Of a stretch of DNA of 64,000 nucleotides, positions 1 to 64,000 are shown in pieces (positions within the stretch are counted from its first letter, which is position 1; the number at the start of each line of letters is the position of its first letter). The stretch lies in contig CAUYUJ010021660.1 of the NCBI GenBank assembly GCA_963575745.1, positions 1 through 64,000 on the forward strand, given 5' to 3'. Both the position numbers and the translations under genes were made by a program. The DNA comes from Prorocentrum cordatum (taxonomy: Eukaryota; Sar; Dinophyceae; Prorocentrales; Prorocentraceae). Under the pieces are notes generated by a model. That model was given only the letters and a program-made list of their open reading frames with translations. It did no database searches and was not told the DNA's origin.

Positions 1-109
1 GTGTGTGTGTGTGTGTGTGTGTGTGTTAGGGTGCGTGTGCGTGTGTGTGTGCGTGTGTGTGCGTGTGTGTGTGCGTGGGTGTGCGTGTGTGCGTGTGTGT
101 GTGCGTGCG

Positions 110-377
110 CGCACGGTGCTGGCGCCGCCTGCGCCCCCCTCCCCTCCTCCCCCTCCGCCCTTTCCTCCGGCGCTCCGCGAGGGCGGAGTGGGCGGAGTGG
201 AGGGAGGGCCGGCCCCGACATGGGGCGGTGCCTCCCCCCTCCGGAGCGACGGCGGGAAGAGCGGGGGGGCGGGGCGCGCAGGGGCGGCAGGGGGGTCGCG
301 GGGGCGGAGAGCGCTAACCAGTGTGGGGATCGGTGTGTAAGTGCGACGTCGTCAGTGTGTCCGTGTCTGTGGATTGC

Positions 378-378
<1 letters not shown>
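110..378 (+). repeat. GC-rich direct repeat, copy 1
   Basis: Runs from GCGCACGGTGCTGGCGCC through a CCCCTCC tract, GGGCGGAGTGGAGGGAGGGC and GACATGGGGCGGTGCC to a GTGGGGATCGGT stretch. The same series recurs at 565-840. No coding signal recognised. Confidence 0.85.
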
Positions 379-443
<65 letters not shown>

Positions 444-564
444 GCGTGTGCGTGTCTGGCAGGTGTGTGTGGGCGCGCGTGTGTGTGTGTGTGGCTGTGT
501 CTGCGTTTGTCTGTTTGTGTGTGTGTGTGTGTGAGCGTGTGTGTGTGCGTTTGTGTGCGTGTGT

Positions 565-840
565 GCGCGCGCGGTGCTGGCGCCGCCCGCGCCCCCCCCC
601 CCCCTCCCCCCCCTCCCCATCCTCCCTCCCCCCCGGCGCTCCGCGAGGGCGGAGTGGTTGGAGTGGAGGGAGGGCCGGCCCCGACATGGGGCGGTGCCTC
701 CCCCCTCCGGAGCGCCGGCGGGAAGGGGGGGGGGCGGGGTGCGCGGGGGCGCGAGGATTTCGCGGGGGATTGAGAGCGCTGAGCAGTGGGGGGATCGGTT
801 TGTGAGTGCGAAGGCGTCGGTCCTTGTGTATCTGTAGATG
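565..840 (+). repeat. GC-rich direct repeat, copy 2
   Basis: Second copy of the segment at 110-378, in the same orientation. It differs by substitutions and by indels in the C-run and G-run. GT arrays flank both copies, so the larger unit (GC-rich core plus GT array, about 455 bp) is tandemly duplicated. Confidence 0.85.
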
Positions 841-925
841 TTTGCGTTTGTGTGTGTGTGTGTGTGTGTCTGGCAGGCGTGTGTGTGTGTGTGTGTGCGT
901 GTGTGTGTGTGTGTGTGGCCGCGTC

Positions 926-956
<31 letters not shown>

Positions 957-1002
957 GCGTGTGCGTGTGGGTGTGTCTGTGTCTGTGTTAGTGTGTGTAT
1001 GC

Positions 1003-1033
<31 letters not shown>

Positions 1034-1215
1034 TGTGTGCTTGTTTTTGTGTGTGTGTGTGTTTGTGTGCGTGTGTGTGCGTGTGTGTGCGTGCGTGTGT
1101 GTGTGTGTGTGTGTGTGTGCGCGTGCGTGTGTGTGCATGTGTGTGCGTGAGGGGGTGCCGGTGCGTGAGTGAGCGCGCGTGGTTGTGAGTGCGTGCGCGC
1201 GTGAGATTGTATTTA

Positions 1216-1465
1216 TTTGCGTGCGCGCGTATGTGCGTGCGCGCGCTCGTGCCCGGTGCGTTGCCGCGCCGGCTGACGTCGATCCTATTTTCGCATGCTT
1301 GTCCATCTGTACATGTCTACATACAGGTGCGCTGCCACGGAAGCATCGCTCTCGCGCGCTGGAAGACGCCTTGAAACTCATACATGTATGTGTTCATTCT
1401 ATTATTGGAAATAAATTCACCGTGCGCATTCCAGAGATATGCATGGACTTATGACACGTGGCTAG
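1216..1465. other. No gene seen; mixed sequence
   Basis: Ordinary-complexity sequence between the GT arrays and the first hairpin tail. It contains a GC-rich stretch followed by AT-richer sequence with an AATAAA-like word near 1410. Nothing else supportable. Confidence 0.4.
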
Positions 1466-1522
1466 GAGCTCTACGAGGTCCCCGGCGGTAACCAGGTTGA
1501 CGGTTTACCGCCGGCGCCCAGT
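1466..1522 (+). repeat. Hairpin tail, first copy
   Basis: About 57 bp starting GAGCTCTACGAGG and ending GCGCCCAGT. Stem CCGGCGGTAA at 1482-1491 pairs with TTACCGCCGG at 1505-1514 around a 13-nt loop containing GGTTGACGGT. This is the shared 3' end of the repeat superfamily in this window. The sequence before it does not match the other body types. Confidence 0.9.
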
Positions 1523-2334
1523 TCCGGCGCGCTGGAGAGCTAGTTGGCAAGAAAAATCTCGACGGAACCTTTGGTGACTTTTGCTCGGTTGAAAATTTTG
1601 TTCTCGAAATTCAACAATTCGTTAGAGCTCTAGTATTTTTTCCTGTGATATTCGATCTTATTCGCGCTCGCCATCTTGATCTCAGCTCGATCGGGTGAAT
1701 ATTACTATCGAAAAGCACTGTGGCGGGATCGGCCGTTTCGAGTCATCTTCATATGCGCTGACGTTTTCCCGTAGATAACTCGAGCTTTAGGACAGCTACA
1801 GAGCTGGTAAGCACAGCTAATCGATGTAGAATGATTAGGCACGTTCGTCTGTTGAATCCAGAGGTCTGAACTCGGTCTGCTGCCCGATCTAGAATCGCGA
1901 AACTATTCGTATTGGTCGAGTCATCTTAAGAAGTGCTCTCGGTTTTTCTCCCTCAACTCGCGCTGAGGGGGGCTCCAGTGCTGGTGGTCACAGTAATCGA
2001 TTCGAAGACATATAGGCGCGTCCGCCTGTCGAATCCAGAGCTCGGAACTCGGTCTGCTGCCCGAATTAGGTCTGCGAAACTACTGTATTGTTCGAGTCAT
2101 CTCGAGAGGTGCTGTCGGTTTTCTGCACTTAACTCGGGCTGTAGAGGGGCTGCAGGGCTGGTAATGACAGGAGTCCTTCGCAGACATCAGACGCGTCCGC
2201 CTGTCGCTTTCAGAGGTCAAAAAATATTCACTATAAGTCGCAATGTTGGTAGGTGCTGTGTTTTCTCAACTTAAGTCGAGCTAGGAAGCTCTACGAGTCT
2301 CCCGGTAGTAACCAAGGTTGACGGTTTGCTCAGT
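1523..2334 (+). mobile_element. Hairpin-tailed element, type A
   Basis: Starts directly after the previous tail with TCCGGCGCGCTGGAGAGC, the type A head, then TTGAAAATTTTGTTCTCGAA and GATATTCGATCTTATTC. About three tandem monomers follow, each marked by GAGTCATCTT near 1738, 1917 and 2092. The tail is degenerate: CCCGGTAGTAACCAAGG then GACGGTTTGCTCAGT, with most of the right stem arm missing. Confidence 0.75.
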
Positions 2335-2618
2335 ATTTGAAAGATATTCGACAATTCATTTTGAGAAAGCAGATTTTTCGCACCTGTAGAAGGTTATGAG
2401 GGCCTTTGCGTCTCAATATGAGCTCTCTAGATGCACTTTTACTATCACAGCACTTGGCGGAAACAACTTTATGTCGACATGAAAAAAATCGTGCTTTCTC
2501 TTTTTCGAGAAATGCTTCCAGAAGCCTTCTCTTTCGATGCTGAGCACTCTTGCGCGTGCTAGGAGCTCTACGAGGTTCCCGGCGGTGGCCAGGTTGACGG
2601 TTCACCGCCGGCGCCAGT
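2335..2618 (+). mobile_element. Hairpin-tailed element, type B
   Basis: Type B body: TTGAAAGATATTCGACAATT, GAAAGCAGATTTTTCGCACC, GAGGGCCTTTGCGTCT, CACTTGGCGGAA, then CTCTTTCGATGCTGAGCACT before the tail. The tail uses the GA/TC-type stem (CCGGCGGTG at 2579-2587, CACCGCCGG at 2603-2611) and ends GCGCCAGT. Confidence 0.8.
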
Positions 2619-2764
2619 GGACGCTACCAAGTGTAGGTCTGAAATTTCTTGGGCTGGAAAATTATTCGTTCTCTTCAATTTTGGTTCCACATTATATATT
2701 CTCAGGGAGTTCTATGAGTCCCCCGGCGGTAACAAAGGTTGACGGTTTGCCGCCAGCGCCCAGC
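2619..2764 (+). mobile_element. Type A element, strongly 5'-truncated
   Basis: Only the last part of a type A body remains: CTTGGGCTGGAAAATTATTC, CCACATTATATATTCTCAGG, then a tail with stem CCGGCGGTAA and right arm TTGCCGCCAG (two substitutions). A short GGACGCTACCAAGTG precedes it; the same word occurs after the tail at 20610. Confidence 0.7.
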
Positions 2765-2990
2765 ATTCAGATACGCCAGGGAAGCTTTCGAGCGTCCCCA
2801 GAGGGCCGCCACGCGAGGGTTCCAGCGCCTCCTTTTACAAGTGCGTGAGATCTGGCGAGAACCCAAGGCTGGCGCCGCGCGGTCCGGGGGGCCAGACCCC
2901 GGGCGTTGCAGGGCTCGACCTGAGCAGGTACCTCGTCGAGCTCTCAGAAACTCTTTCGACTCTGATCGACGGTTCACCGCCGGCGCCAGT
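2765..2990 (+). repeat. GC-rich segment ending in a half tail
   Basis: GC-rich sequence not matching the A, B or D bodies. It ends at 2990 with only the right half of a hairpin tail (GATCGACGGTTCACCGCCGG then CGCCAGT); the left stem arm is absent. CTCAGAAACTCTTTCGACTCTGA just before resembles the end of a type B body. Confidence 0.55.
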
Positions 2991-3189
2991 GTGGCAACTT
3001 CTCGTCGGAGAGCTCGCTGAGAGCTAGAGGGTTTAAGAGTAGAAGCCCGGCGGTGGTGGTGCCCGCCAGGAGCCCATCTCCGACGGTCCACGATCCCCGC
3101 AGCAGCTTGTAAAACGTCGCAGGGGGTCCAGGAGAGTTTCCGGCAAGCGTGAACGCGTGCCTGCAAGCGTCCAGGGCACGCGTGGAAGC
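2991..3189 (+). repeat. Module C (GC-rich LINE-associated repeat)
   Basis: Contains AGAGGGTTTAAGAGTAGAAG, CGGCGGTGGTGGTGCCCGCC, GACGGTCCACGATCCCCGC and a decayed GCGTGCCTGC/GCACGCGTGG palindrome region. The same module lies at the 5' end of LINE-1 and LINE-2 and alone at 9555-9746. The copy ends where the LINE-1 3' terminus begins. Confidence 0.7.
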
Positions 3190-3210
3190 ACTTGGTTGGG
3201 TGTTGGGGTC

Positions 3211-3238
3211 GGCTACACAGGGCGCGTGCGCCCTAGCC
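3211..3238 (-). other. LINE-1 3'-end stem-loop
   Basis: On the minus strand GGCTAGGGCGC then a 2-nt apex then GCGCCC and GTAGCC folds into a stem-loop just before the LINE 3' end. LINE-2 has the same stem at 34437-34464. A 3' stem-loop is the usual recognition signal for reverse transcriptases of non-poly-A LINEs (established for some eel and fish LINEs); its role here is inferred. Confidence 0.6.
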
Positions 3239-3249
3239 GTGCAGAGTCC

Positions 3250-4008
3250 CTAGGGTCCCTCACGCCCTCTCAACCTCTTTGGGGTTGGAGGCCCGAGGAT
3301 CACAGAGATAATCTGCCGAACACCTTGGAGCAGGCGTTCACAAGCTGTGAGCTCGCTATCTGTAACAGTGGCCCCCAGAGGGAGTAAAGAAGCCTCCTGG
3401 AAAACTCGTCGCCAGTGGTTGTCCCCAAATGAGACCTCCACATAGCAACCTAGAGCAGAGCCTTCAACACTCACGCCACCGTCCCATCCTCCACGGATAC
3501 GTTTGATACAATGTCTCTGTTGTCGTAAATATCTGAAGTCAATCCATCTTCCCGTCCTTCCCCTCCTCGCCTCCCAAGTCAACTCATCCGCAACACAATT
3601 GAACTCTCTGTAGATATGCTTCCACGGATCCGTCCCTACAGTGGCACACCTGATGTCGTAATCCTCCGCCAGTTGATTCATATCGTTTTGTAGACCGTGC
3701 ACTCTCCTGCGGTACGAACGATCACGGCATTCCCAGATCCCTCGGGCCCAGTTCACCACACACATACTATCACCAGTCATTTCAACCAACAATGAGCTCT
3801 CCGAGCCCTCCTGCCAGACAGTTTCGTTGTTATATCCGTGGGCAATCCTACGAGCGAGCCTGTCGGAGTCCTCAGGGGAGTCCCACGTATCCACAGGGCA
3901 AGGAGCACAGGGCGGTTTCCTGAAGATGGGCTCCCATCGGGCTGTATTTTTGTCATGCACGCAACTACATTCCACCAGTCCGTCGCATTCCACTTGATGC
4001 TGAACCAA
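3250..4008 (-). CDS. LINE-1 ORF2, C-terminal RNase H part (permuted order)
   Basis: This 252-codon frame continues ORF2 after a single-base frameshift near 3941 (CAGCCCGATGGG here, CAGCCTCGATGGG in LINE-2). RNase H would remove the RNA strand of the RNA/DNA hybrid after first-strand synthesis. Motifs seen in order: MTGDSMCVVNW (about residues 76-86), HIYREFNCVADELTWEAR (about 131-148), WDGGVSVEGSALGC (about 174-187) and ATVTDSELTACERLL (about 213-227). In canonical RNase H, DGG-like and AEL-like motifs come first and the DS.xVV and RExNxxAD motifs come last. Here the two halves are swapped. The first 22 or so codons before the frameshift site are out-of-frame and not part of the domain. The frame ends at 3250 with a basic stretch. 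Confidence 0.8.
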   Translation of the reverse strand: MVQHQVECDGLVECSCVHDKNTARWEPIFRKPPCAPCPVDTWDSPEDSDRLARRIAHGYNNETVWQEGSESSLLVEMTGDSMCVVNWARGIWECRDRSYRRRVHGLQNDMNQLAEDYDIRCATVGTDPWKHIYREFNCVADELTWEARRGRTGRWIDFRYLRQQRHCIKRIRGGWDGGVSVEGSALGCYVEVSFGDNHWRRVFQEASLLPLGATVTDSELTACERLLQGVRQIISVILGPPTPKRLRGREGP

Positions 4009-7004
4009 CGTAAATTACCACTCGCCGCCAGCATAAGACAATGCCAGCTGTCAGTGCTTGCATGCGCTCTCCCTCCCACTCTCCTCGTACCTTCCCTCCT
4101 CCTGGCTCCCGTGAACATGGATACAAGTGTGTCCCTCCGTAGTGACCATTCCCCCGCACAGTGTAACATGGCCTGCAGCGTCTGACGCCAGGCTCGTGCC
4201 CCACGCAAGTCCGTGGAGGCGAAGGCCCGATCATGAAACTGGGCCAGCTCCAACGCAAACTCGAAATTGGCTCGGACCACCTTCTCTAGGAGACTGCAGT
4301 GGCCAGCCTGCAAGAATAGCTCGTATGACTTCGGTGTGGTCCTGTCCCTGAACTCCTCCCACGTCTCCTCCTCCCTCTTGTGTAATCCTCGCATACCGTT
4401 GAGACACCTCCCCTCCCAGACCTTAATCCTCTCCAGCAGTCGTAGATTGCACGGCCAGCCTATACATCCGTGGTACACCACAGACTGCACACGAGCGGCA
4501 TACCTGCGAAACTTCTCTTTGAGTGAGACCGATCTGGAGCGATAAAACTGGATGTCAGCAAAATAGGCCTTCCTCCCTTTCTCCAGTCGATGATACAAGC
4601 CGTGATATCCCTTGATTTCCGAGCTGAGCTTCACTCCTAGTACCTCCACCTCCTCCTTCCTCGGCATAACGACAGTAGAGCGCAAGTGCTCTGGGAGATC
4701 CTCATCTCCAGAAATCGCACATATGGCTGGCGAGAGCGGGCAGAGCAGCGGCGGATCGCCACCTGTGTACGTCTGGCCAAAAAGTACATACGCCAAAGAG
4801 TCCTCCTTCCAGTCCATCCCTACCCGTCTGAGTGTTACCGTCATCATACCGATCATCTGTTGTAGCTGGAGCTGCGATGCAGCACAGAGCGCAACATTGT
4901 CCGCCCACAAGAAGTGGTGTACAAGAGCACCGTCCGTCCCCTCCCCTTCCAGTCGGACACCGTATCCTAAGGTATCCCAAGTCTGAATCACAGATCCCCA
5001 GATGGCCTCCAAGACAATATTGAAAAGTATTGGTCCCTCCTTACCTCCCGTTCGGACCGATTTGTTGTATCTCACCTCATCGCCGCACACGTTCTGAAAC
5101 TCAAAGATAGCAAAGTTATCCAGCATGGGCTCCACAATGGCTCTGATGAGGCACACAGGGTACTTAAGGTACAGCATGGCCTTGATGATAGTGTGCAGTG
5201 TGACATTATCGAAAGCTTTGTGTATGTCCAAGACTCCCACGTGCATGGACTCCGCCTTTCCCCACACATTTGCATGTCTAGTAAGATGTGATAGTGGTGC
5301 CGTGACGTTAGTAACCTTCTGATCCTTTTCAAATCCGTATGTGCACAACCGTCGGTTCACAGGAAATGCATCAATAAACTGCAACACACATGCCATGTAC
5401 CATTTACTCATCACACTGATCAGGCAAATCCCTCTGGTGTTGGAGAGTCGTGTAGCATCCCGCATCTTCGGCACAAGTTGGATACTGAGCTGCCTCCACG
5501 TCTCAGGGCTGGAGGCTCCCTGCTCGAAAATCCTCTGGAAAGCACGCCGCACAAACAAGAGGCTCCTCCACGGCAACTCACGAATGACCTCCGCAACGAC
5601 TCCATCGCTGCCGGGTGCCGTGCCAGGCTTCAAAGACGCACGAGCCTGCATGAGCATGCCCATCGTGATGACTCTTCCCTCCACCCCACGGTCGTTGTGT
5701 CTGAGTTCCTGAAAGGCCTCCAAAGTCCGTTTTTCCTCCTCCGAGTTCGTGTAAGACGCCGTCGCATACCTAGTGATCTCCGTACTCCACCTAGTCCTGT
5801 CCATTGTCAGCACACCCTCACACTCCAGCTCCTTGAGGATACACCGTGAGGTCTTACTGGATCCCCTGTGGTCCTGCAGGAGTTGGTTCCTCCTATGCTG
5901 TCTCCTAAGGGTCTTCCTCCTACGCAGCAGTTGTTTACGAGTATTCCCAAGGGCCCCACGCCTGATGGCAGACTCCACCTCTATGAGCTCCCTGGGCCTC
6001 TGAATAGGTTTGCAGTTGGGGCGCCCCTTAGTGTGGTCCACAAGCTTTGCCGTCTCCAAGAGTACCCGTCCGACCTGCTGCAGGTCCGTCCCTACCGTGT
6101 CCGATGCAAGTCCCTCAATCGACACATCCGCAAGCACACGAAACATGTTCCTCGCCGTGTCGTCCGTCGGCTGCCAGCCAACCATGGACACCGGGCGGGG
6201 TGGCAAAGCTGGGCGCCTGATCTCCGTCGTCTTGAGATTTACCCAGACCAGAGCGTGATCACTGTAGGCACTGGCTTTTGCACGTATACCTGGCGTAGCT
6301 TTGATGGGTTCCACAAACTGGACCTGGCATCTCATTTCCTGGTGAGCTCTTGCCTCATCCGCGCACCAATGTGTAGGGATGAGTATATAGTCAAGCACAC
6401 GCTGCACATGTGTGGAACAGTACGGTATATGTGTGATACGTCGGTCTCCATATGTGTTCGCCGCACAGATCCCCCAAGTACTCATGAACCTCATCAGCAT
6501 GTCCCTCCTTTCTGCATGATAGTTCGCCTCCTCCCTCCTCCCGTCCACCTGCATAAGACCTCCTCCCGTCATTCCCAGCATATCTGGTTCAAGTTCCGTC
6601 TGAGCATCCATCCCCACCCATGGTATGACTCCAGCCTGTGTCGTTTGAAACATAGTAACACTGCACTTAGTAAGTACATCTAAATATTCCCCCAAGTGGT
6701 CCACATCACGCATCACACATGGTAGATACACTGATGTAGCTAGAGCACCCCTGAATTCAACACACGCAAATCGTACCCCACTCCGTCGAGCAATCACATG
6801 TGGTGCCCAATCCCTGCACCATGCAACCGCCGCCTTAGAGCAGGAGCTATAGTGAATCTCCCATCCACATCTGTTAAAAGTATTTGCACTGGTATGCTCA
6901 CACTCTTGCAGGCACACCATTTGAATTGACCTGGCTTCACATGCAGCGACCAGGTTGGGTACTTGACCGTCGGATATTTTCTGCACATTCCAGGTTGCGA
7001 CCAC
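3777..7004 (-). CDS. LINE-1 ORF2: endonuclease-reverse transcriptase
   Basis: The ORF2 protein (1075 codons open) nicks target DNA and copies the element RNA. Residues about 1-260 are an endonuclease/exonuclease/phosphatase domain, with TWNV, LQEC, GMDAQTE, DYIL and SDHALVW as the catalytic signatures. Residues about 450-760 are reverse transcriptase: KPGTAPGSDG, LVPKMRD with ICLISVMSKW, motif A VLDIHKAFDN, motif B RTGGKEGPILFNI and motif C HHFLWADNVAL. Motif C is WADN rather than YADD, also in the other two LINEs here. The listed start is GTG and is not conserved in LINE-2 (GTC). No ATG lies between the ORF1 stop and the endonuclease motif, and ORF2 is in the ORF1 frame, so translation probably comes by readthrough. 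The last roughly 55 codons are out of frame after the frameshift near 3941. Confidence 0.88.
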   Translation of the reverse strand: MVATWNVQKISDGQVPNLVAACEARSIQMVCLQECEHTSANTFNRCGWEIHYSSCSKAAVAWCRDWAPHVIARRSGVRFACVEFRGALATSVYLPCVMRDVDHLGEYLDVLTKCSVTMFQTTQAGVIPWVGMDAQTELEPDMLGMTGGGLMQVDGRREEANYHAERRDMLMRFMSTWGICAANTYGDRRITHIPYCSTHVQRVLDYILIPTHWCADEARAHQEMRCQVQFVEPIKATPGIRAKASAYSDHALVWVNLKTTEIRRPALPPRPVSMVGWQPTDDTARNMFRVLADVSIEGLASDTVGTDLQQVGRVLLETAKLVDHTKGRPNCKPIQRPRELIEVESAIRRGALGNTRKQLLRRRKTLRRQHRRNQLLQDHRGSSKTSRCILKELECEGVLTMDRTRWSTEITRYATASYTNSEEEKRTLEAFQELRHNDRGVEGRVITMGMLMQARASLKPGTAPGSDGVVAEVIRELPWRSLLFVRRAFQRIFEQGASSPETWRQLSIQLVPKMRDATRLSNTRGICLISVMSKWYMACVLQFIDAFPVNRRLCTYGFEKDQKVTNVTAPLSHLTRHANVWGKAESMHVGVLDIHKAFDNVTLHTIIKAMLYLKYPVCLIRAIVEPMLDNFAIFEFQNVCGDEVRYNKSVRTGGKEGPILFNIVLEAIWGSVIQTWDTLGYGVRLEGEGTDGALVHHFLWADNVALCAASQLQLQQMIGMMTVTLRRVGMDWKEDSLAYVLFGQTYTGGDPPLLCPLSPAICAISGDEDLPEHLRSTVVMPRKEEVEVLGVKLSSEIKGYHGLYHRLEKGRKAYFADIQFYRSRSVSLKEKFRRYAARVQSVVYHGCIGWPCNLRLLERIKVWEGRCLNGMRGLHKREEETWEEFRDRTTPKSYELFLQAGHCSLLEKVVRANFEFALELAQFHDRAFASTDLRGARAWRQTLQAMLHCAGEWSLRRDTLVSMFTGARRREGTRRVGGRAHASTDSWHCLMLAASGNLRWFSIKWNATDWWNVVACMTKIQPDGSPSSGNRPVLLALWIRGTPLRTPTGSLVGLPTDITTKLSGRRARRAHCWLK

Positions 7005-7028
7005 GGTCTCTGTCGCAGCCCTACCGCC

Positions 7029-7034
7029 CCGTCA
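7029..7034 (-). promoter_or_regulatory. In-frame TGA-CGG between ORF1 and ORF2 (possible readthrough site)
   Basis: ORF1 ends in TGA at 7034-7032, followed by CGG, and the same frame stays open through ORF2. LINE-2 keeps the same TGA-CGG at 30638-30643. UGA followed by CGG is a known leaky stop context in several plant RNA viruses. Its use here is inferred. Confidence 0.55.
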
Positions 7035-8132
7035 ATGATTCGGGCGCCGTAGTGTCTGAAGAAACTGCACCTGATTAATATCGGGCTCAACGTGTGTCAA
7101 ATTATCACCATAGAGGTTCCATCCTTTTGTCGGTCCCCATTCTGCAATCAAGGTCTTTTGTGTAGTACCATCAGCATTCGGCATATACCACATATATGTC
7201 ATTGGCGGACCCGTCTCACCTCGAAGAATAGCCGTCGCATTTTTCTTGATATCAGAAAATAGTGCTTGAAACCGTCCTACCGCCCGAACATGTTCTATCT
7301 TCCATGGCTGGCATTCAACTTGAAATCGCACATTGGGAGGCAATGAAGTGAGTCCCCGCCTGTAGTCATTCTCCCACACACGTTTCGCTTCCCATAGGAT
7401 CTCAGAGGATGTACCTGGCTTGAAATAGATCCTACCCCTCGTGTACGGCCAATATCTACCAGTATTCTCCTGAACCGTCCGATCCAAGTCCAGTGCCACC
7501 CTCTGTGTAGCATCAATTTGTTTAGAGTCAATGAGGCCATTCATCGCCGTCGTCAGTGCCTCCTGTGACAGAGCCTCCCGCTGACGTATCTCACGGTTCC
7601 TCCATCCCTCCCTTGAAACCCACCCTTTGAACTCAACATAACGTGGATTCCAACCAGGATCGTGCCTGTCCGTACCCGCCTTCGTGGATCCACTTGCTAC
7701 CGACAGCCCGTCCCCCTGCTTGAGCTTCTGAACTTCATTGGTGAGGTCCTGGATCGCCGATTCTGTTTTTGATACCCTGGAAGCCAGAGATGTTTTCAGA
7801 CCGTCCATTTCCGTACGAATAGAGTTCCTGAACGATTGCATGTCAGCCGTCATAGTCTGTTGTCCCGTCATGATGGATCGAAACATCTGTTCAATGTCAA
7901 GGCCTGCTTCCTGGGCAACCTCATTCGCACCCAACGTTTGCGCCGCACCTCCTCCTTCTCCCTTCCCTGCTCCTTTGACATTACGAGCGCGGACAGCTCT
8001 AGCAAACGCCCCACCCCCATCATCAATTGTCATGTCCTGGCCCACCGCATGCAAGCCTGGAGCACCTGAAACTGAAGAACCTGCTGGCATCGCTGGTGCA
8101 ACACCTGAAACTGAAGAACCTGCAGCAGCCAT
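7032..8132 (-). CDS. LINE-1 ORF1 protein
   Basis: ORF1 of non-LTR retrotransposons makes the nucleic-acid-binding chaperone of the RNP; assignment is by position before ORF2. The first ATG is at 8132 (MAAAGSSVSG, good context with A at -3 and G at +4), giving 366 residues. The frame is open upstream to about 8258 through two copies of a 15-residue repeat containing VQGEGYDFNILR, but without an ATG. The N-terminus has SSVSGV/SSVSGA repeats and a Gly-rich stretch. A heptad-like region (QSFRNSIRTEMDGLKTSLAS then VSKTESAIQDLTNEVQKL, about residues 125-175) suggests a coiled coil. The C-terminal half (FKGWVSREGWRNREIRQREA, WEAKRVWENDYRRGLT) is the conserved part. I cannot see a CCHC zinc knuckle or a clear RRM. 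Confidence 0.75.
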   Translation of the reverse strand: MAAAGSSVSGVAPAMPAGSSVSGAPGLHAVGQDMTIDDGGGAFARAVRARNVKGAGKGEGGGAAQTLGANEVAQEAGLDIEQMFRSIMTGQQTMTADMQSFRNSIRTEMDGLKTSLASRVSKTESAIQDLTNEVQKLKQGDGLSVASGSTKAGTDRHDPGWNPRYVEFKGWVSREGWRNREIRQREALSQEALTTAMNGLIDSKQIDATQRVALDLDRTVQENTGRYWPYTRGRIYFKPGTSSEILWEAKRVWENDYRRGLTSLPPNVRFQVECQPWKIEHVRAVGRFQALFSDIKKNATAILRGETGPPMTYMWYMPNADGTTQKTLIAEWGPTKGWNLYGDNLTHVEPDINQVQFLQTLRRPNH

Positions 8133-8139
8133 CTTCCTT

Positions 8140-8236
8140 TTGTGGCTGCGTAAGATATTGAAATCGTAACCTTCACCCTGCACGAAGTGGTTACGCAAGA
8201 TATTGAAATCGTAACCTTCACCCTGCACAAACGGTA
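8140..8236 (-). repeat. 45-bp tandem duplication before ORF1 ATG
   Basis: Two near-identical units (GTGCAGGGTGAAGGTTACG then ATTTCAATATCTTGCG) end just upstream of the ORF1 ATG. LINE-2 has both units at about 29447-29536, so the duplication predates both copies. It is either 5' UTR or an N-terminal extension without ATG. Confidence 0.75.
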
Positions 8237-8828
8237 CTGTTGGTGTGAGCGATGGCACGCAAATAACAGCTCTTCTGTCCCCTCGAGGTGTCCCGACCTG
8301 TCTAGCAAGATAGTCCCAGTCCGCGTGACTGAAGTCAGATCCCCAGCACTCCGTCGTTCCAAGAGAGAGGAAAAGAGACTACTGCCGCAAACAAGTGCAG
8401 GCAGCCTAGCCCACACAATAACAATAACAAGTGCAGCGGCCTAGCTGACCTCGATCTCGCTGAACCCGAAGAAGACGAAGAAGGCAGCGATGGCTGCCGC
8501 GCCGCCCGCGGCGACGCACCCCCCTCCCACACGCCTAGACGCCTGTGGGATCCAGACGCCTTGATCCAGACGCCTTGAGCCAAAATGGCTACGGAGAGCA
8601 AAGAGACTCTCGGGAACTGGGGGCTCTGGAGGGCCAGCTGCAGCGCTGCTGAAGTGCTGCCAGGATCGCTTCCATGCGTGCCTGCACGCGTGCAGGCACG
8701 CATGGAAGCTTGCCGGAAGCTTCCCCGGACACGTTGCCGGCTCAAAAAAGCCTCTGCGGGGAACGTAGACCGCCGGAAAAGAGCTCCTGCGGGCACCACC
8801 ACCGTCCGGCTTCTAATCTTAAGCCCTT

Positions 8829-9139
8829 TAGCTACTCTCGGTTTTCTGCACTTAACTCAGGCTGTATGGGGGGCTGGAGAGCTGGTAATCACAGGAATCG
8901 ATCCGCAGACATCAGACGCGTCCGCCTGTCGCATTCAGAGGTCTGAACTCGGTTTCATACTCGAGCTCGATTGGAAAACTGTTCGTTTGTTTTGTTAGAG
9001 TCATCTTGAGAGGTCTATAATCGCTTGGGCTGAAAAACTACTCGTTCTCTGAAATTCTCTTCCACATTATATATTGCCAGGAAGCTCTGCGAGTCCCCCG
9101 GCGGTAAGAAAGGTTGACGGTTTACCGCCGGCGCCCAGT
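8829..9139 (+). mobile_element. Type A element, 5'-truncated
   Basis: Starts inside a type A monomer (ACTCTCGGTTTTCTGCAC) at the LINE-1 boundary. It keeps about one monomer, the AT-rich end (CCACATTATATATTGCCAGG) and a perfect tail: CCGGCGGTAA at 9098-9107 and TTACCGCCGG at 9122-9131. Very similar to 17550-17859. Confidence 0.8.
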
Positions 9140-9554
9140 CCGGCTTCTAATCTTAAACCCTTTGCTCTCCGGGAATTCCTGGCAGCGCTTCAGAGACGCT
9201 GCGCGGGGCCCGCCCAAAGCCCCAGAAGCGCTCTACAGGAGCGCCGGACTGGCTCGCCAGGAAAGCTTTCCCGCGTGTCCTCTCTTACCTCGTAGAGCTC
9301 TTCGGCAAGAGATAAGAGGAATAACTCGTAGATCTCTTCTTCATCCATGAGCTAGAGGAGTTCCGGCGCGGGGCGAAGCTAGTTGGTCGACCCGACCAGA
9401 AGGGACAAAGAAACTCGTAGAGCTTCCCTCAGCAAGTTATTGCTGGAAGCTTGCGAGTAACTCGTAGAGCTTCTCTTAGCAAGTTATTGCTGGAAGCTTT
9501 AGAGTGATGCCTCGTAACTCGTAGAGCTTCCCTTAGCAAGTAATTCCCGGAGAG
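9140..9554. repeat. Mosaic of module C (minus) and CTCGTAGAGC repeats
   Basis: 9140-9250 is the reverse complement of module C (CCGGCTTCTAATCTTAAACC). 9290-9545 holds several CTCGTAGAGCTTCCCTTAGC-type units about 50 bp apart, each followed by AAGTTATTGCTGGAAGCTT, and the B-type leader GAGCTAGTTGGTCGACCCGA. No coding potential. Confidence 0.65.
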
Positions 9555-9746
9555 CTCGCTGAGAGCTAAAGGGTTTAAAATTTGAAGCCGGACGGTGGTA
9601 GTGCCCGCCAGCAGCCCATTTCCGCCGGTCCAGAATCCCCGCCAGTCCAGAACCCCAGCAGCAGCTCGTTCGAACCGGCAGCCGGTCCGGGAGAGCTTTC
9701 GGCAAGCTTCCACGAGTGCCTGCACGCGTGCAGGCACGCGCGGAAG
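9555..9746 (+). repeat. Module C, solo copy
   Basis: AAAGGGTTTAAAATTTGAAG, GACGGTGGTAGTGCCCGCC, GCCGGTCCAGAATCCCCGCC and a palindromic core near 9716-9741 built from GTGCCTGCAC and GTGCAGGCAC. Same module as the 5' ends of LINE-1 and LINE-2, without LINE sequence after it. Confidence 0.7.
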
Positions 9747-11112
9747 CGTTTTACCTCGTAGAGCTCTTCGACATCGATGAGCTAGAGGAATTCCGGCGCC
9801 GGGTGGACGACCCGGCCTTAAGAGACAAAGTGACTCGTAGAGCTTCCCCAAGCTAGTTGCTGGAAGCTTAAGAGTAATTCCGGCGCGCTGGAGAGCTAGT
9901 TGGCACGAAAAATGTCGACGGAACTTTTGCTGACTTTTGGTCGGTTGAAAATTTTGTTCTTGAAATTTGACCATTCGTTAGAGCTCTAGTATTTTTCCCG
10001 TGATATCCGATCTTATTCCCGCTCGCCATTTTGATCTCAGCTCGATCGGGTAACTTTGAAGACCAAAAAGCACTCTGACGGGATCGGCCGTTTCCAGTCA
10101 TCTTGATATGCGCCGACGGTTTTATGAACATAACTCCTGCTCTAGGGCAGCTACAAAGCTGGTAAGCACAGCTAATGCATGCAGAATAATCAGGCGCGTT
10201 CACCTGTTGAACCCAGGGGTCTGAACTCGGTCTGTGAGCCGAGCTAGGTGCACAAACCTCTTCGGCCGTTTCGAGTCATCTCTATATGCGCTGACGGTTT
10301 TATGAACATAACTCGAGCTCTAGGGCAGCTACAGAGCTGGTGAGCACAGCAAATGCATGCGGGATAATCAGGCGTGTTCGTCTGTTGAACCCAGAGGTCT
10401 GAACTCGGTCTTCTAGCCGAGCTAGGTCCGCAAATCTGTTCGTATTATTCGAGTCATCTTGACACACGCTCTCGGTTTTCTGTACTTAACTCGAGGTGTA
10501 GGGCAGTTACAGAGCCTATAGTCACATAAATCGATTGGGAATTATCGGGCGTGTTGTATCGAGAGCTCTGAACTCGGCCTGCTGCCCGAGCTAGGTTCGC
10601 GAAACTATTCGTATTGTCCGAATCATCGTCGAAGGTGCTCTCAATTTTCTGCACTCAACTCGTGCTGGGGGAGGGCTACAGTGCTGCGGGTCATAGAAAT
10701 CGATTTGCACACATCAGGCGCGTTTGTTGGTTGATTCGAGAGCTCAGAACTTGGTCTGCTGCTCGAAACAGGTCCGCGAAACTATTGTATTATGCGAGTT
10801 ATCCTGAGAGATGCTGTCGGTTTTCTGCACTTACCTCGGGCTGTAGGGGGGCTGCAGGGCTGGTTATCCCATAAGTCGATTCGTTGACATCAGACGCGTC
10901 CGCCTGTCGCATTGCGAGGTTTGAACTCGGTCTGATACTCGAACTGGGTTGCGAAACTGTTTGTTTTTTGTTAGAGTCACCTTGAGAGGTCTGAAATCGC
11001 TTGGGCTGAAAACTACTCGTTCTCTGGATTGTTTCCCACACTATATACTGTCAGGAAGCTCTACGAGTCCCCCGGCGGTAAGAAAGGTTGACGGTTTACC
11101 GCCGGCGCGCAG
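9747..11112 (+). mobile_element. Hairpin-tailed element, type A, about six monomers
   Basis: Leader with CTCGTAGAGCTCTTCGAC and TTGCTGGAAGCTTAAGAG, the type A head (TCCGGCGCGCTGGAGAGC), then tandem monomers of about 178 bp marked by GAGTCATCTT-like words near 10091, 10270, 10448, 10620, 10797 and 10973. Ends in a perfect tail stem at 11072-11081/11096-11105; the terminal bases are GCGCGCAG rather than GCGCCCAGT. Confidence 0.8.
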
Positions 11113-11430
11113 CTTCGGCGCGGGGTGTCGCTAGTACCTCGTAGAGCTCTTCGGCATCGATGAGCTAGAGGAATTCGGGCGTGGGCTGGAGCTAGTTGGC
11201 CGACCCGGCCCCGACGGACAATGTGGTGATTTTGAATTCGTTTTGGAAATTCGAATTTTTATTCTATGCATCGAATCATGGCGCTTTCGATGGTGCAATT
11301 CTTATGGCACTAGCTGAATGATTTCGATGAAAAGACTACGGGGAACCATCATTGCGTACAACCCAAAAAAAAATGTCAGTTGTTTGAAGCTAGTATGCAC
11401 AAGCTTTTTTCTGTTGTTATCTCGGAACCG
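11113..11430 (+). mobile_element. Type D body without its own tail
   Basis: Leader GAGCTCTTCGGCATCGATGA and GGCCGACCCGGCCCCGACGG, then the D body (ATTCTATGCATCGAATCATG, GATGGTGCAATTCTTATGG, CTTTTTTCTGTTGTTATCTC). It matches 19814-20140, but stops at ATCTCGGAACCG, where a minus-strand type B tail begins. Confidence 0.75.
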
Positions 11431-11791
11431 ACTGGGAACCGGCGGTAAACCGTCAACCAGGTTACCGCCGGGACCCTCGTAGAGCTCTGTTCTCACACCG
11501 CGCTCCTAAGAACACAGGGGGTCAGCTTCTGGAGTGAGAAACGAAAAAATTGGAAAAAATCACGTTTTCTGTTTTTATCGAACGTCGGTTCCTCCAAGTG
11601 TTTTGATAGAAATACTGCACCTATAGACGTGAAAATTTTACTGGCAGACGCGTCTGAACCCAGTACAGGTGCGAAAAATCTGGTTTCTCAATGAATTGTC
11701 AAATATCTTTCAAAAAATCGCAAAAGCATCCAAAAGTTGCCACATTGTCCGCCTCGGCCGGGTCGGCCAACTAGCTCCACCCCGCGCCGGA
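11431..11791 (-). mobile_element. Type B element on minus strand
   Basis: Reverse-complement orientation: the tail is at 11431-11486 (right arm first) and the body runs to CCCCGCGCCGG at 11791. The body contains CACTTGGAGGAACCGA-like and GCACCTGTACTGGG-like words when read on the minus strand. Insertion against the general polarity of the mosaic. Confidence 0.75.
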
Positions 11792-12195
11792 AGGGAACCG
11801 GCGGTAAACCGTCAACCAGATTACCGCCGGGTCCCTCGTAGAGCTCTTTTTATCACACGGCGGTTCTCGGTGAACATGAAGAAAGCGTCCAGAGCAAGAT
11901 CTCAGAAACTCGAAAAATGACGTTTTTCTGTTTTTATCCAACGCCGGTTCCCCCAAGTGTTTTGATAGTAATACTGCAGCTACGGACCTGGAAATTTTAC
12001 TGGCAGACGCGGAAGAACCTACTACAGGTGCGAAAAATCTGGTTTCTCAAAATGAATTGTCAAATATTCTTCAATTTTTCGCAAAACCACCCAAAAGTTG
12101 TCACATTGTCCGCCTCGGCCGGGCGAGCCAACTAGCTCCACCCCGCGCCGGAATTCCTCTAGCTCATCGATGCCGAAGAGCTCTACGAGGTACCT
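11792..12195 (-). mobile_element. Second minus-strand type B element
   Basis: Head-to-tail with the preceding minus-strand copy. The tail is at 11792-11847 and the body extends to the leader at about 12195, which reads AGAGCTCTACGAGG on the plus strand (CCTCGTAGAGCTC on minus). The two minus copies are similar to each other over their full length. Confidence 0.75.
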
Positions 12196-12310
12196 GGTCT
12201 ATAGAGAGCTCTACGAGGGTCCCGGCGGCAACCTGGTTGACAGTTTACCGCCGGTTCTGAGTTGGTCGACCCGGCCAGAACGGACAAAGTGATAACTTTT
12301 GGGTGGTTTT
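12196..12310 (+). repeat. Hairpin tail plus truncated type B start
   Basis: Tail at 12206-12263 with stem CCGGCGGCAA/TTACCGCCGG (one C-A mismatch) ending GGTTCTGAGT. Then the B leader TGGTCGACCCGGCCAGAACG and AACTTTTGGGTGGTTTTT, broken off at 12310. Confidence 0.7.
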
Positions 12311-12720
12311 TCCCGGATAGCTCCTAGAAGAGCTAATGATTTCATAGAAGAAGCCGGAGGTGGGTGGTGAGGGAGACACGCCCACTTCTGCCGGTCCACG
12401 ATCCAGCGAGTTGCCGGAGGTTGCAGCGGGTCCGGGAGCGTGGCCTCCTAGCGTTTCCTAATACGCGTGGCTCAAGGGTGCGCGAAGCGCTTCGGCAGAG
12501 CTCCGGCAGAGCTTCGCCAGTGCTCGCAGGCTCCTAGACAGAGGTGTCGTGGTAGGTTTCACAGAGCCCCGCGCGTCGTAAAATACGCCATTGCAGGCGT
12601 CTCCTGCGAGGTTCCAGCGCAGCACGCATCGTTCCAGGCGGTCTGACAGAGGTCGCCGTGCGGCGCTTTGGAGCGCTCTGCGCTCCGCGCCTTGCCTCGC
12701 TATCCGGGTTTTCTTACAAG
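12311..12720. repeat. Module C-like GC-rich segment
   Basis: GAAGCCGGAGGTGGGTGGTG, TTCTGCCGGTCCACGATCC and GGTCCGGGAGCGTGG match the module C order but are diverged. The remainder is GC-rich sequence without coding signal. Confidence 0.5.
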
Positions 12721-12995
12721 TGTGATTTTTTTGAAAGATATTTGATAATTTATGTTAAGAAAGCAGATTTTACGCACCTGAAAACGATGATGAGGGCCTC
12801 TATGTCTTAGTATGAGCTCCGTAAGCTATCAAAACACTTCGAGGAACCCATGTCGACAAGAAAACATCATTTTCCCTCTTGTTCGAGAAATGTTTCCAGA
12901 AGCTCTCTCTTTCGACTCTGAGCATTCTTGCTCGTGAAAGGAGCTCTGCGAGGTTCCCGGCGGTGGCCAGGTTGACGGTTCACCGCCGGCGCCAG
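12721..12995 (+). mobile_element. Hairpin-tailed element, type B
   Basis: Starts inside the B body (TTTTTTTGAAAGATATTTGA) and runs through GAGGGCCTCTATGTCTTAG and CTCTTTCGACTCTGAGCATT to the tail: CCGGCGGTG at 12957-12965 and CACCGCCGG at 12981-12989, ending GCGCCAGT. Confidence 0.8.
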
Positions 12996-14452
12996 TTCGG
13001 GCGCGCTGAAGAGCTAGTTGGCAAGAAAAGTCTCGACCGAACTTTTGCTGACTTGATTCGTAGAGCTTCCCAAAGCTAGTTGCTGGGAGCTTAAGAGCAA
13101 TTCCGGCGCGCTGGAGAGCTAGTTGGCTCTGAAAAAAGAACTGAAGTTCTCACAACTTTTGGTCGGTTGAAAAATTTGTTCTCGAAATTCAAGAATTCGT
13201 TTGGGTCCTAGTATTTTTCCCGTGATATTCGATCTTCTTCCCGCTCGCCATCTTGATCTCAGCTCGATCCGGTAGCTGTTACTACCAAAAAGCACACTGG
13301 CGGGATCGGCCGTTTCGAGTCATCTTGATACGCGTTGTCGGTATTTTGTACATAACTCGAGCTGTGGGACAGCTACAGAGCTGGTAAGCACAGCTATCGC
13401 ACTCAGAATCATCAGGCGCGTTCGCCTGTTGAATCCAGAGGTCTGAACTCGGTCTGCTAGCCGAGCTAGGTCCGCAAACCTATTCGTATTATTCGAGTCA
13501 ACTTGATACGCGTTGGTGGTATTTTCTACTTAACTCGAGCTCTAGGGCAGCTACAGTGCTGATAAGCACACCTATCGCACTCAGAATCATCAGGCGCGTT
13601 CGCTTCTCGACTCTAGAGGTCTGAACTCGGTCTGCTAGCCGAGCTAGGTCCGCAAACCTATTCGTATTATTCGAGTCAACTTAATAGGCGTGGTGGGTAT
13701 TTTGTACTTAATTCGAGCTGCAGGGCAGCTACAGAGCTGGTAAGTACATCCATCGCATTCAGAATCATCAGGCGCGTTCGCTTCTCGACTCCAGAGGTCT
13801 ACTCGGCCTGCTAGCCGAGCTAGGTCCGCAAATCTATTCGTATTATTCGAGTCATCTTGACAAACGCTCTCGGTTTTCTGTACTTTACTCGGGCTGTAGG
13901 GCAGCTACAGAGCCTATAGTCACAGAACTCGATTGGGAATTATCGGGCGCGTTTGTCTGTCGTATCGAGAGCTCTGAACTCGGCCTGCTGCCCGAGCTAG
14001 GTTCGCGAAACTATTCGTATTGTCCGAATCATCGTGAAAAGTGCTCTCAATTTTCTGCACTCAATCGATTTGGATTCGAGGGCTCAGAACTTGGTCTGCT
14101 GCTCGAAACAGGTCCGCGAAACTATTGTATTATTCGAGTCATCCTGAGAGATGCTGTCGGTTTTCTGCACTTAACTCGGGCTGTAGGGGGGCTGCAGGGC
14201 TGGTAATCACATGAGTCGATTCGCAGACATCAGACGCGTCCGCCTGTCGCATTGAGAGGTCTGAACTCGGTCTGATACTCGAACTGGGTTGCGAAACTGT
14301 TTGTTTTTTTGTTGAGTCATCTTGTGAGGTCTGAAATCGCTTGGGCTGAAAACTAGTCGTTCTCTGATTTTTTCCCACACTATATACTGTCAGGAAGCTC
14401 TACGAGTCCCCCGGCGGTAAGAAAGGTTGACGGTTTACCGCCGGCGCCCAGT
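12996..14452 (+). mobile_element. Type A element with a nested truncated head, 6-7 monomers
   Basis: A partial head (to 13059) is followed by a second full head from about 13060. Tandem monomers carry GAGTCATCTT-like words near 13315, 13494, 13673, 13847, 14025, 14136 and 14313. Spacing of 179 bp is exact for the first three. Perfect tail stem at 14411-14420/14435-14444. Confidence 0.85.
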
Positions 14453-15386
14453 TTGGTCGGTTGAAAATTTTGTTCTCGAAATTCAACCATTCGTTAGAGC
14501 TCTAGTATTTTTTCCCGTGATATTCGATCTTATTCGCGCTCGCCATCTTGATCTCAGCTCGATCGGGTGAATATTACTATCGAACAGCACTCTGGCGGGA
14601 TCGGCCGTTTTGAGTCATGTTGATACGCGGTGACGGTTTTCTCAAGATAACTCGAGCTTTAGGAGAGCTACAGAGCTGCTAAACACAGCTAATCTATGTA
14701 GAATGATTAGGCGCGTTCGCCTGTCCAATCCAGAGGTCTGAACTCGGTCTGTTAGCCGAGCTAGATCCCCAAAACTATCCGTATTATTCGAGTCATCTTA
14801 ATAACAACTCTTGGTTTTCTGCACTTAACTCGAGCTGTAGAACAGCAACAGAGCTGATATTTACAGAAACTGATTCAGCATGATCATTTGTGTTTGTCTG
14901 TCGAATCCAGAGCTCTGAACTCGGTCTGCTGCCCGATCTAGATTCGCGAACTATTCGTATTGTTCGAGTCACCTTGAGAAGTGCTCTCGGTTTCCTTCAC
15001 CCAACTCGCGCTCAGGGCGGCTACAGTGCTGATCGTCACAGGAATCGATTACAAGACATCATGCGCGTCCGCCAATCGAATCCAGAGCTTTGAACTCTGT
15101 CTGCTGCCCGAACTGGTCCGCGAAACTATTCGTATTGTTCGAGTCATCCTCAGAGGTGCTGTCGGTTTTCTGCACTTAACTCGGGCCGTAGGGGGGCTCC
15201 AGGGCTGGTCATGACAGAAGTCGATTCGCAGACACCAGACGCGTCCGCCTGTCGCATTCAGAGGTCAAAAAATATGCACTATAATGTTGGTAGGTGCTGT
15301 CGATTTTCTCAACTTAAGTCGAGCTAGGAAGCTCTACGAGTCTCCCGGCGGTAACCAAGGTTGACGGTTTACCGCCGGCGCCCAGT
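14453..15386 (+). mobile_element. Type A element, head truncated
   Basis: Begins right after CCCAGT at TTGGTCGGTTGAAAATTTTG, i.e. inside the head. About four monomers (near 14612, 14786, 14966, 15137), then tail stem 15345-15354/15369-15378 with CAAGG in the loop. Confidence 0.85.
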
Positions 15387-15777
15387 AGAGCTCTTCGGCA
15401 TCGATGAGCTAGAGGAATTCCGGCGCGGGGTGGAGCTAGTTGGCCCAGCCGGCCGAGGCGGACAATGTGGCAACTTTTGGGTGGTTTTGCGAAAATTTGA
15501 AAGATATTTGACCATTCATATTGAAAAAGCAGATTTTTACGCCGAGCATTGGCATATGAACTCCTCTCTGACAGCAGCTCAGCTCTCTCGATGCATTTTT
15601 GCATGAGTTGACTTCCGGGAACTGAAAGAATATGAACATCGAAAAAATCGAATTTCAAGATTTTCGAAAAATCTCCATTTATTGATTATGTCTCCATTCT
15701 CTGCATTCTTACTAGTGAGAGGAGCTCTACGAGGTTCCCGGCGGTGACCAGGTTGACGGTTCACCGCCGGCGCCAGT
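15387..15777 (+). mobile_element. Type B element with long leader
   Basis: Leader AGAGCTCTTCGGCATCGATG, GAGGAATTCCGGCGCGGGG and AACTTTTGGGTGGTTTTGCG, then the B body. Tail stem CCGGCGGTGA at 15738-15747 pairs with TCACCGCCGG at 15761-15770, the G-C variant of the A-T pair in type A tails. Confidence 0.85.
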
Positions 15778-16786
15778 TCCGAAGCGCTGGAGAGCTAGTT
15801 GGCTCGAAAAAAAAGAACTGAACTTTTCACAACTTTTGGTCGGTTGAAAATTTTGTTCTCGAAATTCAACAATTCGTTTGTGCTCTAGTATTTTTTCCCG
15901 TGATATTCGATCTTATTCCCGCTCGTCATCTTGATCTCAGCTCGATCGGGTATCTTTTACTGCCAAAAAGCACACTGGCGGGATCGGCCGTTTCGAGTCA
16001 TCTTGATACGCGTTGTCGGTATTTTGTACTTAACTCGAGCTGTAGGACAGCTACAGAGCCGGTAAGCACAGCTAATCGATGTAGAATGATTAGGTGCGTT
16101 CGCCTGTTGAATCCAGAGCTCTGAACTCGGTTTGCTAGCCGAGCTACCGCAAACCTATTCGTATTATTCAAGTCATCTTGATTCGCACTGTCAGTATTCT
16201 GAACTTAACTCGAGATATAGGACAGCTACAGAGCTGGTAAGCACGCCTCATCGACTCAGAATCATCAGGTGCGTTCGGCTGTTCCAACCAGAGGTCTGAA
16301 CTCGGTCTGCTAGCCGAGCCAGGTCCGCAAACCTATTCGTATTATTCGAATCATCTTGATAGGCGCTCTCGGTTTCCTGTACTTAACTCGAGCTATAGGA
16401 CAGCTACAGGGCTGATAGTTACAGAAACCGATTCAGAATCATCAGTCGCGTTTGTCTGGCGAATCCAGAGCTCTGAACTCGGTCTGCTGCGCGATCCAGA
16501 ATCACGAAACTGTTCGTATTCTTCCAGTCATCTTGAGAGCTACTGTCGGCGTTCTGCACTTAACTCGGGCTGTAGGGAGGCTGCAGGGCGGGTAATCACA
16601 GGAATCGATTCGGAGAAATCAGACGCGTCCGTCTGTCGCATTCAGAGGTCTGAACTCGGTCTGATACTCGAGTTGGGCTGAAAAACTATTCGTTCTCTGC
16701 ATTTTTTTCGACATTATATGTTGTCAGGAAGCTCTACGAGTCCCCCGGCGGTAACAAAGGTTGACGGTTTACCGCCGGCGCCCAGT
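15778..16786 (+). mobile_element. Type A element, about four monomers
   Basis: Starts TCCGAAGCGCTGGAGAGC, carries monomer markers near 15994, 16170, 16347 and 16526, and ends in tail stem 16745-16754/16769-16778. Confidence 0.85.
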
Positions 16787-17859
16787 AATTCCGGGAAGCT
16801 GGAGAGCTAGTTGGCAAGACAAATCTCGACGGACCTTTTGCTGACTTTTGGTCGTATGAAAATTTTGTTCTCAAAATTGGACAATTCGTTAGAGCTCTAG
16901 TATTTTTTCCCATGATATTCGATCTTATTCCCGCTCGCCATCTTGATCTCAGCTCGATCGGGTAACTTTGAAGGCCAAAAAGCAGGCAGGCGGGAACGGC
17001 CGTTTCGAGTCATCTTGATACGCGCTGTCGGTTTTCTCAAGATAACTCGAGCTTCAGGACAACTACAGAGCTGGTCAGCACAGCTAATGCATTCAGAATG
17101 ATCAGGCGCGTTCGCCTGTTGAATCCAGAGGTCTGAACTCGGTCTGCTAGCCGAGCTAGGGTCGCAAACCTATTCGTATTATTCGAGTCATTGTAGCAGA
17201 CGCTCTCGGTTTTTCGTACTTAACTCGATCTGTAGGGCAGCCACAGAGCTGATAATCACAGAAATCGATTGGGAATTATCAGGCGCGTTCGTCTGTTGAA
17301 TCAAGAGCTCTGAACTCGGCCTGCTCCCCGAGCTAGGTTCGCGAACCTATTGGTATTGTTCGAGTCATCTTGAGAAGTGCTCTCGGTTTTCTGTACTTAA
17401 ATCGTGCTGGGGAGGGCTACAGTGCTGCTGGTCACAGGAATCGATTTCGAGACATCAGGCGCGTCCGTTCGTCGAACCGAGAGCTCGGAACTCGGTCTGC
17501 TGCTCGAACGAGATCCGCGAAACTGTTGTATTATTCGAGTCATCCTGAGAGGTACTCTCGGTTTTCTGCACTTAACTCAGGCTGTATGGGGGGCTGCAGA
17601 GCTGGTAATCACAGGAATCGATCCGCAGACATCAGACGCGTCCGCCTGTCGCATTCAGAGGTCTGAACTCGGTTTCATACTCGAGCTCGATTGGAAAACT
17701 GTTCGTTTGTTTTGTTAGAGTCATCTTGAGAGGTCTATAATCGCTTGGGCTGAAAAACTAGTCGTTCTCTGAAATTCTTTTCCACATTATATATTGTCAG
17801 GAAGCTCTACGAGTCCCCCGGCGGTAAGAAAGGTTGACGGTTTACCGCCGGCGCCCAGT
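16787..17859 (+). mobile_element. Type A element, about five monomers
   Basis: Starts AATTCCGGGAAGCTGGAGAG. Monomer markers near 17005, 17185, 17364, 17538 and 17718; tail stem 17818-17827/17842-17851. The last 310 bp are almost identical to 8829-9139. Confidence 0.85.
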
Positions 17860-18169
17860 GTTAACTTTTGAGTGGTTTTGCAATTTTTTGAAAGATATTT
17901 GACAATTTATTCTGAGAAAGCGGATTTTCGCACCTGTAGTGGGTTAAGACGCATCTGCCAGTAAAATTTTCAGGTCCGAAGGTGCAGTATTTCTATCAAA
18001 ACACTTGGCGGAACCGACTTTGAATAAAAAGAGAAAAACGAGATTTTTCGATTTTTCGTTTCGAACTCCAGAAGCTTGCTCTCTATGTTCTGAGGAGCGC
18101 GGTGGTAGAAGAGAGCTCTACCAGGGTCTCGGCGGTGACCTTGTTGACGGTTTATCGGCGGTTCCCATT
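17860..18169 (+). mobile_element. Type B element with GGTTCCCATT tail
   Basis: Starts inside the body at GTTAACTTTTGAGTGG. Contains GCACCTGTAGTGGGTTAAGA, CACTTGGCGGAACCGACTTT and TGTTCTGAGGAGCGCGGTG. The tail is diverged (CTCGGCGGTGACC, TTTATCGGCGG) and ends GTTCCCATT. Confidence 0.8.
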
Positions 18170-18697
18170 CGGGCGCAGGGTGGAGCTAGTTGATCGACCC
18201 GACCTTAAGAGACAATGTGACGACTTGGGATCGTTTTTTTTCTATCTTTCTCTAAAAATTGAAAATTCGTTTCAAGAGCAGGTATTTTTCCAACCTGTAG
18301 CAGGTTAGAGCTCTTCGTCATCGATGAGCTAGATGAATTCCGGCGCGGGGTGGAGCTAGTTGGCTCACCCGGCTGAGGCGGACAATGTGACAACTTTTGG
18401 GTGGTTTTACGATTTTTTGAAAGATATTTGACAATTCATTTTGAGAAAGCAGATTTTTACTCCGAGCATTGACATATTAACTTTGTTCCCTGAGCAGCTC
18501 AGCCTTCTAGAACAATTTTTAGTATCAGTTCACTTGGAGGAACCGACTTTATGTTAACTTCGAAAAATCTTAACTTCAAGTTTTTGTAGAAAAGCTCCCA
18601 GAAGCTCTCGCTTTGATTCTGAGCTCTCTTACGGATGCAAGGAGCTCTACGAGGTTTCCGGCGGTGACCAGGTTGACGGTTCACCGCCGGCGCTAGT
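18170..18697 (+). mobile_element. Truncated fragment plus type B element
   Basis: 18170-18305 is a B-leader fragment ending CACCTGTAGCAGGTTA-like. From 18306 a new leader (GAGCTCTTCGTCATCGATGA) starts a full B element ending in tail stem 18658-18667/18681-18690, with GCGCTAGT as terminal bases. Confidence 0.75.
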
Positions 18698-19125
18698 AGA
18701 GCTCTTCGACAAGAGCTAAGAGGAATAACTCGTAGAGCTCTTCGTCATCGATGAGCTAGAGGAATTCCGGTGCGGGGTGAAGCTAGGTGGTCGACCCGAC
18801 CAGAAAGGACAAAGTGATAACTTTTGGGTGGTTTTGCAATTTTTTGAAAGATATTTGACAATTTATTTGGAGAAAGCGGATTTTTCGCACCTGCAGTGGG
18901 TTAAGACGCATCTGCCAGTAAAATTTTCAGGTCCGAATGTGCAGTATTTCTATCAAAACACTTGGCGGAACCGGCTTCGGATAAAAAGAGAAAAACGTGA
19001 TTTTTCGATTTGTTCGTTTCGAACTCCAGAAGCTTGCTCTCTATGTTCTGAGGAGCGCGGTGTGAGAAGAGAGCTCTACGAGCGTCCCGGCGGTAACCTT
19101 GTTGACGGTCTACCGGCGGTTCCCA
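18698..19125 (+). mobile_element. Type B element with GGTTCCCATT tail
   Basis: Leader CTCTTCGACAAGAGCTAAG and GAATAACTCGTAGAGCTC, then a B body nearly identical to 17860-18110. Tail CCGGCGGTAACCTTGTTGAC with right arm TACCGGCGG (imperfect), ending GTTCCCATT. Confidence 0.8.
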
Positions 19126-19813
19126 TTCGGGCGCAGGGTGGAGCTAGTTGACCGACCCGACCTTAAGAGACAATGTGACTTGGGGTCGGTTCTTTATATC
19201 TTTCTCTAAAATTTGAAAATTCGTTTCAGGAACAGGTATTTTTCCCACCTGTATCAGGTTATTTCGCGTCTGCCAGTTAAATTCCCAGGTCTGTAGCTGT
19301 AATATTACTATCAAAAGACTTGAGGGAACCGTCAGCCGTTTCGAGTCATCTTGAGACGCGTTGACAGTTTTCTGTACTTAACTCGAGATTTAGCACAGCT
19401 ACAGAGCTGACTCTTACAGAAACCGATTCAGAATCATCAGACGCGTTCGTCTGTCCCATCGAGATGTCTGAACTCGGTCTGCTGCTCGAGCTAGGCCCGC
19501 AAAACTATTTGTAATATGCAATCGTTTTGCCGAGTGTTTCCTTTAACTGAAGATTAGAAGAGCTACAGAGCTGGCGCGCATATAAACCGACTCAGTATCA
19601 CCCGGCGCGATTTTTCTCGCATCGAGAGGTCCGAACTCGGTCTGCAGCTAGGTCGACGAAGCGAAGATGCAAAATTTAAAAACATATTTCCGATATTTCT
19701 TCTTGACGCTTCAGAAAGCTTCTTTCGTGTGCTTCGAGCAGCGCCGCGCCAGAATAGAGCTCTACGAGGCTCCCGGCGGTTACCTGGTTGACGGTTTACC
19801 GCCGGATCCCAGT
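19126..19813 (+). mobile_element. Composite: truncated B start, type A-like monomers, tail
   Basis: 19126-19330 is a leader and partial B body. 19330-19700 has type A monomer sequence (GTCAGCCGTTTCGAGTCATC, CTGAACTCGGTCTGCTGC). It ends with a unique stretch (TTCTTGACGCTTCAGAAAGC) and a tail with TTTACCGCCGG then ATCCCAGT. Confidence 0.65.
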
Positions 19814-20213
19814 ATCTTGTAGAGCTCTTCGACATCGATGAGCTAGATAAATTCCGGCGCGGGCTGGAGCTAGTTGGCCGACCCGGCCCCGACGGACAAT
19901 GTGATGACCCGGGGTCGGTTCTTGGAAGATAGCCAGAGATTTTAAAATTCGTTTTCAAAATTTGATTTTTTATTCTATGCAGTGAATCATTGCGCTTTGA
20001 ATAGTGCAATCCTTAGGGCTCCAGCGTGATTGTATCGATCAAAAGACTGCGGGGAATCAGTATTGTGTACGACCGAAAACAAGATTTTTCTTTATTTTTC
20101 AAGCTGGTATTGAAAAGCTTTTTTCTGTTGTTATCTCGGATCTCATTGTCCATTCAGAGCTCTACGAGGGTCCCGGCCGTAGCCTGGTTCACGGTTAACC
20201 GCCGGGTCCCAGT
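19814..20213 (+). mobile_element. Type D element, complete with tail
   Basis: The best copy of body D: leader AGCTCTTCGACATCGATGAG, GGCCCCGACGGACAATGTGA, then ATTCTATGCAGTGAATCATT, GACTGCGGGGAATCAG and CTTTTTTCTGTTGTTATCTC. It ends in tail CCGGCCGTAGCCTGGTTCAC with AACCGCCGG and GTCCCAGT. Its presence shows that a third body uses the same tail. Confidence 0.8.
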
Positions 20214-20610
20214 TGCTCTCCGGGGTTACCTCGTAGAGCTCTCCGGCATTGATGAGCTCGAGCAATTCCGGCGCGGGGTGGAGCTAGTTGGTCGACCCGG
20301 CCAGAAAGGACAAAGTGGTAACTTCTGGGTAGTTTTGCTAATATTTGAAAGATATTTCACAATTTATTTAAGAAAGGAGATTTTTCGCACCTGTAGTGGG
20401 CTATGTCGCGTTCGCCAGTCAATTTTTCAGGTCTGTAGGTGCAGTATTGCTATGAAAACATTTCGCAGAACCTACGTTTAAAAACAGTAAAGTTGTTCCG
20501 CTTCTCGCTCCAAAAGCTTCCTTCATGTGTTCCTAGAAGCGCGGTGTGAGAAGAGAGCTCTAAGAGGGTTCCGGCGGTAACCTGGTTGACGGTTTGCAGC
20601 CGGTTCCCAA
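20214..20610 (+). mobile_element. Type B element
   Basis: Leader with GGTTACCTCGTAGAGCTC, B body (GAAAGATATTTCACAATTTA, GCACCTGTAGTGGGCTATGT), GAAGCGCGGTGTGAGAAGAG, then a degenerate tail CCGGCGGTAACCTGG with GACGGTTTGCAGCCGG and TTCCCAAT. Confidence 0.75.
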
Positions 20611-21094
20611 TTGGACGCTACCAAGTGCTGAGATTTGGGACATTCCACCTTTATCGATGAGCTAGAGAAATTCCGGCGCTGGGTGGAGCTAGTTGGCCGA
20701 CCCGGCCAGAAAGGACAAAGTTATAACTTTTGGGTGGTTTGCGAAACATTGAAGGATATCTGATAATTCATTTCGAGGAAGCAGATTCCTCGTACCTGTA
20801 TTGGGTTATGGCACCCGCCAGTAAAATTTCCAGGCGCATAGGTGCAGTATTACTATTCAAAGACTTGGAGCGACGTTGGATAACAACAGAAAGGCGTCTT
20901 TTCTCGAGTTCCTCAGGTCTTGCTCTAGACGCTTTCTTCATGCTTACCGAGATCGAACAAATTAAGAAATCAAGATTTTCGAAAAAATAAACTCGATTTT
21001 ATGACTCTACTCTGACTCTCAGCACTCATTCCAGTGTGAGGAGCTCTACGAGGTTCGCGGCGGTGACTAGGTCTACGGTTCACCGCCGGCGCCA
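20611..21094 (+). mobile_element. Type B element with diverged body
   Basis: Starts TGGACGCTACCAAGTG, then the B leader and body with GAAGGATATCTGATAATTC. Tail CGCGGCGGTGACTAGGTCTA with TTCACCGCCGG, ending CGCCATT. Confidence 0.75.
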
Positions 21095-22211
21095 TTCCGG
21101 GGCGCTGGAGAGCTAGTTGGCAAGAAAAATCTCGACGGACCTTTTGCTGACTTTTGGTCGTTTGAAAATTTTGTTCTCGAAATTCAACCATTCGCCAGAG
21201 CTCTAGTATCATTTCCCGCGATGTTCGATCTCATTTCCGCTCGTCATCTTGATCTCAGCTCGATCGGGTACATTTTACTGCCAAAAAGCGTCCAGGCGGG
21301 ATCGGCCGTTCCGAGTCATCTTGATATGCGCTTTCGGTATATTGGACTTAACTCGAGATACAGGACAGCTAAAGAGCTGGTAAGCACACCCTATCGATTC
21401 AAACTGATCAGGCGCGTTCCTCTGTTGCATCCAGAGGTCTAAACTCGGTCTGTTAGCCGAGCTAGGTCCGTAAACCTATTCGTATAATTCGAATTATCTT
21501 GACAGGCGCTTTCGGTTTTCTGTACTTAACTCGAGCTATAAGACAACTAAAGAGCTGATACTTACAGATCCTGATTCAAACTCATGAGTCGCGCTTGTGT
21601 GTTGAATCCAGAGCTCTGAACTCGGTCTGCTGCCCGATCTAGAATCGCGAAACTATTCGTATTGTTGGAGTCATCTTGAGAGGTCCTGGGGGCTACAGTG
21701 CTGGTGGTCACAGGAATCGATTTGAAGACATCAGGCGCGTCTGCCTGTCGAACCCAGAGCTTGGAACGGTCTGCTGCCCGAGCCAGGTCCGCGAAACTAT
21801 TCGTATTGTTCGAGTCATCCTGAGAGGTGCTGTTGGTTTTCTGCACTTAACTCGGGCTGTGGCGGGGGGCTGCAGGGCTGGTAATCACAGGAATCGATTC
21901 GGGGGCATCAGACGCGTCCGCCTGTCGCATTCACTACTCGAGCTAGGTCCGGAAAGCTATTCGTATTGTTCGAGTCATCTTGAGAGGTGCTGTCGATTTA
22001 CGCAGGTAACTCGAGCTGTAGGAGAGCTACAGAGCTCGTAGAGAAGACAATCCAGAAGCATCGGCGTTGGGCTGCTGTATCGAGAGGTCTGAAATCGCTT
22101 GAGCTGCTAAACTATTTGTTCTCTGCAATTTTTTCCGACATTATATTGTCAGGAAGCTCCGCGAGCCCCCCGGCGGTAAGAAAGGTTGACGGTTTACCGC
22201 CGGCGCCCAGT
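21095..22211 (+). mobile_element. Type A element, about five monomers
   Basis: Starts CCGGGGCGCTGGAGAGC; monomer markers near 21313, 21490, 21668, 21803 and 21970. Some monomers are shortened (21668 to 21803 is 135 bp). Tail stem 22170-22179/22194-22203. Confidence 0.85.
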
Positions 22212-22549
22212 TGGTCGACCCAAGCAGAACGGACAATGTGGCAACTTTTGGGTGGTTTTGCCAAGATTTGAAAGATATTTGACCATTTATTTTGAGAAAC
22301 CAGATTTTTCGCATTTGTAAACGACTATGAGGGCCCCTGCGTCTTAATATGAGCTCTGTGGGCGCACATATACTATCAAAACACTTGGGGGAACCAACTT
22401 CATTTTGACATGAAAAAAATGAATGTTCAAGTTTTTCGAGAAATGCCTCCAGAAGCTCTCTCTTTCGACTATCAGCACTCTGCCGCGTGGAAGGAGCTCT
22501 ACGAGGTTCCCGGCGGTGACCAGGTTGACGCCTCACCGCCGGCGCCAGT
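22212..22549 (+). mobile_element. Type B element, last of the left mosaic
   Basis: Starts TGGTCGACCCAAGCAGAACG and carries the B body with GAGGGCCCCTGCGTCTTAAT. Tail stem CCGGCGGTGA at 22510-22519 and TCACCGCCGG at 22533-22542, ending GCGCCAGT at 22549. The GC-rich coding-like region begins directly after. Confidence 0.85.
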
Positions 22550-24142
22550 CGTTAAACTGCTCGAGAGTGGCGAAGGGGGATGGGGGAGAGAGAAGGCAGA
22601 AAAGAGAGAAGAAACAGCAGAGAGGAAAAGAAAGAAGAAAACAGGAGGAGCAAAAAAAAGAGAAGAGACGCAAGCGAATGAAAGAGGACAAAGAGAACGG
22701 GGGGAAGGCAAAAGGAAGGGCGGCGGCGGCGACGACGAGAACGACGAACGCCCCGCGCCGCTGGCTCACTCAGCGCCCCGCCCTGCTCCCGGGAGCCCGC
22801 GCGCGCGCGTGGCCGGGGGCGCGCCGGGCGGGCCGCTTGGGCGGCCGCGCAGCGCCGGTCGGGGAGTCGCGCGCATGGGAATAGCGGGTGGATGAGTGTT
22901 TGCGCGCAGAGCACGACGTGGTCCATGAGGAGGTCGTGGATGATTCCACGTTCGAGGCGACGAAGCGCGAGCAGAAATGGGTCCGGAAAGCGCGCCGCGC
23001 GTCGTGCAGGCGGTCTCGGTGTGTGCGGCGGGAGGCGGAGTGGGCGCGGCGGACGGAGGCGGCAGCCGGGCGGAACAAGCAGCTTGCACACCGTGTGTTG
23101 CTCCCCGTCGTGCCCCGCCTCTTGCTGCGCGACGCGTCGCCAGAGCGGGTCTCGTCTGGCTCGTGCAGTCGACCCGAGTGAGCCGCCGGCGCGCGCGCCT
23201 CGCGCCGCCGCGGCTGCGCTCGACGCGTCGTCGTGGACCGTAGATGATGCGGCCCTGCGCGCTGCCTGCGTTCTCGTTGCTTTCGGCGTGTGCCCACCAC
23301 CGCCAGAGAGCAGAGTGGTGATGAGAAGGAAGATCGCGGTGGCGCGCTGGTGGCGGCACCGGGATGTGTTCGCGCGGGAGCTCCTGACGCGCCCGAGCTG
23401 GCCGATCGTGCAGCCGCGGTCGTTACTGCCAGGTCGTTTTACTGCGCGCTCTACGGGCTCTCGGCGCGGACGTGTGGCGGCCGCCGCGGCTGTGCGTGCC
23501 GTTTCTCGCCGGGCGTGGGCATTGGCGGGGCAAAGTGCCCGACCGCGCGAGTCCAAGGGCTTCGCCGGGGATCTGGCCGTCTGCGCTGCCTGCGCCATGA
23601 TCGCTCTCGGAGCGTGTCCGGGGCTCAGCGGGGCGACGCAGGACGGCGCCGTGCCCACGTCTGCGGGTGCGTTCGGTGCCGCGCGCCCACCGCGCCCACG
23701 GCCGCGCGGCGGACGCGGGCGGGGGAACCGCCGCGCGCGCGCCAGTTCTCCCGTCGAGTGGCGTGGGAAGTGCCTGCAGAGCGCAGTGGCAGATCTCGTG
23801 GGCGACGCCGCGAGGCATTTCGGTCGCGCGTGTAAGAACCACGAGGGCGCTTGCGGGTCGCTGTTGCAGCGCTGGAATCTGGAGGTCGTGGTCCAGCACT
23901 TGCGCTCCCGCTTCCTGCACTTGCGCGTGTTCTCTGCGGAATCTGCGGAAGCGTTCGAAGCGCAGGAAGGAAGGCGTGTGGCGTGGGCGGGGGACGCGGC
24001 GGGCTTCTGCGCTGGTGCTCTGCTGTGGCTCGACGGCGGCCACGTGTGCGCGGTGGAGGAGTGGGTGGGTTCCGGAGATGCAGAGTGGGGGGAGGCCGAG
24101 AGCGCGCCGCGTTTGTGCAGGTTTGTCTCAGCGGGCTGCTAA
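22550..24142 (+). pseudogene. Unrecognised Arg/Ala/Cys-rich protein family, copy 1 (broken)
   Basis: I do not recognise this family, but it is homologous at protein level to 47821-48600. Frame +1 (22888-23181) has EVVDDSTFEATKREQ, then RKARRASCRRSRCVRR. Frame +2 (about 23160-23365) has DDAALRAACVLVAFGVCP followed by a WWRHRD motif. Frame +1 again (about 23390-23570) has FYCALYGL and RFSPGVGIGGAK. The other copy has the same blocks in the same order. Frame +2 stays open to 24142 with a second, weaker AAC motif (GDLAVCAACAMIALGACPG) and a tail (KCLQSAVADLVGDAARHFGR, NLEVVVQHLRSRFLHLRV) that reads like protein. The frame changes suggest a pseudogene, or exons with introns I cannot define. 22570-22740 is a purine-rich GAGAAG tract with no gene. 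Confidence 0.55.
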
Positions 24143-24273
24143 TGCGGCCCGCCGTGCGTAATTCAATGTCCGCGCTGGCCTGGATGTGTGTAAACACAAC
24201 TGACAGCTCGCCGTTTCGCGCTTGGCTAGAGTCCTTATCCTCCTCATCGTCCCCCCGCTGCCGTTCACTGGTG

Positions 24274-24314
24274 CGTCATCGCACCCGCCATCCGCGATGG
24301 CGGGGGCGATGACG
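24274..24314 (+). promoter_or_regulatory. 41-nt nested inverted repeat upstream of gene 24851-25612
   Basis: Outer arms CGTCATCGC and GCGATGACG enclose inner arms CCGCCATC and GATGGCGG around a CGC apex. The same 41-nt design lies at 26328-26368 with different but still complementary inner arms. Covariation suggests selection on structure or on a dyad site. Role unknown. Confidence 0.65.
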
Positions 24315-24530
24315 GGCGGCGCCGTGTCAACCGTCGTCCACCGCGCGCCCGCGCGGGGCGTGGGTCAATGCAAGTTGTCGCCCGTTGTCGCCAGCGCTTT
24401 TCTCGGCGATCAACAAACGCATCGATCGCACCACATATATTACAAGCGCATAGATTGCACCACATATAGATCGCCCGTTGGCGCGAAAAACAAGCGCATA
24501 TATTGCACCGCATATATTACATCACAAACT
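24315..24530 (+). promoter_or_regulatory. Shared upstream region of the two open genes
   Basis: After the hairpin come GCGCCCGCGCGGGGCGTG, a TGCAAGT word, CGCCCGTTGTCGCC and several AGCGCATA-ATTGCACCACATAT units (24415-24525). Matching words in the same order follow the hairpin at 26369-26590. Conserved upstream sequence over unrelated coding regions suggests promoter/5' flank duplication (inference). Confidence 0.45.
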
Positions 24531-24534
24531 AGCA

Positions 24535-24775
24535 CATTGCCCACGCTGTTTGGGGTCAATGCTGTACTGGTTGGGGGTGTGCGCACTGTTTGGAGTCCAC
24601 GCTGGAACCACGCTGGGTGGTGCCCGCGCTATTTAGGGTCGAGGCACCGTTTGGGGTCCACACTGCCCAGGTGCCCACGAACTGTTTGGGGTCTACGCTG
24701 CTATCGCGCTGTTCGGGGCCCACGCTGCTTGGGGTCTACGCGCTGGTTGGGGTCCACGCTGGAACAGACATCGTT
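24535..24775 (+). repeat. Degenerate minisatellite (TTTGGGGTCCACGCTG)
   Basis: Eight or so imperfect units of GTTTGGGGTC(C/T)ACGCTG separated by 10-20 bp. Lies between the shared upstream region and the ATG of the 253-residue gene. No coding signal. Confidence 0.7.
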
Positions 24776-24850
24776 GAATAGCATTTTGGCTCAAGTCGCA
24801 CACCTTCGACGCCGCTCCCGACGCCGTGCCCACCGCTTTCACCCGACGCG

Positions 24851-25612
24851 ATGGCGAATGCGGGTCAATACTTCGCGGTGGTGCCATCGGACACGACTGG
24901 CCCCCTGAGCAAGTTCCAGATCTACTTCAAGGAGCTGGCCACTACAGGGCCAGTGTTGGCGCAGACTGGGACGAACACGTCGTGGCCGAACGGCGTCGAG
25001 GTGAAGAAGATCAAGGAGAGCATCCAGCAGAACTATTCGATCTACGCTGACAAAGACGAGATCTACAAGTACGAATCCTCTGCGGACTTCACTACGGCAA
25101 AGCACGAACTATGGGACGAGTACGTCGTACATGCTGGCACGAAGGGCATTATCGCCTCGAGCTCGAAGATGGCGACCGACCACCAACCTTCATCGCGGGG
25201 GGCATCCACTATGTCCTCTGGCGTGGACGTCGACCCTTTCCTGGCCTTCACCGTGAAGATTCAGGACACGGGCGAGTGCGAGCCCATCAAGGTTCCGAAT
25301 CCTGCGGTTGTGCACGACAGCGGTGGAGTGCGGGTTCTCCTCCTGAAGAAGTGCATAGTCTCGCAGCTGGCCTTGCCGAATGGGAAGAAGCTCACCAACG
25401 GGGTGCGCATCCACCGCAACAGCGCGGGATGCGCCAAGGGCCTGCCCTTGAGGGGCAACGACATCGTGTGGAAGAACTCTTGGTACTACGCAATCATCGA
25501 CACTGATGCTGAGCCCATGTTCGAGTACCCCGATCACGTCTCGCCCGACTCCTTGGATGGTGGCTGGAGGATGGCGGACGCCGAGGGCGATGATGTTGAC
25601 GGCCCACAGTAG
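24851..25612 (+). CDS. Hypothetical protein, 253 residues
   Basis: An uninterrupted frame from an ATG in GACGCGATGGCG (G at +4) to TAG at 25612. I do not recognise the family. The composition is balanced, unlike the GC-driven shadow frames around it: aromatic residues are spread (QIYFKEL, NYSIYADKDEIYKYE, ELWDEYVVHAGTKG, WKNSWYYAIIDTD). There is no signal peptide, membrane segment or zinc motif. The middle (DVDPFLAFTVKIQDTGECEP) and the following VRVLLLKKCIVSQLALPNGK suggest beta-rich folded domains; the C-terminus is acidic (DAEGDDVDGP). A sequence related to its upstream flank precedes the next gene at 26695, but the two proteins are not similar. Third positions are strongly G/C, which supports coding. 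It could be a single-exon gene or one long exon. Confidence 0.7.
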   Translation: MANAGQYFAVVPSDTTGPLSKFQIYFKELATTGPVLAQTGTNTSWPNGVEVKKIKESIQQNYSIYADKDEIYKYESSADFTTAKHELWDEYVVHAGTKGIIASSSKMATDHQPSSRGASTMSSGVDVDPFLAFTVKIQDTGECEPIKVPNPAVVHDSGGVRVLLLKKCIVSQLALPNGKKLTNGVRIHRNSAGCAKGLPLRGNDIVWKNSWYYAIIDTDAEPMFEYPDHVSPDSLDGGWRMADAEGDDVDGPQ

Positions 25613-25726
25613 CGGGGCCTACGGAGCCTGCGCTTTTCCCCCGCTGGACCAGCTTGACTAGCTAGGTTTTTTGCGCACCAGCCGATCGCTGGAGGCGCCG
25701 TCTGTTTTTCGTTGCCCTTTGGGGGT

Positions 25727-25727
<1 letters not shown>

Positions 25728-25812
<85 letters not shown>
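25728..25812. repeat. (GT)n microsatellite
   Basis: About 40 uninterrupted GT units, 115 bp after the stop of the 253-residue gene. Confidence 0.98.
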
Positions 25813-25869
25813 GGGTGGCACGTGCATCGCGCACGCAGTAACGTAACGTGGGAGGGCGGAGAAGCATCG

Positions 25870-26275
25870 GAGGAGGAGGAGGATCAGGATGAGGATGAGG
25901 ATGAGGATGAGGATGAGGATGAGGAGGAGGAGGAGGAGGAGGAGGAGGAGGAGGAGGAGGAGGAGGAGGAGGAGGAGGAGGAGGAGGAGGAGGAGGAGGA
26001 GAGAGACGAGGAGGAGGTGCAGGAGAAGGAGGAGGAGGGGGAGGGGGAGGAGGACGACGACGTCGACGTCGACGACGACGACGACGACGACGAGGATCTC
26101 TCGCAACCAATCGCCTCGCGCGCGGTTAACCCGTCGCCGCGCGCAGCGCGCTGGAGAAACCGCCCCCCCCCCTCCTCCTCCTCCTCCTCCTCCTCCTCCT
26201 CCTCCTCCTCCTCCTCCTCTTCCTCCTCTTCGCCGCCCTCCTCCTCCTCCTCCTCCTCCTCATCCCCCTCATCTT
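25870..26275. repeat. (GAG)n ... (CTC)n inverted triplet arrays
   Basis: GAT/GAG triplets at 25876-26060 on the plus strand and CTC triplets at 26165-26275. Purine and pyrimidine triplet arrays in inverted orientation can pair as a long hairpin or form triplex. A 100-bp spacer (GACGTC repeats, then CCAATCGCC) lies between. Poly-Glu/Ser/Pro frames here are artefacts. Confidence 0.95.
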
Positions 26276-26327
26276 GCCTCGTCCCCCTCCTCTGCGAGAG
26301 GGATCTCGTGGAGCCCATTATCTGAGG

Positions 26328-26368
26328 CGTCATCGCACCCGTCATCTGCGATGACGCGGGCGATGACG
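26328..26368 (+). promoter_or_regulatory. 41-nt nested inverted repeat upstream of gene 26695-27663
   Basis: Outer arms CGTCATCGC/GCGATGACG are identical to those at 24274-24314. Inner arms here are CGTCATC/GATGACG around a TGC apex. Length is the same (41 nt) and the inner substitutions are compensatory. Followed by GGGCGG and GCGCCCGCGCGGGGCG as in the other copy. Confidence 0.65.
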
Positions 26369-26694
26369 GGCGGTTCCGCCCCAGTCGGCATCCACATGCG
26401 CCCGCGCGGGGCGCGTGCTGATGCAAGTCGGAGCGGAGTCGCCCGTCGTCGCCGACGTCGCTTCGCAGATCACGGTTGCAATGACGTTAAGTGTAGCATG
26501 TGTCTCAACGAGTGACGCGGAGCGCGCAACGCAAACGCATCTAGATTGCAGCACGTATATTGCACCACGCAGTGTATAATTATATGCGAATGAACGCTGT
26601 TCGGGTTCCAATCTGGACGCACGAGAACAAACGTTCCAGAACTTGTCCAGGGCATTTCTGGATCAAATATCCTGCGCCGACGCCATGTCCGACG

Positions 26695-27663
26695 ATGGCG
26701 ACCGCGCCAGGCACGCCGCCATGCCCCCCTCCGCCAGGCACGCCGCCATGCCCCCCTCCGCCGTGCTCCGACGATGGCGAGCACCGCAGCCGGTCGCCGC
26801 GCAGGCGTGAGGGGGCCAGCGCGGAGCAGGCGAACAGCGCCGCGCGTCTCCCAGACAGCTCGATGCGGGCGGCGCTGGACGAAGCGACGAAGGCCTTGAC
26901 GCAGGCCATGCAGACCAGCGGGCAACTGACGGACGCAATTGTGCCAGCCCTGGTCACCAACAGAGAGCTGGCGAAGGCCCTTGTGACAGCCCTGATGAGC
27001 ACCCTGGTGACAAGCAAGAGCGACCTGTTCAAGACCGTGCGCGAGCTGACGGCCCGAGTCGAGACGCTCGAGGGGAAAGTCAAATTGCTCGAGGCCCACA
27101 GCCCGAAGGACGACGAGGGCGGTGACGCGGGCTCCAAGGGCGGCAAGGACGGCGGCGCGCCGAATCACGACAGCTCCAAAGCGGGCGACGACTCCAAGGG
27201 CGGCGGGGGCGACGGCGCGCCGAATGACGACAGCTCCAAGACGGGCGACAACTCCAAGGGGGGCGACGACTCGAAGGGCAACGGCGCCGACAGCCTCATG
27301 CCATACGATGGTCCCAGGCAGCACGTCATCCACTACGATGGTGGGTTCAGCGACTTGGACGTCCTCCTCCAGGTGGCCCTGCAGTTAAAGAACGGCCCCT
27401 ATGACGAGCTGGGCGACTACGGCTTGGGCGGCAAGGGCGACTACAGCTCGGACAGCACGGGCGGCTCGGACGAGGGCGAGGTCAAGTGGGAGTACGCCAG
27501 CGACGAGGAGCTCATCAGCGACATCTTCGAGCGCGTGGCGAAGAAGGATAAGGGGGCGCTGAAGACTACCTGGGCGACGTGCTCGCATTGCGGGCTCAAC
27601 CAGGTCGTTGGCTCGCGCGGCGGCGACTGTGTCATGTGCAACTGGCCCGTGCTCTACAACTGA
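26695..27663 (+). CDS. Hypothetical protein, coiled-coil with C-terminal zinc ribbon, 322 residues
   Basis: The frame is open from 26560. I prefer the ATG at 26695 because the codons before it lie in the conserved upstream region. N-terminus: two PGTPPCPPP repeats, then an RSRSPRRR basic stretch. Residues about 50-140 form a helical, heptad-like segment (LDEATKALTQAMQTSGQLTD, RELTARVETLEGKVKLLEA), probably a coiled coil. Residues about 140-200 are hydrophilic tandem repeats (GAPNDDSSKTGDNSKGG type). The C-terminus has CSHC and, 13 residues later, CVMC, a likely structural zinc ribbon, ending at a TGA at 27663. The SR-like and zinc-ribbon features suggest an RNA- or protein-binding role; that is inference. 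No known family recognised. It shares an upstream region with the 253-residue gene, not sequence. Confidence 0.65.
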   Translation: MATAPGTPPCPPPPGTPPCPPPPCSDDGEHRSRSPRRREGASAEQANSAARLPDSSMRAALDEATKALTQAMQTSGQLTDAIVPALVTNRELAKALVTALMSTLVTSKSDLFKTVRELTARVETLEGKVKLLEAHSPKDDEGGDAGSKGGKDGGAPNHDSSKAGDDSKGGGGDGAPNDDSSKTGDNSKGGDDSKGNGADSLMPYDGPRQHVIHYDGGFSDLDVLLQVALQLKNGPYDELGDYGLGGKGDYSSDSTGGSDEGEVKWEYASDEELISDIFERVAKKDKGALKTTWATCSHCGLNQVVGSRGGDCVMCNWPVLYN

Positions 27664-28011
27664 GCGCCTGCGCCCGCTAGCGCCGACGCCAGCAAAGGCT
27701 GAGCGCGTGCGCCGGCACCAGCGCCGACGCGCGGCTGGCGCCATCACCGACGCCAGAAAACCTTAGGACGATGAGGAGGGAGGGGGGCTCCTAGGAGGAG
27801 GGAGGGAGGGAACCTCGAGAGACCCTGCTAGGGCCTTCGACGGGCTGTCTTAGAACCTTAAGATTGGGGCAATATTGGTGTGGGCCGTCTTGGAACCGTC
27901 TTGGAACCGTATTGGGGCCGTCTTGGACCCGTATTGAACCCGAATTGCCCCCCATCCTTTGCGCGTGTGCACATATATGTATATTCATATATGTTTATAT
28001 ATGTATGTATG

Positions 28012-28044
<33 letters not shown>

Positions 28045-28550
28045 GCGTGTGCACATCGTATAATTGTTTTTGCATGCGATTTTATATAAGAAGAAAACTA
28101 ACGGTGACCGTGCACACGTCGCGAACCATGTATAGATTTTGCTCGCCTTCACTGGGCAGTGAGAGTTAGGATCGTAACCCAAAGCCGTGGAACTGTGCGC
28201 CCGCCCGCGTAGTAAAACATAAACAATGCATGGCGTTGCGTCGCACCGCATAGCATAGCACACTTATCATAACCAACAACGCATAGCATAGCATCGCAGC
28301 CTAGCATACGGTTATCAATTTCTTTTTTTTTCCTCGTCGTCTTCCTCCTCTTCCCTCTTCCTCCTCCTCATTCCTCCTCTTCCTCCTTCCCTCTTCCTCC
28401 TCCTCCTCTTCTCTCTTCCTCCTGCTTTTTTCACGCTGTCTATGTTTCAAGTTGGATCGATGTTTAAAACGCGGTTTAAACATAACCTATTTTTGTTTGT
28501 AAGATTTTTTCAAGAAACAATAGATCCTGATCGACACTTACATGCAGGAT
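27664..28550. other. Intergenic with short repeats, no gene seen
   Basis: 27664-27830 GC-rich, with GCGCCTGCGC-type words. 27885-27955 is a short minisatellite (GTCTTGGAACC units). 27970-28055 is TATG/TA repeat. 28200-28310 has GCATAGCATAGCA repeats. 28320-28430 is a CTTCCTCCTC pyrimidine tract. No supported coding frame. Confidence 0.7.
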
Positions 28551-28636
28551 TTTAAAAACAGATCCTAAAGACCAGTGGGTATGTGTTCCGAGGTCCCCAG
28601 CGGTAACCTGGTTGACGGTTTACTGCCGGTTCCCAG
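28551..28636 (+). repeat. Degenerate hairpin tail
   Basis: CCGAGGTCCCCAGCGGTAAC, CTGGTTGACGG, TTTACTGCCGG and TTCCCAGT at 28636. The stem is weakened by substitutions. The preceding body is not recognisable. Module C of LINE-2 starts right after the terminal CAGT. Confidence 0.7.
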
Positions 28637-29056
28637 TTTGCGCCGGCAGCGGGTCGGGAAGCGGTTCCGACAAGCGTCCACGCGTGCCTGCGCGCGTGCA
28701 GGCCCGCATGGAAGCGTGCCTGGCAGTGCTTGACAAGCGCTTCAGGAGAACTTCCCAGAGCTCGCCAGAACAACTTTTCAGAGTTGCCTCTCTGCTCTCC
28801 GGGATTTTCCCAGAGAGCTCTCTGAGAGCTATAGGGTTTAAGATTAGAAGCCGGACGGTGGTGGTGCCTGCCAGCAGCCCATCATCGCCGGTCCAGAACC
28901 CCCGCAGGGGCCTGTTTGAACCGGCAGCTTGTCCGGGAGCGGTTCCGGCACGCGTCCACGCGTGCAGGCACGCGTGGAAGCGTGCCTGGCAGCGCTTGAG
29001 AAGCGCGTCAGGAGAGCGTCCCAGAGCTCGTCAGGAAACCTCTCCAGAGTTGCCTC
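28637..29056 (+). repeat. Tandem 5' monomers of LINE-2 (module C)
   Basis: Two successive copies, offset by about 272 bp, of the palindrome region (GCGTCCACGCGTGC), GAAGCGTGCCTGGCAG, CCCAGAGCTCG and AGAGTTGCCTCT. LINE-1 has one copy at the same place (8626-8828). Repeated 5' monomers resemble the promoter monomers of some other LINEs; promoter activity is untested. Confidence 0.65.
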
Positions 29057-29542
29057 TTTGCTCTCCGTAGCCATTTTGGCTCAAGGCGTCTGGATCAAGG
29101 CGTCTGGATCCCACAGGCGTCTAGCGTGCGGGGGGGGGCGCGTCGCCGCGGGACGGCGGCGCGGCAGCCATCGCTGCCTTCATCGTCTTCTTCGGGTTCA
29201 GCGAGATCGAGGTCAGCTAGGCCGCTGCACTTGTTATTGTTATTTTGTGTGCTAGGCCGCCTGCACTTGTTATTGTTATTGTTACTGCTGTAATTGACTC
29301 TTTTCCTCTCACTTGGAAAGACGGAGTGCTGGGGATCCGACTTCAGTCACGCTGACTGGGACTATCTAGCCAGGCAGGTGGGGGCACCTCGTAGTGACAG
29401 GAGAGCTGTTATTTGTGTGCCATCGCTCACACCAACAGTGCCGTTTGTGCAGGGTGAAGGTTACGATTTCAATATCTTGCGTAACCACTTCGTGCAGGGT
29501 GAAGGTTGCGATTTCAATATCTTACGCAGCCACAAAAGAAAG

Positions 29543-30640
29543 ATGGCTGCAGCAGGTTCTTCAGTTTCAGGTGCTGCACCAGCGATGCCAGCAGGTTCTT
29601 CAGTTTCAGGTGCTCCAGGCTTCCATGCGACGGGCCAGGACATGACAATTCATGATGGGGGTGGGGCGTTTGCTAGAGCTGTCCGTGCTCGTAATGTCAA
29701 AGGAGGAGGGAAAGGAGAAGGAGGAGGTGCGGGACAAACATTGGGTGCGAATGAGGTTGCCCAGGAAGCTGGACTTGACATTGCACAGATGTTTCGATCT
29801 ATCATGACGGGACAACAGACTATGACGGCAGACATGCAATCGTTTAGGAACTCTATTCGTACGGAAATGGACGGTCTGAAAACATGTGGATTCCAGGGTC
29901 TCGAAAACAGAGTCGGCGATCCAGGACTTCACCAATGAAGTTCAGAAGCTCAACCGGGGGGACGGGCTGTCGGTAGCAAGTGGATCCACGAAGGCGGGTA
30001 CGGACAGGCACGATCCAGCTTGGAATCCACGTTCTGTTGAGTTCAAGGGATGGGTTTCAAGGGAGGGATGGAGGAACCGTGAGATACGTCAGCGGGAGGC
30101 TCTTTCACAGGAGGCACTGACGACGGCGATGAATGGTCTTATTGACTCTGAACAAATTGATGCTACACAGAGGGTGGCACTGGACTTGGATCGGACGGTT
30201 CAGGAGAATATTGTTAGATATTGGCCGTGCACGAGGGGCAGGATCTATTTCAAACCAGGTACATCCTCTGAGATCCTATGGGAAGCGAAACGTGTGTGGG
30301 AGAATGACTATAGGCGGGGACTCACTTCATTGCCTCCCAACGTGCGATTTCAAGTTGAATGCCAGCCATGGAAGATAGAACATGTGGGGCGGTAGGGAGG
30401 CTTCAAGCACTATTTTCTGATATCAAGGGCAATGCGACGGCTATTCTTCGAGGTGAGACGGGTCCGCCAATGGCATATATGTGGTATATGCCGAATGCTG
30501 AGGATACTACACAAAATACGTTGATTGCAGAATGGGGACCGACAAAAGGATGGAACCTCTATGGCGCCAACTTGACACACGTTGAGCCTGACATTCACCA
30601 GGTGCAGTTTCTTCAGACACTACGGTGTCCTAATCATTGA
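29543..30640 (+). pseudogene. LINE-2 ORF1 (broken)
   Basis: ATG at 29543 (MAAAGSSVSG), as in LINE-1. It is broken near 29890 (two bases missing against LINE-1, after MDGLKT) and near 30387 (one base missing before GAVGRLQALF). The pieces together cover the whole ORF1 and end in the conserved TGA at 30638-30640. Residues between the breaks are well conserved (FKGWVSREGWRNREIRQREA), so the damage is recent. Confidence 0.8.
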
Positions 30641-33600
30641 CGGGGCGGTAGGGCTGTGACAGAGACCGTCGTCGCAACCTGGAATGTGCAGAAGATATCC
30701 GACGGTCAAGTACCCAACCTGGTCGCTGCATGTGAAGCCAGGTCAATTCAAATGGTGTGCCTGCAAGAGTGTGATCATACCAGTGCAAATACTTTTAATA
30801 GATGTGGATGGGAGATTCACTATAGCTCCTGCTCCAAGGCGGCGGTTGCATGGTGCAGGGATTGGGCACCACATGTGATTGCACGACGGAGTGGGGTACG
30901 ATTTGCGTGTGTCGAATTCAGGGATGCTCTAGTTACATCAGTGTATCTACCTTGCGTGATGCGTGATGTGGACCACTTTGGGGAATACTTAGATGTACTT
31001 ACAAAGTGCAGTGTTACTATGTTTCAAATTACACAGGCTGGAGTCATACCATGGGTGGGGATGGATGCTCAGACGGAACTTGAACCAGATATGTTGGGAA
31101 TGACGGGAGGAGGTCTTATGCAGGTGGACGGGAGGAGGGAGGAGGCGAACTACCATGCAGAGAGGAGGGACATGCTTATGAGGTTCATGAGTACTTGGGG
31201 GATCTGTGCGGCGAACACATGGAGCTCGACGTATCACACATGTACCGTACTGTTCCACACATGTGCAGCGTGTGCTTGACTACATACTCATCCTTACACG
31301 TTGGTGCGCGGATGAGACAAGAGCTCACCAGGAAATGAGATGCCAGGTCCAGTTTGTGGAACCCATCAAAGCTACGCCAGGTATACGTGCAAAAGCCAGT
31401 GCCTATAGTGATCACGCTCTGGTCTGGGTAAATCTCAAGACTACGGAGATCAGGCGCCCAGCTTTGCCACCCCGCCCTGTGTCCATGGTTGGCTGGCAGC
31501 CGACGGATGACACGGCGAGGAACATGTTTCGTGTGCTTGCGGATGTGTCGATCGAGGGGCTTGCATCTGACACGGTAGGGGCGGACCTACAGCAGGTCGG
31601 ACGGGTACTCTTGGAGACGGCAAAGCTTGTGGACCACACTAAGGGGCGCCCCAACTGCAAACCTATTCAGAGGCCCAGGGAGATCATAGAGGTGGAGTCT
31701 GCCATCCGGCGTGGGGCCCCTGGGAATACTCGTAAACAACTGCTGCGTAGGAGGGAGACCCTTAGGAGACAGCATAGGAGGAACCAACTCCTGCAGGACC
31801 ACAAGGGATCCAGTAAGACCTCACGGTGTATCCTCAAGGAGCTGGAGTGTGAGGGTGTGCTGACAATGGACAGGACTAGGTGGAGTACGGAGATCACTAG
31901 GTATGCGACGGCGTCTTACACGAACTCGGAGGAGGAAAAACGGACTTTGGAGGCCTTTCAGGAGCTCAGACACAACGACCGTGGGGTGGAGGGAAGAGTC
32001 ATCACGATGGGCATGCTCATGCAGGCTCGTGCGTCTATGAAGCCTGGCACGGCACCCGGTAGCGATGGAATCGTTGCTGAGGTAATCCGTGAGTTGCCGT
32101 GGAGGAGCCTCTTGTTTGTGCGGCGTGCTTTCCAGAGGATTTTCGAGCAGGGAGCCTCTAGCCCTGAGACGTGGAGGCAGCTCAGTATCCAACTTGTGCC
32201 GAAGATGCGGGATGCTACAGGACTCTCCAACACCAGAGGGATTTGCCTGATCAGTGTGATGAGTAAATGGTACATGGCATGTGTGTTGCAGTTTATTGAC
32301 GCGTTTCCTGTGAACCGACGGTTGTGCACATACGGGTTTGAGAAGGATCAGAAGGTCACTAACGTCACACGGCACCACTATCACATCTTACTAGACATGC
32401 AAATGTGTGGGGGAAGGCGGAGTCTATGCACGTGGGAGTCTTGGACATACACAAGGCGTTCGATAATGTCACACTGCGCACTATCATCAGGGCCATGCTG
32501 TACCTTAAGTACCCTGTGTGCCTCATCAGAGCCATTGTGGAGCCCATGCTGGATAACATTGCTACCTTTGAGTTTCAGAACGTGTGCGGCGATGAGGTGA
32601 GATACAATAAATCGGTCCGAACGGGAGGTAAGGAAGGCCCTATACTTTTCAATATTGTCTTGGAGGCCATCTGGGGATCTGTGATTCAGACTTGGGATAC
32701 CTTAGGATACGGTGTCCGGCTGGAAGGGGAAGGGGGCGGACGGTGCTCTTGTACACCACTTCTTGTGGGCGGACAATGTTGCGCTCTGTGCTGCATCGCA
32801 ACTCCAGCTACAACAGATGATCGGTATGATGACGGTAACACTCAGACGGGCAGGGATGGACTGGAAGGAGGATTCTTTGGCATATGTACTTTTTGGCCAG
32901 GCGTACACCTGTGGCGATCCGCCGCTGCTCTGCCCGCTCTCGCCAGCAATCTGTGCGATTTCTGGAGATGAGGATCTCCCAGAGCACTTGCGCTCGACTG
33001 TTGTAATGCCGAGGAAGGAGGAGGTGGAGGTACTCGGAGTGAAGCTCAGTTCGGAAATCAAAGGTTACCACGGTTTGTATCATCGACTGGAGAAAGGGAG
33101 GAAGGCCTATTTTGCTGACATTCAGTTTTATCGCTCCAGATCGGTCTCACTCAAGGAGAAGTTTCGCAGGTATGCCGCTCGTGTGCAGTCTGTGGTGTAT
33201 CACGGATGCACAGGCTGGCCGTGCAACCTACGACTGCTGGAGAGGATTAAGGTCTGGGAGGGGAGGTGTCTCAACGGTATGCGAGGATTACACAAGAGGG
33301 AGGAGGAGACGTGGGGGGAGTTCAGGGACAGGACCACACCGAAGTCATACGAGCTATTCTTGCAGGCTGGCCACTGCAGTCTCTTAGAGAAGGTGGTCCG
33401 AGCCAATGTCGAGTTTGCGTTGGAGCTGGCCCAGTTTCATGATCGGGCCTTCGCCTCCACAGATATGCGTGGAGCACGAGCCTGGCGCCAGAAGCTTCAG
33501 GCTATGTTACACTGTGCGGGGGAATGGTCACTACGGAGGGACACACTTGTATCCATGTTCACGGGAGCCAGGAGGAGGGAAGGTACGAGGAGAGTGGGAG

Positions 33601-34425
33601 GGAGAGCGCATGCAAGTACTGACAGCTGGCATTGTCTCATGCTGGCGGCGAGTGGTAATTTACGCTGGTTCAGCATCAAGTGGAATGCGACGGACTGGTG
33701 GAATGTAGTTACGTGCATGACGAAAATACAGCCTCGATGGGAGCCCATCTTCAGGAAACCGCCCTGTGCCCCTTGTCCTGTGGATACGTGGGACTCCCCT
33801 GAGGACTCCGACAGGCTCGCTCGTAGGATTGCCCACGGGTATAACAACGAAACTGTTTGGCAGGAAGGCTCGGAGGGCTCATTATCGGTTGAAATGACAG
33901 GAGATAGTATGTGTGTGGTGAACTGGGCCCGAGGGATCTGGGAATGCCGTGATCGTTCGTACCGAAGGAGAGTGCATGGCCTACAAAAATGATATGAATC
34001 AACTTGCTGAGGATTACGACATCAGGTGTGCCACTGTAGGGACGGATCCGTGGAAGCATATCTACAGAGAGTTCAATTGTGTTGCGGATGAGCTGACATG
34101 GGAGGCGAGGAGGGGAAGGACGGGAAGATGGATTGACTTCAGATACTTGCGACAACAGAGACATTGTATCAAACGTATCCGTGGAGGATGGGACGGTGGC
34201 GTGAGCGTTGAAGGCTCTGCTTTAGGTTGCTTTGTGGAGGTCTCATTTGGGGGCAACCACTGGCGACGAGTTTTCCAGGAGGCTTCTTTACTCCCTCTGG
34301 GGGCCGCTGTTACAGATAGCGAGCTTACAGCTTGTGAACGCCTGCTGCAAGGTGTTCGGCAGATTATCTCTGAGATCCTTGGGCCTCCAACCCCAAAGAG
34401 GTTGAGGGGGCGTGAGGGACCCTAG
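30641..34425 (+). pseudogene. LINE-2 ORF2: endonuclease-RT-RNase H (broken)
   Basis: Same frame as ORF1 after TGA-CGG. Endonuclease motifs TWNV, LQEC, GMDAQTE and SDHALVW are present. Reverse transcriptase has KPGTAPGSDG, VLDIHKAFDN, RTGGKEGPILFNI and FLWADNVAL (32757-32783). The RNase H is in permuted order: GDSMCVVNW near 33900, then REFNCVADELTWEAR near 34070, WDGGVSVEGSALGC near 34190 and AVTDSELTACERLL near 34310. Frameshifts relative to LINE-1 lie near 31215 (endonuclease), 32365, 32728 and 33985 (an extra A in an A-run). Reading frames between breaks: 30656-31279, 31206-32600, 32405-32971, 32712-33992 and 33949-34425. LINE-1 is intact at each of these places. Confidence 0.85.
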
Positions 34426-34481
34426 GGGCTCTGCGCGGCTAGGGCGCTCGCGCCCTGTGTAGCCGACCCCAACGCCCAACC

Positions 34482-34619
34482 AAGTGGTCGCTGTTAAGAT
34501 GGACGCTTCCAAGTGACGCGGGAGTGGCCCTGGAGCGAGGACCTGGGGGACCTCGTAGAGCTCTTCGGCATCGATGAGCAAGAGGAATAACTCGTAGAGC
34601 TTCCCTTAGCTAGGACCTT
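34482..34619. repeat. CTCGTAGAGC repeat mosaic
   Basis: GGACGCTTCCAAGTG (compare GGACGCTACCAAGTG at 2619 and 20612), then CCTCGTAGAGCTCTTCGGC and AACTCGTAGAGCTTCCCTTA units. A junction of truncated leaders; no coding signal. Confidence 0.6.
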
Positions 34620-35176
34620 TAGAGCTCTTCGGCATCGATGAGCTAGAGGAATTCCGGCGCAGGGTGGAGCTAGTTGGTCGACCGACCAGAACGGACAATG
34701 TGACAACTTTGGGTCGGTTTTGCTAAGATTTGAAAGATATTCGAGAATCCAATTTGCGAAACCAGATTTGTCGCACCTATGGGCGAATATGAGGGCCTCT
34801 GCGTCTCAATATGAGCTCTGTAGGCGTACTTTCACTATCAAAACACTTGGCGGAACCAACTTCATGTCGACATGAAAAACATCAATTTTGACTTGTTTGA
34901 GAAATGCTTCGAGAAGCTCTCTCTTTCGATTCTGAGCGCTCTTACGCGTGCAAGGAGCTCTACGAGGTTCCCGGCGGTTTGTGCACACTCATATGTAGAA
35001 AGCACACTTCTTATACAACTTCGCTGCATAATCTTGCCGCTTTAATCTTCCAGCTTCGCTGCCTCTGTACAGCTTCGCTGTTAGTATTCTCTGTTTCCTG
35101 GCCTGCTCTCATGGGAGCTCGAATCGGCCAACGCAGGCACCGCAGACCAGGTTCACGGTTCACCGCCGGCGTTAGT
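34620..35176 (+). mobile_element. Type B element with an interrupted tail
   Basis: Leader, then B body (GAAAGATATTCGAGAATCC, GAGGGCCTCTGCGTCTCAAT, CTCTTTCGATTCTGAGCGCT). The tail starts normally (GAGCTCTACGAGGTTCCCGG) but breaks at 34979. The right half (CAGGTTCACGGTTCACCGCC) resumes at about 35146. The intervening 167 bp is foreign. Confidence 0.75.
34979..35145. mobile_element. 167-bp insertion inside a hairpin tail
   Basis: AT-richer sequence with three imperfect CAGCTTCGCTG units (ACTTCGCTGC, CAGCTTCGCTGCC, CAGCTTCGCTGTT). It sits where the loop and stem of the tail should be continuous. I see no terminal repeats or clear duplication at its ends, so its type is unknown. Confidence 0.5.
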
Positions 35177-36547
35177 GACTGGAAGCTCAAGAGTAATTCC
35201 GGCGCGCTGGAGAGCTAGTTGGCAAGACAAATCTCGACTGACTTTTTTATGACTTTTGCTGGGTTGAAAATTGTGTCCTCGAAATTCAACAATTCATTGG
35301 AGCTCTAGTATTTTTTCCCGTGATATTCGATCTTATTCCCGCTCGCCGTCTGAATCTCAGCTCGATCGGTTACCTATTACTGTCAAAAAGCGTCGCGGCG
35401 GGATCGGCTGTTTCGAGTCATCTTCACGGGTGCTGTCGGTTTTTCTGTTCTTAAGACGAGCTGTTGGAAAGCTACAGAGCTGGTGCGCACACGTAATCAA
35501 TTCAGAATCATCAGGCGCGTTCGTATGAAGCATCTAGAGGTCTGAACTCGGTCTGACTCGAGCTAGGTCCGCGAAACTATTCGTATTCTCCGAGTCATCT
35601 TCACAGGTGCTGTCGGTTTTCTGTACTTAACTCGAGCTGTAGAAGAGCTACAGAGCTGGTACGCACACGTAATCGATTCAGAATCATCAGGCGCGTTCGT
35701 TCGAAGCATCTAGAGGTCTGAACTCGGTCTGTTACTCGAGGTAGGTCCTCGAAACTATTTGTATTCTCCGAGTCATCTTGACAGGTGCTGTCGGTTTTCT
35801 GTTCTTAAGGCGAGCTGTAGGAGAGCTACAGAGCTGGTACGCACACGTAATCGATTCAGAATCATCAGGCGCGTTCGTCTGAAGCATCTGGAGATCTGAG
35901 CTCGGTCTGCTACTTGAGCTAGGTCCGCGAAGCTATTCGTATTCTACGATTTTTCTCGAGATGATGGTGAGTTTTTCCATTTAACTCGAGCTGCAGATGA
36001 GCTTGAGAGCTCTTCGGCACAGCAATCGGAAGGAACTCATCAGGTGCGCTAGTCTGACGTATCTAGACGCTTGGCTTAGGTCTGTTATGAGCGCAGAAGC
36101 CAAGCAACTAGTCATACTCTGCTATTTTTCTGGTGATGGAATGGTTTTCTTGAGTGAACTCGAGGCGCAGATGAGCTTCAGAGCTCTTAGGCACAGCAAT
36201 CGGAAGAGAATCAGCAGGCACGCTATTTGATAGTATCTAGACACCTGAACTCAGTCTGCTATCAGCGCTCGGGCAAAACAACTATTCGTACTCTGCTAGT
36301 TTCTTGGAGATGGTATTGGTTTTCTTGGTTTTACTCGTGCTGCAGATGAGCTACAGAGCTGTTCAGCACAGCAGTGGGAAGGGTAGGTAGTGAAATGTAT
36401 CTAGACGCCTGAAATCAGTCTGCTATCAGCGCTCGGGCTGAAAAACTACTCGTTCTCTGCTAACTCTTTGGAGATGATATGCGGCAAGGAAGCTCAGCGA
36501 GCCTCCCGGCGGTGACCAAGGTTGACGGTTTACCGCTGGCGCCCAGT
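35177..36547 (+). mobile_element. Type A element with diverged, longer monomers
   Basis: Head from GACTGGAAGCTCAAGAGTAA, monomers near 35414, 35596 and 35770, then altered monomers with GAGATGATGG and TTAACTCGAGCTGCAGATGA. Tail at 36487-36547: CCGGCGGTGACCAAGG with TTTACCGCTGG. Confidence 0.75.
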
Positions 36548-37130
36548 AACTCGTAGAGGTTCCTTTAGCTAGTAGAGCTTCCCTTAGCTAGTATCTTGTA
36601 GAGCTCTTCGGCATCGATGAGCTAGAGGAATAACTTGTAGAGCTTCCCTTCGCTAGTTGCTGGAAACTTAAGAGTAATTCCGGCGCGCTGGGAAGCTAGT
36701 TGGCAAGAAACACCTCGACGGACTTTTTGGTGACTTTTGCTCGGTTGAAACTTATGTTCTCGAAATTCAACAATTCGTTATAGCTCTAGATTTTTCCCGT
36801 GATGTTCGATCTCATTCTCGCTCGCCGTCTAAATCTCAGCTCGATCGGGTACGTATTACTGCCAAAAAGCACTCCGGCGGGATCGGCTGTTTGGAGTCAT
36901 CTTGACAGGTGCTGTCGTTTTTCTGTACTTAAGTCGAGCTGTAGGAGAGCTATAGAGCTGGTACGCACACGTAATCGATTCAGAATCATCAGGCGCGTTC
37001 GTATGAAGCATCGAGAGGTCAGAACTCGGACTGCTACTCGAGCTAGCTTCGTAAAACTATTCGTACTCCTACCGATTTTTTCGAGATGATGATGAGTTTC
37101 GTGACTTAACTCGAGCCTCAGATGAGCTAA
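36548..37130 (+). mobile_element. Type A head and first monomers
   Basis: Several AACTCGTAGAGG/CTTCCCTTAGCTAGT leader units, the type A head (TCCGGCGCGCTGGGAAGC), then about two monomers. Runs into reverse-oriented monomers at about 37130. Confidence 0.7.
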
Positions 37131-37740
37131 AGGGCGTCTAGATACTTTCAACTAGCGCGCTTGATGATTTCCTCCCGATGTCTGTGCCTAAGAGCTCTGG
37201 AGCTCATCTGCAGCTCGAGTTAAGTCAGGAAAACCAATGCCATCTCCAAGAAAATAGCAGAGTATGAATAGTTTTTCGGCTTCTGCGCTGATAGCAGACC
37301 GAGTGCAGGTGTCTAGTAGCTTGCCTGATGATTTACTTCCGATTGCTGTGCCGAACAACTCTGTAGCCCATCTGCAGCTCGGTCAAGTCAAGAAATTCAT
37401 CATCGTATCGAATACATAGCAGAGTACGGATAGCGTTTTAACCCCAGCGCAGATAGCAGGCTAATATCAGGCGTCTAGATACTTAGAACTATCGCGCCTG
37501 ATGGTTCCCTTCCGATTGCTGAGTCAAACAGCTCTGTAGCTCATCTGCAGCTCGACTTAAGTGAAGAAAACCATCACCATCTCGAAAAACTCGAAAAATA
37601 CGAATAGTTTTTCCGCTCGAGTGCTGATAGCAGACCGAGTTCGGGCGTCTAGATACTTCAGACTAGCGCGCCTGACGATTGCCTCCCGATTGCTGTACCG
37701 TCAACCTGGTAACCGCCGGGAACCTCGTAGAGCTCCTTGC
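37131..37740 (-). repeat. Type A monomers in inverted orientation
   Basis: Reads as monomers on the minus strand (CATCTGCAGCTCGAGTTAAG, AGAAAATAGCAGAGTATG). At 37697-37739 part of a minus-strand tail follows (ACCGTCAACCTGGTAACCGC, then CTCGTAGAGCTCC). Together with 36548-37130 this forms a large inverted arrangement. Confidence 0.7.
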
Positions 37741-38068
37741 GCGCGTAAGAGTGCTCATAACCGAAGCTGAAATCAGTCTGCTATAAGCACCCGGGCTGAA
37801 ACACTATTTGTACTCTGCTCATTTCTTGGAGGTGGTGTTGGTTTTCTTGACTTAGCTCGCGCTGCAGATGAGACAGAGCTGTTCAGCACAGCAGTCGGAA
37901 GGGAATCGTCAGGGGCGCTAGTGAAAAGTAGCTAGGCGCCTGAACTCTGTCTGCTATCAGCGCTCGGGCTGAAAAACTATTCGTGCTCTGCTAATTCTTT
38001 GGAGATGGTATTGGTTTTCATGATTTAACTCGAGCTGCAGATGAGCAAGGAAGCCGAGTCTCCCGGCG
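37741..38068 (+). mobile_element. Type A 3' end interrupted by LINE-3
   Basis: Plus-strand diverged monomers ending in a tail start (GGAAGCCGAGTCTCCCGGCG) cut at about 38068. The rest of this tail (AACCAAGGTTGACGGTTTAC, then CGCCCAGT) is at 40499-40530. Confidence 0.75.
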
Positions 38069-38410
38069 GCGGAGGCCTTACTGAGAACTTCGTTCAGCGT
38101 TCTGGGTTATTCCATAATTTAGGCATCTATGGGTTCCAGGAGGCACGTAAGACTTGGGAGATTACTAGCAGTCTAAAAACATTGGCTCAACACGGGGATA
38201 CGTGGGGAAAGAATGAGTGTGTGTACTTCGCGAATGCGGACATCAAACAGGCGTTCGATAATTGTAGTCTTGCTAATGTGAGAAGAGGCTTACAACATGC
38301 ACATGTACCTCCATATCTTCAATACGCGCTTTTGGCCCCGTTATGTGGTACTATAGGTACTGTGATCGTGGAAGGGATGAAACTCCTGGGCTCCATTGGG
38401 ATAGGTGCAT
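38069..38410 (+). pseudogene. LINE-3 RT fragment before the frameshift
   Basis: Frame +1 reads YGFQEARK, then ADIKQAFDN (RT motif A, with its catalytic Asp), matching YGFEKDQK and LDIHKAFDN of LINE-1. Around 38395-38410 the homologous frame changes to +3 (CIRTGGPEGPLVFN), so a small indel separates motif A from motif B. The listed ATG at 38041 lies in the repeat, not in the LINE. Confidence 0.75.
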
Positions 38411-40286
38411 ACGTACGGGGGGTCCCGAGGGGCCCCTGGTGTTCAACCTGATTGTCGTGGCGATGTGGGCCGAGGTCTTCAGATCTTGGGACATACAAAG
38501 ATTGGGCTACCGTGTCGAGGGACTCTACGGGTCCATACGTAAGGAGATCCTCATCAGTCACTTCCTCTGGGCTGACAATGTCTATCTCGTAGCCGCTTCG
38601 GCCGCTGACCTCAGGAGTAGGATTCACGATCTAACATTACCACTCGCTTCTTTTGGCATGACGTGGAAGGCGTCATCACTGCTCTTTATGACATGTGGCC
38701 TGGCACCTCGTTGTAATGCTGATGGGATCATCTTACCTGAGGAGGATCTCATAGTTACCACATCTGAGGTCCTGCGCTTCAGAAGAGTTTCCTCGATGAA
38801 TGTGCTCGGTGTCGAGATCCATTCCGAGTTCAATACCCCTACACATCCTGATGTGGACCATCGTCTGTCCATAGCACGCAAGAGTTCCTATGGCATGTCC
38901 AATTATTTCAGGTGTTCTGCTGTGAGTATTAGGGATAAATTCTGGAGGTATCAGGAGACGGTTCAGGGTATTGCTATGTACGGTATCGAGGGCATGACAC
39001 TCGACAATCATTCCATTCAGCGTATGCACGCCTTCGAAGGGGTCTGTCTTTGCAAAATGTTCAGGTGTCCCAGGGGAGCCGATGAGGATGTGGCCACGTG
39101 GAGTCGGAGGAGGTATGCGGAAGCCAGGAGGAAGTTTCAGGAGATGGGTTTCGCTTCCCTGGTTCAGAGGTTTCTTCGTGTTTCCTGGAATCTGGCAAAA
39201 GACATGTGCGAGTTTATCCACGTGATCCAGGCGGACATATATGATGAGTGGAGGAATGCTGGTCGGACTTGGCGTGACGTACGTGCGTGCTTGTGTGCAT
39301 ATGGTGTTATGTGGGACCGCATCCGTACGGATGCCTCGGAGTTCCTGCGCATGAATTTCTACCTTCGTGAATCCAGTCAGATGAAACGCCAACGGGGAAG
39401 GGGACTTGCCATTGGACAGAGACATTGGACCCACATGTTGTCAGAGTTCTTCGGGCCCAAGTGGTGGGGGGATTTCCGTGCTACTCCAGGGACCTTCGAG
39501 CAGTTCGCCGCACGCGTCTGTTCTCGGGATATGCTTGACTGTTTCCAGATCCGTGCCAAAACGCATAGTCATCCTAGGGCTACTGGGGAGGTCCATATCC
39601 AAATTCAGCAGGAACTTCAGGAGTATGGAGTGGACGAGGGATCACAAACTGCCAATGATCGTCTAGCTAAACGACTTGCTGTACACACATCCAAATGGGA
39701 GAATGCCGAGTGGGATCTTGAGGCCTTCGGAGTCCCCATAAGTATCCATGGAGATAGCCTCTTGGTTGTATCATGGTGCCAAGGGTACTGGCAGGTTATC
39801 AACAAAGATTATCAAAGGAGAGTCGACAGGATCATACATCGTCTGGATGGTATGTCTTTTATGTTTCGTATACGCCCGGTTGCTCCTGGAAGAGACCTTA
39901 TCGAACACTGCTTCAGGGAATGGAATACAAGGGCGGACGTGCTCACTCATACTGCCCGAGAGGGCATCAACATATTTCAGGATTGTATCGGGCAGCAGCC
40001 CAACGAGTATTCGAATCTTTACAGGTATTGTGCCATCGATTGTGGCTTCGATGGTGGAGTGTCGACGGCGGGTGTCGGAGTCGGTTGCTGGATTGATGTC
40101 GGTCGTGTCTCGCGGACGTGTCGTAAGCCGAGCTCCATAGATATTGTGTGGACGGAGGTGTATAGTGCTGCTTTCTCTATCGACAACAATGCTTCAGTTA
40201 CTGATGCCGAACTGTCGGCGATTGAACATATCATTGATGTTCTTCCACGGGTTCTTCACACATACTTTGAGTTTGAACTTTTGTGA
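38343..40286 (+). CDS. LINE-3 ORF2 C-terminal half: RT and permuted RNase H
   Basis: An open frame of 647 codons; homology starts at about residue 18. RT motif B is CIRTGGPEGPLVFN; motif C is SHFLWADNVYLV (38556-38591), again WADN instead of YADD. A long thumb/connection region follows (WRYQETVQGIAMYGIEGM; KWWGDFRATPGTFEQFAARV). RNase H motifs appear in the order HGDSLLVVSW (about residues 469-478), IEHCFREWNTRADVLTHTA (about 517-535), FDGGVSTAGVGVGC (about 565-578) and ASVTDAELSAIEHII (about 615-629). This is the same permuted order as in LINE-1/2, in a diverged family. The frame ends at TGA 40286. The start codon given is only the first possible one; the true protein is truncated. Confidence 0.85.
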   Translation: MWYYRYCDRGRDETPGLHWDRCIRTGGPEGPLVFNLIVVAMWAEVFRSWDIQRLGYRVEGLYGSIRKEILISHFLWADNVYLVAASAADLRSRIHDLTLPLASFGMTWKASSLLFMTCGLAPRCNADGIILPEEDLIVTTSEVLRFRRVSSMNVLGVEIHSEFNTPTHPDVDHRLSIARKSSYGMSNYFRCSAVSIRDKFWRYQETVQGIAMYGIEGMTLDNHSIQRMHAFEGVCLCKMFRCPRGADEDVATWSRRRYAEARRKFQEMGFASLVQRFLRVSWNLAKDMCEFIHVIQADIYDEWRNAGRTWRDVRACLCAYGVMWDRIRTDASEFLRMNFYLRESSQMKRQRGRGLAIGQRHWTHMLSEFFGPKWWGDFRATPGTFEQFAARVCSRDMLDCFQIRAKTHSHPRATGEVHIQIQQELQEYGVDEGSQTANDRLAKRLAVHTSKWENAEWDLEAFGVPISIHGDSLLVVSWCQGYWQVINKDYQRRVDRIIHRLDGMSFMFRIRPVAPGRDLIEHCFREWNTRADVLTHTAREGINIFQDCIGQQPNEYSNLYRYCAIDCGFDGGVSTAGVGVGCWIDVGRVSRTCRKPSSIDIVWTEVYSAAFSIDNNASVTDAELSAIEHIIDVLPRVLHTYFEFELL

Positions 40287-40498
40287 CTTGTGATTGCGTT
40301 GCTGTCTTCATGCTTGTGTGTTCATGCATGCACGTGTGTCGAATAAGACCTTCGCTTGATGGCCACTTGTTCGAAAGTGAGCTTCGCTCCCTGCCGCATG
40401 CGTGTGGTGGGCAGTTTGGCTCACCTGTATGTCACCCGTTTCCTTGCTAGCGACTGGGCCTGACGGCCCGCACAGTCGACCGCAAAGACCGCAAAAAA

Positions 40499-40530
40499 CC
40501 AAGGTTGACGGTTTACCGCCGCCGCCCAGT
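40499..40530 (+). repeat. Right half of the tail split by LINE-3
   Basis: AACCAAGGTTGACGGTTTAC, CGCCGCCGCCCAGT. It continues the left half at 38048-38068. Confidence 0.8.
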
Positions 40531-40760
40531 TCCGGCGCGGCTGGAGCTAGTTGGCCGACCCGGCCTGGGCGGACAATGTGGTGACCTCGGGTCGGTTTTC
40601 GGACAATTGTGAGAGATTTTCAAATTCGTTTTGAGAACAATTTGTGTTATTCTCTGCAGTAAATCATGACGCGCTCGATGGTGCAATTCTCAGGGCTCTA
40701 GCTGACTTATTTCGATCAAAAGATTAGGGGGAACCGACAACATACAATTTCCCCAAATAC
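40531..40760 (+). mobile_element. Type D element, 3'-truncated
   Basis: Starts TCCGGCGCGGCTGGAGCTAG directly after CCCAGT, then D body words (GCAGTAAATCATGACGCGC, GATGGTGCAATTCTCAGGGC, GATTAGGGGGAACCGACAAC). Breaks off near 40760 before the D end and tail; GGCCAC-type repeat sequence follows. Confidence 0.75.
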
Positions 40761-40879
40761 ATTGTGCTAGTATCCAAGCTCATTCGAGATCGCTTCTCTT
40801 CATCGGTAATGCCCCGCGTACCACTGCCACAAGCACGACGACCACAATCACTACAGACGGCTACGAGGGACTCAGGCAC

Positions 40880-42145
40880 GGTCGCGGCCAGCACGGCCAC
40901 TGACGCCACTGTCACAGTCACGACGCCCACAGCTATGGCCACTGCTGTGAGAGGGCCACGGTAAGCACGGCCACGGCCACCAGAGGCGCGTACCAGGACA
41001 CGACGACTTTCATTAGAGCCACGAACTCTCACGGTTAGCACGGTCACGGCTACGGCCAAGCCAGGCCGTGACCGTGGTATAGCTGTCGCCGTGGCGGTGG
41101 CTGTGGCCGTGATGGCCTGGGCCGTGGTGGCCGTTGGCGTTGTGACTGCTGCCGTGCTAGCCGTGGCCGCGTCGTGCCTGTAGTGGCCGTGACTGTGGTG
41201 GCTGTGATGGCCTTGGTCGCGGTCGTTGTCGTGACCGTATTCTGGCCGTGGTGGTTTGTGGCCGTGACGTGACCATGGTGGCCGTGGTGGCCGTGGTGGC
41301 CGTGGCCGTGCTGGTTCGTGGCCGTCTTGGCTGTGGCCGTGGCGGCCGTGGCTGTGGTGGCCGTGGCCGGTGGCCGTGGCCGTCGTCGTGGCCGCAGTCG
41401 TGGTCGTGGCTGTGGCCGTGGCCCTGGTCGTGGCCGTGGCCGTGGCCGTGGCCGCGGCCGTGGGCTAGTTGTGGCCATGGCCGTGGCCGTGGCCGTGGCC
41501 GTGGCCGTGGCCAGGCCGCCTGGCCGTGGCCGTGGCCGTGGCCGTTCCGTGCCGTGGCCGTGGTCGTGGCCGTGGCCGTGGCCGTGGCCGCGGCCGCGGC
41601 GTGTCCGTGGCCGTAGCTGTGGCCCACTGGCTGTGGCCGTGGCCGTGGCCGTTTTTGGAGCCGTGGTGTGCCGTGGCCGTGGCGCCGTTGCTGGTGCCGT
41701 GGCCGTGGCCGTCGCTGGTGCGTTTTTGGAGCCGTGGCCGTGGCTGTCGCATGAAGCTGCTGCCGTGGTGCCGTAGCCGTGGCCGCGGCGACGGCCGTGG
41801 TGGCCGTGGCCATGCTTGCCGTGGCCGTGGTGGCCGTGGCTGTGGTCGTGATGGCCATGGCCGTGGTGGCCGTGGCCGTGATGGCCGCGGCCGTGGTGGC
41901 CGCGGCCGTGGTGGCCGTGGCCGTGGTGGCCGTGGCCGTGCTGGCCGTGGCCGTGGTGGCCGTGGCTGTGGTTGCCGTGGCCGTGGTGGTCGTGGCCGCG
42001 GTGGCCGTAGCTGTGGTGGCCGTGGCGGTGGTGGCCGTGGCGGTGGTGGCCGTGGGCGTGGTGGCCGTGGGCAGGTGGCCGTGGGCGTGGTGGTCGTGGG
42101 CGTGGTGGCCGTGGCCGTGGTGGCCGTGGCCGTGGTGGCCGTGGC

Positions 42146-42180
<35 letters not shown>

Positions 42181-42900
42181 CCGTGGCCGTGGCCGTGGCC
42201 GTGGCCGTGGCCGTGGCCGTGGCCGTGGCCGTGGCCGTGGCCGTGGCCGTGGCCGTGGCCGTGGCCGTGGCCGTGGCCGTGGCCGTGGCCGTGGCCGTGG
42301 CCGTGGCCGTGGCCGTGGCCGTGGCCGTGGCCGTGGCCGTGGCCGTGGCCGTGGCCGTGGCCGTGGCCGTGGCCGTGGCCGTGGCCGTGGCCGTGGCCGT
42401 GGCCGTGGCCGTGGCCGTGGCCGTGGCCGTGGCCGTGGCCGTGGCCGTGGCCGTGGCCGTGGCCGTGGCCGTGGCCGTGGCCGTGGCCGTGGCCGTGGCC
42501 GTGGCCGTGGCCGTGGCCGTGGCCGTGGCCGTGGCCGTGGCCGTGGCCGTGGCCGTGGCCGTGGCCGTGGCCGTGGCCGTGGCCGTGGCCGTGGCCGTGG
42601 CCGTGGCCGTGCCGTGGCCGTGGCCGTGGCCGTGGCCGTGGCCGTGGCCGTGGCCGTGGCCGTGGCCGTGGCCGTGGCCGTGGCCGTGGCCGTGGCCGTG
42701 GCCGTGGCCGTGGTGGCCGTGGCCGTGGCCGTGGCCGTGGCCGTGATCGTGGCCGTGGCCGTGGCCGTGGCCGTGGCCGTGGCCGTGGCCGTGGCCGTGG
42801 CCGTGGCCGTGGTCGTGGTCGTGGCGTGGCGTGGCCGTGGCCGTGGCCGTGGCCGTGGCCGTGGCTGTGGCCGTGGCCGTGGCCGCGGCTGTGTGGACCT
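40880..42900. repeat. GGCCGT hexamer array with polarity switch
   Basis: Left of about 41050 the plus strand carries CACGGCCAC-type units. Right of it, it carries GTGGCCGTGG. The switch lies in an inverted repeat (CACGGTCACGGC at 41038-41049, GCCGTGACCGTG at 41064-41075). 42180-42609 is an uninterrupted run of about 70 GGCCGT units. Flanks are increasingly degenerate, with 9-bp GTGGTGGCC units at 41780-42130. All six frames are open (Gly-Arg, Ala-Val, Trp-Pro and complements), so open frames mean nothing here. Confidence 0.95.
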
Positions 42901-42979
42901 GCGCATGTGTAGAAATGTGTTTTTTTCCGACCTGAGCATGTCATGAAACTGCTCGGCACGCACGTGAGGGGAGAAATCC

Positions 42980-43125
42980 CAATCCATGGGCGACCAACCC
43001 GATAACTGGCGGGCGACCATCCCAAGAACTGGCGGGCACCGGACCCAAATTCCGAAGGGGCGACCATCCCAAGAACTGGCGGGCGACCATCCCAAGAACT
43101 GGCGGGAGACCGGACCCAAGAACCG
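42980..43125. repeat. 27-bp minisatellite
   Basis: Four to five units of GGGCGACCATCCCAAGAACT followed by GGCGG, with two variant units (GGACCCAAATTCCGAAG; GGACCCAAGAACCGGCGG). Confidence 0.85.
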
Positions 43126-43555
43126 GCGGCGCGGCCAGTCGTCCAAACTGGTGGTACGGGCAGTTGCCACTACTGCTGGGGCCTCACGTCGCCCCTGGGA
43201 CATAGTCACATGGTCATAGGGCTGAATGCCAAGAAAGACCATGTGGCGCGAGAGTCCCTAAAGACGCCAGGGCCAGAGCGGGAAGTAAGTCGTTCCTGAG
43301 GCAAGCGGTTGCTGGAAGTAGTCTAGGATTCGGTGCCCACTTTAGTGCTGGGGCCGATGAGATTATTTTCTGGTGATGTCTAGCTTGTTGAGGGTTCGCA
43401 GCCGCCAGAGCCAACCTCCTGGCCGGTCACTAGAACCGGAATGGAGGACTGAGTCGGTCAGAAGTACCGGCGACCGCTGATCGCACTCAGCGGTATTGGG
43501 GATGGAGGAGAAAGGGACAACAGCGAAGAAAGTGTATTGTGTGGCGGAGTTGAAT
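43126..43555. other. Spacer, nothing recognised
   Basis: Ordinary-complexity sequence between two tandem arrays. Short frames only, none convincing. Confidence 0.5.
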
Positions 43556-45125
43556 TTTTCGCGGTGGCTTCTCTCCCTGCCGCGGCGCGGCTGCGGCAGT
43601 GGCTGCTGCCGCGGCTGGGAGGGGGGAAAGTCGCGAATTTTTCGCGGTGGTTTTCCTTTTCCAGTCGCCGCCGCGGCTGCGGTCGGGGCTGCGGCTGCGG
43701 CCGCCGCTGGGGGGGGGGACTATCGCGAATTTTTCGCGGTGGCTTTCTTCTCCCGGCCGCGGCCGCGGCTGCGGTCGGGGCTGCGGCTGCGGCCGTGGCT
43801 GGGAGGGGGAAACTATCGCGAATTTTTCGCGGTGTTTTTTTCTCCCGGCCGCGGCTGCGTCCGCGGCTGCGGCTGCGGCCGTGGCTGGGAGGGGGAAACT
43901 ATCGCGAATTTTTCGCGGTGGTTTTCTTCCAGCCGCGGCCGCGGCTGCGGTCGGGGCTGCGGCTGCGGCCGTGGCTGGGAGGGGGAAACTATCGCGAATT
44001 TTTCGCGATGGATTTCTTTTCCCCGCCGCGGCCGCGGCCGCGGCTGCGGTCGGGACTGCGGCTGCGGCCGTGGCTGCGGTGGCCAGCCGCAGCCGCGGTG
44101 GCGGTCGGGGCCGTGGCTGCGGCGCGGCTGGGAGGGGGAGCTATCGCGATTTTTTCGCGGTGGTTTTCCTCTCCCAGCCGCGGCCGCGGCTGCGGCATCG
44201 GCCGCAGCTGCGGCAGTGGCTGCTGCCGCGGCTGGGAGGGGGAAACTATCGCGAATTTTTCGCGGTTGTTTTCGTTCTCCAGCCGCGGCTGCGGCCGCGG
44301 TCGGGGCTGCGGCTGCGGCCGCGGCTGGGAGGGGGAAACTATCGCGAATTGTTCGCGGTTGTTTTCTTCTCTCGGCCGCAGCCGCGGCTGCGGTCGGGGC
44401 TGCGGCTGCGGTCGCGCCTGAGAGGGGGGAGCTTTCACGAATTTTTCGCGATGGTTTTCCTTTCCCAGCCGCGGCTGCGGCCGTGGCTGCGGCGCGGCTG
44501 GGGCGGGGAAAATATCGCGATTTTGTCGCGGTCGTTTTTCCTGTCCCAGCCGCGGCCGCGGTGGCGGGTGCGGCTGCGGCCGCGGCTGGGAGGGGGAAAC
44601 TATCGCGATCTTTTCGCGGTAGTTTGTCTTTTCCAGCCGCGGCTGCGGTTGCGGTCGGGGCTGCGGCTGCGGCCGCGGCTGGGAGGTGGAAACTATCGCG
44701 AATTTTTCGCGGTGGTTTTCTTCTCCCGGCCGCGGCCGCGGCCGCGGTCGGGCTTGCAGCTGCGGCCGCGGCTGGGGGGGGGAAATTATAGCGATTTTAT
44801 CGCGATGGTGTTCTTCTGCCGGCCGCGGCCGCGGCTGCGGTCGGGGGTGCGGCTCCAGCCGTAGCTGGGAGGGGGAAATTATAGCGATTTTATCGCGGTG
44901 GTTTTCCTATTCCAGCCGCGGCCGCGGCTGCGGTCGGGGCTGCGGCTGCGGCTGCGGCCGCGGGTGGAAGGTGGAAACCACCGCGAATTTTTCGCGGTGG
45001 TTCTCTTCTCCCGGCCGCGGCCGCGGCCGTGGTCGGGGCTGCGGCTGCGGCTGTGGATGGGAGGGGGGAACTATCGTGAATTTTTCGCGGTGGTTTTCTT
45101 GTCCCGGCCGCGGCCGCGGCCGCGG
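43556..45125 (+). repeat. Tandem array of 90-96-bp units with CGCGAATTTTTCGCG core
   Basis: About 16 units. Each has CTGGGAGGGGGAAACTATCG, CGAATTTTTCGCGGTGG, a TTTTC-TCCC pyrimidine stretch, and a CGGCCGCGGCTGCGG stretch. The core CGCGAA-TTT-TTCGCG is an inverted repeat kept in most units; two units read TAGCGATTTTATCGCG. Long Arg/Gly/Ala frames on both strands come from the repeat. Confidence 0.92.
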
Positions 45126-45169
45126 CTGCGGCTGCCCGCTGCGCAGGGGGCTCCCTAGGCCCCCCCCCC

Positions 45170-45400
45170 GAGAAAGGCTCCCCTTACGAAGGCGGCCTTG
45201 CGAAGGGCCCCCCCGCGAAAGGTGGCCCCGCGAAGGGGCGCCCCTGCGAAGGGGGGCACCTGCGAAGGGGGGCCCCTACGAAGGGCTCGAAGGGGGCTCC
45301 CCGAAGGGGTCCCCCCACGAAGGGGGGCCCGTGCGAATGGGGTTCCTTACGAAGGCGGCTCCTTGCGAAGGGGGCTCCCGCGAAGGGGGGGCACGGTGCT
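45170..45400 (+). repeat. GCGAAGGGGGGCCCCT minisatellite
   Basis: About 12 degenerate units of 17-24 bp built on GCGAAGGGG plus GGCCCC or GGCACC. Each unit is partly self-complementary (GGGGCCCC). Confidence 0.9.
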
Positions 45401-45479
45401 TGGGTTTGCCCGGGGGCGAAGGCCCCGGGTCGATTCGGGCGGCCCCGGGGCGAAGACCCGGGGCGCGCAAAAAAGTAAG

Positions 45480-46075
45480 GCAACGACAACAAGATAACAG
45501 CAGAGGGGGCAGGGGCACGGAAGCAAACGGGAAGGAAAGGGCAAGGGGGGAGGGAAAGGGGGGGAACAGAAGGGGCAGCAGAGGAAGCAGAGCGAACGAA
45601 GGAGGGGGACAGAAGAGCAAAAGGAGGGGGGCGGGGGAAGACAGTAGGCGGCGGCAAGGGGAGCGGCCGAAGGGAGGCAGCAGGGGGCAGCAGCCAGAGG
45701 AGGGTAGAGGGGGGGGGAGGGAAGGAGGAGGCAGGAAGGAAAAGGGCGGGCGGCGGCGACGACGACGACGGCGGCGCCGCCGTCGCCGCCGGGGCCGCCG
45801 CCGCCGGGGAGCAGCAGGGGGCAGCAGGGGCACCGCCGCCGCGGCCGCGGCCGCCGCCGCCGCGACGACGGCGACCGCCGCGCGCCCCGGCTCAAGCAGG
45901 CGCGCCCCGCCCGGCCTCTCGCTCCCCGCGCCGCGCGCGGGGCGGCGGGGGCGCGGGGCGGCCGCGCCGGGCACTCGCGCGCGCGCACGCCACGCGCGCA
46001 CGCACGCGCACACGCGCACACGCACGCAACGCGCACGCACACCACGCACGCGCGCACACGCACGTCCTCCCCTCT
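45480..46075. repeat. Purine tract, CGN triplets and CACGCA tract
   Basis: 45480-45750 is A/G-rich (GGAAGGAAAGGGCAAGGGGG). 45750-45880 is GACGACGACG/GCCGCC triplets. 45965-46065 alternates CACGCACGCG. Low-complexity frames on both strands are not genes. Confidence 0.85.
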
Positions 46076-46149
46076 CTCCCAGGTATTACGGTGGTTGACA
46101 TTAAACTAACCACCCGCCCATATTTCCTGCGCCCGGAGGGGGGGGAAAT

Positions 46150-46345
46150 GTGGGTGCCCGCGCTCGGAGGAGGCGGGGCCCAGCGCTCGGAGGAGGCTGG
46201 GGGGGAAGCGCTCGGAGGAGGCTTCCCCGGGGCTGCCGCTGATCATCGAAGTCCCCGTGGACAGATGATCAGCGCTGGTCCCAGCCGGACACGGGCCGGT
46301 TACTTGCCCCAGCGCTCGGAGGAGGCTGGGGCGGGTAGTTTTCTG
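46150..46345. repeat. GCGCTCGGAGGAGGC repeats and a foldback
   Basis: Five copies of GCTCGGAGGAGGCTGGGG-type units. Between them CGCTGATCATC (46237-46247) and GATGATCAGCG (46264-46274) form an 11-bp stem with a 16-nt loop. Confidence 0.8.
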
Positions 46346-46444
46346 GCGGCGGCGAGCTTCAGCGCGCTCTCTCCTCCGTGAGGGGGCGCGGTGGAGTTTG
46401 CCGCCGCCGGAAAACAATGTTCGCTCTCGGAGGAGGCGAACATA

Positions 46445-46545
46445 ATTCTGCCGGGACCGGGGCGGGGCCGGGGGCGGGGCCGGGGGCGGGGCCGGGGGCG
46501 GGGCCGGGGCCGGGGTCGGGGGCCGGGGCGGGGGCCGGGGGGGGT
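46445..46545 (+). repeat. GGGGCCGGGGGC G-quadruplex-prone repeat
   Basis: Ten or so G-runs of 4-5 separated by CC or C. Matches the composition of strong G-quadruplex formers (many GGGG runs within short loops). Formation is inferred. Confidence 0.9.
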
Positions 46546-46559
46546 GAGGGGGCCAGCTT

Positions 46560-46985
46560 TTCTGAACCGTGGTGTTTGGGAAACCGCCACTATCGCGAAT
46601 TTTCTGCCAGGTTTTTGCAGAAAATTCGCCGTCGACGCGCGGCGAGGAAGTGTCTGGGGGGCCCCGCTCGGAGGGGGAAACGCTCGCGATTTTTTCGCGA
46701 GCGTTTCCCTTCCCCGGTCGGACCCCTCGGGCCGGGGCAGAAGCTTCTGGGAGGTGCCGCTCGGAGGGGGGAACTATTGCAAATTTTTCGCGACAGTTTC
46801 TGGTCCCCGGGAGCTCCTCCCAGGACGCGGGCGAGGGGGGCAGCTTCTCTGGAGAACGTGTACTGGGAAGCCGTCACTATCGCGAATTTCTCGCAAGGTT
46901 TCTCGCGGAAAAATCGCGGTCGTCGACGCGCGGGGGGCCAGGGGCGTGCGAGCCGGGCGTTTTCTGGGGAAATTGCATGACGGGA
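46560..46985 (+). repeat. Longer units related to the CGCGAATTTTTCGCG array
   Basis: Three units with ACCGCCACTATCGCGAATTT-like openings at about 46575, 46670-46770 and 46870. 46677-46706 contains AACGCTCGCGA and TCGCGAGCGTT, an 11-12-bp inverted repeat around a T-run. Related to 43556-45125 by CTATCGCGAATTTT and GGAGGGGGAAAC words. Confidence 0.7.
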
Positions 46986-47820
46986 AACCGTCACCATCGC
47001 TTTGTCGCCGTTTTCGGCTCCGGGTGTCGCCCTGGCCTTGGCCCCGGAGCCTCCGGAGGCGCCCGGGTCGCCGGCGGCGGAAGCAGTGCAGAAACGTGCT
47101 GGGGCGCGTGCGCTGGGGCCGCCGGGCGTCCCCGGAGGCGCGCGGAGGCCCCCGGAGGTCAAAATGGAGGACGATGAGAAGGAGGGGCGAAAAACGGCGG
47201 CACCGGGGCGTCTGGATGCCCAGGAGTTCGCGGACTTGGCAGCGCTGGGAAAGCAGTCGAGGGGGTGCTGGCCGAGGGCGTCGGGTGGGTCCGGAGGCGG
47301 ATCGACGTCCCGGAGGCGCCCGAAGGTCGAAGAATATCCATTCGTGGTTCCATCTTCGGTGTTGGCCCCGGCCCCGGAGGAGGAGAAGGAGGAGGGGGGG
47401 GGGGGGGCGACCAGCGCGATTTGTTCGAACGCTTTTTGGCCGGAGAAGTGCGCGCTGTCGACGCCAGCGACGACGGTGGCGAGCACGACGCCGACGATTG
47501 CGTGGGCGACTGGGGCGACGCTGACGACGATTGGCTCGACGTTGACGGCGCCGTCTGTCCGGCCCCGCCCCGGGCCTCGGCCTTGGCCCAGGCCTTGGCC
47601 GAGCCGCCGGTCTTGGCTGGAGTCTTGGCGCCGGCCCTGGCTTCTAGGTCGGCTTCCGCGCCGCGTTGGGCCCCGGCCCCAGCGTCGACCTTTGTTGCAG
47701 CTTCTTCCCAGAGGCGCTCGGAGGTCGACGAAGCGCCGTCTTTCGCCCTGGCTATGGCCCCGGCCCTGGCCCCGGAGCTTCCGGAGGCGCCAGTGTCATT
47801 AGTGGCAGGATGGGGGGTGA
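46986..47820 (+). other. GC-rich, possibly coding fragments, no family recognised
   Basis: Frames here switch. One frame (47002-47380) reads like protein (LDAQEFADLAALGKQ; VEEYPFVVPSSV). Another (from about 47395) reads DQRDLFERFLAGEVRAVDAS and an acidic DDADDDWLDVDG stretch. Pro/Leu/Ala repeats from CCTTGGCCCCGGCC follow. It may be the upstream part of the family copy at 47821-48600, or repeat-derived. Low confidence. Confidence 0.3.
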
Positions 47821-48600
47821 GGTCGCAGGGCCAGCTGGCGGTTCGGAGGTCTGGCGCAGAGGCTGCGGGAATGTCTCCGCTCGGAGAACTTCGAGCTCCA
47901 GAGAGAAGTCTTCGACGCCGCGGCGTTCGACGCAGCGGGGCAGCGCGAGAAGGCGTTGCGGAAAGTGCGCAGCGCAGCCGCCCGGCGATTGCGCTGTTTG
48001 CGGCGGGGCGCGGCGCGGGCGCAGCGAACGGCGGTGGCGGCCGTTTTGAACGAACGTATCCGCGCAGCGCCCCTGCCTCCGCCAGCGCGCCCCCGTTCGC
48101 AGGCGCGCGCGTCTGAGGAGGCGCCGCTGCGGGTGGGCTCCCCGAAGAGTTCTGCGACGCAGGAGACCGCGAGGCGATTCCTCAATGCTCGGGCATCGCA
48201 GGCCGTGGACTCGGGGTCGCGTCGGCGCGTCTCGCGCCGTGCCGCTGCGGTGCCCGATGACGCGAAGTCTGTCGGCGACGTAGCTTTGATCGCAGCGTGC
48301 GTCTTCGCCGCGTGCGGTCTGCCCTTTGCGAGGGAGCTGGGTGCCGCGGCCGCGGCGGGGGTCGCGCGCGCGGCGGCCCGCGCGCGCGTGGCAGGAGATT
48401 GGCCGTTTCTGGCGCGACGCTGAGGCGTCATCAGAAGCTGGCCCGTCCGGCGCCGCGGTGGCGGTCGCCAAGTGGTTCTACTGTGGTTGGCGTGGCTTGT
48501 TCCCGCGCAAGTGCGGGGGGCGGCGCGTCTGCGCGCGGAGGTTCTCCCCTGGCATCGGGATCGGCGGCGCGAAGGGCACGCACCTGTAGTGGCTTATGCC
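47821..48600 (+). pseudogene. Unrecognised Arg/Ala/Cys-rich protein family, copy 2 (broken)
   Basis: Frame +1 (about 47821-48420) reads LAQRLRECLRSENFELQ, EVFDAAAFDAAGQRE, RKVRSAAARRLRCLRR and GDVALIAACVFAACGLP. Frame +2 (about 48350-48588) then reads IGRFWRD, KWFYCGWRGLFPRKC and RFSPGIGIGGAK. The blocks and their order match copy 1 at 22550-24142 (EVVDDSTFEATKREQ, RKARRASCRRSRCVRR, DDAALRAACVLVAFGVCP, RWWRHRD, FYCALYGL, RFSPGVGIGGAK). So this is a real protein family rather than a GC artefact. The +1 to +2 change and the stop where a type B repeat fragment begins (48588) suggest decay or a splice junction. Function unknown. The Arg-rich first half could bind nucleic acid, and Cys residues in the last block could bind metal; both are guesses. 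Confidence 0.55.
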
Positions 48601-48704
48601 GCGCCTGCCAGTGAAATCCTGAGGGCTGTAGCTGCAGTATTGCCATGACACTTGGCGGAACCAACATCAAATAACACCAAAAAACATGTATGTTCGAGTT
48701 TTTA
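48588..48704 (+). mobile_element. Type B repeat fragment at a coding junction
   Basis: GCACCTGTAGTGGCTTATGC, GCCTGCCAGTGAAATCCTG, GCAGTATTGCCATGACACTT and GGCGGAACCAACATC match the type B body (compare 17930-18020). It lies between the family copy 2 and the helicase fragment and ends GAGTTTTTAAG. A pyrimidine-rich AG end directly before an open coding block is what a 3' splice site looks like. Confidence 0.7.
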
Positions 48705-49204
48705 AGGTGAAGCCGACCTGGTGATCTTTTTCACCGCACGGTCCCATTCGGACCACATGTGCGGCTTCGTGGACAATCCTAACAGGGCCAACGTGGGGCT
48801 GACTCGGGCAAGGCGGGGCATCGTGATTGTCGCCGACGGCCGCATGGTGCCATCCATGGCTGGCTCCAAACTCCGGTTGCTCTCCAGCTACGGGCATCTC
48901 GTAGGTCTCTGGGTACGCCTCCGCACCCCCCCTGGCCAGGGCCCAGGCAACTGCAGCGCGCTTCTCACCGACGACGACTTCAACCCGGTCGAGGACCTGG
49001 CCTCCGGGCCCCCCCCCGAGCCCCGAGACCCCCGCGATCAAAGATGCGAGCGAAGCTGGGGTTAAGGCCTCGCAAGAGTTGACTGCGAGGAGGGACCTTC
49101 GCGCCAAGTGCTTCAACGCGGAGTGCGACCTCCCCTTGGGAATCGAGCAGCGCTGGGACGACGTCGGGCTCCACCTGGCGGGTGCTCGATGCGGTATTCA
49201 CTGA
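48705..49204 (+). pseudogene. C-terminal part of a UPF1-like superfamily 1 helicase
   Basis: Frame +1 from about 48706 reads GEADLVIFFTARS and NPNRANVGLTRARRGIVIV. These are motif V and motif VI of UPF1-like SF1 helicases, where the Q-G-E-A and LTRAR arginine-finger signatures bind and hydrolyse ATP. The N-terminal helicase lobes are not present upstream. At a C-run near 49005-49015 the frame shifts to +2 (AIKDASEAGVKASQEL, RAKCFNAECDLPLGIEQRWD) and ends at TGA 49204. It could be the last exons of a gene whose earlier exons lie outside or are lost, or a decayed copy. UPF1-like helicases act in RNA decay or in mobile-element proteins; which applies cannot be told from this fragment. Confidence 0.6.
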
Positions 49205-52200
49205 CCGTGCCTTTTGAATTGTTCTCTTCCTTGTCGCTGGGCTGCGCCCCCGTAAATGCAATGCGGAGGGCGCCCCCTCCAACGCCGGACAGTCCGACGG
49301 GGGGATCTTGGAGCCGCCTGGGCTTCCTGTTCGACGTGGACCTCGGTGTTGACGCTGGGGGTCTGGTGTGCAACGCGACCTGGGCTGCCCTCGTCTGGGC
49401 CGCTGGTTTGGGCACTGACTGGGACGACGCCGCGTGAGATCTGGGAAGAAGAGTTGCCCCCGAAGCCGGAAGTCCAAGGGCGGGCCGCCCGGGGGCCGCA
49501 TAATAAGCACCGCTGCACCTCCAGAGACCTCCCGCCCCACGTCTCGTACCCTTGGTCTAAAGGGACCAGATCCTGTCCGCGCCATCTGGTCTACCCCGAC
49601 TTCGAGACCCTCGTCGACCTCTGGAAGGGCCACGGCGGATCCACGCAGAAGCGGGTGGAGCTGCTCGGCCCCAGTCAACGCGTCATGTCCTCCGAAAAGG
49701 TCCGCTGCGTTCTTACCATCATGTTAGTCATGAAGTGCGAACCCCGCACCCACATGTGGACCTCCCCAGACCCCTCAGGCACTGGGGACCTCCTGGAGGC
49801 CATCCTCGGGATCTGCTGTCCGTGGCAGGACGGTCACGACCGCTTCCGAACCCAACTGGCTCCTTCCTGGGGGCTCCAGCTGTCCGGCCTCCGCGAGCTA
49901 CACGGGAAGATGGAGAAGCTGATTGGCACTGTGGCCAGGCTGGTCACCACCGCCCACCACTACCCATCCGCCAAGGATGCTGGCTGTCCGACCACGTGCG
50001 CGGCCATGGAAGCCTTCGCCTTCAAGCTCAAGGCCCCGATGCTGATCCTGGAGAAGATTGTAAGGCCTGCCAACATCCGCACCCGTCTCACACACCAAGT
50101 GCAGCATCTGCTCCCTCCATTACGAGCTCACAGGCAAGGAGTGCCCCCCTGGGCCACAGGACTGCCCCTTCCGAGGTCACCTTCCTCTGCGGTGGGTTTT
50201 CATTCGGCCGCGCTTTTCTGGACAGGGCTCTACCACCAGCTCCTCTCTCCAGCGTTGCCAAGATCACACCCTACCTCGAACCGGGCGACACCCGCTTCAG
50301 CGTTGATCGGAAAGAGAACAGGTACAGATGCCACGCCTGCTACAAGCCCCACTTTCAGTACTTCGAGGGCACCTGGTGGGACGAGAACATCCGGTCGTAT
50401 CTCGCGCCTGACCGCCTCCAGGCGCATGCGAACGGCCTGTGCTGTACATGGCTATGCGGTTCGGACAACGGCGACGGAGAGGGACGGCCACTTTGTGCCC
50501 GCGGACGGCTCCCTCGGCGATAGAGTCCAGACGGTGGCCCTGGCCAGAAACCCTCTCCGGCCCCCGCCCGTGCATTAGCTCCCCCCCAGCGTCCCTCGGC
50601 TCCCGGTCTCGGCACTTCCTATTGCAACGGCTGCGTGGAACCTGAGCGACTTCTTTTTGGCCCCTGCGGGCCTTAATGTCCCCAAGCACGCCAACGCCAC
50701 TATCCCCCCCGCTCGGCTGCTTCGTATGGAAGGCTGACGCAGGGTTTGGGTCGGCTGACGCAGGAGGCTTCCGGGCGTGGGCAGAACGGTCCGCTGCCTG
50801 GACGAGTCGCAACTGGGGCGCCACCTGGATGTGCCGCCCATGCCTCGTATATGCGCGGGACGTCAAACCCAGTGCAGTCGATCAGCTACTCCATCAGAGC
50901 TCGCACCTAATGTGCCCCCCTTCCCAGCCGACAAGCCACGGACCGCGCCTCCCGCTCCCGGCGAGTACTCACTAACCGACGTGCTCTCACCCAACCAGGC
51001 CCTCGTCGCCCAAGCTGTCCGGCTCAGCCGTGGCGAAGGCGGCCCTGACTGTGCTGCCCTCGCGGCAGACGCACCACCTACCATGACCAGTGAAGCCGAC
51101 GAGGTGCTCCGCCTATTGCCTGAAGCGAGCCTCCCCCGAGGGCCTGGACTGAGGAACTCCGACCTCAACTTCCTGAAAGCCGCGGAGGAGGAGGGGGTTG
51201 ACGACCCAGACACCAGGCCCATCGAGGTCCGGATAGTCGAACATATACTTGACCTGCACCCGCTCCTGGGCGATCGTTGGCGGGACTGCACCATCGTGGG
51301 GGGGGAGAGACTGTGGTGCGTCCCGACGACCCAGGGAAATGGGATCCGCTTCAGCTCCAGCCCTTTCTGAAGTTGGTCTACGGCGAACGGGTGGCTTCCC
51401 CTACCTCCCCAAGGTCACCCGTTGGCAGGGTAAACGGCAAGCCGCCGCCCGGGTGGTTGCAAAACTCTGTGTGCTATCAACGGACCCCTCCATGCTGGAC
51501 AGCTGGCTCCATCACTCCAACAAGTGGCCCCCGCGCGGCCCGTCCCCCCTGCGGCGCGCCCTGGAACCCCTTGTCGCCTTCCTGGCACAGTTCAGTTCAG
51601 ACAAGCTCACCCTTGAGTCCCTACAGCAGCTTGCTCAGGAGGCCCGCGTGCGCGTGACGCCCAGGAGCTGTGCAAACAGATCGGACTCCCCTCCAGCAGG
51701 AAGAACAGCAGGGGTGAGGGACGGATCAGCACTGGTGGTCAACTCCATGAGGCAGCCGACCCCCCTGCCGAGTTCCATCGCGTCCGCTCCCGCTCCCCAG
51801 ACCCGGACTGGAATGGGGGCGGGGGGCCCTCCCCTACTTCTTTTCTGCGCAGTGTTATTAGCCCTCCGTGCCACCGCTGGGCTACCTCGCAATCCCCTGA
51901 CGGCGCCCATGTGCGGGCCGCCAGCCCCAGACTGGCCGCCCTGCGCGCCCAGCCTGCTGCCCCAGGGAGTCCTCCTCCTGACTCGAGCAGCGACGGCATT
52001 GCGGGACGTGCGGATGGTGCCCTCAGGCTCCCTGCGAGGCCCCACGAAGCGACCCGCCTGAGGCGCCGAGGGGGCGCGAAGGGTGCCAGTTGCGCTCTCC
52101 CCGTCGCTGGGCACTGAGCCGGCGGTGATCATCCACTCCTCGGGCAGCCCCGAGCACGAAGACAGGCCGTGCGCCCCCACCTCGCCCGCCGAGACTCGTT

Positions 52201-52966
52201 CCTCCCCCGCGCTCGCCGGGCGTGATGACAGGAACCTCGCGCGCCTGCCGGGGCTGAGGTGCCCCGTGTTCCCCCGGCATGCCCAGGATCTGCCCAGCCG
52301 CAGGCGCGAGAGACGGGCGCAGCTGGAACGAGGGCTGGTGTGAGCGCCGCCCACGCCGGCGCGACGAGGCTGGCCGCAGTAGCCCCTACGGCAGCCACTG
52401 GACGCCATGGTCAGGGTGGGCCGGCTGGGAAACCGACGAGCGCTGGAGCCGGCTTGCTCGGGGCCGCGCCACCGAGGACGGTCGTGGTCCTCGCGCGCGA
52501 GCGCCCAGTCCGACGCCGCCCCTGACCAGCGCCACTCCGGAACTCCCAGGACGATGGACTATGCGATCTTCGCGACCCCGTGCCCAACAAGTGTGTCTAC
52601 AGCTCCCCCCTCGACAGAGTCGTCCTTCGGCCCCCCGTCGGAGAGGCCCCCGCTGAGACCGTGAAGAGGCTCCGAAAAGAGCTAGGTGCCTACTTTGCGG
52701 GCCTCTGGCACCAGTGGACGACCGAATACCTCCCAAACTCATGCAGGGTCTGCGCTGACCCTGCGCTCCAGCTTCCAGCGTCCTGCTCGCTCTTCCTCAA
52801 CGAGTGGGCTAGGCTCAGGTGCAACGTCTTCACGATGAACACCGAACTCCAGCTCGGAGTCCAGTCGGAGGCGGTACGCGCGCGCATCCGCGCGGGCCAG
52901 ACTCACGGACAGCACCAGCAAGGGCAAAGGCAAAGGGCTGCGCGGAGGGAGCGACGCCAAGCGTAG
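49205..52966 (+). pseudogene. Long frame-shifted coding-like region after the helicase fragment
   Basis: I do not recognise a family. Protein-like stretches change frame several times. +2 at 49430-50100: VYPDFETLVDLWKGHGG; MEAFAFKLKAPMLILEKIV. +3 near 50095-50180: a Cys-rich CSICSLHYELTGKECPPG. +1 at 50180-50450: KENRYRCHACYKPHFQYFEG. +2 or other at 50777-51290: LDESQLGRHLDVPPMPRICA; DLNFLKAAEEEGVDDPDTRP. +3 at 51370-51650: LEPLVAFLAQFSSDKLTLES. A last block at about 52560-52966 (LGAYFAGLWHQWTTEYLPNS; SCSLFLNEWARLRCNVFTMN) ends TAG. The Cys pairs in the +3 and +1 parts look like zinc-binding loops. Several single-base shifts fit a decayed gene or assembly indels. It may belong to one transcript with the helicase part. 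Confidence 0.45.
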
Positions 52967-53869
52967 TAGGACAGCGGGCCCCAGGAGCGTCCGGAGCACT
53001 CGCCTGGCAGGGGCATTCCTTTAGGCATGGCCGCCCGCGACGACGGGTCCTGGGCCCGGCGGGTCCTGCCCCTCTGCCTCATGGGGGCGGCCCGCCACCG
53101 CGCGTTTTGCTTTGTCGTGCTAATGCCGCCTTGGACGCGCCAGGCTGGGGGTGTTGGCCGTCCCTGGCACTATGTCCACTCCTCGGGGCATCTCTTGCGG
53201 CCCCTCTCCCCTTGGATGACTGCCGCCTCCCCCGTCTCGCTTTAGGCGGGCTGGCGACCGGGCCCCCCAGTGGCCCCTATCACTGCTAGTGCCCTTGCGG
53301 CAGCCACTTTGCAGCTCGCTGCTGCCCCGCATCTTTGCCGGCCCTTTGAGGCGCCCGGCAGCCGCAGGGCGGCCCTCCCGCTCCGTGTTCCCCCCACGCC
53401 TTGGTGCACGTATCTCCCCTGCCCAGCCCACTGGGCTCGCCTGGGTCGCCCTCCTGCACCTGGTTGCTCACGCAGACTCCTGGGTGGATCCCTCCACCCT
53501 TCTTCTGGGTGGGTGCCCTCTGGGCCCTGCCTCGTCCGCCGTCTTCCCTGCCGTCGTCTCGACTGCTGGTCCACGCCGCTACGGCTGTCAGCTCCACTGT
53601 TGTGGGTCGGGCGGTGTCCCCCCCCCCCCGCTCCCCACAGGACGCGCTCGAAGGTCCTGTACTAGCCAGTCCACCCGGTTCATGGCTAGCCGCTGCACCC
53701 GGCCTCCCCGCCGGCTCCTGCCCCCGTGCGGGGCATCTTCATGTCTTTGGCGATGATAACCTTTCCCCGCGTTCCCGCGGCTGTTTGCTGCGCCCTACCA
53801 GCGTGACGCCACGACTCAGGCGAAGTCTCCCCCAATCTCACCGCCGCCGTCTGGTGCACTCCTGTTGTG
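52967..53869. other. GC-rich spacer, no gene supported
   Basis: C-rich sequence with several overlapping open frames on both strands, none with convincing composition. Leads into the minisatellite at 53870. Confidence 0.4.
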
Positions 53870-54870
53870 CTGCGGCTTGTCTCAGGTGTGACCTCCCCTC
53901 ATTCTGCGCCTGACAGCTGCGGCCCAGCACGGCTTCGGCATTGCTCAGGCGAAGATTGCCATCTCCTACCTTCCGGCGGCTGTTAGCTGCGCCCTATTAG
54001 ATTACCAGCACTTCCCTGGCGCTGTTTTTTCCCATCGCACAGCGGCGGTCAGCTGCGCTCCGGCCGTGCTTCGGCTTATCTCAGGCGGAACCTTTTCCCT
54101 TCAGTCTGCGGCTGTCAGCTGCGCCCCAGCACGGCATCGGCTTGCCCCACGCGGCACTTTCTTTTCTCTGGGGAATGACGCTGTCAGCTGCACCCCAACC
54201 TACCCAGCAGACGCGGCCCGTGCCCCCTGGTCCGCCCCTGCTCTTCCTGCCTTCGCTGGGCAGGTGTTTGTCTCAGGCGAAACTTCTTCCCGCCTTCCTG
54301 CGGCTGTTAGCTGCGTCCTGCCAGATTGCCAGCGCGTCCCTGGCGCCATTTTCCCCAATCGCACTGCGGCGGTCAGCTGCACTCCGGTCGTGTTCCGGCT
54401 TGTCTCAGGTGGGACCTTTTCCCGCCATTCTGCGGCTGTCAGCTGCGTTGCAGCATGGCGTCGGCTTGTCCCGCGCGGCACTTGCTCTGGATAGCGACGG
54501 TGTTAGCTGCGCCCCGACCTACCCAGCTGACGCGGCCCGCCCCCCCTGGTCCACTCCTGCTCTGCTTGCCCTTGCTGGGCAGCAGTATGTCTCAGACGAA
54601 ACTTCTTCCCGCCTTCCTGCGACTGTTAGCTGCGCCCTGCCAGAGAGCTGCATGTATCAGGCGATGCAATCCCCCATCGCCCTGTGGCAGCCAGCTCCCC
54701 CCCCGCTGGGCGCCAGCCCGTCTCAGGCGAAACGAACTTCTCCCCGCCTTCCCGCGGCTGTTAGCTGCGCCCTGCGAGAGGGCTGCATGTCTCAGGCGAT
54801 GCAATCCCCCGTCGCCCTGCCGCCGCCAGCTCCATCCCCGCTGGGCGCCAGCCCGTCTCAGGCGGAGCAT
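53870..54870 (+). repeat. Minisatellite with higher-order period of about 320 bp
   Basis: GCTGTCAGCTGCGCCC or GTTAGCTGCGCCC recurs near 53978, 54045, 54110, 54180, 54303, 54370, 54435, 54500, 54622 and 54761. Basic spacing is about 65 bp. The pattern 54110-54180-54303 repeats at 54435-54500-54622, shifted by about 320 bp, so the array has a higher-order unit of about five monomers. Confidence 0.85.
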
Positions 54871-55254
54871 CTCTGCTTCCGCGGCCGTTTGCTGCCCGGG
54901 CCCCCGGGTTTCTCCGGTTGCCCTGGCTCGTGGCCCCCTGTCCGGCTTCCGCGATTTCCCTCCGTTTGTAATCGAGCTCGTGGCAGCTGTTGCTGCCTGT
55001 CTCTGACGGGCGCCCCTCGCCCCATGCCCCCCCCGGGGCGCGAGGGATTGGGGGCGCCTTCCATGCTCCCGCCCCTGCCTGGCCCTGGAGCTGGCCCGTG
55101 GTACTGCGCGACCTTCTGCAAGGGTGCACCTGCGCTAAGACCCGTCTCATTGCCGTTCGTCGCTCCTCGCCCGTGGCGCCGCCTCTTGGGTCTGCTCGTT
55201 GCCTGATGCGCACTGACGACAGGTACTGGGAGTTCCACTTGTTCCACGGCTGAG

Positions 55255-55645
55255 CCGTGGCCTCTGCCCTTTCGTTCTCTTCCTTGTGTCTCGTCGCCGC
55301 TTTCTTTTCTCCTCTGTTGTTCGTTCGCCGTCTCTCGTCGCCTCGCTCTCTTCCCTTGTGTCTCTTGTTCTCGCCACTGCCGCGTAGGCCTCTTGGCGGG
55401 TTTGGACGCCTCTTAGAGCGTCTTGGGTGCCTCGGAAAGCTTCTTGGGGCCTCTTGTGGGTCTCTTGGGCCTCTTGGAGGCCTCTGGGGCGCCTGTTGGG
55501 GCTTCCTGGGGCCTCCTGGGCGCCTCTTGGGGCCCTCTTGAAGCGCTCTTGGGAGTGTGGGAGCGCCCTTGGAGCCCTCTTGGGCCGTCTTGGAGTCGTC
55601 GTGAAGCCTCGGATGGCCATCGGAACCGAAAAGGCGAGAACGCCC
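55255..55645 (+). repeat. CTCTTGGGGCCT minisatellite
   Basis: Short T/C-rich stretch, then many 12-15-bp units of CTCTTGGGGC/CTCTTGGAGC from 55385. A similar array is at 58530-58920. Confidence 0.85.
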
Positions 55646-55657
55646 AAAATATTTATC

Positions 55658-57216
55658 ACCTAACAGCGAAGACTGATAGGTTTCTAGTTGACTCAAAAGA
55701 GCTCACAGATCACTCCACAGGGGGGTCCGGGCAGGTGTTGGGGAGTTGCCGGGCGGCAGGGTGCCGGGCTCGTTTTTCACCAACAGTCACACACTTCGTG
55801 CTCTTCGACTTCCCAGAACTCCATTCCCAGGCCACATTCTGAATACCCGGATGCAACAGTCACACACTTCGTGCTCTTCGAGATCCCAGAACGCCATTCC
55901 CGGGCCACATTCGGAATAGCCGGACGCAACAGTCACACACTTCCTCTCTTGACACCCCAGAACTCCATTCCCGGGCCACATTTTGGATGCCCGGAGCCAA
56001 CTGTAGGCCACTTCGTGCTCTTCTATTTCCCAGAACTCCATTCCCGGGCCACATTTTGAATGCCCGGAGCCAACTGTAGGCCACTTCGTGCTCTTCGAGT
56101 TCCCAGAACTCCATTCCCGGGCCACATTTTGAATGCCCGGAGCCAACTGTAGGCCACTTCGTGCTCTTCGAGTTCCCAGAACTCCATTCCCGGGCCACAT
56201 TTTGAATGCCCGTAGCCAACTGTAGGCAACTTCGTGCTCTTCGACTTCCCAGAACTCCCATTCCTGGGCCACATTTTCAGCAGGGGCAAGAGCACGACGA
56301 GGAGGAGGACGAGCAAGACCAGGAGGACGAGGACGAGCAGGAGCAGGAGAGGAGCAGGAGAGCAGGAGAAGAAGGACGAGCAGGAGGAGGGAGGACGAGC
56401 AGGAGGAGGAGGACGACCAGGAGGAGGAGGACGACCAGGAAGAGGAGGAGGAGGAGGAGGAGGGGAGGGGGAGGAGTACCAGGAGGAGGAGGAGGAGGAG
56501 GAGGAGGAGGAGGAGGAGGAGGAGGAGAAGAGGAGGAGGAGGACGAGACGAGGAGGAGGAGGAGGAGGAGGGGGGGAGAGTACCAGGAGGAGGAGAACGA
56601 GGACCACCAGGAGGAGGAGGAGGAGGAGGAGGAGGAGGAGGAGGAGGAGGAGGAGGAGGAGGAGAGAACACCAGGAGGAGGAGGACGAGCAAGACGAGGA
56701 GGACGAGAACGAGGACGACCAGGAAGAGGAGGAGGAGGAGGAGGAGGAGGGGAGGGGGAGGACTACCAGGAGGAGGAGGAGGAGGAGGAGGAGGAGGAGG
56801 AGGAGGAGGAGGAGGAGGACGAGGAGGAGGAGGAGGAGGAGGGAGGAGGAGGAGAGCACCAGGAGGAGGAGAACGAGGACCACCAGGAGGAGGAGGAGGA
56901 GGAGGAGGAGGAGGAGGAGGAGGAGGAGGAGGAGAGAGCACCAGGAGGAGGAGGACGAGCAAGACGAGGAGGACGAGAACGAGGACGAGCAGGAGGAAGA
57001 GGAGGAGGAGGAGGAGGAGGAGGAGGAGCAGGAGAAAGAGGAGGAGGAGGAGGAGGCAGGCTGAGGCTGAGGCTGTGACTGCGACTGCCGTTGCCGCTGC
57101 GACTGTCATCGCGAATGCGACTACGACTGCGAGAACAGCAGAATTCTACAACTGGATTTTCATCTGAATCTTAAGGGGAATGCTTTCAGATATGCTTCTA
57201 CACATCGCTGTTAGGT
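55658..57216 (+). mobile_element. TIR element copy 1 (1559 bp)
   Basis: Ends in ACCTAACAGCGA (55658-55669) and TCGCTGTTAGGT (57205-57216), a perfect 12-bp terminal inverted repeat. Inside: a unique start (TTTCTAGTTGACTCAAAAGA), an array of 73-bp units (CACTTCGTGCTCTTCGAG, CCATTCCCGGGCCACATTTT) to about 56270, a GAGGAG purine array to 57060, and a unique end (GATTTTCATCTGAATCTTAA). No transposase is seen, so at most a non-autonomous element. No target duplication is visible. Confidence 0.7.
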
Positions 57217-57237
57217 TGCTTTGCCGGGATAATTTTT

Positions 57238-58486
57238 ACCTAACAGCGAAGACTGATAGGTTTCTAGTTGACTCAAAAGAGCTCACAGATCACTCCACAG
57301 GGGGGTCCGGGCAGGTGTTGGGGAGTTGCCGGGCGGCAGGGTGCCGGGCTCGTTTTTCACCAACAGTCACACACTTCGTGCTCTTCGACTTCCCAGAACT
57401 CCATTCCCAGGCCACATTCTGAATACCCGGATGCAACAGTCACACACTTCGTGCTCTTCGAGATCCCAGAACGCCATTCCCGGGCCACATTTAGAATAAC
57501 CGGATGCAACAGTCACACACTTCGTGCTCTTCGACATCCCAGAACTCCATTCGGGCCACATTTTGAATGCAACAGTCACACACTTCGTGCTCTTCGAGTC
57601 CCAGAATCCATTCCCGGCCACATTTTGGATGCCCGGAGCCAACTGTAGGCCACTTCGTGCTCTTCGAGTTCCCAGAACTCCATTCCCGGGCCACATTTTG
57701 AATGCCCGGAGCCAACTGTAGGCCACTTCGTGGTCTTCGAGTTCCCAGAACTCCATTCCCGGGCCAGATTTTGAATGCCCGTAGCCAACTGTAGGCAACT
57801 TCGTGCTCTTCGACTTCCCAGAACTCCCATTCCTGGGCCACATTTTCAGCAGGGGCAAGAGCACGACGAGGAGGAGGACGAGCAAGACCAGGATGACGAG
57901 GACGAGCAGGAGCAGGACGAGGAGCAGGAGGAGCAGGAGAAGAAGGACGAGCAGGAGGAGGAGGAGGACGAGCAGGAGGAGGAGGACGACCAGGAGGAGG
58001 AGGACGACCAGGAAGAGGAGGAGGAGGAGGGGAAGGGGAGGAGTACCAGGAGGAGGAGGAGGAGGAGGAGGAGGAGAGGAGGAGGAGGAGGAAGAGGAGG
58101 AGGAGGAGAGGAGGAGGACGAGGACGAGGATGAGGAGAGGAGGAGGGGGGGGGAGGTACAGGAGGAGGAGAACGAGACCACCAGGAGGAGGAGGAGGAGG
58201 AGGAGAGTAGGAGGAGGAGGAGGATGAAGAACACCNNNNNNNNNNNNNNNNNNNNNNNNNNNNNNNNNNNNNNNNNNNNNNNNNNNNNNNNNNNNNNNNN
58301 NNNNNNNNNNNNNNNNNNNNNNNNNNNNNNNNNNNGCTGAGGCTGTGACTGCGACTGCCGTTGCCGCTGCGACTGTCATCGCGAATGCTACTACGACTGC
58401 GAGAACAGCAGAATTCGACAACTGGATTTTCATCTGAATCTTAAGGGGAATGCTTTCAGATATGCTTCTACACATCGCTGTTAGGT
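57238..58486 (+). mobile_element. TIR element copy 2 (contains the assembly gap)
   Basis: Same order as copy 1, with the same 12-bp ends at 57238-57249 and 58475-58486. The first 250 bp are identical or nearly so. The 73-bp array has fewer, partly broken units, and the purine array is interrupted by N. A 21-bp spacer (TGCTTTGCCGGGATAATTTT) separates the copies, and TGCTTTGCCGGGATAAT also follows copy 2. Confidence 0.7.
58236..58335. other. Assembly gap (100 N)
   Basis: Exactly 100 unknown bases within the GAG purine array of TIR element copy 2. Array length here is therefore unknown. Confidence 1.
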
Positions 58487-58529
58487 TGCTTTGCCGGGAT
58501 AATCTTTTGGTTTGGAAGGATTTTGGCCT

Positions 58530-59062
58530 TTTCGGGGCCTCCTGGGGGGGCTCTTTGGTCACTTGGATCTGTCTTGGGAGGTCATCTTGGGCTCCCCCAG
58601 GCGCTCTTGGGATATTTTGAGTCATCTTGGAAGTCATCTTGGGCTCTCCCGGGCGCTCTTGGAGTCACCTGAAGCAGGGCCCCCCTAGAGGCCTAAATGT
58701 GGCCAAAACCTTAGTAACACCAGTGATTTTGGCAGTCTCGCCGAAGCTTGTTGGAGCGTCTTGGATGCTTTTGGCGGGCCTCGTGGGGCCTCTTGGGGGT
58801 CTCTTGGGGGCCTCTTGGGGGCATCCTGGGGGCCTCTTGGGGGCTTCTTGGGGCCACATGGGGCCATGTTGGGGCCACCTCGGGGCCTCTTGGGGCCTCC
58901 TGGGCGCCTGTTGGGGTCATCTTGGATGAGATCGATCACAGGAGGGGGGGGGCTCAATTTGCGCCCCGCCCCCCTTTCAGGAGGGCTAACTGGGGCCACA
59001 ACCTTAGTGCAACCAATTATTTCGGCTTCCTCGCCGAGGCCGTTCTGGACGCTCCAACGCGT
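58530..59062 (+). repeat. CTCTTGGGGGC minisatellite and a 90-bp direct repeat
   Basis: 12-15-bp CCTCTTGGGGG units at 58535-58670 and 58745-58920. A 90-bp unit (GTGGCCAAAACCTTAGTAAC, TCGCCGAAGCTTGTTGGAGC) at 58690-58770 recurs diverged at 58983-59062 (GGGGCCACAACCTTAGTGCA, TCGCCGAGGCCGTTCTGGAC). Confidence 0.75.
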
Positions 59063-59191
59063 CGGGGAACCCCCCGTCGACGTCCAGGGGAGGGGGTCGG
59101 GGGAGGAGTAAACCCTTCCCCGAAGGGGGTATTGGAGGGATCAACGAGGAAGCGCTCTAGACCACTACGCCCAAAGGGCTGGTGGGATTAA

Positions 59192-59593
59192 CCATACTTT
59201 GCGCCCGAATTCGTCCAGCTCAGGTTCCCATCGGAGCTCCACGATGTACTTGCTAGAGCGGGCAGTCTGTCCCTAATACGTGTGCTGGAAGAGTCACACG
59301 ACATTGCAGGGTTTCGAAAGCTGCTAAGCAAGTCTTTCGCCGAGCTTCCAGAAACTCGTTTGCTGCACTGCAACCCGAGTTTGGGACTTCACAAGTGGGG
59401 TTGTTCTGGGGAAGACGCACGGCCGCGGGGTGAGGCGCATTCGCTCTGCCATACTTGCCTTGAATTCTCCAGCGCCCAAATGGAAGTCACCCTTTCGAGT
59501 GTTTTTTTTGTGCCCTTGCGTTTAGTGTATACGCGTCGTCTTGGCATTTGCGCCTGGCCCCGCGTTTTTCGCAAACATGTTTTTGGAATCTAA
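59192..59593 (+). CDS. Partial coding block, unknown protein
   Basis: Frame +2 is open from just after a TAA at 59189 to the stop at 59593, and its composition is protein-like: FAPEFVQLRFPSELHDVLAR, SLIRVLEESHDIAGFRKLLS, KSFAELPETRLLHCNPSLGL and CHTCLEF. There is no ATG at the beginning; the first usable one is internal (Met near 59480), and the listed 59282 start is GTG. So it is either an exon of a spliced gene or the remnant of one. No family recognised. Three Cys and one His near its middle (WGCSG, LCHTC) could be structural but show no standard zinc pattern. Confidence 0.4.
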   Translation, partial: PYFAPEFVQLRFPSELHDVLARAGSLSLIRVLEESHDIAGFRKLLSKSFAELPETRLLHCNPSLGLHKWGCSGEDARPRGEAHSLCHTCLEFSSAQMEVTLSSVFFVPLRLVYTRRLGICAWPRVFRKHVFGI

Positions 59594-61170
59594 TGATGAG
59601 AGCGTGGGTGGTGTACGGACGCGATCACCATCAGAACTCACAACGTGGGCTCTTTAGTTGGTGGTGATTCCATGGCGCGCTCCCAACGTCCTCCTATAGC
59701 TTTCTTCTCCGCAGAAAGCATATCTGCACACCGCTTTGTCTGGTCAGCGCCATTCTGGGCCGGCCAGGAGGGCGTGTGCACCGTGCCAGTTCCCAGGATA
59801 GCCCTGGGCGGGCATGGTGCTGGTGGTGGTGTATGGGTAGGTGTCTTTTGCTTATTCAGTCCGCGTGTTTCCGAGCGGGTTCTTGTGCCAGCCCCGCGCG
59901 CGCGCGCGGCGGCGCCCGCCTGGCGCAACGCCGCTGGCTTCGCCCCGGCGCTGCGGCCTGCTTGACCTGGAGGCTGGAAACCTCACGAGTTTTTGCGATC
60001 GGATAAGAAGTCATGAACTCATGATCGCTGGGACTCAGCGGAGGTATGCCCCACCTTTCCACGTGCAGCTACTCCGCAACGTTCTCGGTTGGTTCGTCTG
60101 CCACTGCCTCGGATCCGTTGTCAATGGGTGCCGCGATTCGCTTCGAGGGGTTCGCTCATGTGCAAAGATGGACACACGGGTTGCGCGGGCCTGTGCCGAT
60201 GGTTTCCCGTTTCGTTGTCAGCGCGCTTCGATCCTGCCCAACACAGATATGGACACATGGGTTGCGCGGGCCTGTCCCGACCCCAAATATCCCCGGGATG
60301 CCCGAAGTCCCGCTTTGCGTCGCAACTCCGAGCACTCCTCGCGCAACCTGTCCAGTGGCCTTCGGCCAATCCCGCCACGGCGGCCACGTGGATGCCTGTT
60401 TGGGGACTCCTGGGGGTGCCTCACGGGGGCATTTTGGAAGGGGTCGCGGGACCACTTCGTGTTCCAAGCCAACACGGCCTCAGTCGAAGATTTTCGGCTT
60501 CGTGAGAAGTCGCGCGGGAATTCTCGAGGGCGCCCAGCCGCGCCTGGTCCACGGGGGCCTGTTCTGCTAGAGAGTATGCTTTCAATGCTTGGCGCAGAGA
60601 ACTCGAAGGGTTCTGAGGACACTTCATCCAGTGCCTACTGTCGGGTGTCGGGCGGGACTAGGTCCGGGATACATCGTTCCAGAGCGTTCCAGAGCGCTCT
60701 CAGAGCGTTCTGGAACGCTCTGGGAAGGCCGTGTCGCCAGATACATCCTGCAGAGCCGCCAGATCTCAGAACCCTGTGCGATTTTGTCTGCCCTGGGGAA
60801 CGCAGCTCCCGATCTCACGCGCTTCCCGTTCATGTTTGCAAGTTGCAGTCGTGCAGATATGGTTGCCGAGTTTCCCCGAATGCCACCTCTCGATCCGGAG
60901 CCTGGTGCCGATATCAAAAACGAAGCATGCAGAAACAGTGAGATCAAGGGGACGCTGTCCGCTTCATAGTGCACACTGCCCGTTCGAATGCATGCCTGAT
61001 GCTGCCTGTGGCGTCGGACAATCTTGAATGGGTCTGAGCCTACGTCGGTTCCTTGCTCACTTTGATTATGTTTGTCTTAGCACCCCTCCACAATTCAGCA
61101 GGGTGAGGCACGGCTGACCTTCCGCTCCGAGTGTCGACAAAGAGCAGTTTCACAAACATGAACTTTTGGT
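59594..61170. other. No gene supported; short direct repeat and foldback
   Basis: Overlapping open frames on both strands, none convincing. GATGGACACACGGGTTGCGC (60167) recurs as GATATGGACACATGGGTTGC (60247), a repeat offset of about 81 bp. A 20-bp foldback is at 60680-60722. Confidence 0.5.
60680..60722. repeat. 20-bp foldback, 3-nt loop
   Basis: Arms 60680-60699 and 60703-60722 are complementary with one mismatch. They are built from CAGAGCGTTC units, so it is both a short tandem repeat and a hairpin. Confidence 0.85.
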
Positions 61171-61176
61171 GGGCTG

Positions 61177-61263
61177 CGCGGATTTCTTGGATCTGCACTG
61201 GACCCCTCTCCCTGGCGCGAGGAGAGCGCTAGGGGGCCCAGCGCCGATCCAAGAAATCCGCGC
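61177..61263. repeat. 18-bp perfect inverted repeat
   Basis: GCGCGGATTTCTTGGATC at 61177-61194 and its exact complement at 61246-61263. The 51-nt interior is itself partly complementary (GGACCCCT with AGGGGGCCC). MITE-like or a transcript hairpin; no gene adjacent. Confidence 0.85.
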
Positions 61264-61489
61264 GGAACGCCGCAAGGTCATGGACAGTTTGCTCTTCTCC
61301 TAGTGTCGCTGTCATCTTTCCTGCCCTCCCTCGCGTTTCTCCATCTCCTCCACGATCCTCCGCCCCGTCGTGCAACACGCGTCCTGTCACGCTCGCTCCC
61401 CTCTCCCTTTCCCGGCCTCCCGATCAGGTGTTGTCAGACGTGACCCTGACCCGAGGTGCCGCCACGATGTCCCAGGAGGCCCCCCCCAC

Positions 61490-61860
61490 GGCCTCCAGGG
61501 CACCGCTCAGAAGGCCCAGAGGGCCCTGGGTCGGGCGAAGAGAACTATGCACATGCACCGATCCTGGCAAGGCCCATCCTTGACCCAGGATCGGTGCATA
61601 TGCCTTCCTGGCCAAGGTAGGAGGGCGTATGCACCGATCCTGGGCTCAGGATGGGCCTGGCCAGAATCGGTGTATGTGCATAGTTCTTTTTCCTCTACCG
61701 GGGGGCTCCGAAGTGGAGCGAGAAGCGCAAGGATCTTGGTTTGGCTCAGGGCCTCCAGGGCACCCCCCACGGCCTCCAGGGCACCACTCAGAAGGCCCAG
61801 AGGGCCCCGGGGGGCTCCGAAGTGGAGCGAAAAGCGCAAGGATCTTGGCTTGGCTCACGG
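61490..61860 (+). repeat. Direct repeats flanking a long foldback
   Basis: CTCAGAAGGCCCAGAGGGCC occurs at about 61506 and 61788. GGGGGGCTCCGAAGTGGAGC and GCGCAAGGATCTTGG occur twice (61697 and 61810). The foldback at 61541-61687 sits between the first two units. Confidence 0.75.
61541..61687. repeat. 147-nt nested foldback
   Basis: The first 27 nt (from AGAACTATGCACATGCACCG) pair with the last 27 nt (ending GTGTATGTGCATAGTTCT) with two mismatches. Inner arms CCAGGATCGGTGCATATGCC and GGCGTATGCACCGATCCTGG form a second stem. Shape resembles a long hairpin precursor or a small foldback transposon. Confidence 0.85.
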
Positions 61861-62055
61861 CGAGAGCACGCCATGGATCCCCCCTACCCTGGGCGCGCCG
61901 CCCTGGAGGGGTCACCAGCGGGCGCCGGCCACGGCAGGATCCCGCCGCTGCGAGCGCGGCTGGCGGTCTCCAGGCGCGGGCGGCCCGGGCCACCCCTCAC
62001 GCCCGGTGTCGGGCGTTGCTGGAGCTGGCTGGCCCTTCACCGAGCGCGTGCCATG

Positions 62056-62172
62056 ACTCGCAGAGTGCCTACTCGCAAACGCCCCAGAAAAAAATATGTC
62101 CTCCTCGATGTCATGTATCGCAGATCCCCCGCGGCTATCCAGGCCATTTTTGCGAGTAGTGACTCTGCGAGT
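62056..62172. repeat. 117-bp foldback element with 24-bp arms
   Basis: 62056-62079 (starting ACTCGCAGAGTGCC) and 62149-62172 (ending GACTCTGCGAGT) are complementary at 22 of 24 positions, with a 69-nt interior. MITE-like. A short open frame runs through it but is not supported as a gene. Confidence 0.75.
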
Positions 62173-62354
62173 GGCGGGACGCGCTTGCCTAGCCCTGGCG
62201 CTTCGTCGGAGCGAAAAGCTGGGGGCGCCTTTAGCCAGGGACACCTTTAGCAATTCCCAGCCCGATCAACAGCTCGCCTGCTCGTGGCACGGCTCTCTTG
62301 GGCTCCGTTGGAGGTGCAGTGTGGCGGACCGGGCAGGTGCCACCGGTCGTTCTC

Positions 62355-62650
62355 GGGAGGAGGAGGGGAGTAGTTTGGGGCGGGGCGGGGAGGGGAGGAG
62401 AGAGGAGGGGAGCGGAATGGAGGAGGAGGAGGAGGAGGAGGAGGAGGAGGAGGAGGAGGAGGAGGAGGAGGGGGAGGAGGAGGAGGAGGAGGAGGAGGGA
62501 GGAGGGAGGAGATGGAGGAGGCGTGATGGAGGGAGGGAGGAAGAGGGAGGAGGGTCAGGAGGGAGGGAGGGATAATGAGCAGGCATGAAAGGAGGAAAGG
62601 AGGGGGGATGAAGTGGGGAGGAGAGGAGAAGGAGGAAGAGGAGGGTTGGT
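62355..62650. repeat. GAG purine array
   Basis: GGAGGAGGAG and GGAGGGAGGGA runs on the plus strand, nearly pure purine. Poly-Glu/Arg frames are artefacts. Confidence 0.95.
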
Positions 62651-62729
62651 GAAAGGGATGATGCTGATGATGATGATGGTGCTGACGATGATGATGTGAG
62701 GCTGAGGATGAGGATGAGGATGAGGATGC

Positions 62730-62801
<72 letters not shown>

Positions 62802-63208
62802 GGATGAGGATGATGATTATGATGAGGATGAGGATGAGGACGAGGATGAGGATGAGGATGAGGATGAGGATGAGATGATGATGAGGATGATGATGATTAT
62901 GCCTGATGATGATGAGAATGTGCTGCTGATGTTGAGATGTTGTTGGTGATGATGATGGTTGTTGATGATGATGATGATGGTGGTAATGATTATGTTGATA
63001 TGATGATGATGATGGAGATGATGAGGATGCTGATGATTAATGCTGATGTTGATGCGGGGTTGATGGTGATGATTGATGACGTTGACGTTGGATGATGATG
63101 GTGATGGTGATGGTGATGTTGATGATGATGATTATGTTGATGCTGTTGATGATGATGGGTTATGGTGATGAGGATGATGATGATGATGCTGATGATGATG
63201 ATTGATGC

Positions 63209-63249
<41 letters not shown>

Positions 63250-63255
63250 TGATGA

Positions 63256-63300
<45 letters not shown>

Positions 63301-63475
63301 CTGATGATGCTGATGCTGTATGATGATGCGCTGATGATGCTGTGATGATGTGTGATGATGATGATCATGATGTGATGCTGATGCTGATGCTGATGCTGAT
63401 GCTGATGATGCTGATAGATGATGATGATGCTGATGGATGATGATGATGATGATGTGATGATGATGATGATGATGC

Positions 63476-63513
<38 letters not shown>

Positions 63514-63555
63514 GCTGCTGGCCTACTGATGCATGAGGATGATGATGAAGAGGAT

Positions 63556-63596
<41 letters not shown>

Positions 63597-63625
63597 CTGA
63601 TGATGATTGATGATGATGTTGATTG
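62651..63625. repeat. GAT trinucleotide array
   Basis: About 1 kb of GATGATGATG with GCT, GTT and GAG variants, and mostly intact runs at 62728-62800 and 63200-63300. Poly-Met, Asp and Ile/His frames are artefacts. One of the longest simple triplet arrays here. Confidence 0.95.
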
Positions 63626-64000
63626 AGGAGGAGAGGAGGAGGAGGAGGAGGAGGAGGAGGAGGAGGAGGAGGAGGAGGAGGAGGGAGGAACTGGGGAGCT
63701 GGAAACGGAGGGCGGGGAGGTGCCGAGCCACCGGCCGCTGCAGGGGCCCGACGAGGGGAGAGAGGCCGGGGGGTGGCCCGCGGAAGGCACCGCCCGCCCG
63801 GCGCTGCCAGATGGCCACGCCGCGTGCCGCGAGGTGAGCAGGACTTCAGCCGCGCCCGCGGGGGGCGGGGGGCGGCGGAGGGGGGGGGGGGTCGGCAGGG
63901 GCGCCGTTTTGGGAGGGTGCGCTCAGGGACGGAGGTTTGCGGAGGCCTTCTGAAGTTTGGTTATTTTTTCGGGCGAGGGGCTGTTGCCATCGGCTGCGCC
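63626..64000. other. GAG array, then GC-rich sequence to window end
   Basis: 63630-63685 is (GAG)n. 63690-64000 is GC-rich with G-runs (GGCGGGGGGCGGCGGAGG) and no supported gene. Confidence 0.6.

What the first reader, a model, noticed from the sequence alone, without database searches (positions are those of the whole stretch)
3270..3830. RNase H domain with circularly permuted motif order in LINE-1/2
In canonical RNase H the catalytic order is DG(S/G), then (A)EL.A, then (S)DS.xVV, then RExNxxAD. In LINE-1 the order on the protein is GDSMCVVNW, REFNCVADELTWEAR, then WDGGVSVEGSALGC and VTDSELTACERLL. All four motifs are recognisable but the second half precedes the first, joined by about 27 residues. 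Nothing resembling DGG or ELxA lies before the GDS motif. I know of no described LINE with this arrangement.
Basis: partly seen in the sequence, partly recalled or inferred. Interest (0 to 1): 0.9.

Follow-up and report, generated by a model that had tools for sequence, protein, structure and literature searches.

The report
LINEs with circularly permuted RNase H
A group of abundant jumping genes in a huge protist genome carries an RNA-degrading enzyme domain whose second half is encoded before its first half, yet the catalytic residues are kept and the predicted structure closes into one domain: apparently a natural circular permutation of RNase H.

Summary
On the minus strand at 4014-3250, LINE-1 encodes the RNase H back half (beta4 GDS ... 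REFNCVADEL) before its front half (beta1 WDGG ... helix A VTDSEL). LINE-2 and a third element, LINE-3 (39627-40271, 33% identical protein), have the same order, as do database proteins P0001-P0003 and further families of the same 4.13-Gb genome. Of 150 scored LINE-1 matches 52 have a 1260-codon open frame. The four catalytic carboxylates are invariant in 12 of 12 aligned members. Exchanging the halves sharpens the profile match to Halobacterium RNase H1 from E 4e-4 to 1.3e-7; with the front half reversed it is 9e-3. AlphaFold2 on 12 sequences gives one confident domain (pLDDT 87, pTM 0.82) with all RNase H elements in permuted order. Structural matches to RNase H1 are complementary halves in swapped order, at low Z. 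Some families keep a beta4-like strand after helix A, hinting at tandem duplication and loss. Nine literature searches showed no described permuted RNase H. Active-site geometry and activity were not measured.

The parts
3189..8833 (-). LINE-1 element (ORF1 + ORF2), one copy of a high-copy family
   Evidence: 94% DNA identity over 5.7 kb to 28827-34486; 150 genome matches scored of 5432 candidates, all 150 at 95-100% identity to its RH
7032..8378 (-). ORF1 frame (448 aa, no Pfam match above cut-off)
3777..7031 (-). ORF2 frame with reverse transcriptase and a weak endonuclease signal; the RNase H continues in another frame from about 3939
   Evidence: Pfam RVT_1 E 3.8e-13, Exo_endo_phos E 0.11 below cut-off; one-base gap relative to LINE-2 at 3939
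3250..4014 (-). Frame holding the circularly permuted RNase H
3559..3795 (-). Back half of RNase H: beta4 (3792-3772; catalytic D codon 3771-3769), alphaB, alphaD, beta5, alphaE (catalytic D codon 3588-3586)
   Evidence: D39 and D100 of alignment A5; AF2 elements
3295..3501 (-). Front half of RNase H: beta1 (catalytic D codon 3483-3481), beta2, beta3, alphaA (catalytic E codon 3354-3352)
   Evidence: D135 and E178 of alignment A5; AF2 elements
28827..34486 (+). LINE-2, second copy; permuted RH at 33723-34422 with its own one-base difference near 33985
38277..40286 (+). LINE-3 ORF2 fragment (669 aa: part of RT, then permuted RH)
   Evidence: tblastn to LINE-1 ORF2 and RH
39627..40271 (+). LINE-3 permuted RNase H (catalytic codons start at 39753 D, 39936 D, 40050 D, 40209 E)

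Best explanation
A family of LINEs carries, at the C-terminus of ORF2p, a circularly permuted RNase H1 domain of the RVT_3/archaeal-like kind. The chain enters at beta4, runs through alphaB, alphaD, beta5 and alphaE, crosses a linker of about 21 residues that joins the old C-terminus to the old N-terminus, and ends with beta1, beta2, beta3 and alphaA. Shown by sequence: the order, its conservation in divergent and unbroken elements, invariance of the D-D-D-E set, homology of the re-ordered domain to RNase H1, and low dN/dS in both halves. Shown by prediction only: the two halves close into one RNase H fold. Inferred: the four carboxylates form the usual two-metal site, and the domain removes the RNA template from the RNA:DNA hybrid during target-primed reverse transcription, as is thought for C-terminal RNase H domains of other LINEs (recalled). 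The reverse transcriptase is then tethered to beta4 rather than beta1, and alphaA is the free end. Most likely origin (inferred): tandem duplication of the RNase H followed by loss of the first copy's front half and the second copy's back half; families around P0003 and L042 still carry a beta4-like strand after alphaA.
Against: Front halves alone give no Pfam match (LINE-1, LINE-3; P0003) and, for clade C with its tail, no PDB match; their identity rests on the exchanged profile and on structure prediction. 5 of 12 A5 members, among them L073 and L074 as longer ORFs, have no RVT_3 match at E 10. For P0002 exchange did not raise the RVT_3 score (26.9 to 26.7 bits). Single exchanged sequences gave no convincing PDB hit (LINE-3 none; P0003 3u3g at 0.72 below unrelated chains). 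Foldseek has no match at E 0.001; its top rows are PelC, and RNase H1s appear at E 0.19-0.40. VIA Z for RNase H halves (3.4-3.6) is below unrelated folds (up to 5.2): expected for sequential aligners on a permuted fold, but not proof. A first AF2 run with 3 sequences failed (pLDDT 38). Active-site distances not measured, no activity shown. The beta4-relic test is only suggestive.
Confidence: 0.9

Rival explanations
1. Two incomplete RNase H remnants lie side by side: the tail of one domain and the head of another, non-functional debris of a tandem duplication.
For: A tandem duplication is the simplest origin, and several clade C loci keep a beta4-like strand after helix A. Neither half alone is a complete domain, and front halves alone match nothing.
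Against: All four catalytic residues, spread over both halves, are invariant in 12 of 12; dN is far below dS in both halves; many copies are unbroken; AF2 gives one confident domain.
Confidence: 0.05
2. The halves complete one another between two ORF2p molecules (domain swap), so the functional RNase H forms in trans.
For: Permutation and swapping are topologically related; nothing here tests oligomers.
Against: AF2 closes the domain within one chain at pTM 0.82, though it was not asked about oligomers.
Confidence: 0.04
3. In clade C (P0003, L042, L074) the C-terminal beta4-like strand replaces the upstream beta4, so these families keep a near-canonical arrangement.
For: REIFFDSLSRVR resembles REILGDSRLIVQ: rank 1 of 193 windows in L042, and 4 of 193 (L041), 15 of 177 (L074), 12 of 241 (P0003), 3 of 178 (L049); L047 not scored.
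Against: At the Asp of the C-terminal strand D, V, N, S and G occur among the members read, while the upstream Asp is invariant in the 12-row alignment. LINE-1, P0002, LINE-3 and L073 end without such a strand.
Confidence: 0.05
4. Motif resemblance by chance, or an assembly artefact.
For: LINE-1 in this window is frameshifted near 3939.
Against: Same order in separate database proteins and at 300 scored genomic places of two queries; exchanged profile E 1.3e-7.
Confidence: 0.01

Closest known systems
Archaeal-like/RVT_3-type RNase H1 (Halobacterium RNase H1 4e19, LC11 RNase H1 3u3g, Sulfolobus ST0753 2ehg/3aly, Rv2228c 3hst)
   Same: Catalytic D, E, D, D, the RE.N..AD motif and the element set; profile with halves exchanged matches at E 1.3e-7 to 3.7e-4
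   Different: Order of the halves is swapped; beta1 is preceded by a linker from alphaE, and LINE-1, P0002, LINE-3 and L073 end after alphaA
C-terminal RNase H of other non-LTR retrotransposons (Tad, I, R1, LOA, plant L1 with archaeal-like RNase H; recalled)
   Same: Position at the C-terminus of ORF2 after RT, same presumed job
   Different: Those I recall have canonical order. The main texts of PMC5348765 (plant and oomycete elements) and PMC3985635 (2014 survey of the RNase H-like superfamily) hold no word beginning 'permut' (word searches only, papers not read through)
Naturally permuted enzymes in general, e.g. permuted DNA methyltransferases (PMC7824862, passage seen)
   Same: Kind of rearrangement; duplication-then-loss as a route (recalled)
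   Different: Not RNase H and not in a retrotransposon

Membership tests
RNase H1 (type 1 RNase H) | Four catalytic carboxylates D, E, D, D | tested here: met
   Invariant in 12 of 12
RNase H1 (type 1 RNase H) | Core elements beta1-5 and helices A, B, D, E in one domain | tested here: met
   AF2 pLDDT 87.2, pTM 0.82, secondary structure; a prediction
RNase H1 (type 1 RNase H) | Canonical order beta1-beta2-beta3-alphaA-beta4...alphaE | tested here: not met
   Order is beta4...alphaE-beta1-beta2-beta3-alphaA; hence filed as a permuted derivative
RNase H1 (type 1 RNase H) | Sequence homology to solved RNase H1s | tested here: met
   Best 1.3e-7 with halves exchanged, 1.6e-4 in native order
RNase H1 (type 1 RNase H) | Catalytic residues converge on one metal site | not tested
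RNase H1 (type 1 RNase H) | Cleaves RNA in RNA:DNA hybrids | not testable with these tools
   Needs an enzyme assay
Pfam RVT_3 (PF13456) | Score above gathering cut-off 21.6 | tested here: inconclusive
   LINE-1 13.0; full P0002 22.1 over the back half only; 7 of 12 members match at E 10
LINE (non-LTR retrotransposon) | ORF1, and ORF2 with RT followed by a C-terminal domain | tested here: met
   ORF1 and ORF2 frames; RVT_1 E 3.8e-13
LINE (non-LTR retrotransposon) | APE-type endonuclease at the N-terminus of ORF2 | tested here: inconclusive
   Exo_endo_phos E 0.11, below cut-off, in LINE-1; no such match in L073 or P0003
LINE (non-LTR retrotransposon) | No long terminal repeats | not tested
   No LTR search was made around the element
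Reverse transcriptase with canonical motif C (F/YxDD, recalled) | Two Asp in motif C | tested here: not met
   WADN in 25 of 26 LINE-1 copies with a match; clade C has WADD in 4 of 5. RT homology itself is clear

The most novel reading that the evidence does not exclude
This is the first natural circularly permuted, catalytically active RNase H. It arose once by tandem duplication and loss of the outer halves in a protist LINE lineage, with the duplication relic still visible in sister families of the same genome, and the new topology re-tethers the nuclease to an unusual WADN-motif reverse transcriptase while staying fit enough to drive amplification to many unbroken copies.
Probability: 0.55. 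Interest if true: 0.9.

Novelty: new variant of a known kind. Interest (0 to 1): 0.8.

Why it matters
RNase H is one of the best studied folds and a core enzyme of retroelements, to my knowledge always described with one order of strands. A permuted version that kept its catalytic residues and spread to high copy number would show that this connectivity is not essential, give a natural test of RNase H folding and of how the RT and RNase H sites must be arranged, and explain why profile searches miss or truncate the RNase H of these elements. Sister families with a leftover strand may show how a natural circular permutation arises.

Tried and rejected
Tried without result: protein search with the LINE-1 RH frame alone (587 candidates, 0 at E 0.001); viral contigs with A2 (43 pattern matches, 0 relatives); PDB search with single exchanged sequences (LINE-3: no RNase H; P0003: 3u3g at E 0.72, ranked below unrelated chains); front half plus tail of clade C against PDB (0 hits); AF2 with 3 sequences (pLDDT 38). 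The comparison with RVT_3 (PF13456) elements of the same genome did not complete, and the L050 query did not complete or repeated, so whether a canonical-order sister exists there is open. Canonical RNase H (PF00075) is common there: 150 matches scored of 2607 candidates. Foldseek and VIA show no full-length match; sequential aligners would miss one, so this does not show a new fold. The front-half row was computed out of frame and is replaced.

Dropped before counts: of the 14 clade C loci, L039, L040, L043, L044, L045, L046, L048 and L051 were left out of A5 for stops, frameshifts, a distant or missing back half or redundancy (L045 and L046 read alike), and L052 is represented by L074; of 12 A5 rows 8 went into A6, A7 and A8.

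The beta4-relic idea was tested by a window-rank test whose windows I chose after seeing the resemblance; L041 and L042 are close kin and L047 could not be scored, so it is weak support.

Full report
What is there. LINE-1 occupies about 3189-8833 on the minus strand and is 94% identical in DNA to LINE-2 at 28827-34486. Its ORF2 runs 7031-3777 in one frame and the RNase H lies in the frame 4014-3250; there is a one-base gap relative to LINE-2 near 3939, and LINE-2 has its own one-base difference near 33985. So both window copies are broken, in different places.

It is neither chance nor a local accident. A third element, LINE-3 (ORF 38277-40286), aligns to the LINE-1 RNase H across both halves in the same order at 30% identity, E 3e-21. 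So do P0001, a database protein 94% identical to LINE-3; P0002, with RT and RH in one frame, 53% identical to LINE-1 over the matched region; and P0003, 1199 aa with RT and RH in one frame, 29% identical. In the window's own 4.13-Gb genome the LINE-1 RH query had 5432 candidates, of which 150 were scored; all 150 match at 95-100% and by my count 52 lie in a 1260-codon open frame. The LINE-3 RH query had 5229 candidates, 150 scored; besides LINE-3 copies these include a family 57-59% identical to LINE-3, of which I count 40 with a 1323-codon frame. One of these, L073, was read and has RT and the permuted RH in one frame (Pfam finds RVT_1 alone, at the cut-off). The front half of P0003 alone gave 14 further loci of 95 candidates. 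With three back-half queries (tblastn, E 0.01) a back half lies upstream on the same strand in 13 of 14 and downstream in 0 of 14; in L040 and L043 it is about 0.9 and 1.3 kb away, and L048 shows none.

Catalytic residues. In a 12-row alignment (LINE-1, P0002, L073, LINE-3, L068, P0003, L074, L041, L042, L047, L049, L050) the invariant columns are D39 (beta4), D100 (alphaE), D135-G136-G137 (beta1), E178 (alphaA) and V62, H90, E94, A99, A106, G146. Among copies the set reads DDDE in 29 of 30 LINE-1 loci (one not scored for length) and 16 of 20 LINE-3 loci (one GDDE, one DDDD, two not scored).

Rotation test. With the halves exchanged (8 of the 12 sequences) a profile finds six RNase H1 sequences first among 9 PDB hits: Halobacterium 4e19/4nyn 1.3e-7, LC11 3u3g 1.7e-6, 4h8k 2.5e-5, Sulfolobus 3aly 6.1e-5 and 2ehg 7e-5, Rv2228c 3hst 3.7e-4; the next hit, unrelated, is at 0.63. 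In native order the same six come at 1.6e-4 to 0.051, each with its best stretch on the back half; in the three alignments printed, weak second stretches put parts of the front half onto earlier residues of the same chain. With the front half reversed the same six come at 1e-3 to 0.14. Pfam RVT_3 scores go from 13.0 to 18.0 (LINE-1), none to 17.5 (LINE-3), 23.7 to 25.3 (P0003) and 26.9 to 26.7 (P0002) on exchange: one of four does not gain. A small hhalign test against four canonical domains went from score 20.3 to 31.7.

Selection. Between LINE-1 and LINE-2 the back half has 1 nonsynonymous and 11 synonymous differences (dN 0.005, dS 0.268), linker plus front half 4 and 8 (0.018, 0.113); LINE-3 against five chosen copies has dN below dS in both halves in 5 of 5. 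No significance test was made.

Mechanism. Inferred: ORF2p nicks DNA, copies the element RNA and uses this RNase H to clear the RNA, as assumed for other LINE RNase H domains (recalled). The permuted order means that RT is joined to beta4 and that the old termini are joined by a linker of about 21 residues. Origin: P0003, L041, L042, L047 and L074 have a strand after alphaA (for example REIFFDSLSRVREC) that resembles beta4; its Asp is variable, whereas the upstream Asp is invariant in the alignment. The resemblance ranks 1, 4, 15, 12 and 3 among 177-241 windows in five proteins. This fits duplication followed by loss of the outer halves, but the test is weak.

Literature. Nine full-text searches and word searches in nine papers showed no described circularly permuted RNase H. 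Searches listed 25 of 46 and 10 of 453 papers; I saw listings, starts of abstracts and passages, no whole paper, and the library lacks most subscription papers. The 2014 survey of the superfamily, PMC3985635, has no word beginning 'permut' in its main text. The host is probably the dinoflagellate Prorocentrum cordatum, judged from genome size alone (abstract of PMC10449503 in the listing gives about 4.15 Gbp); this is inference.

Noticed in passing
window 4896-4907 (-) in LINE-1; also L073, P0002, P0003, LINE-3: RT motif C reads WADN instead of F/YxDD: 25 of 26 LINE-1 loci with a match (4 of 30 without), 14 of 15 LINE-3 loci (5 of 20 without), while clade C reads WADD in 4 of 5 (9 of 14 without). 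A catalytic Asp replaced by Asn in high-copy elements is unusual as far as I recall.
   Followed up: partly
G000:C1389 44481-85108; C15489 748162-749481; C20370 113701-115020: LINE-1 RNase H copies follow each other on one strand, about 5 kb apart on C1389 and about 700 bases apart on C15489 and C20370: tandem or nested arrays.
   Followed up: no
window 9800-22000 and 41064-45150: Many diverged repeats, aligned pieces of about 0.4-1.8 kb and 72-95% alike in the capped list, and GT/CA-rich stretches at the window start.
   Followed up: no
window 7032-8378 (-): LINE-1 ORF1 (448 aa) has no Pfam match above cut-off; the peptide VQGEGYDFNILR occurs twice near its start.
   Followed up: no
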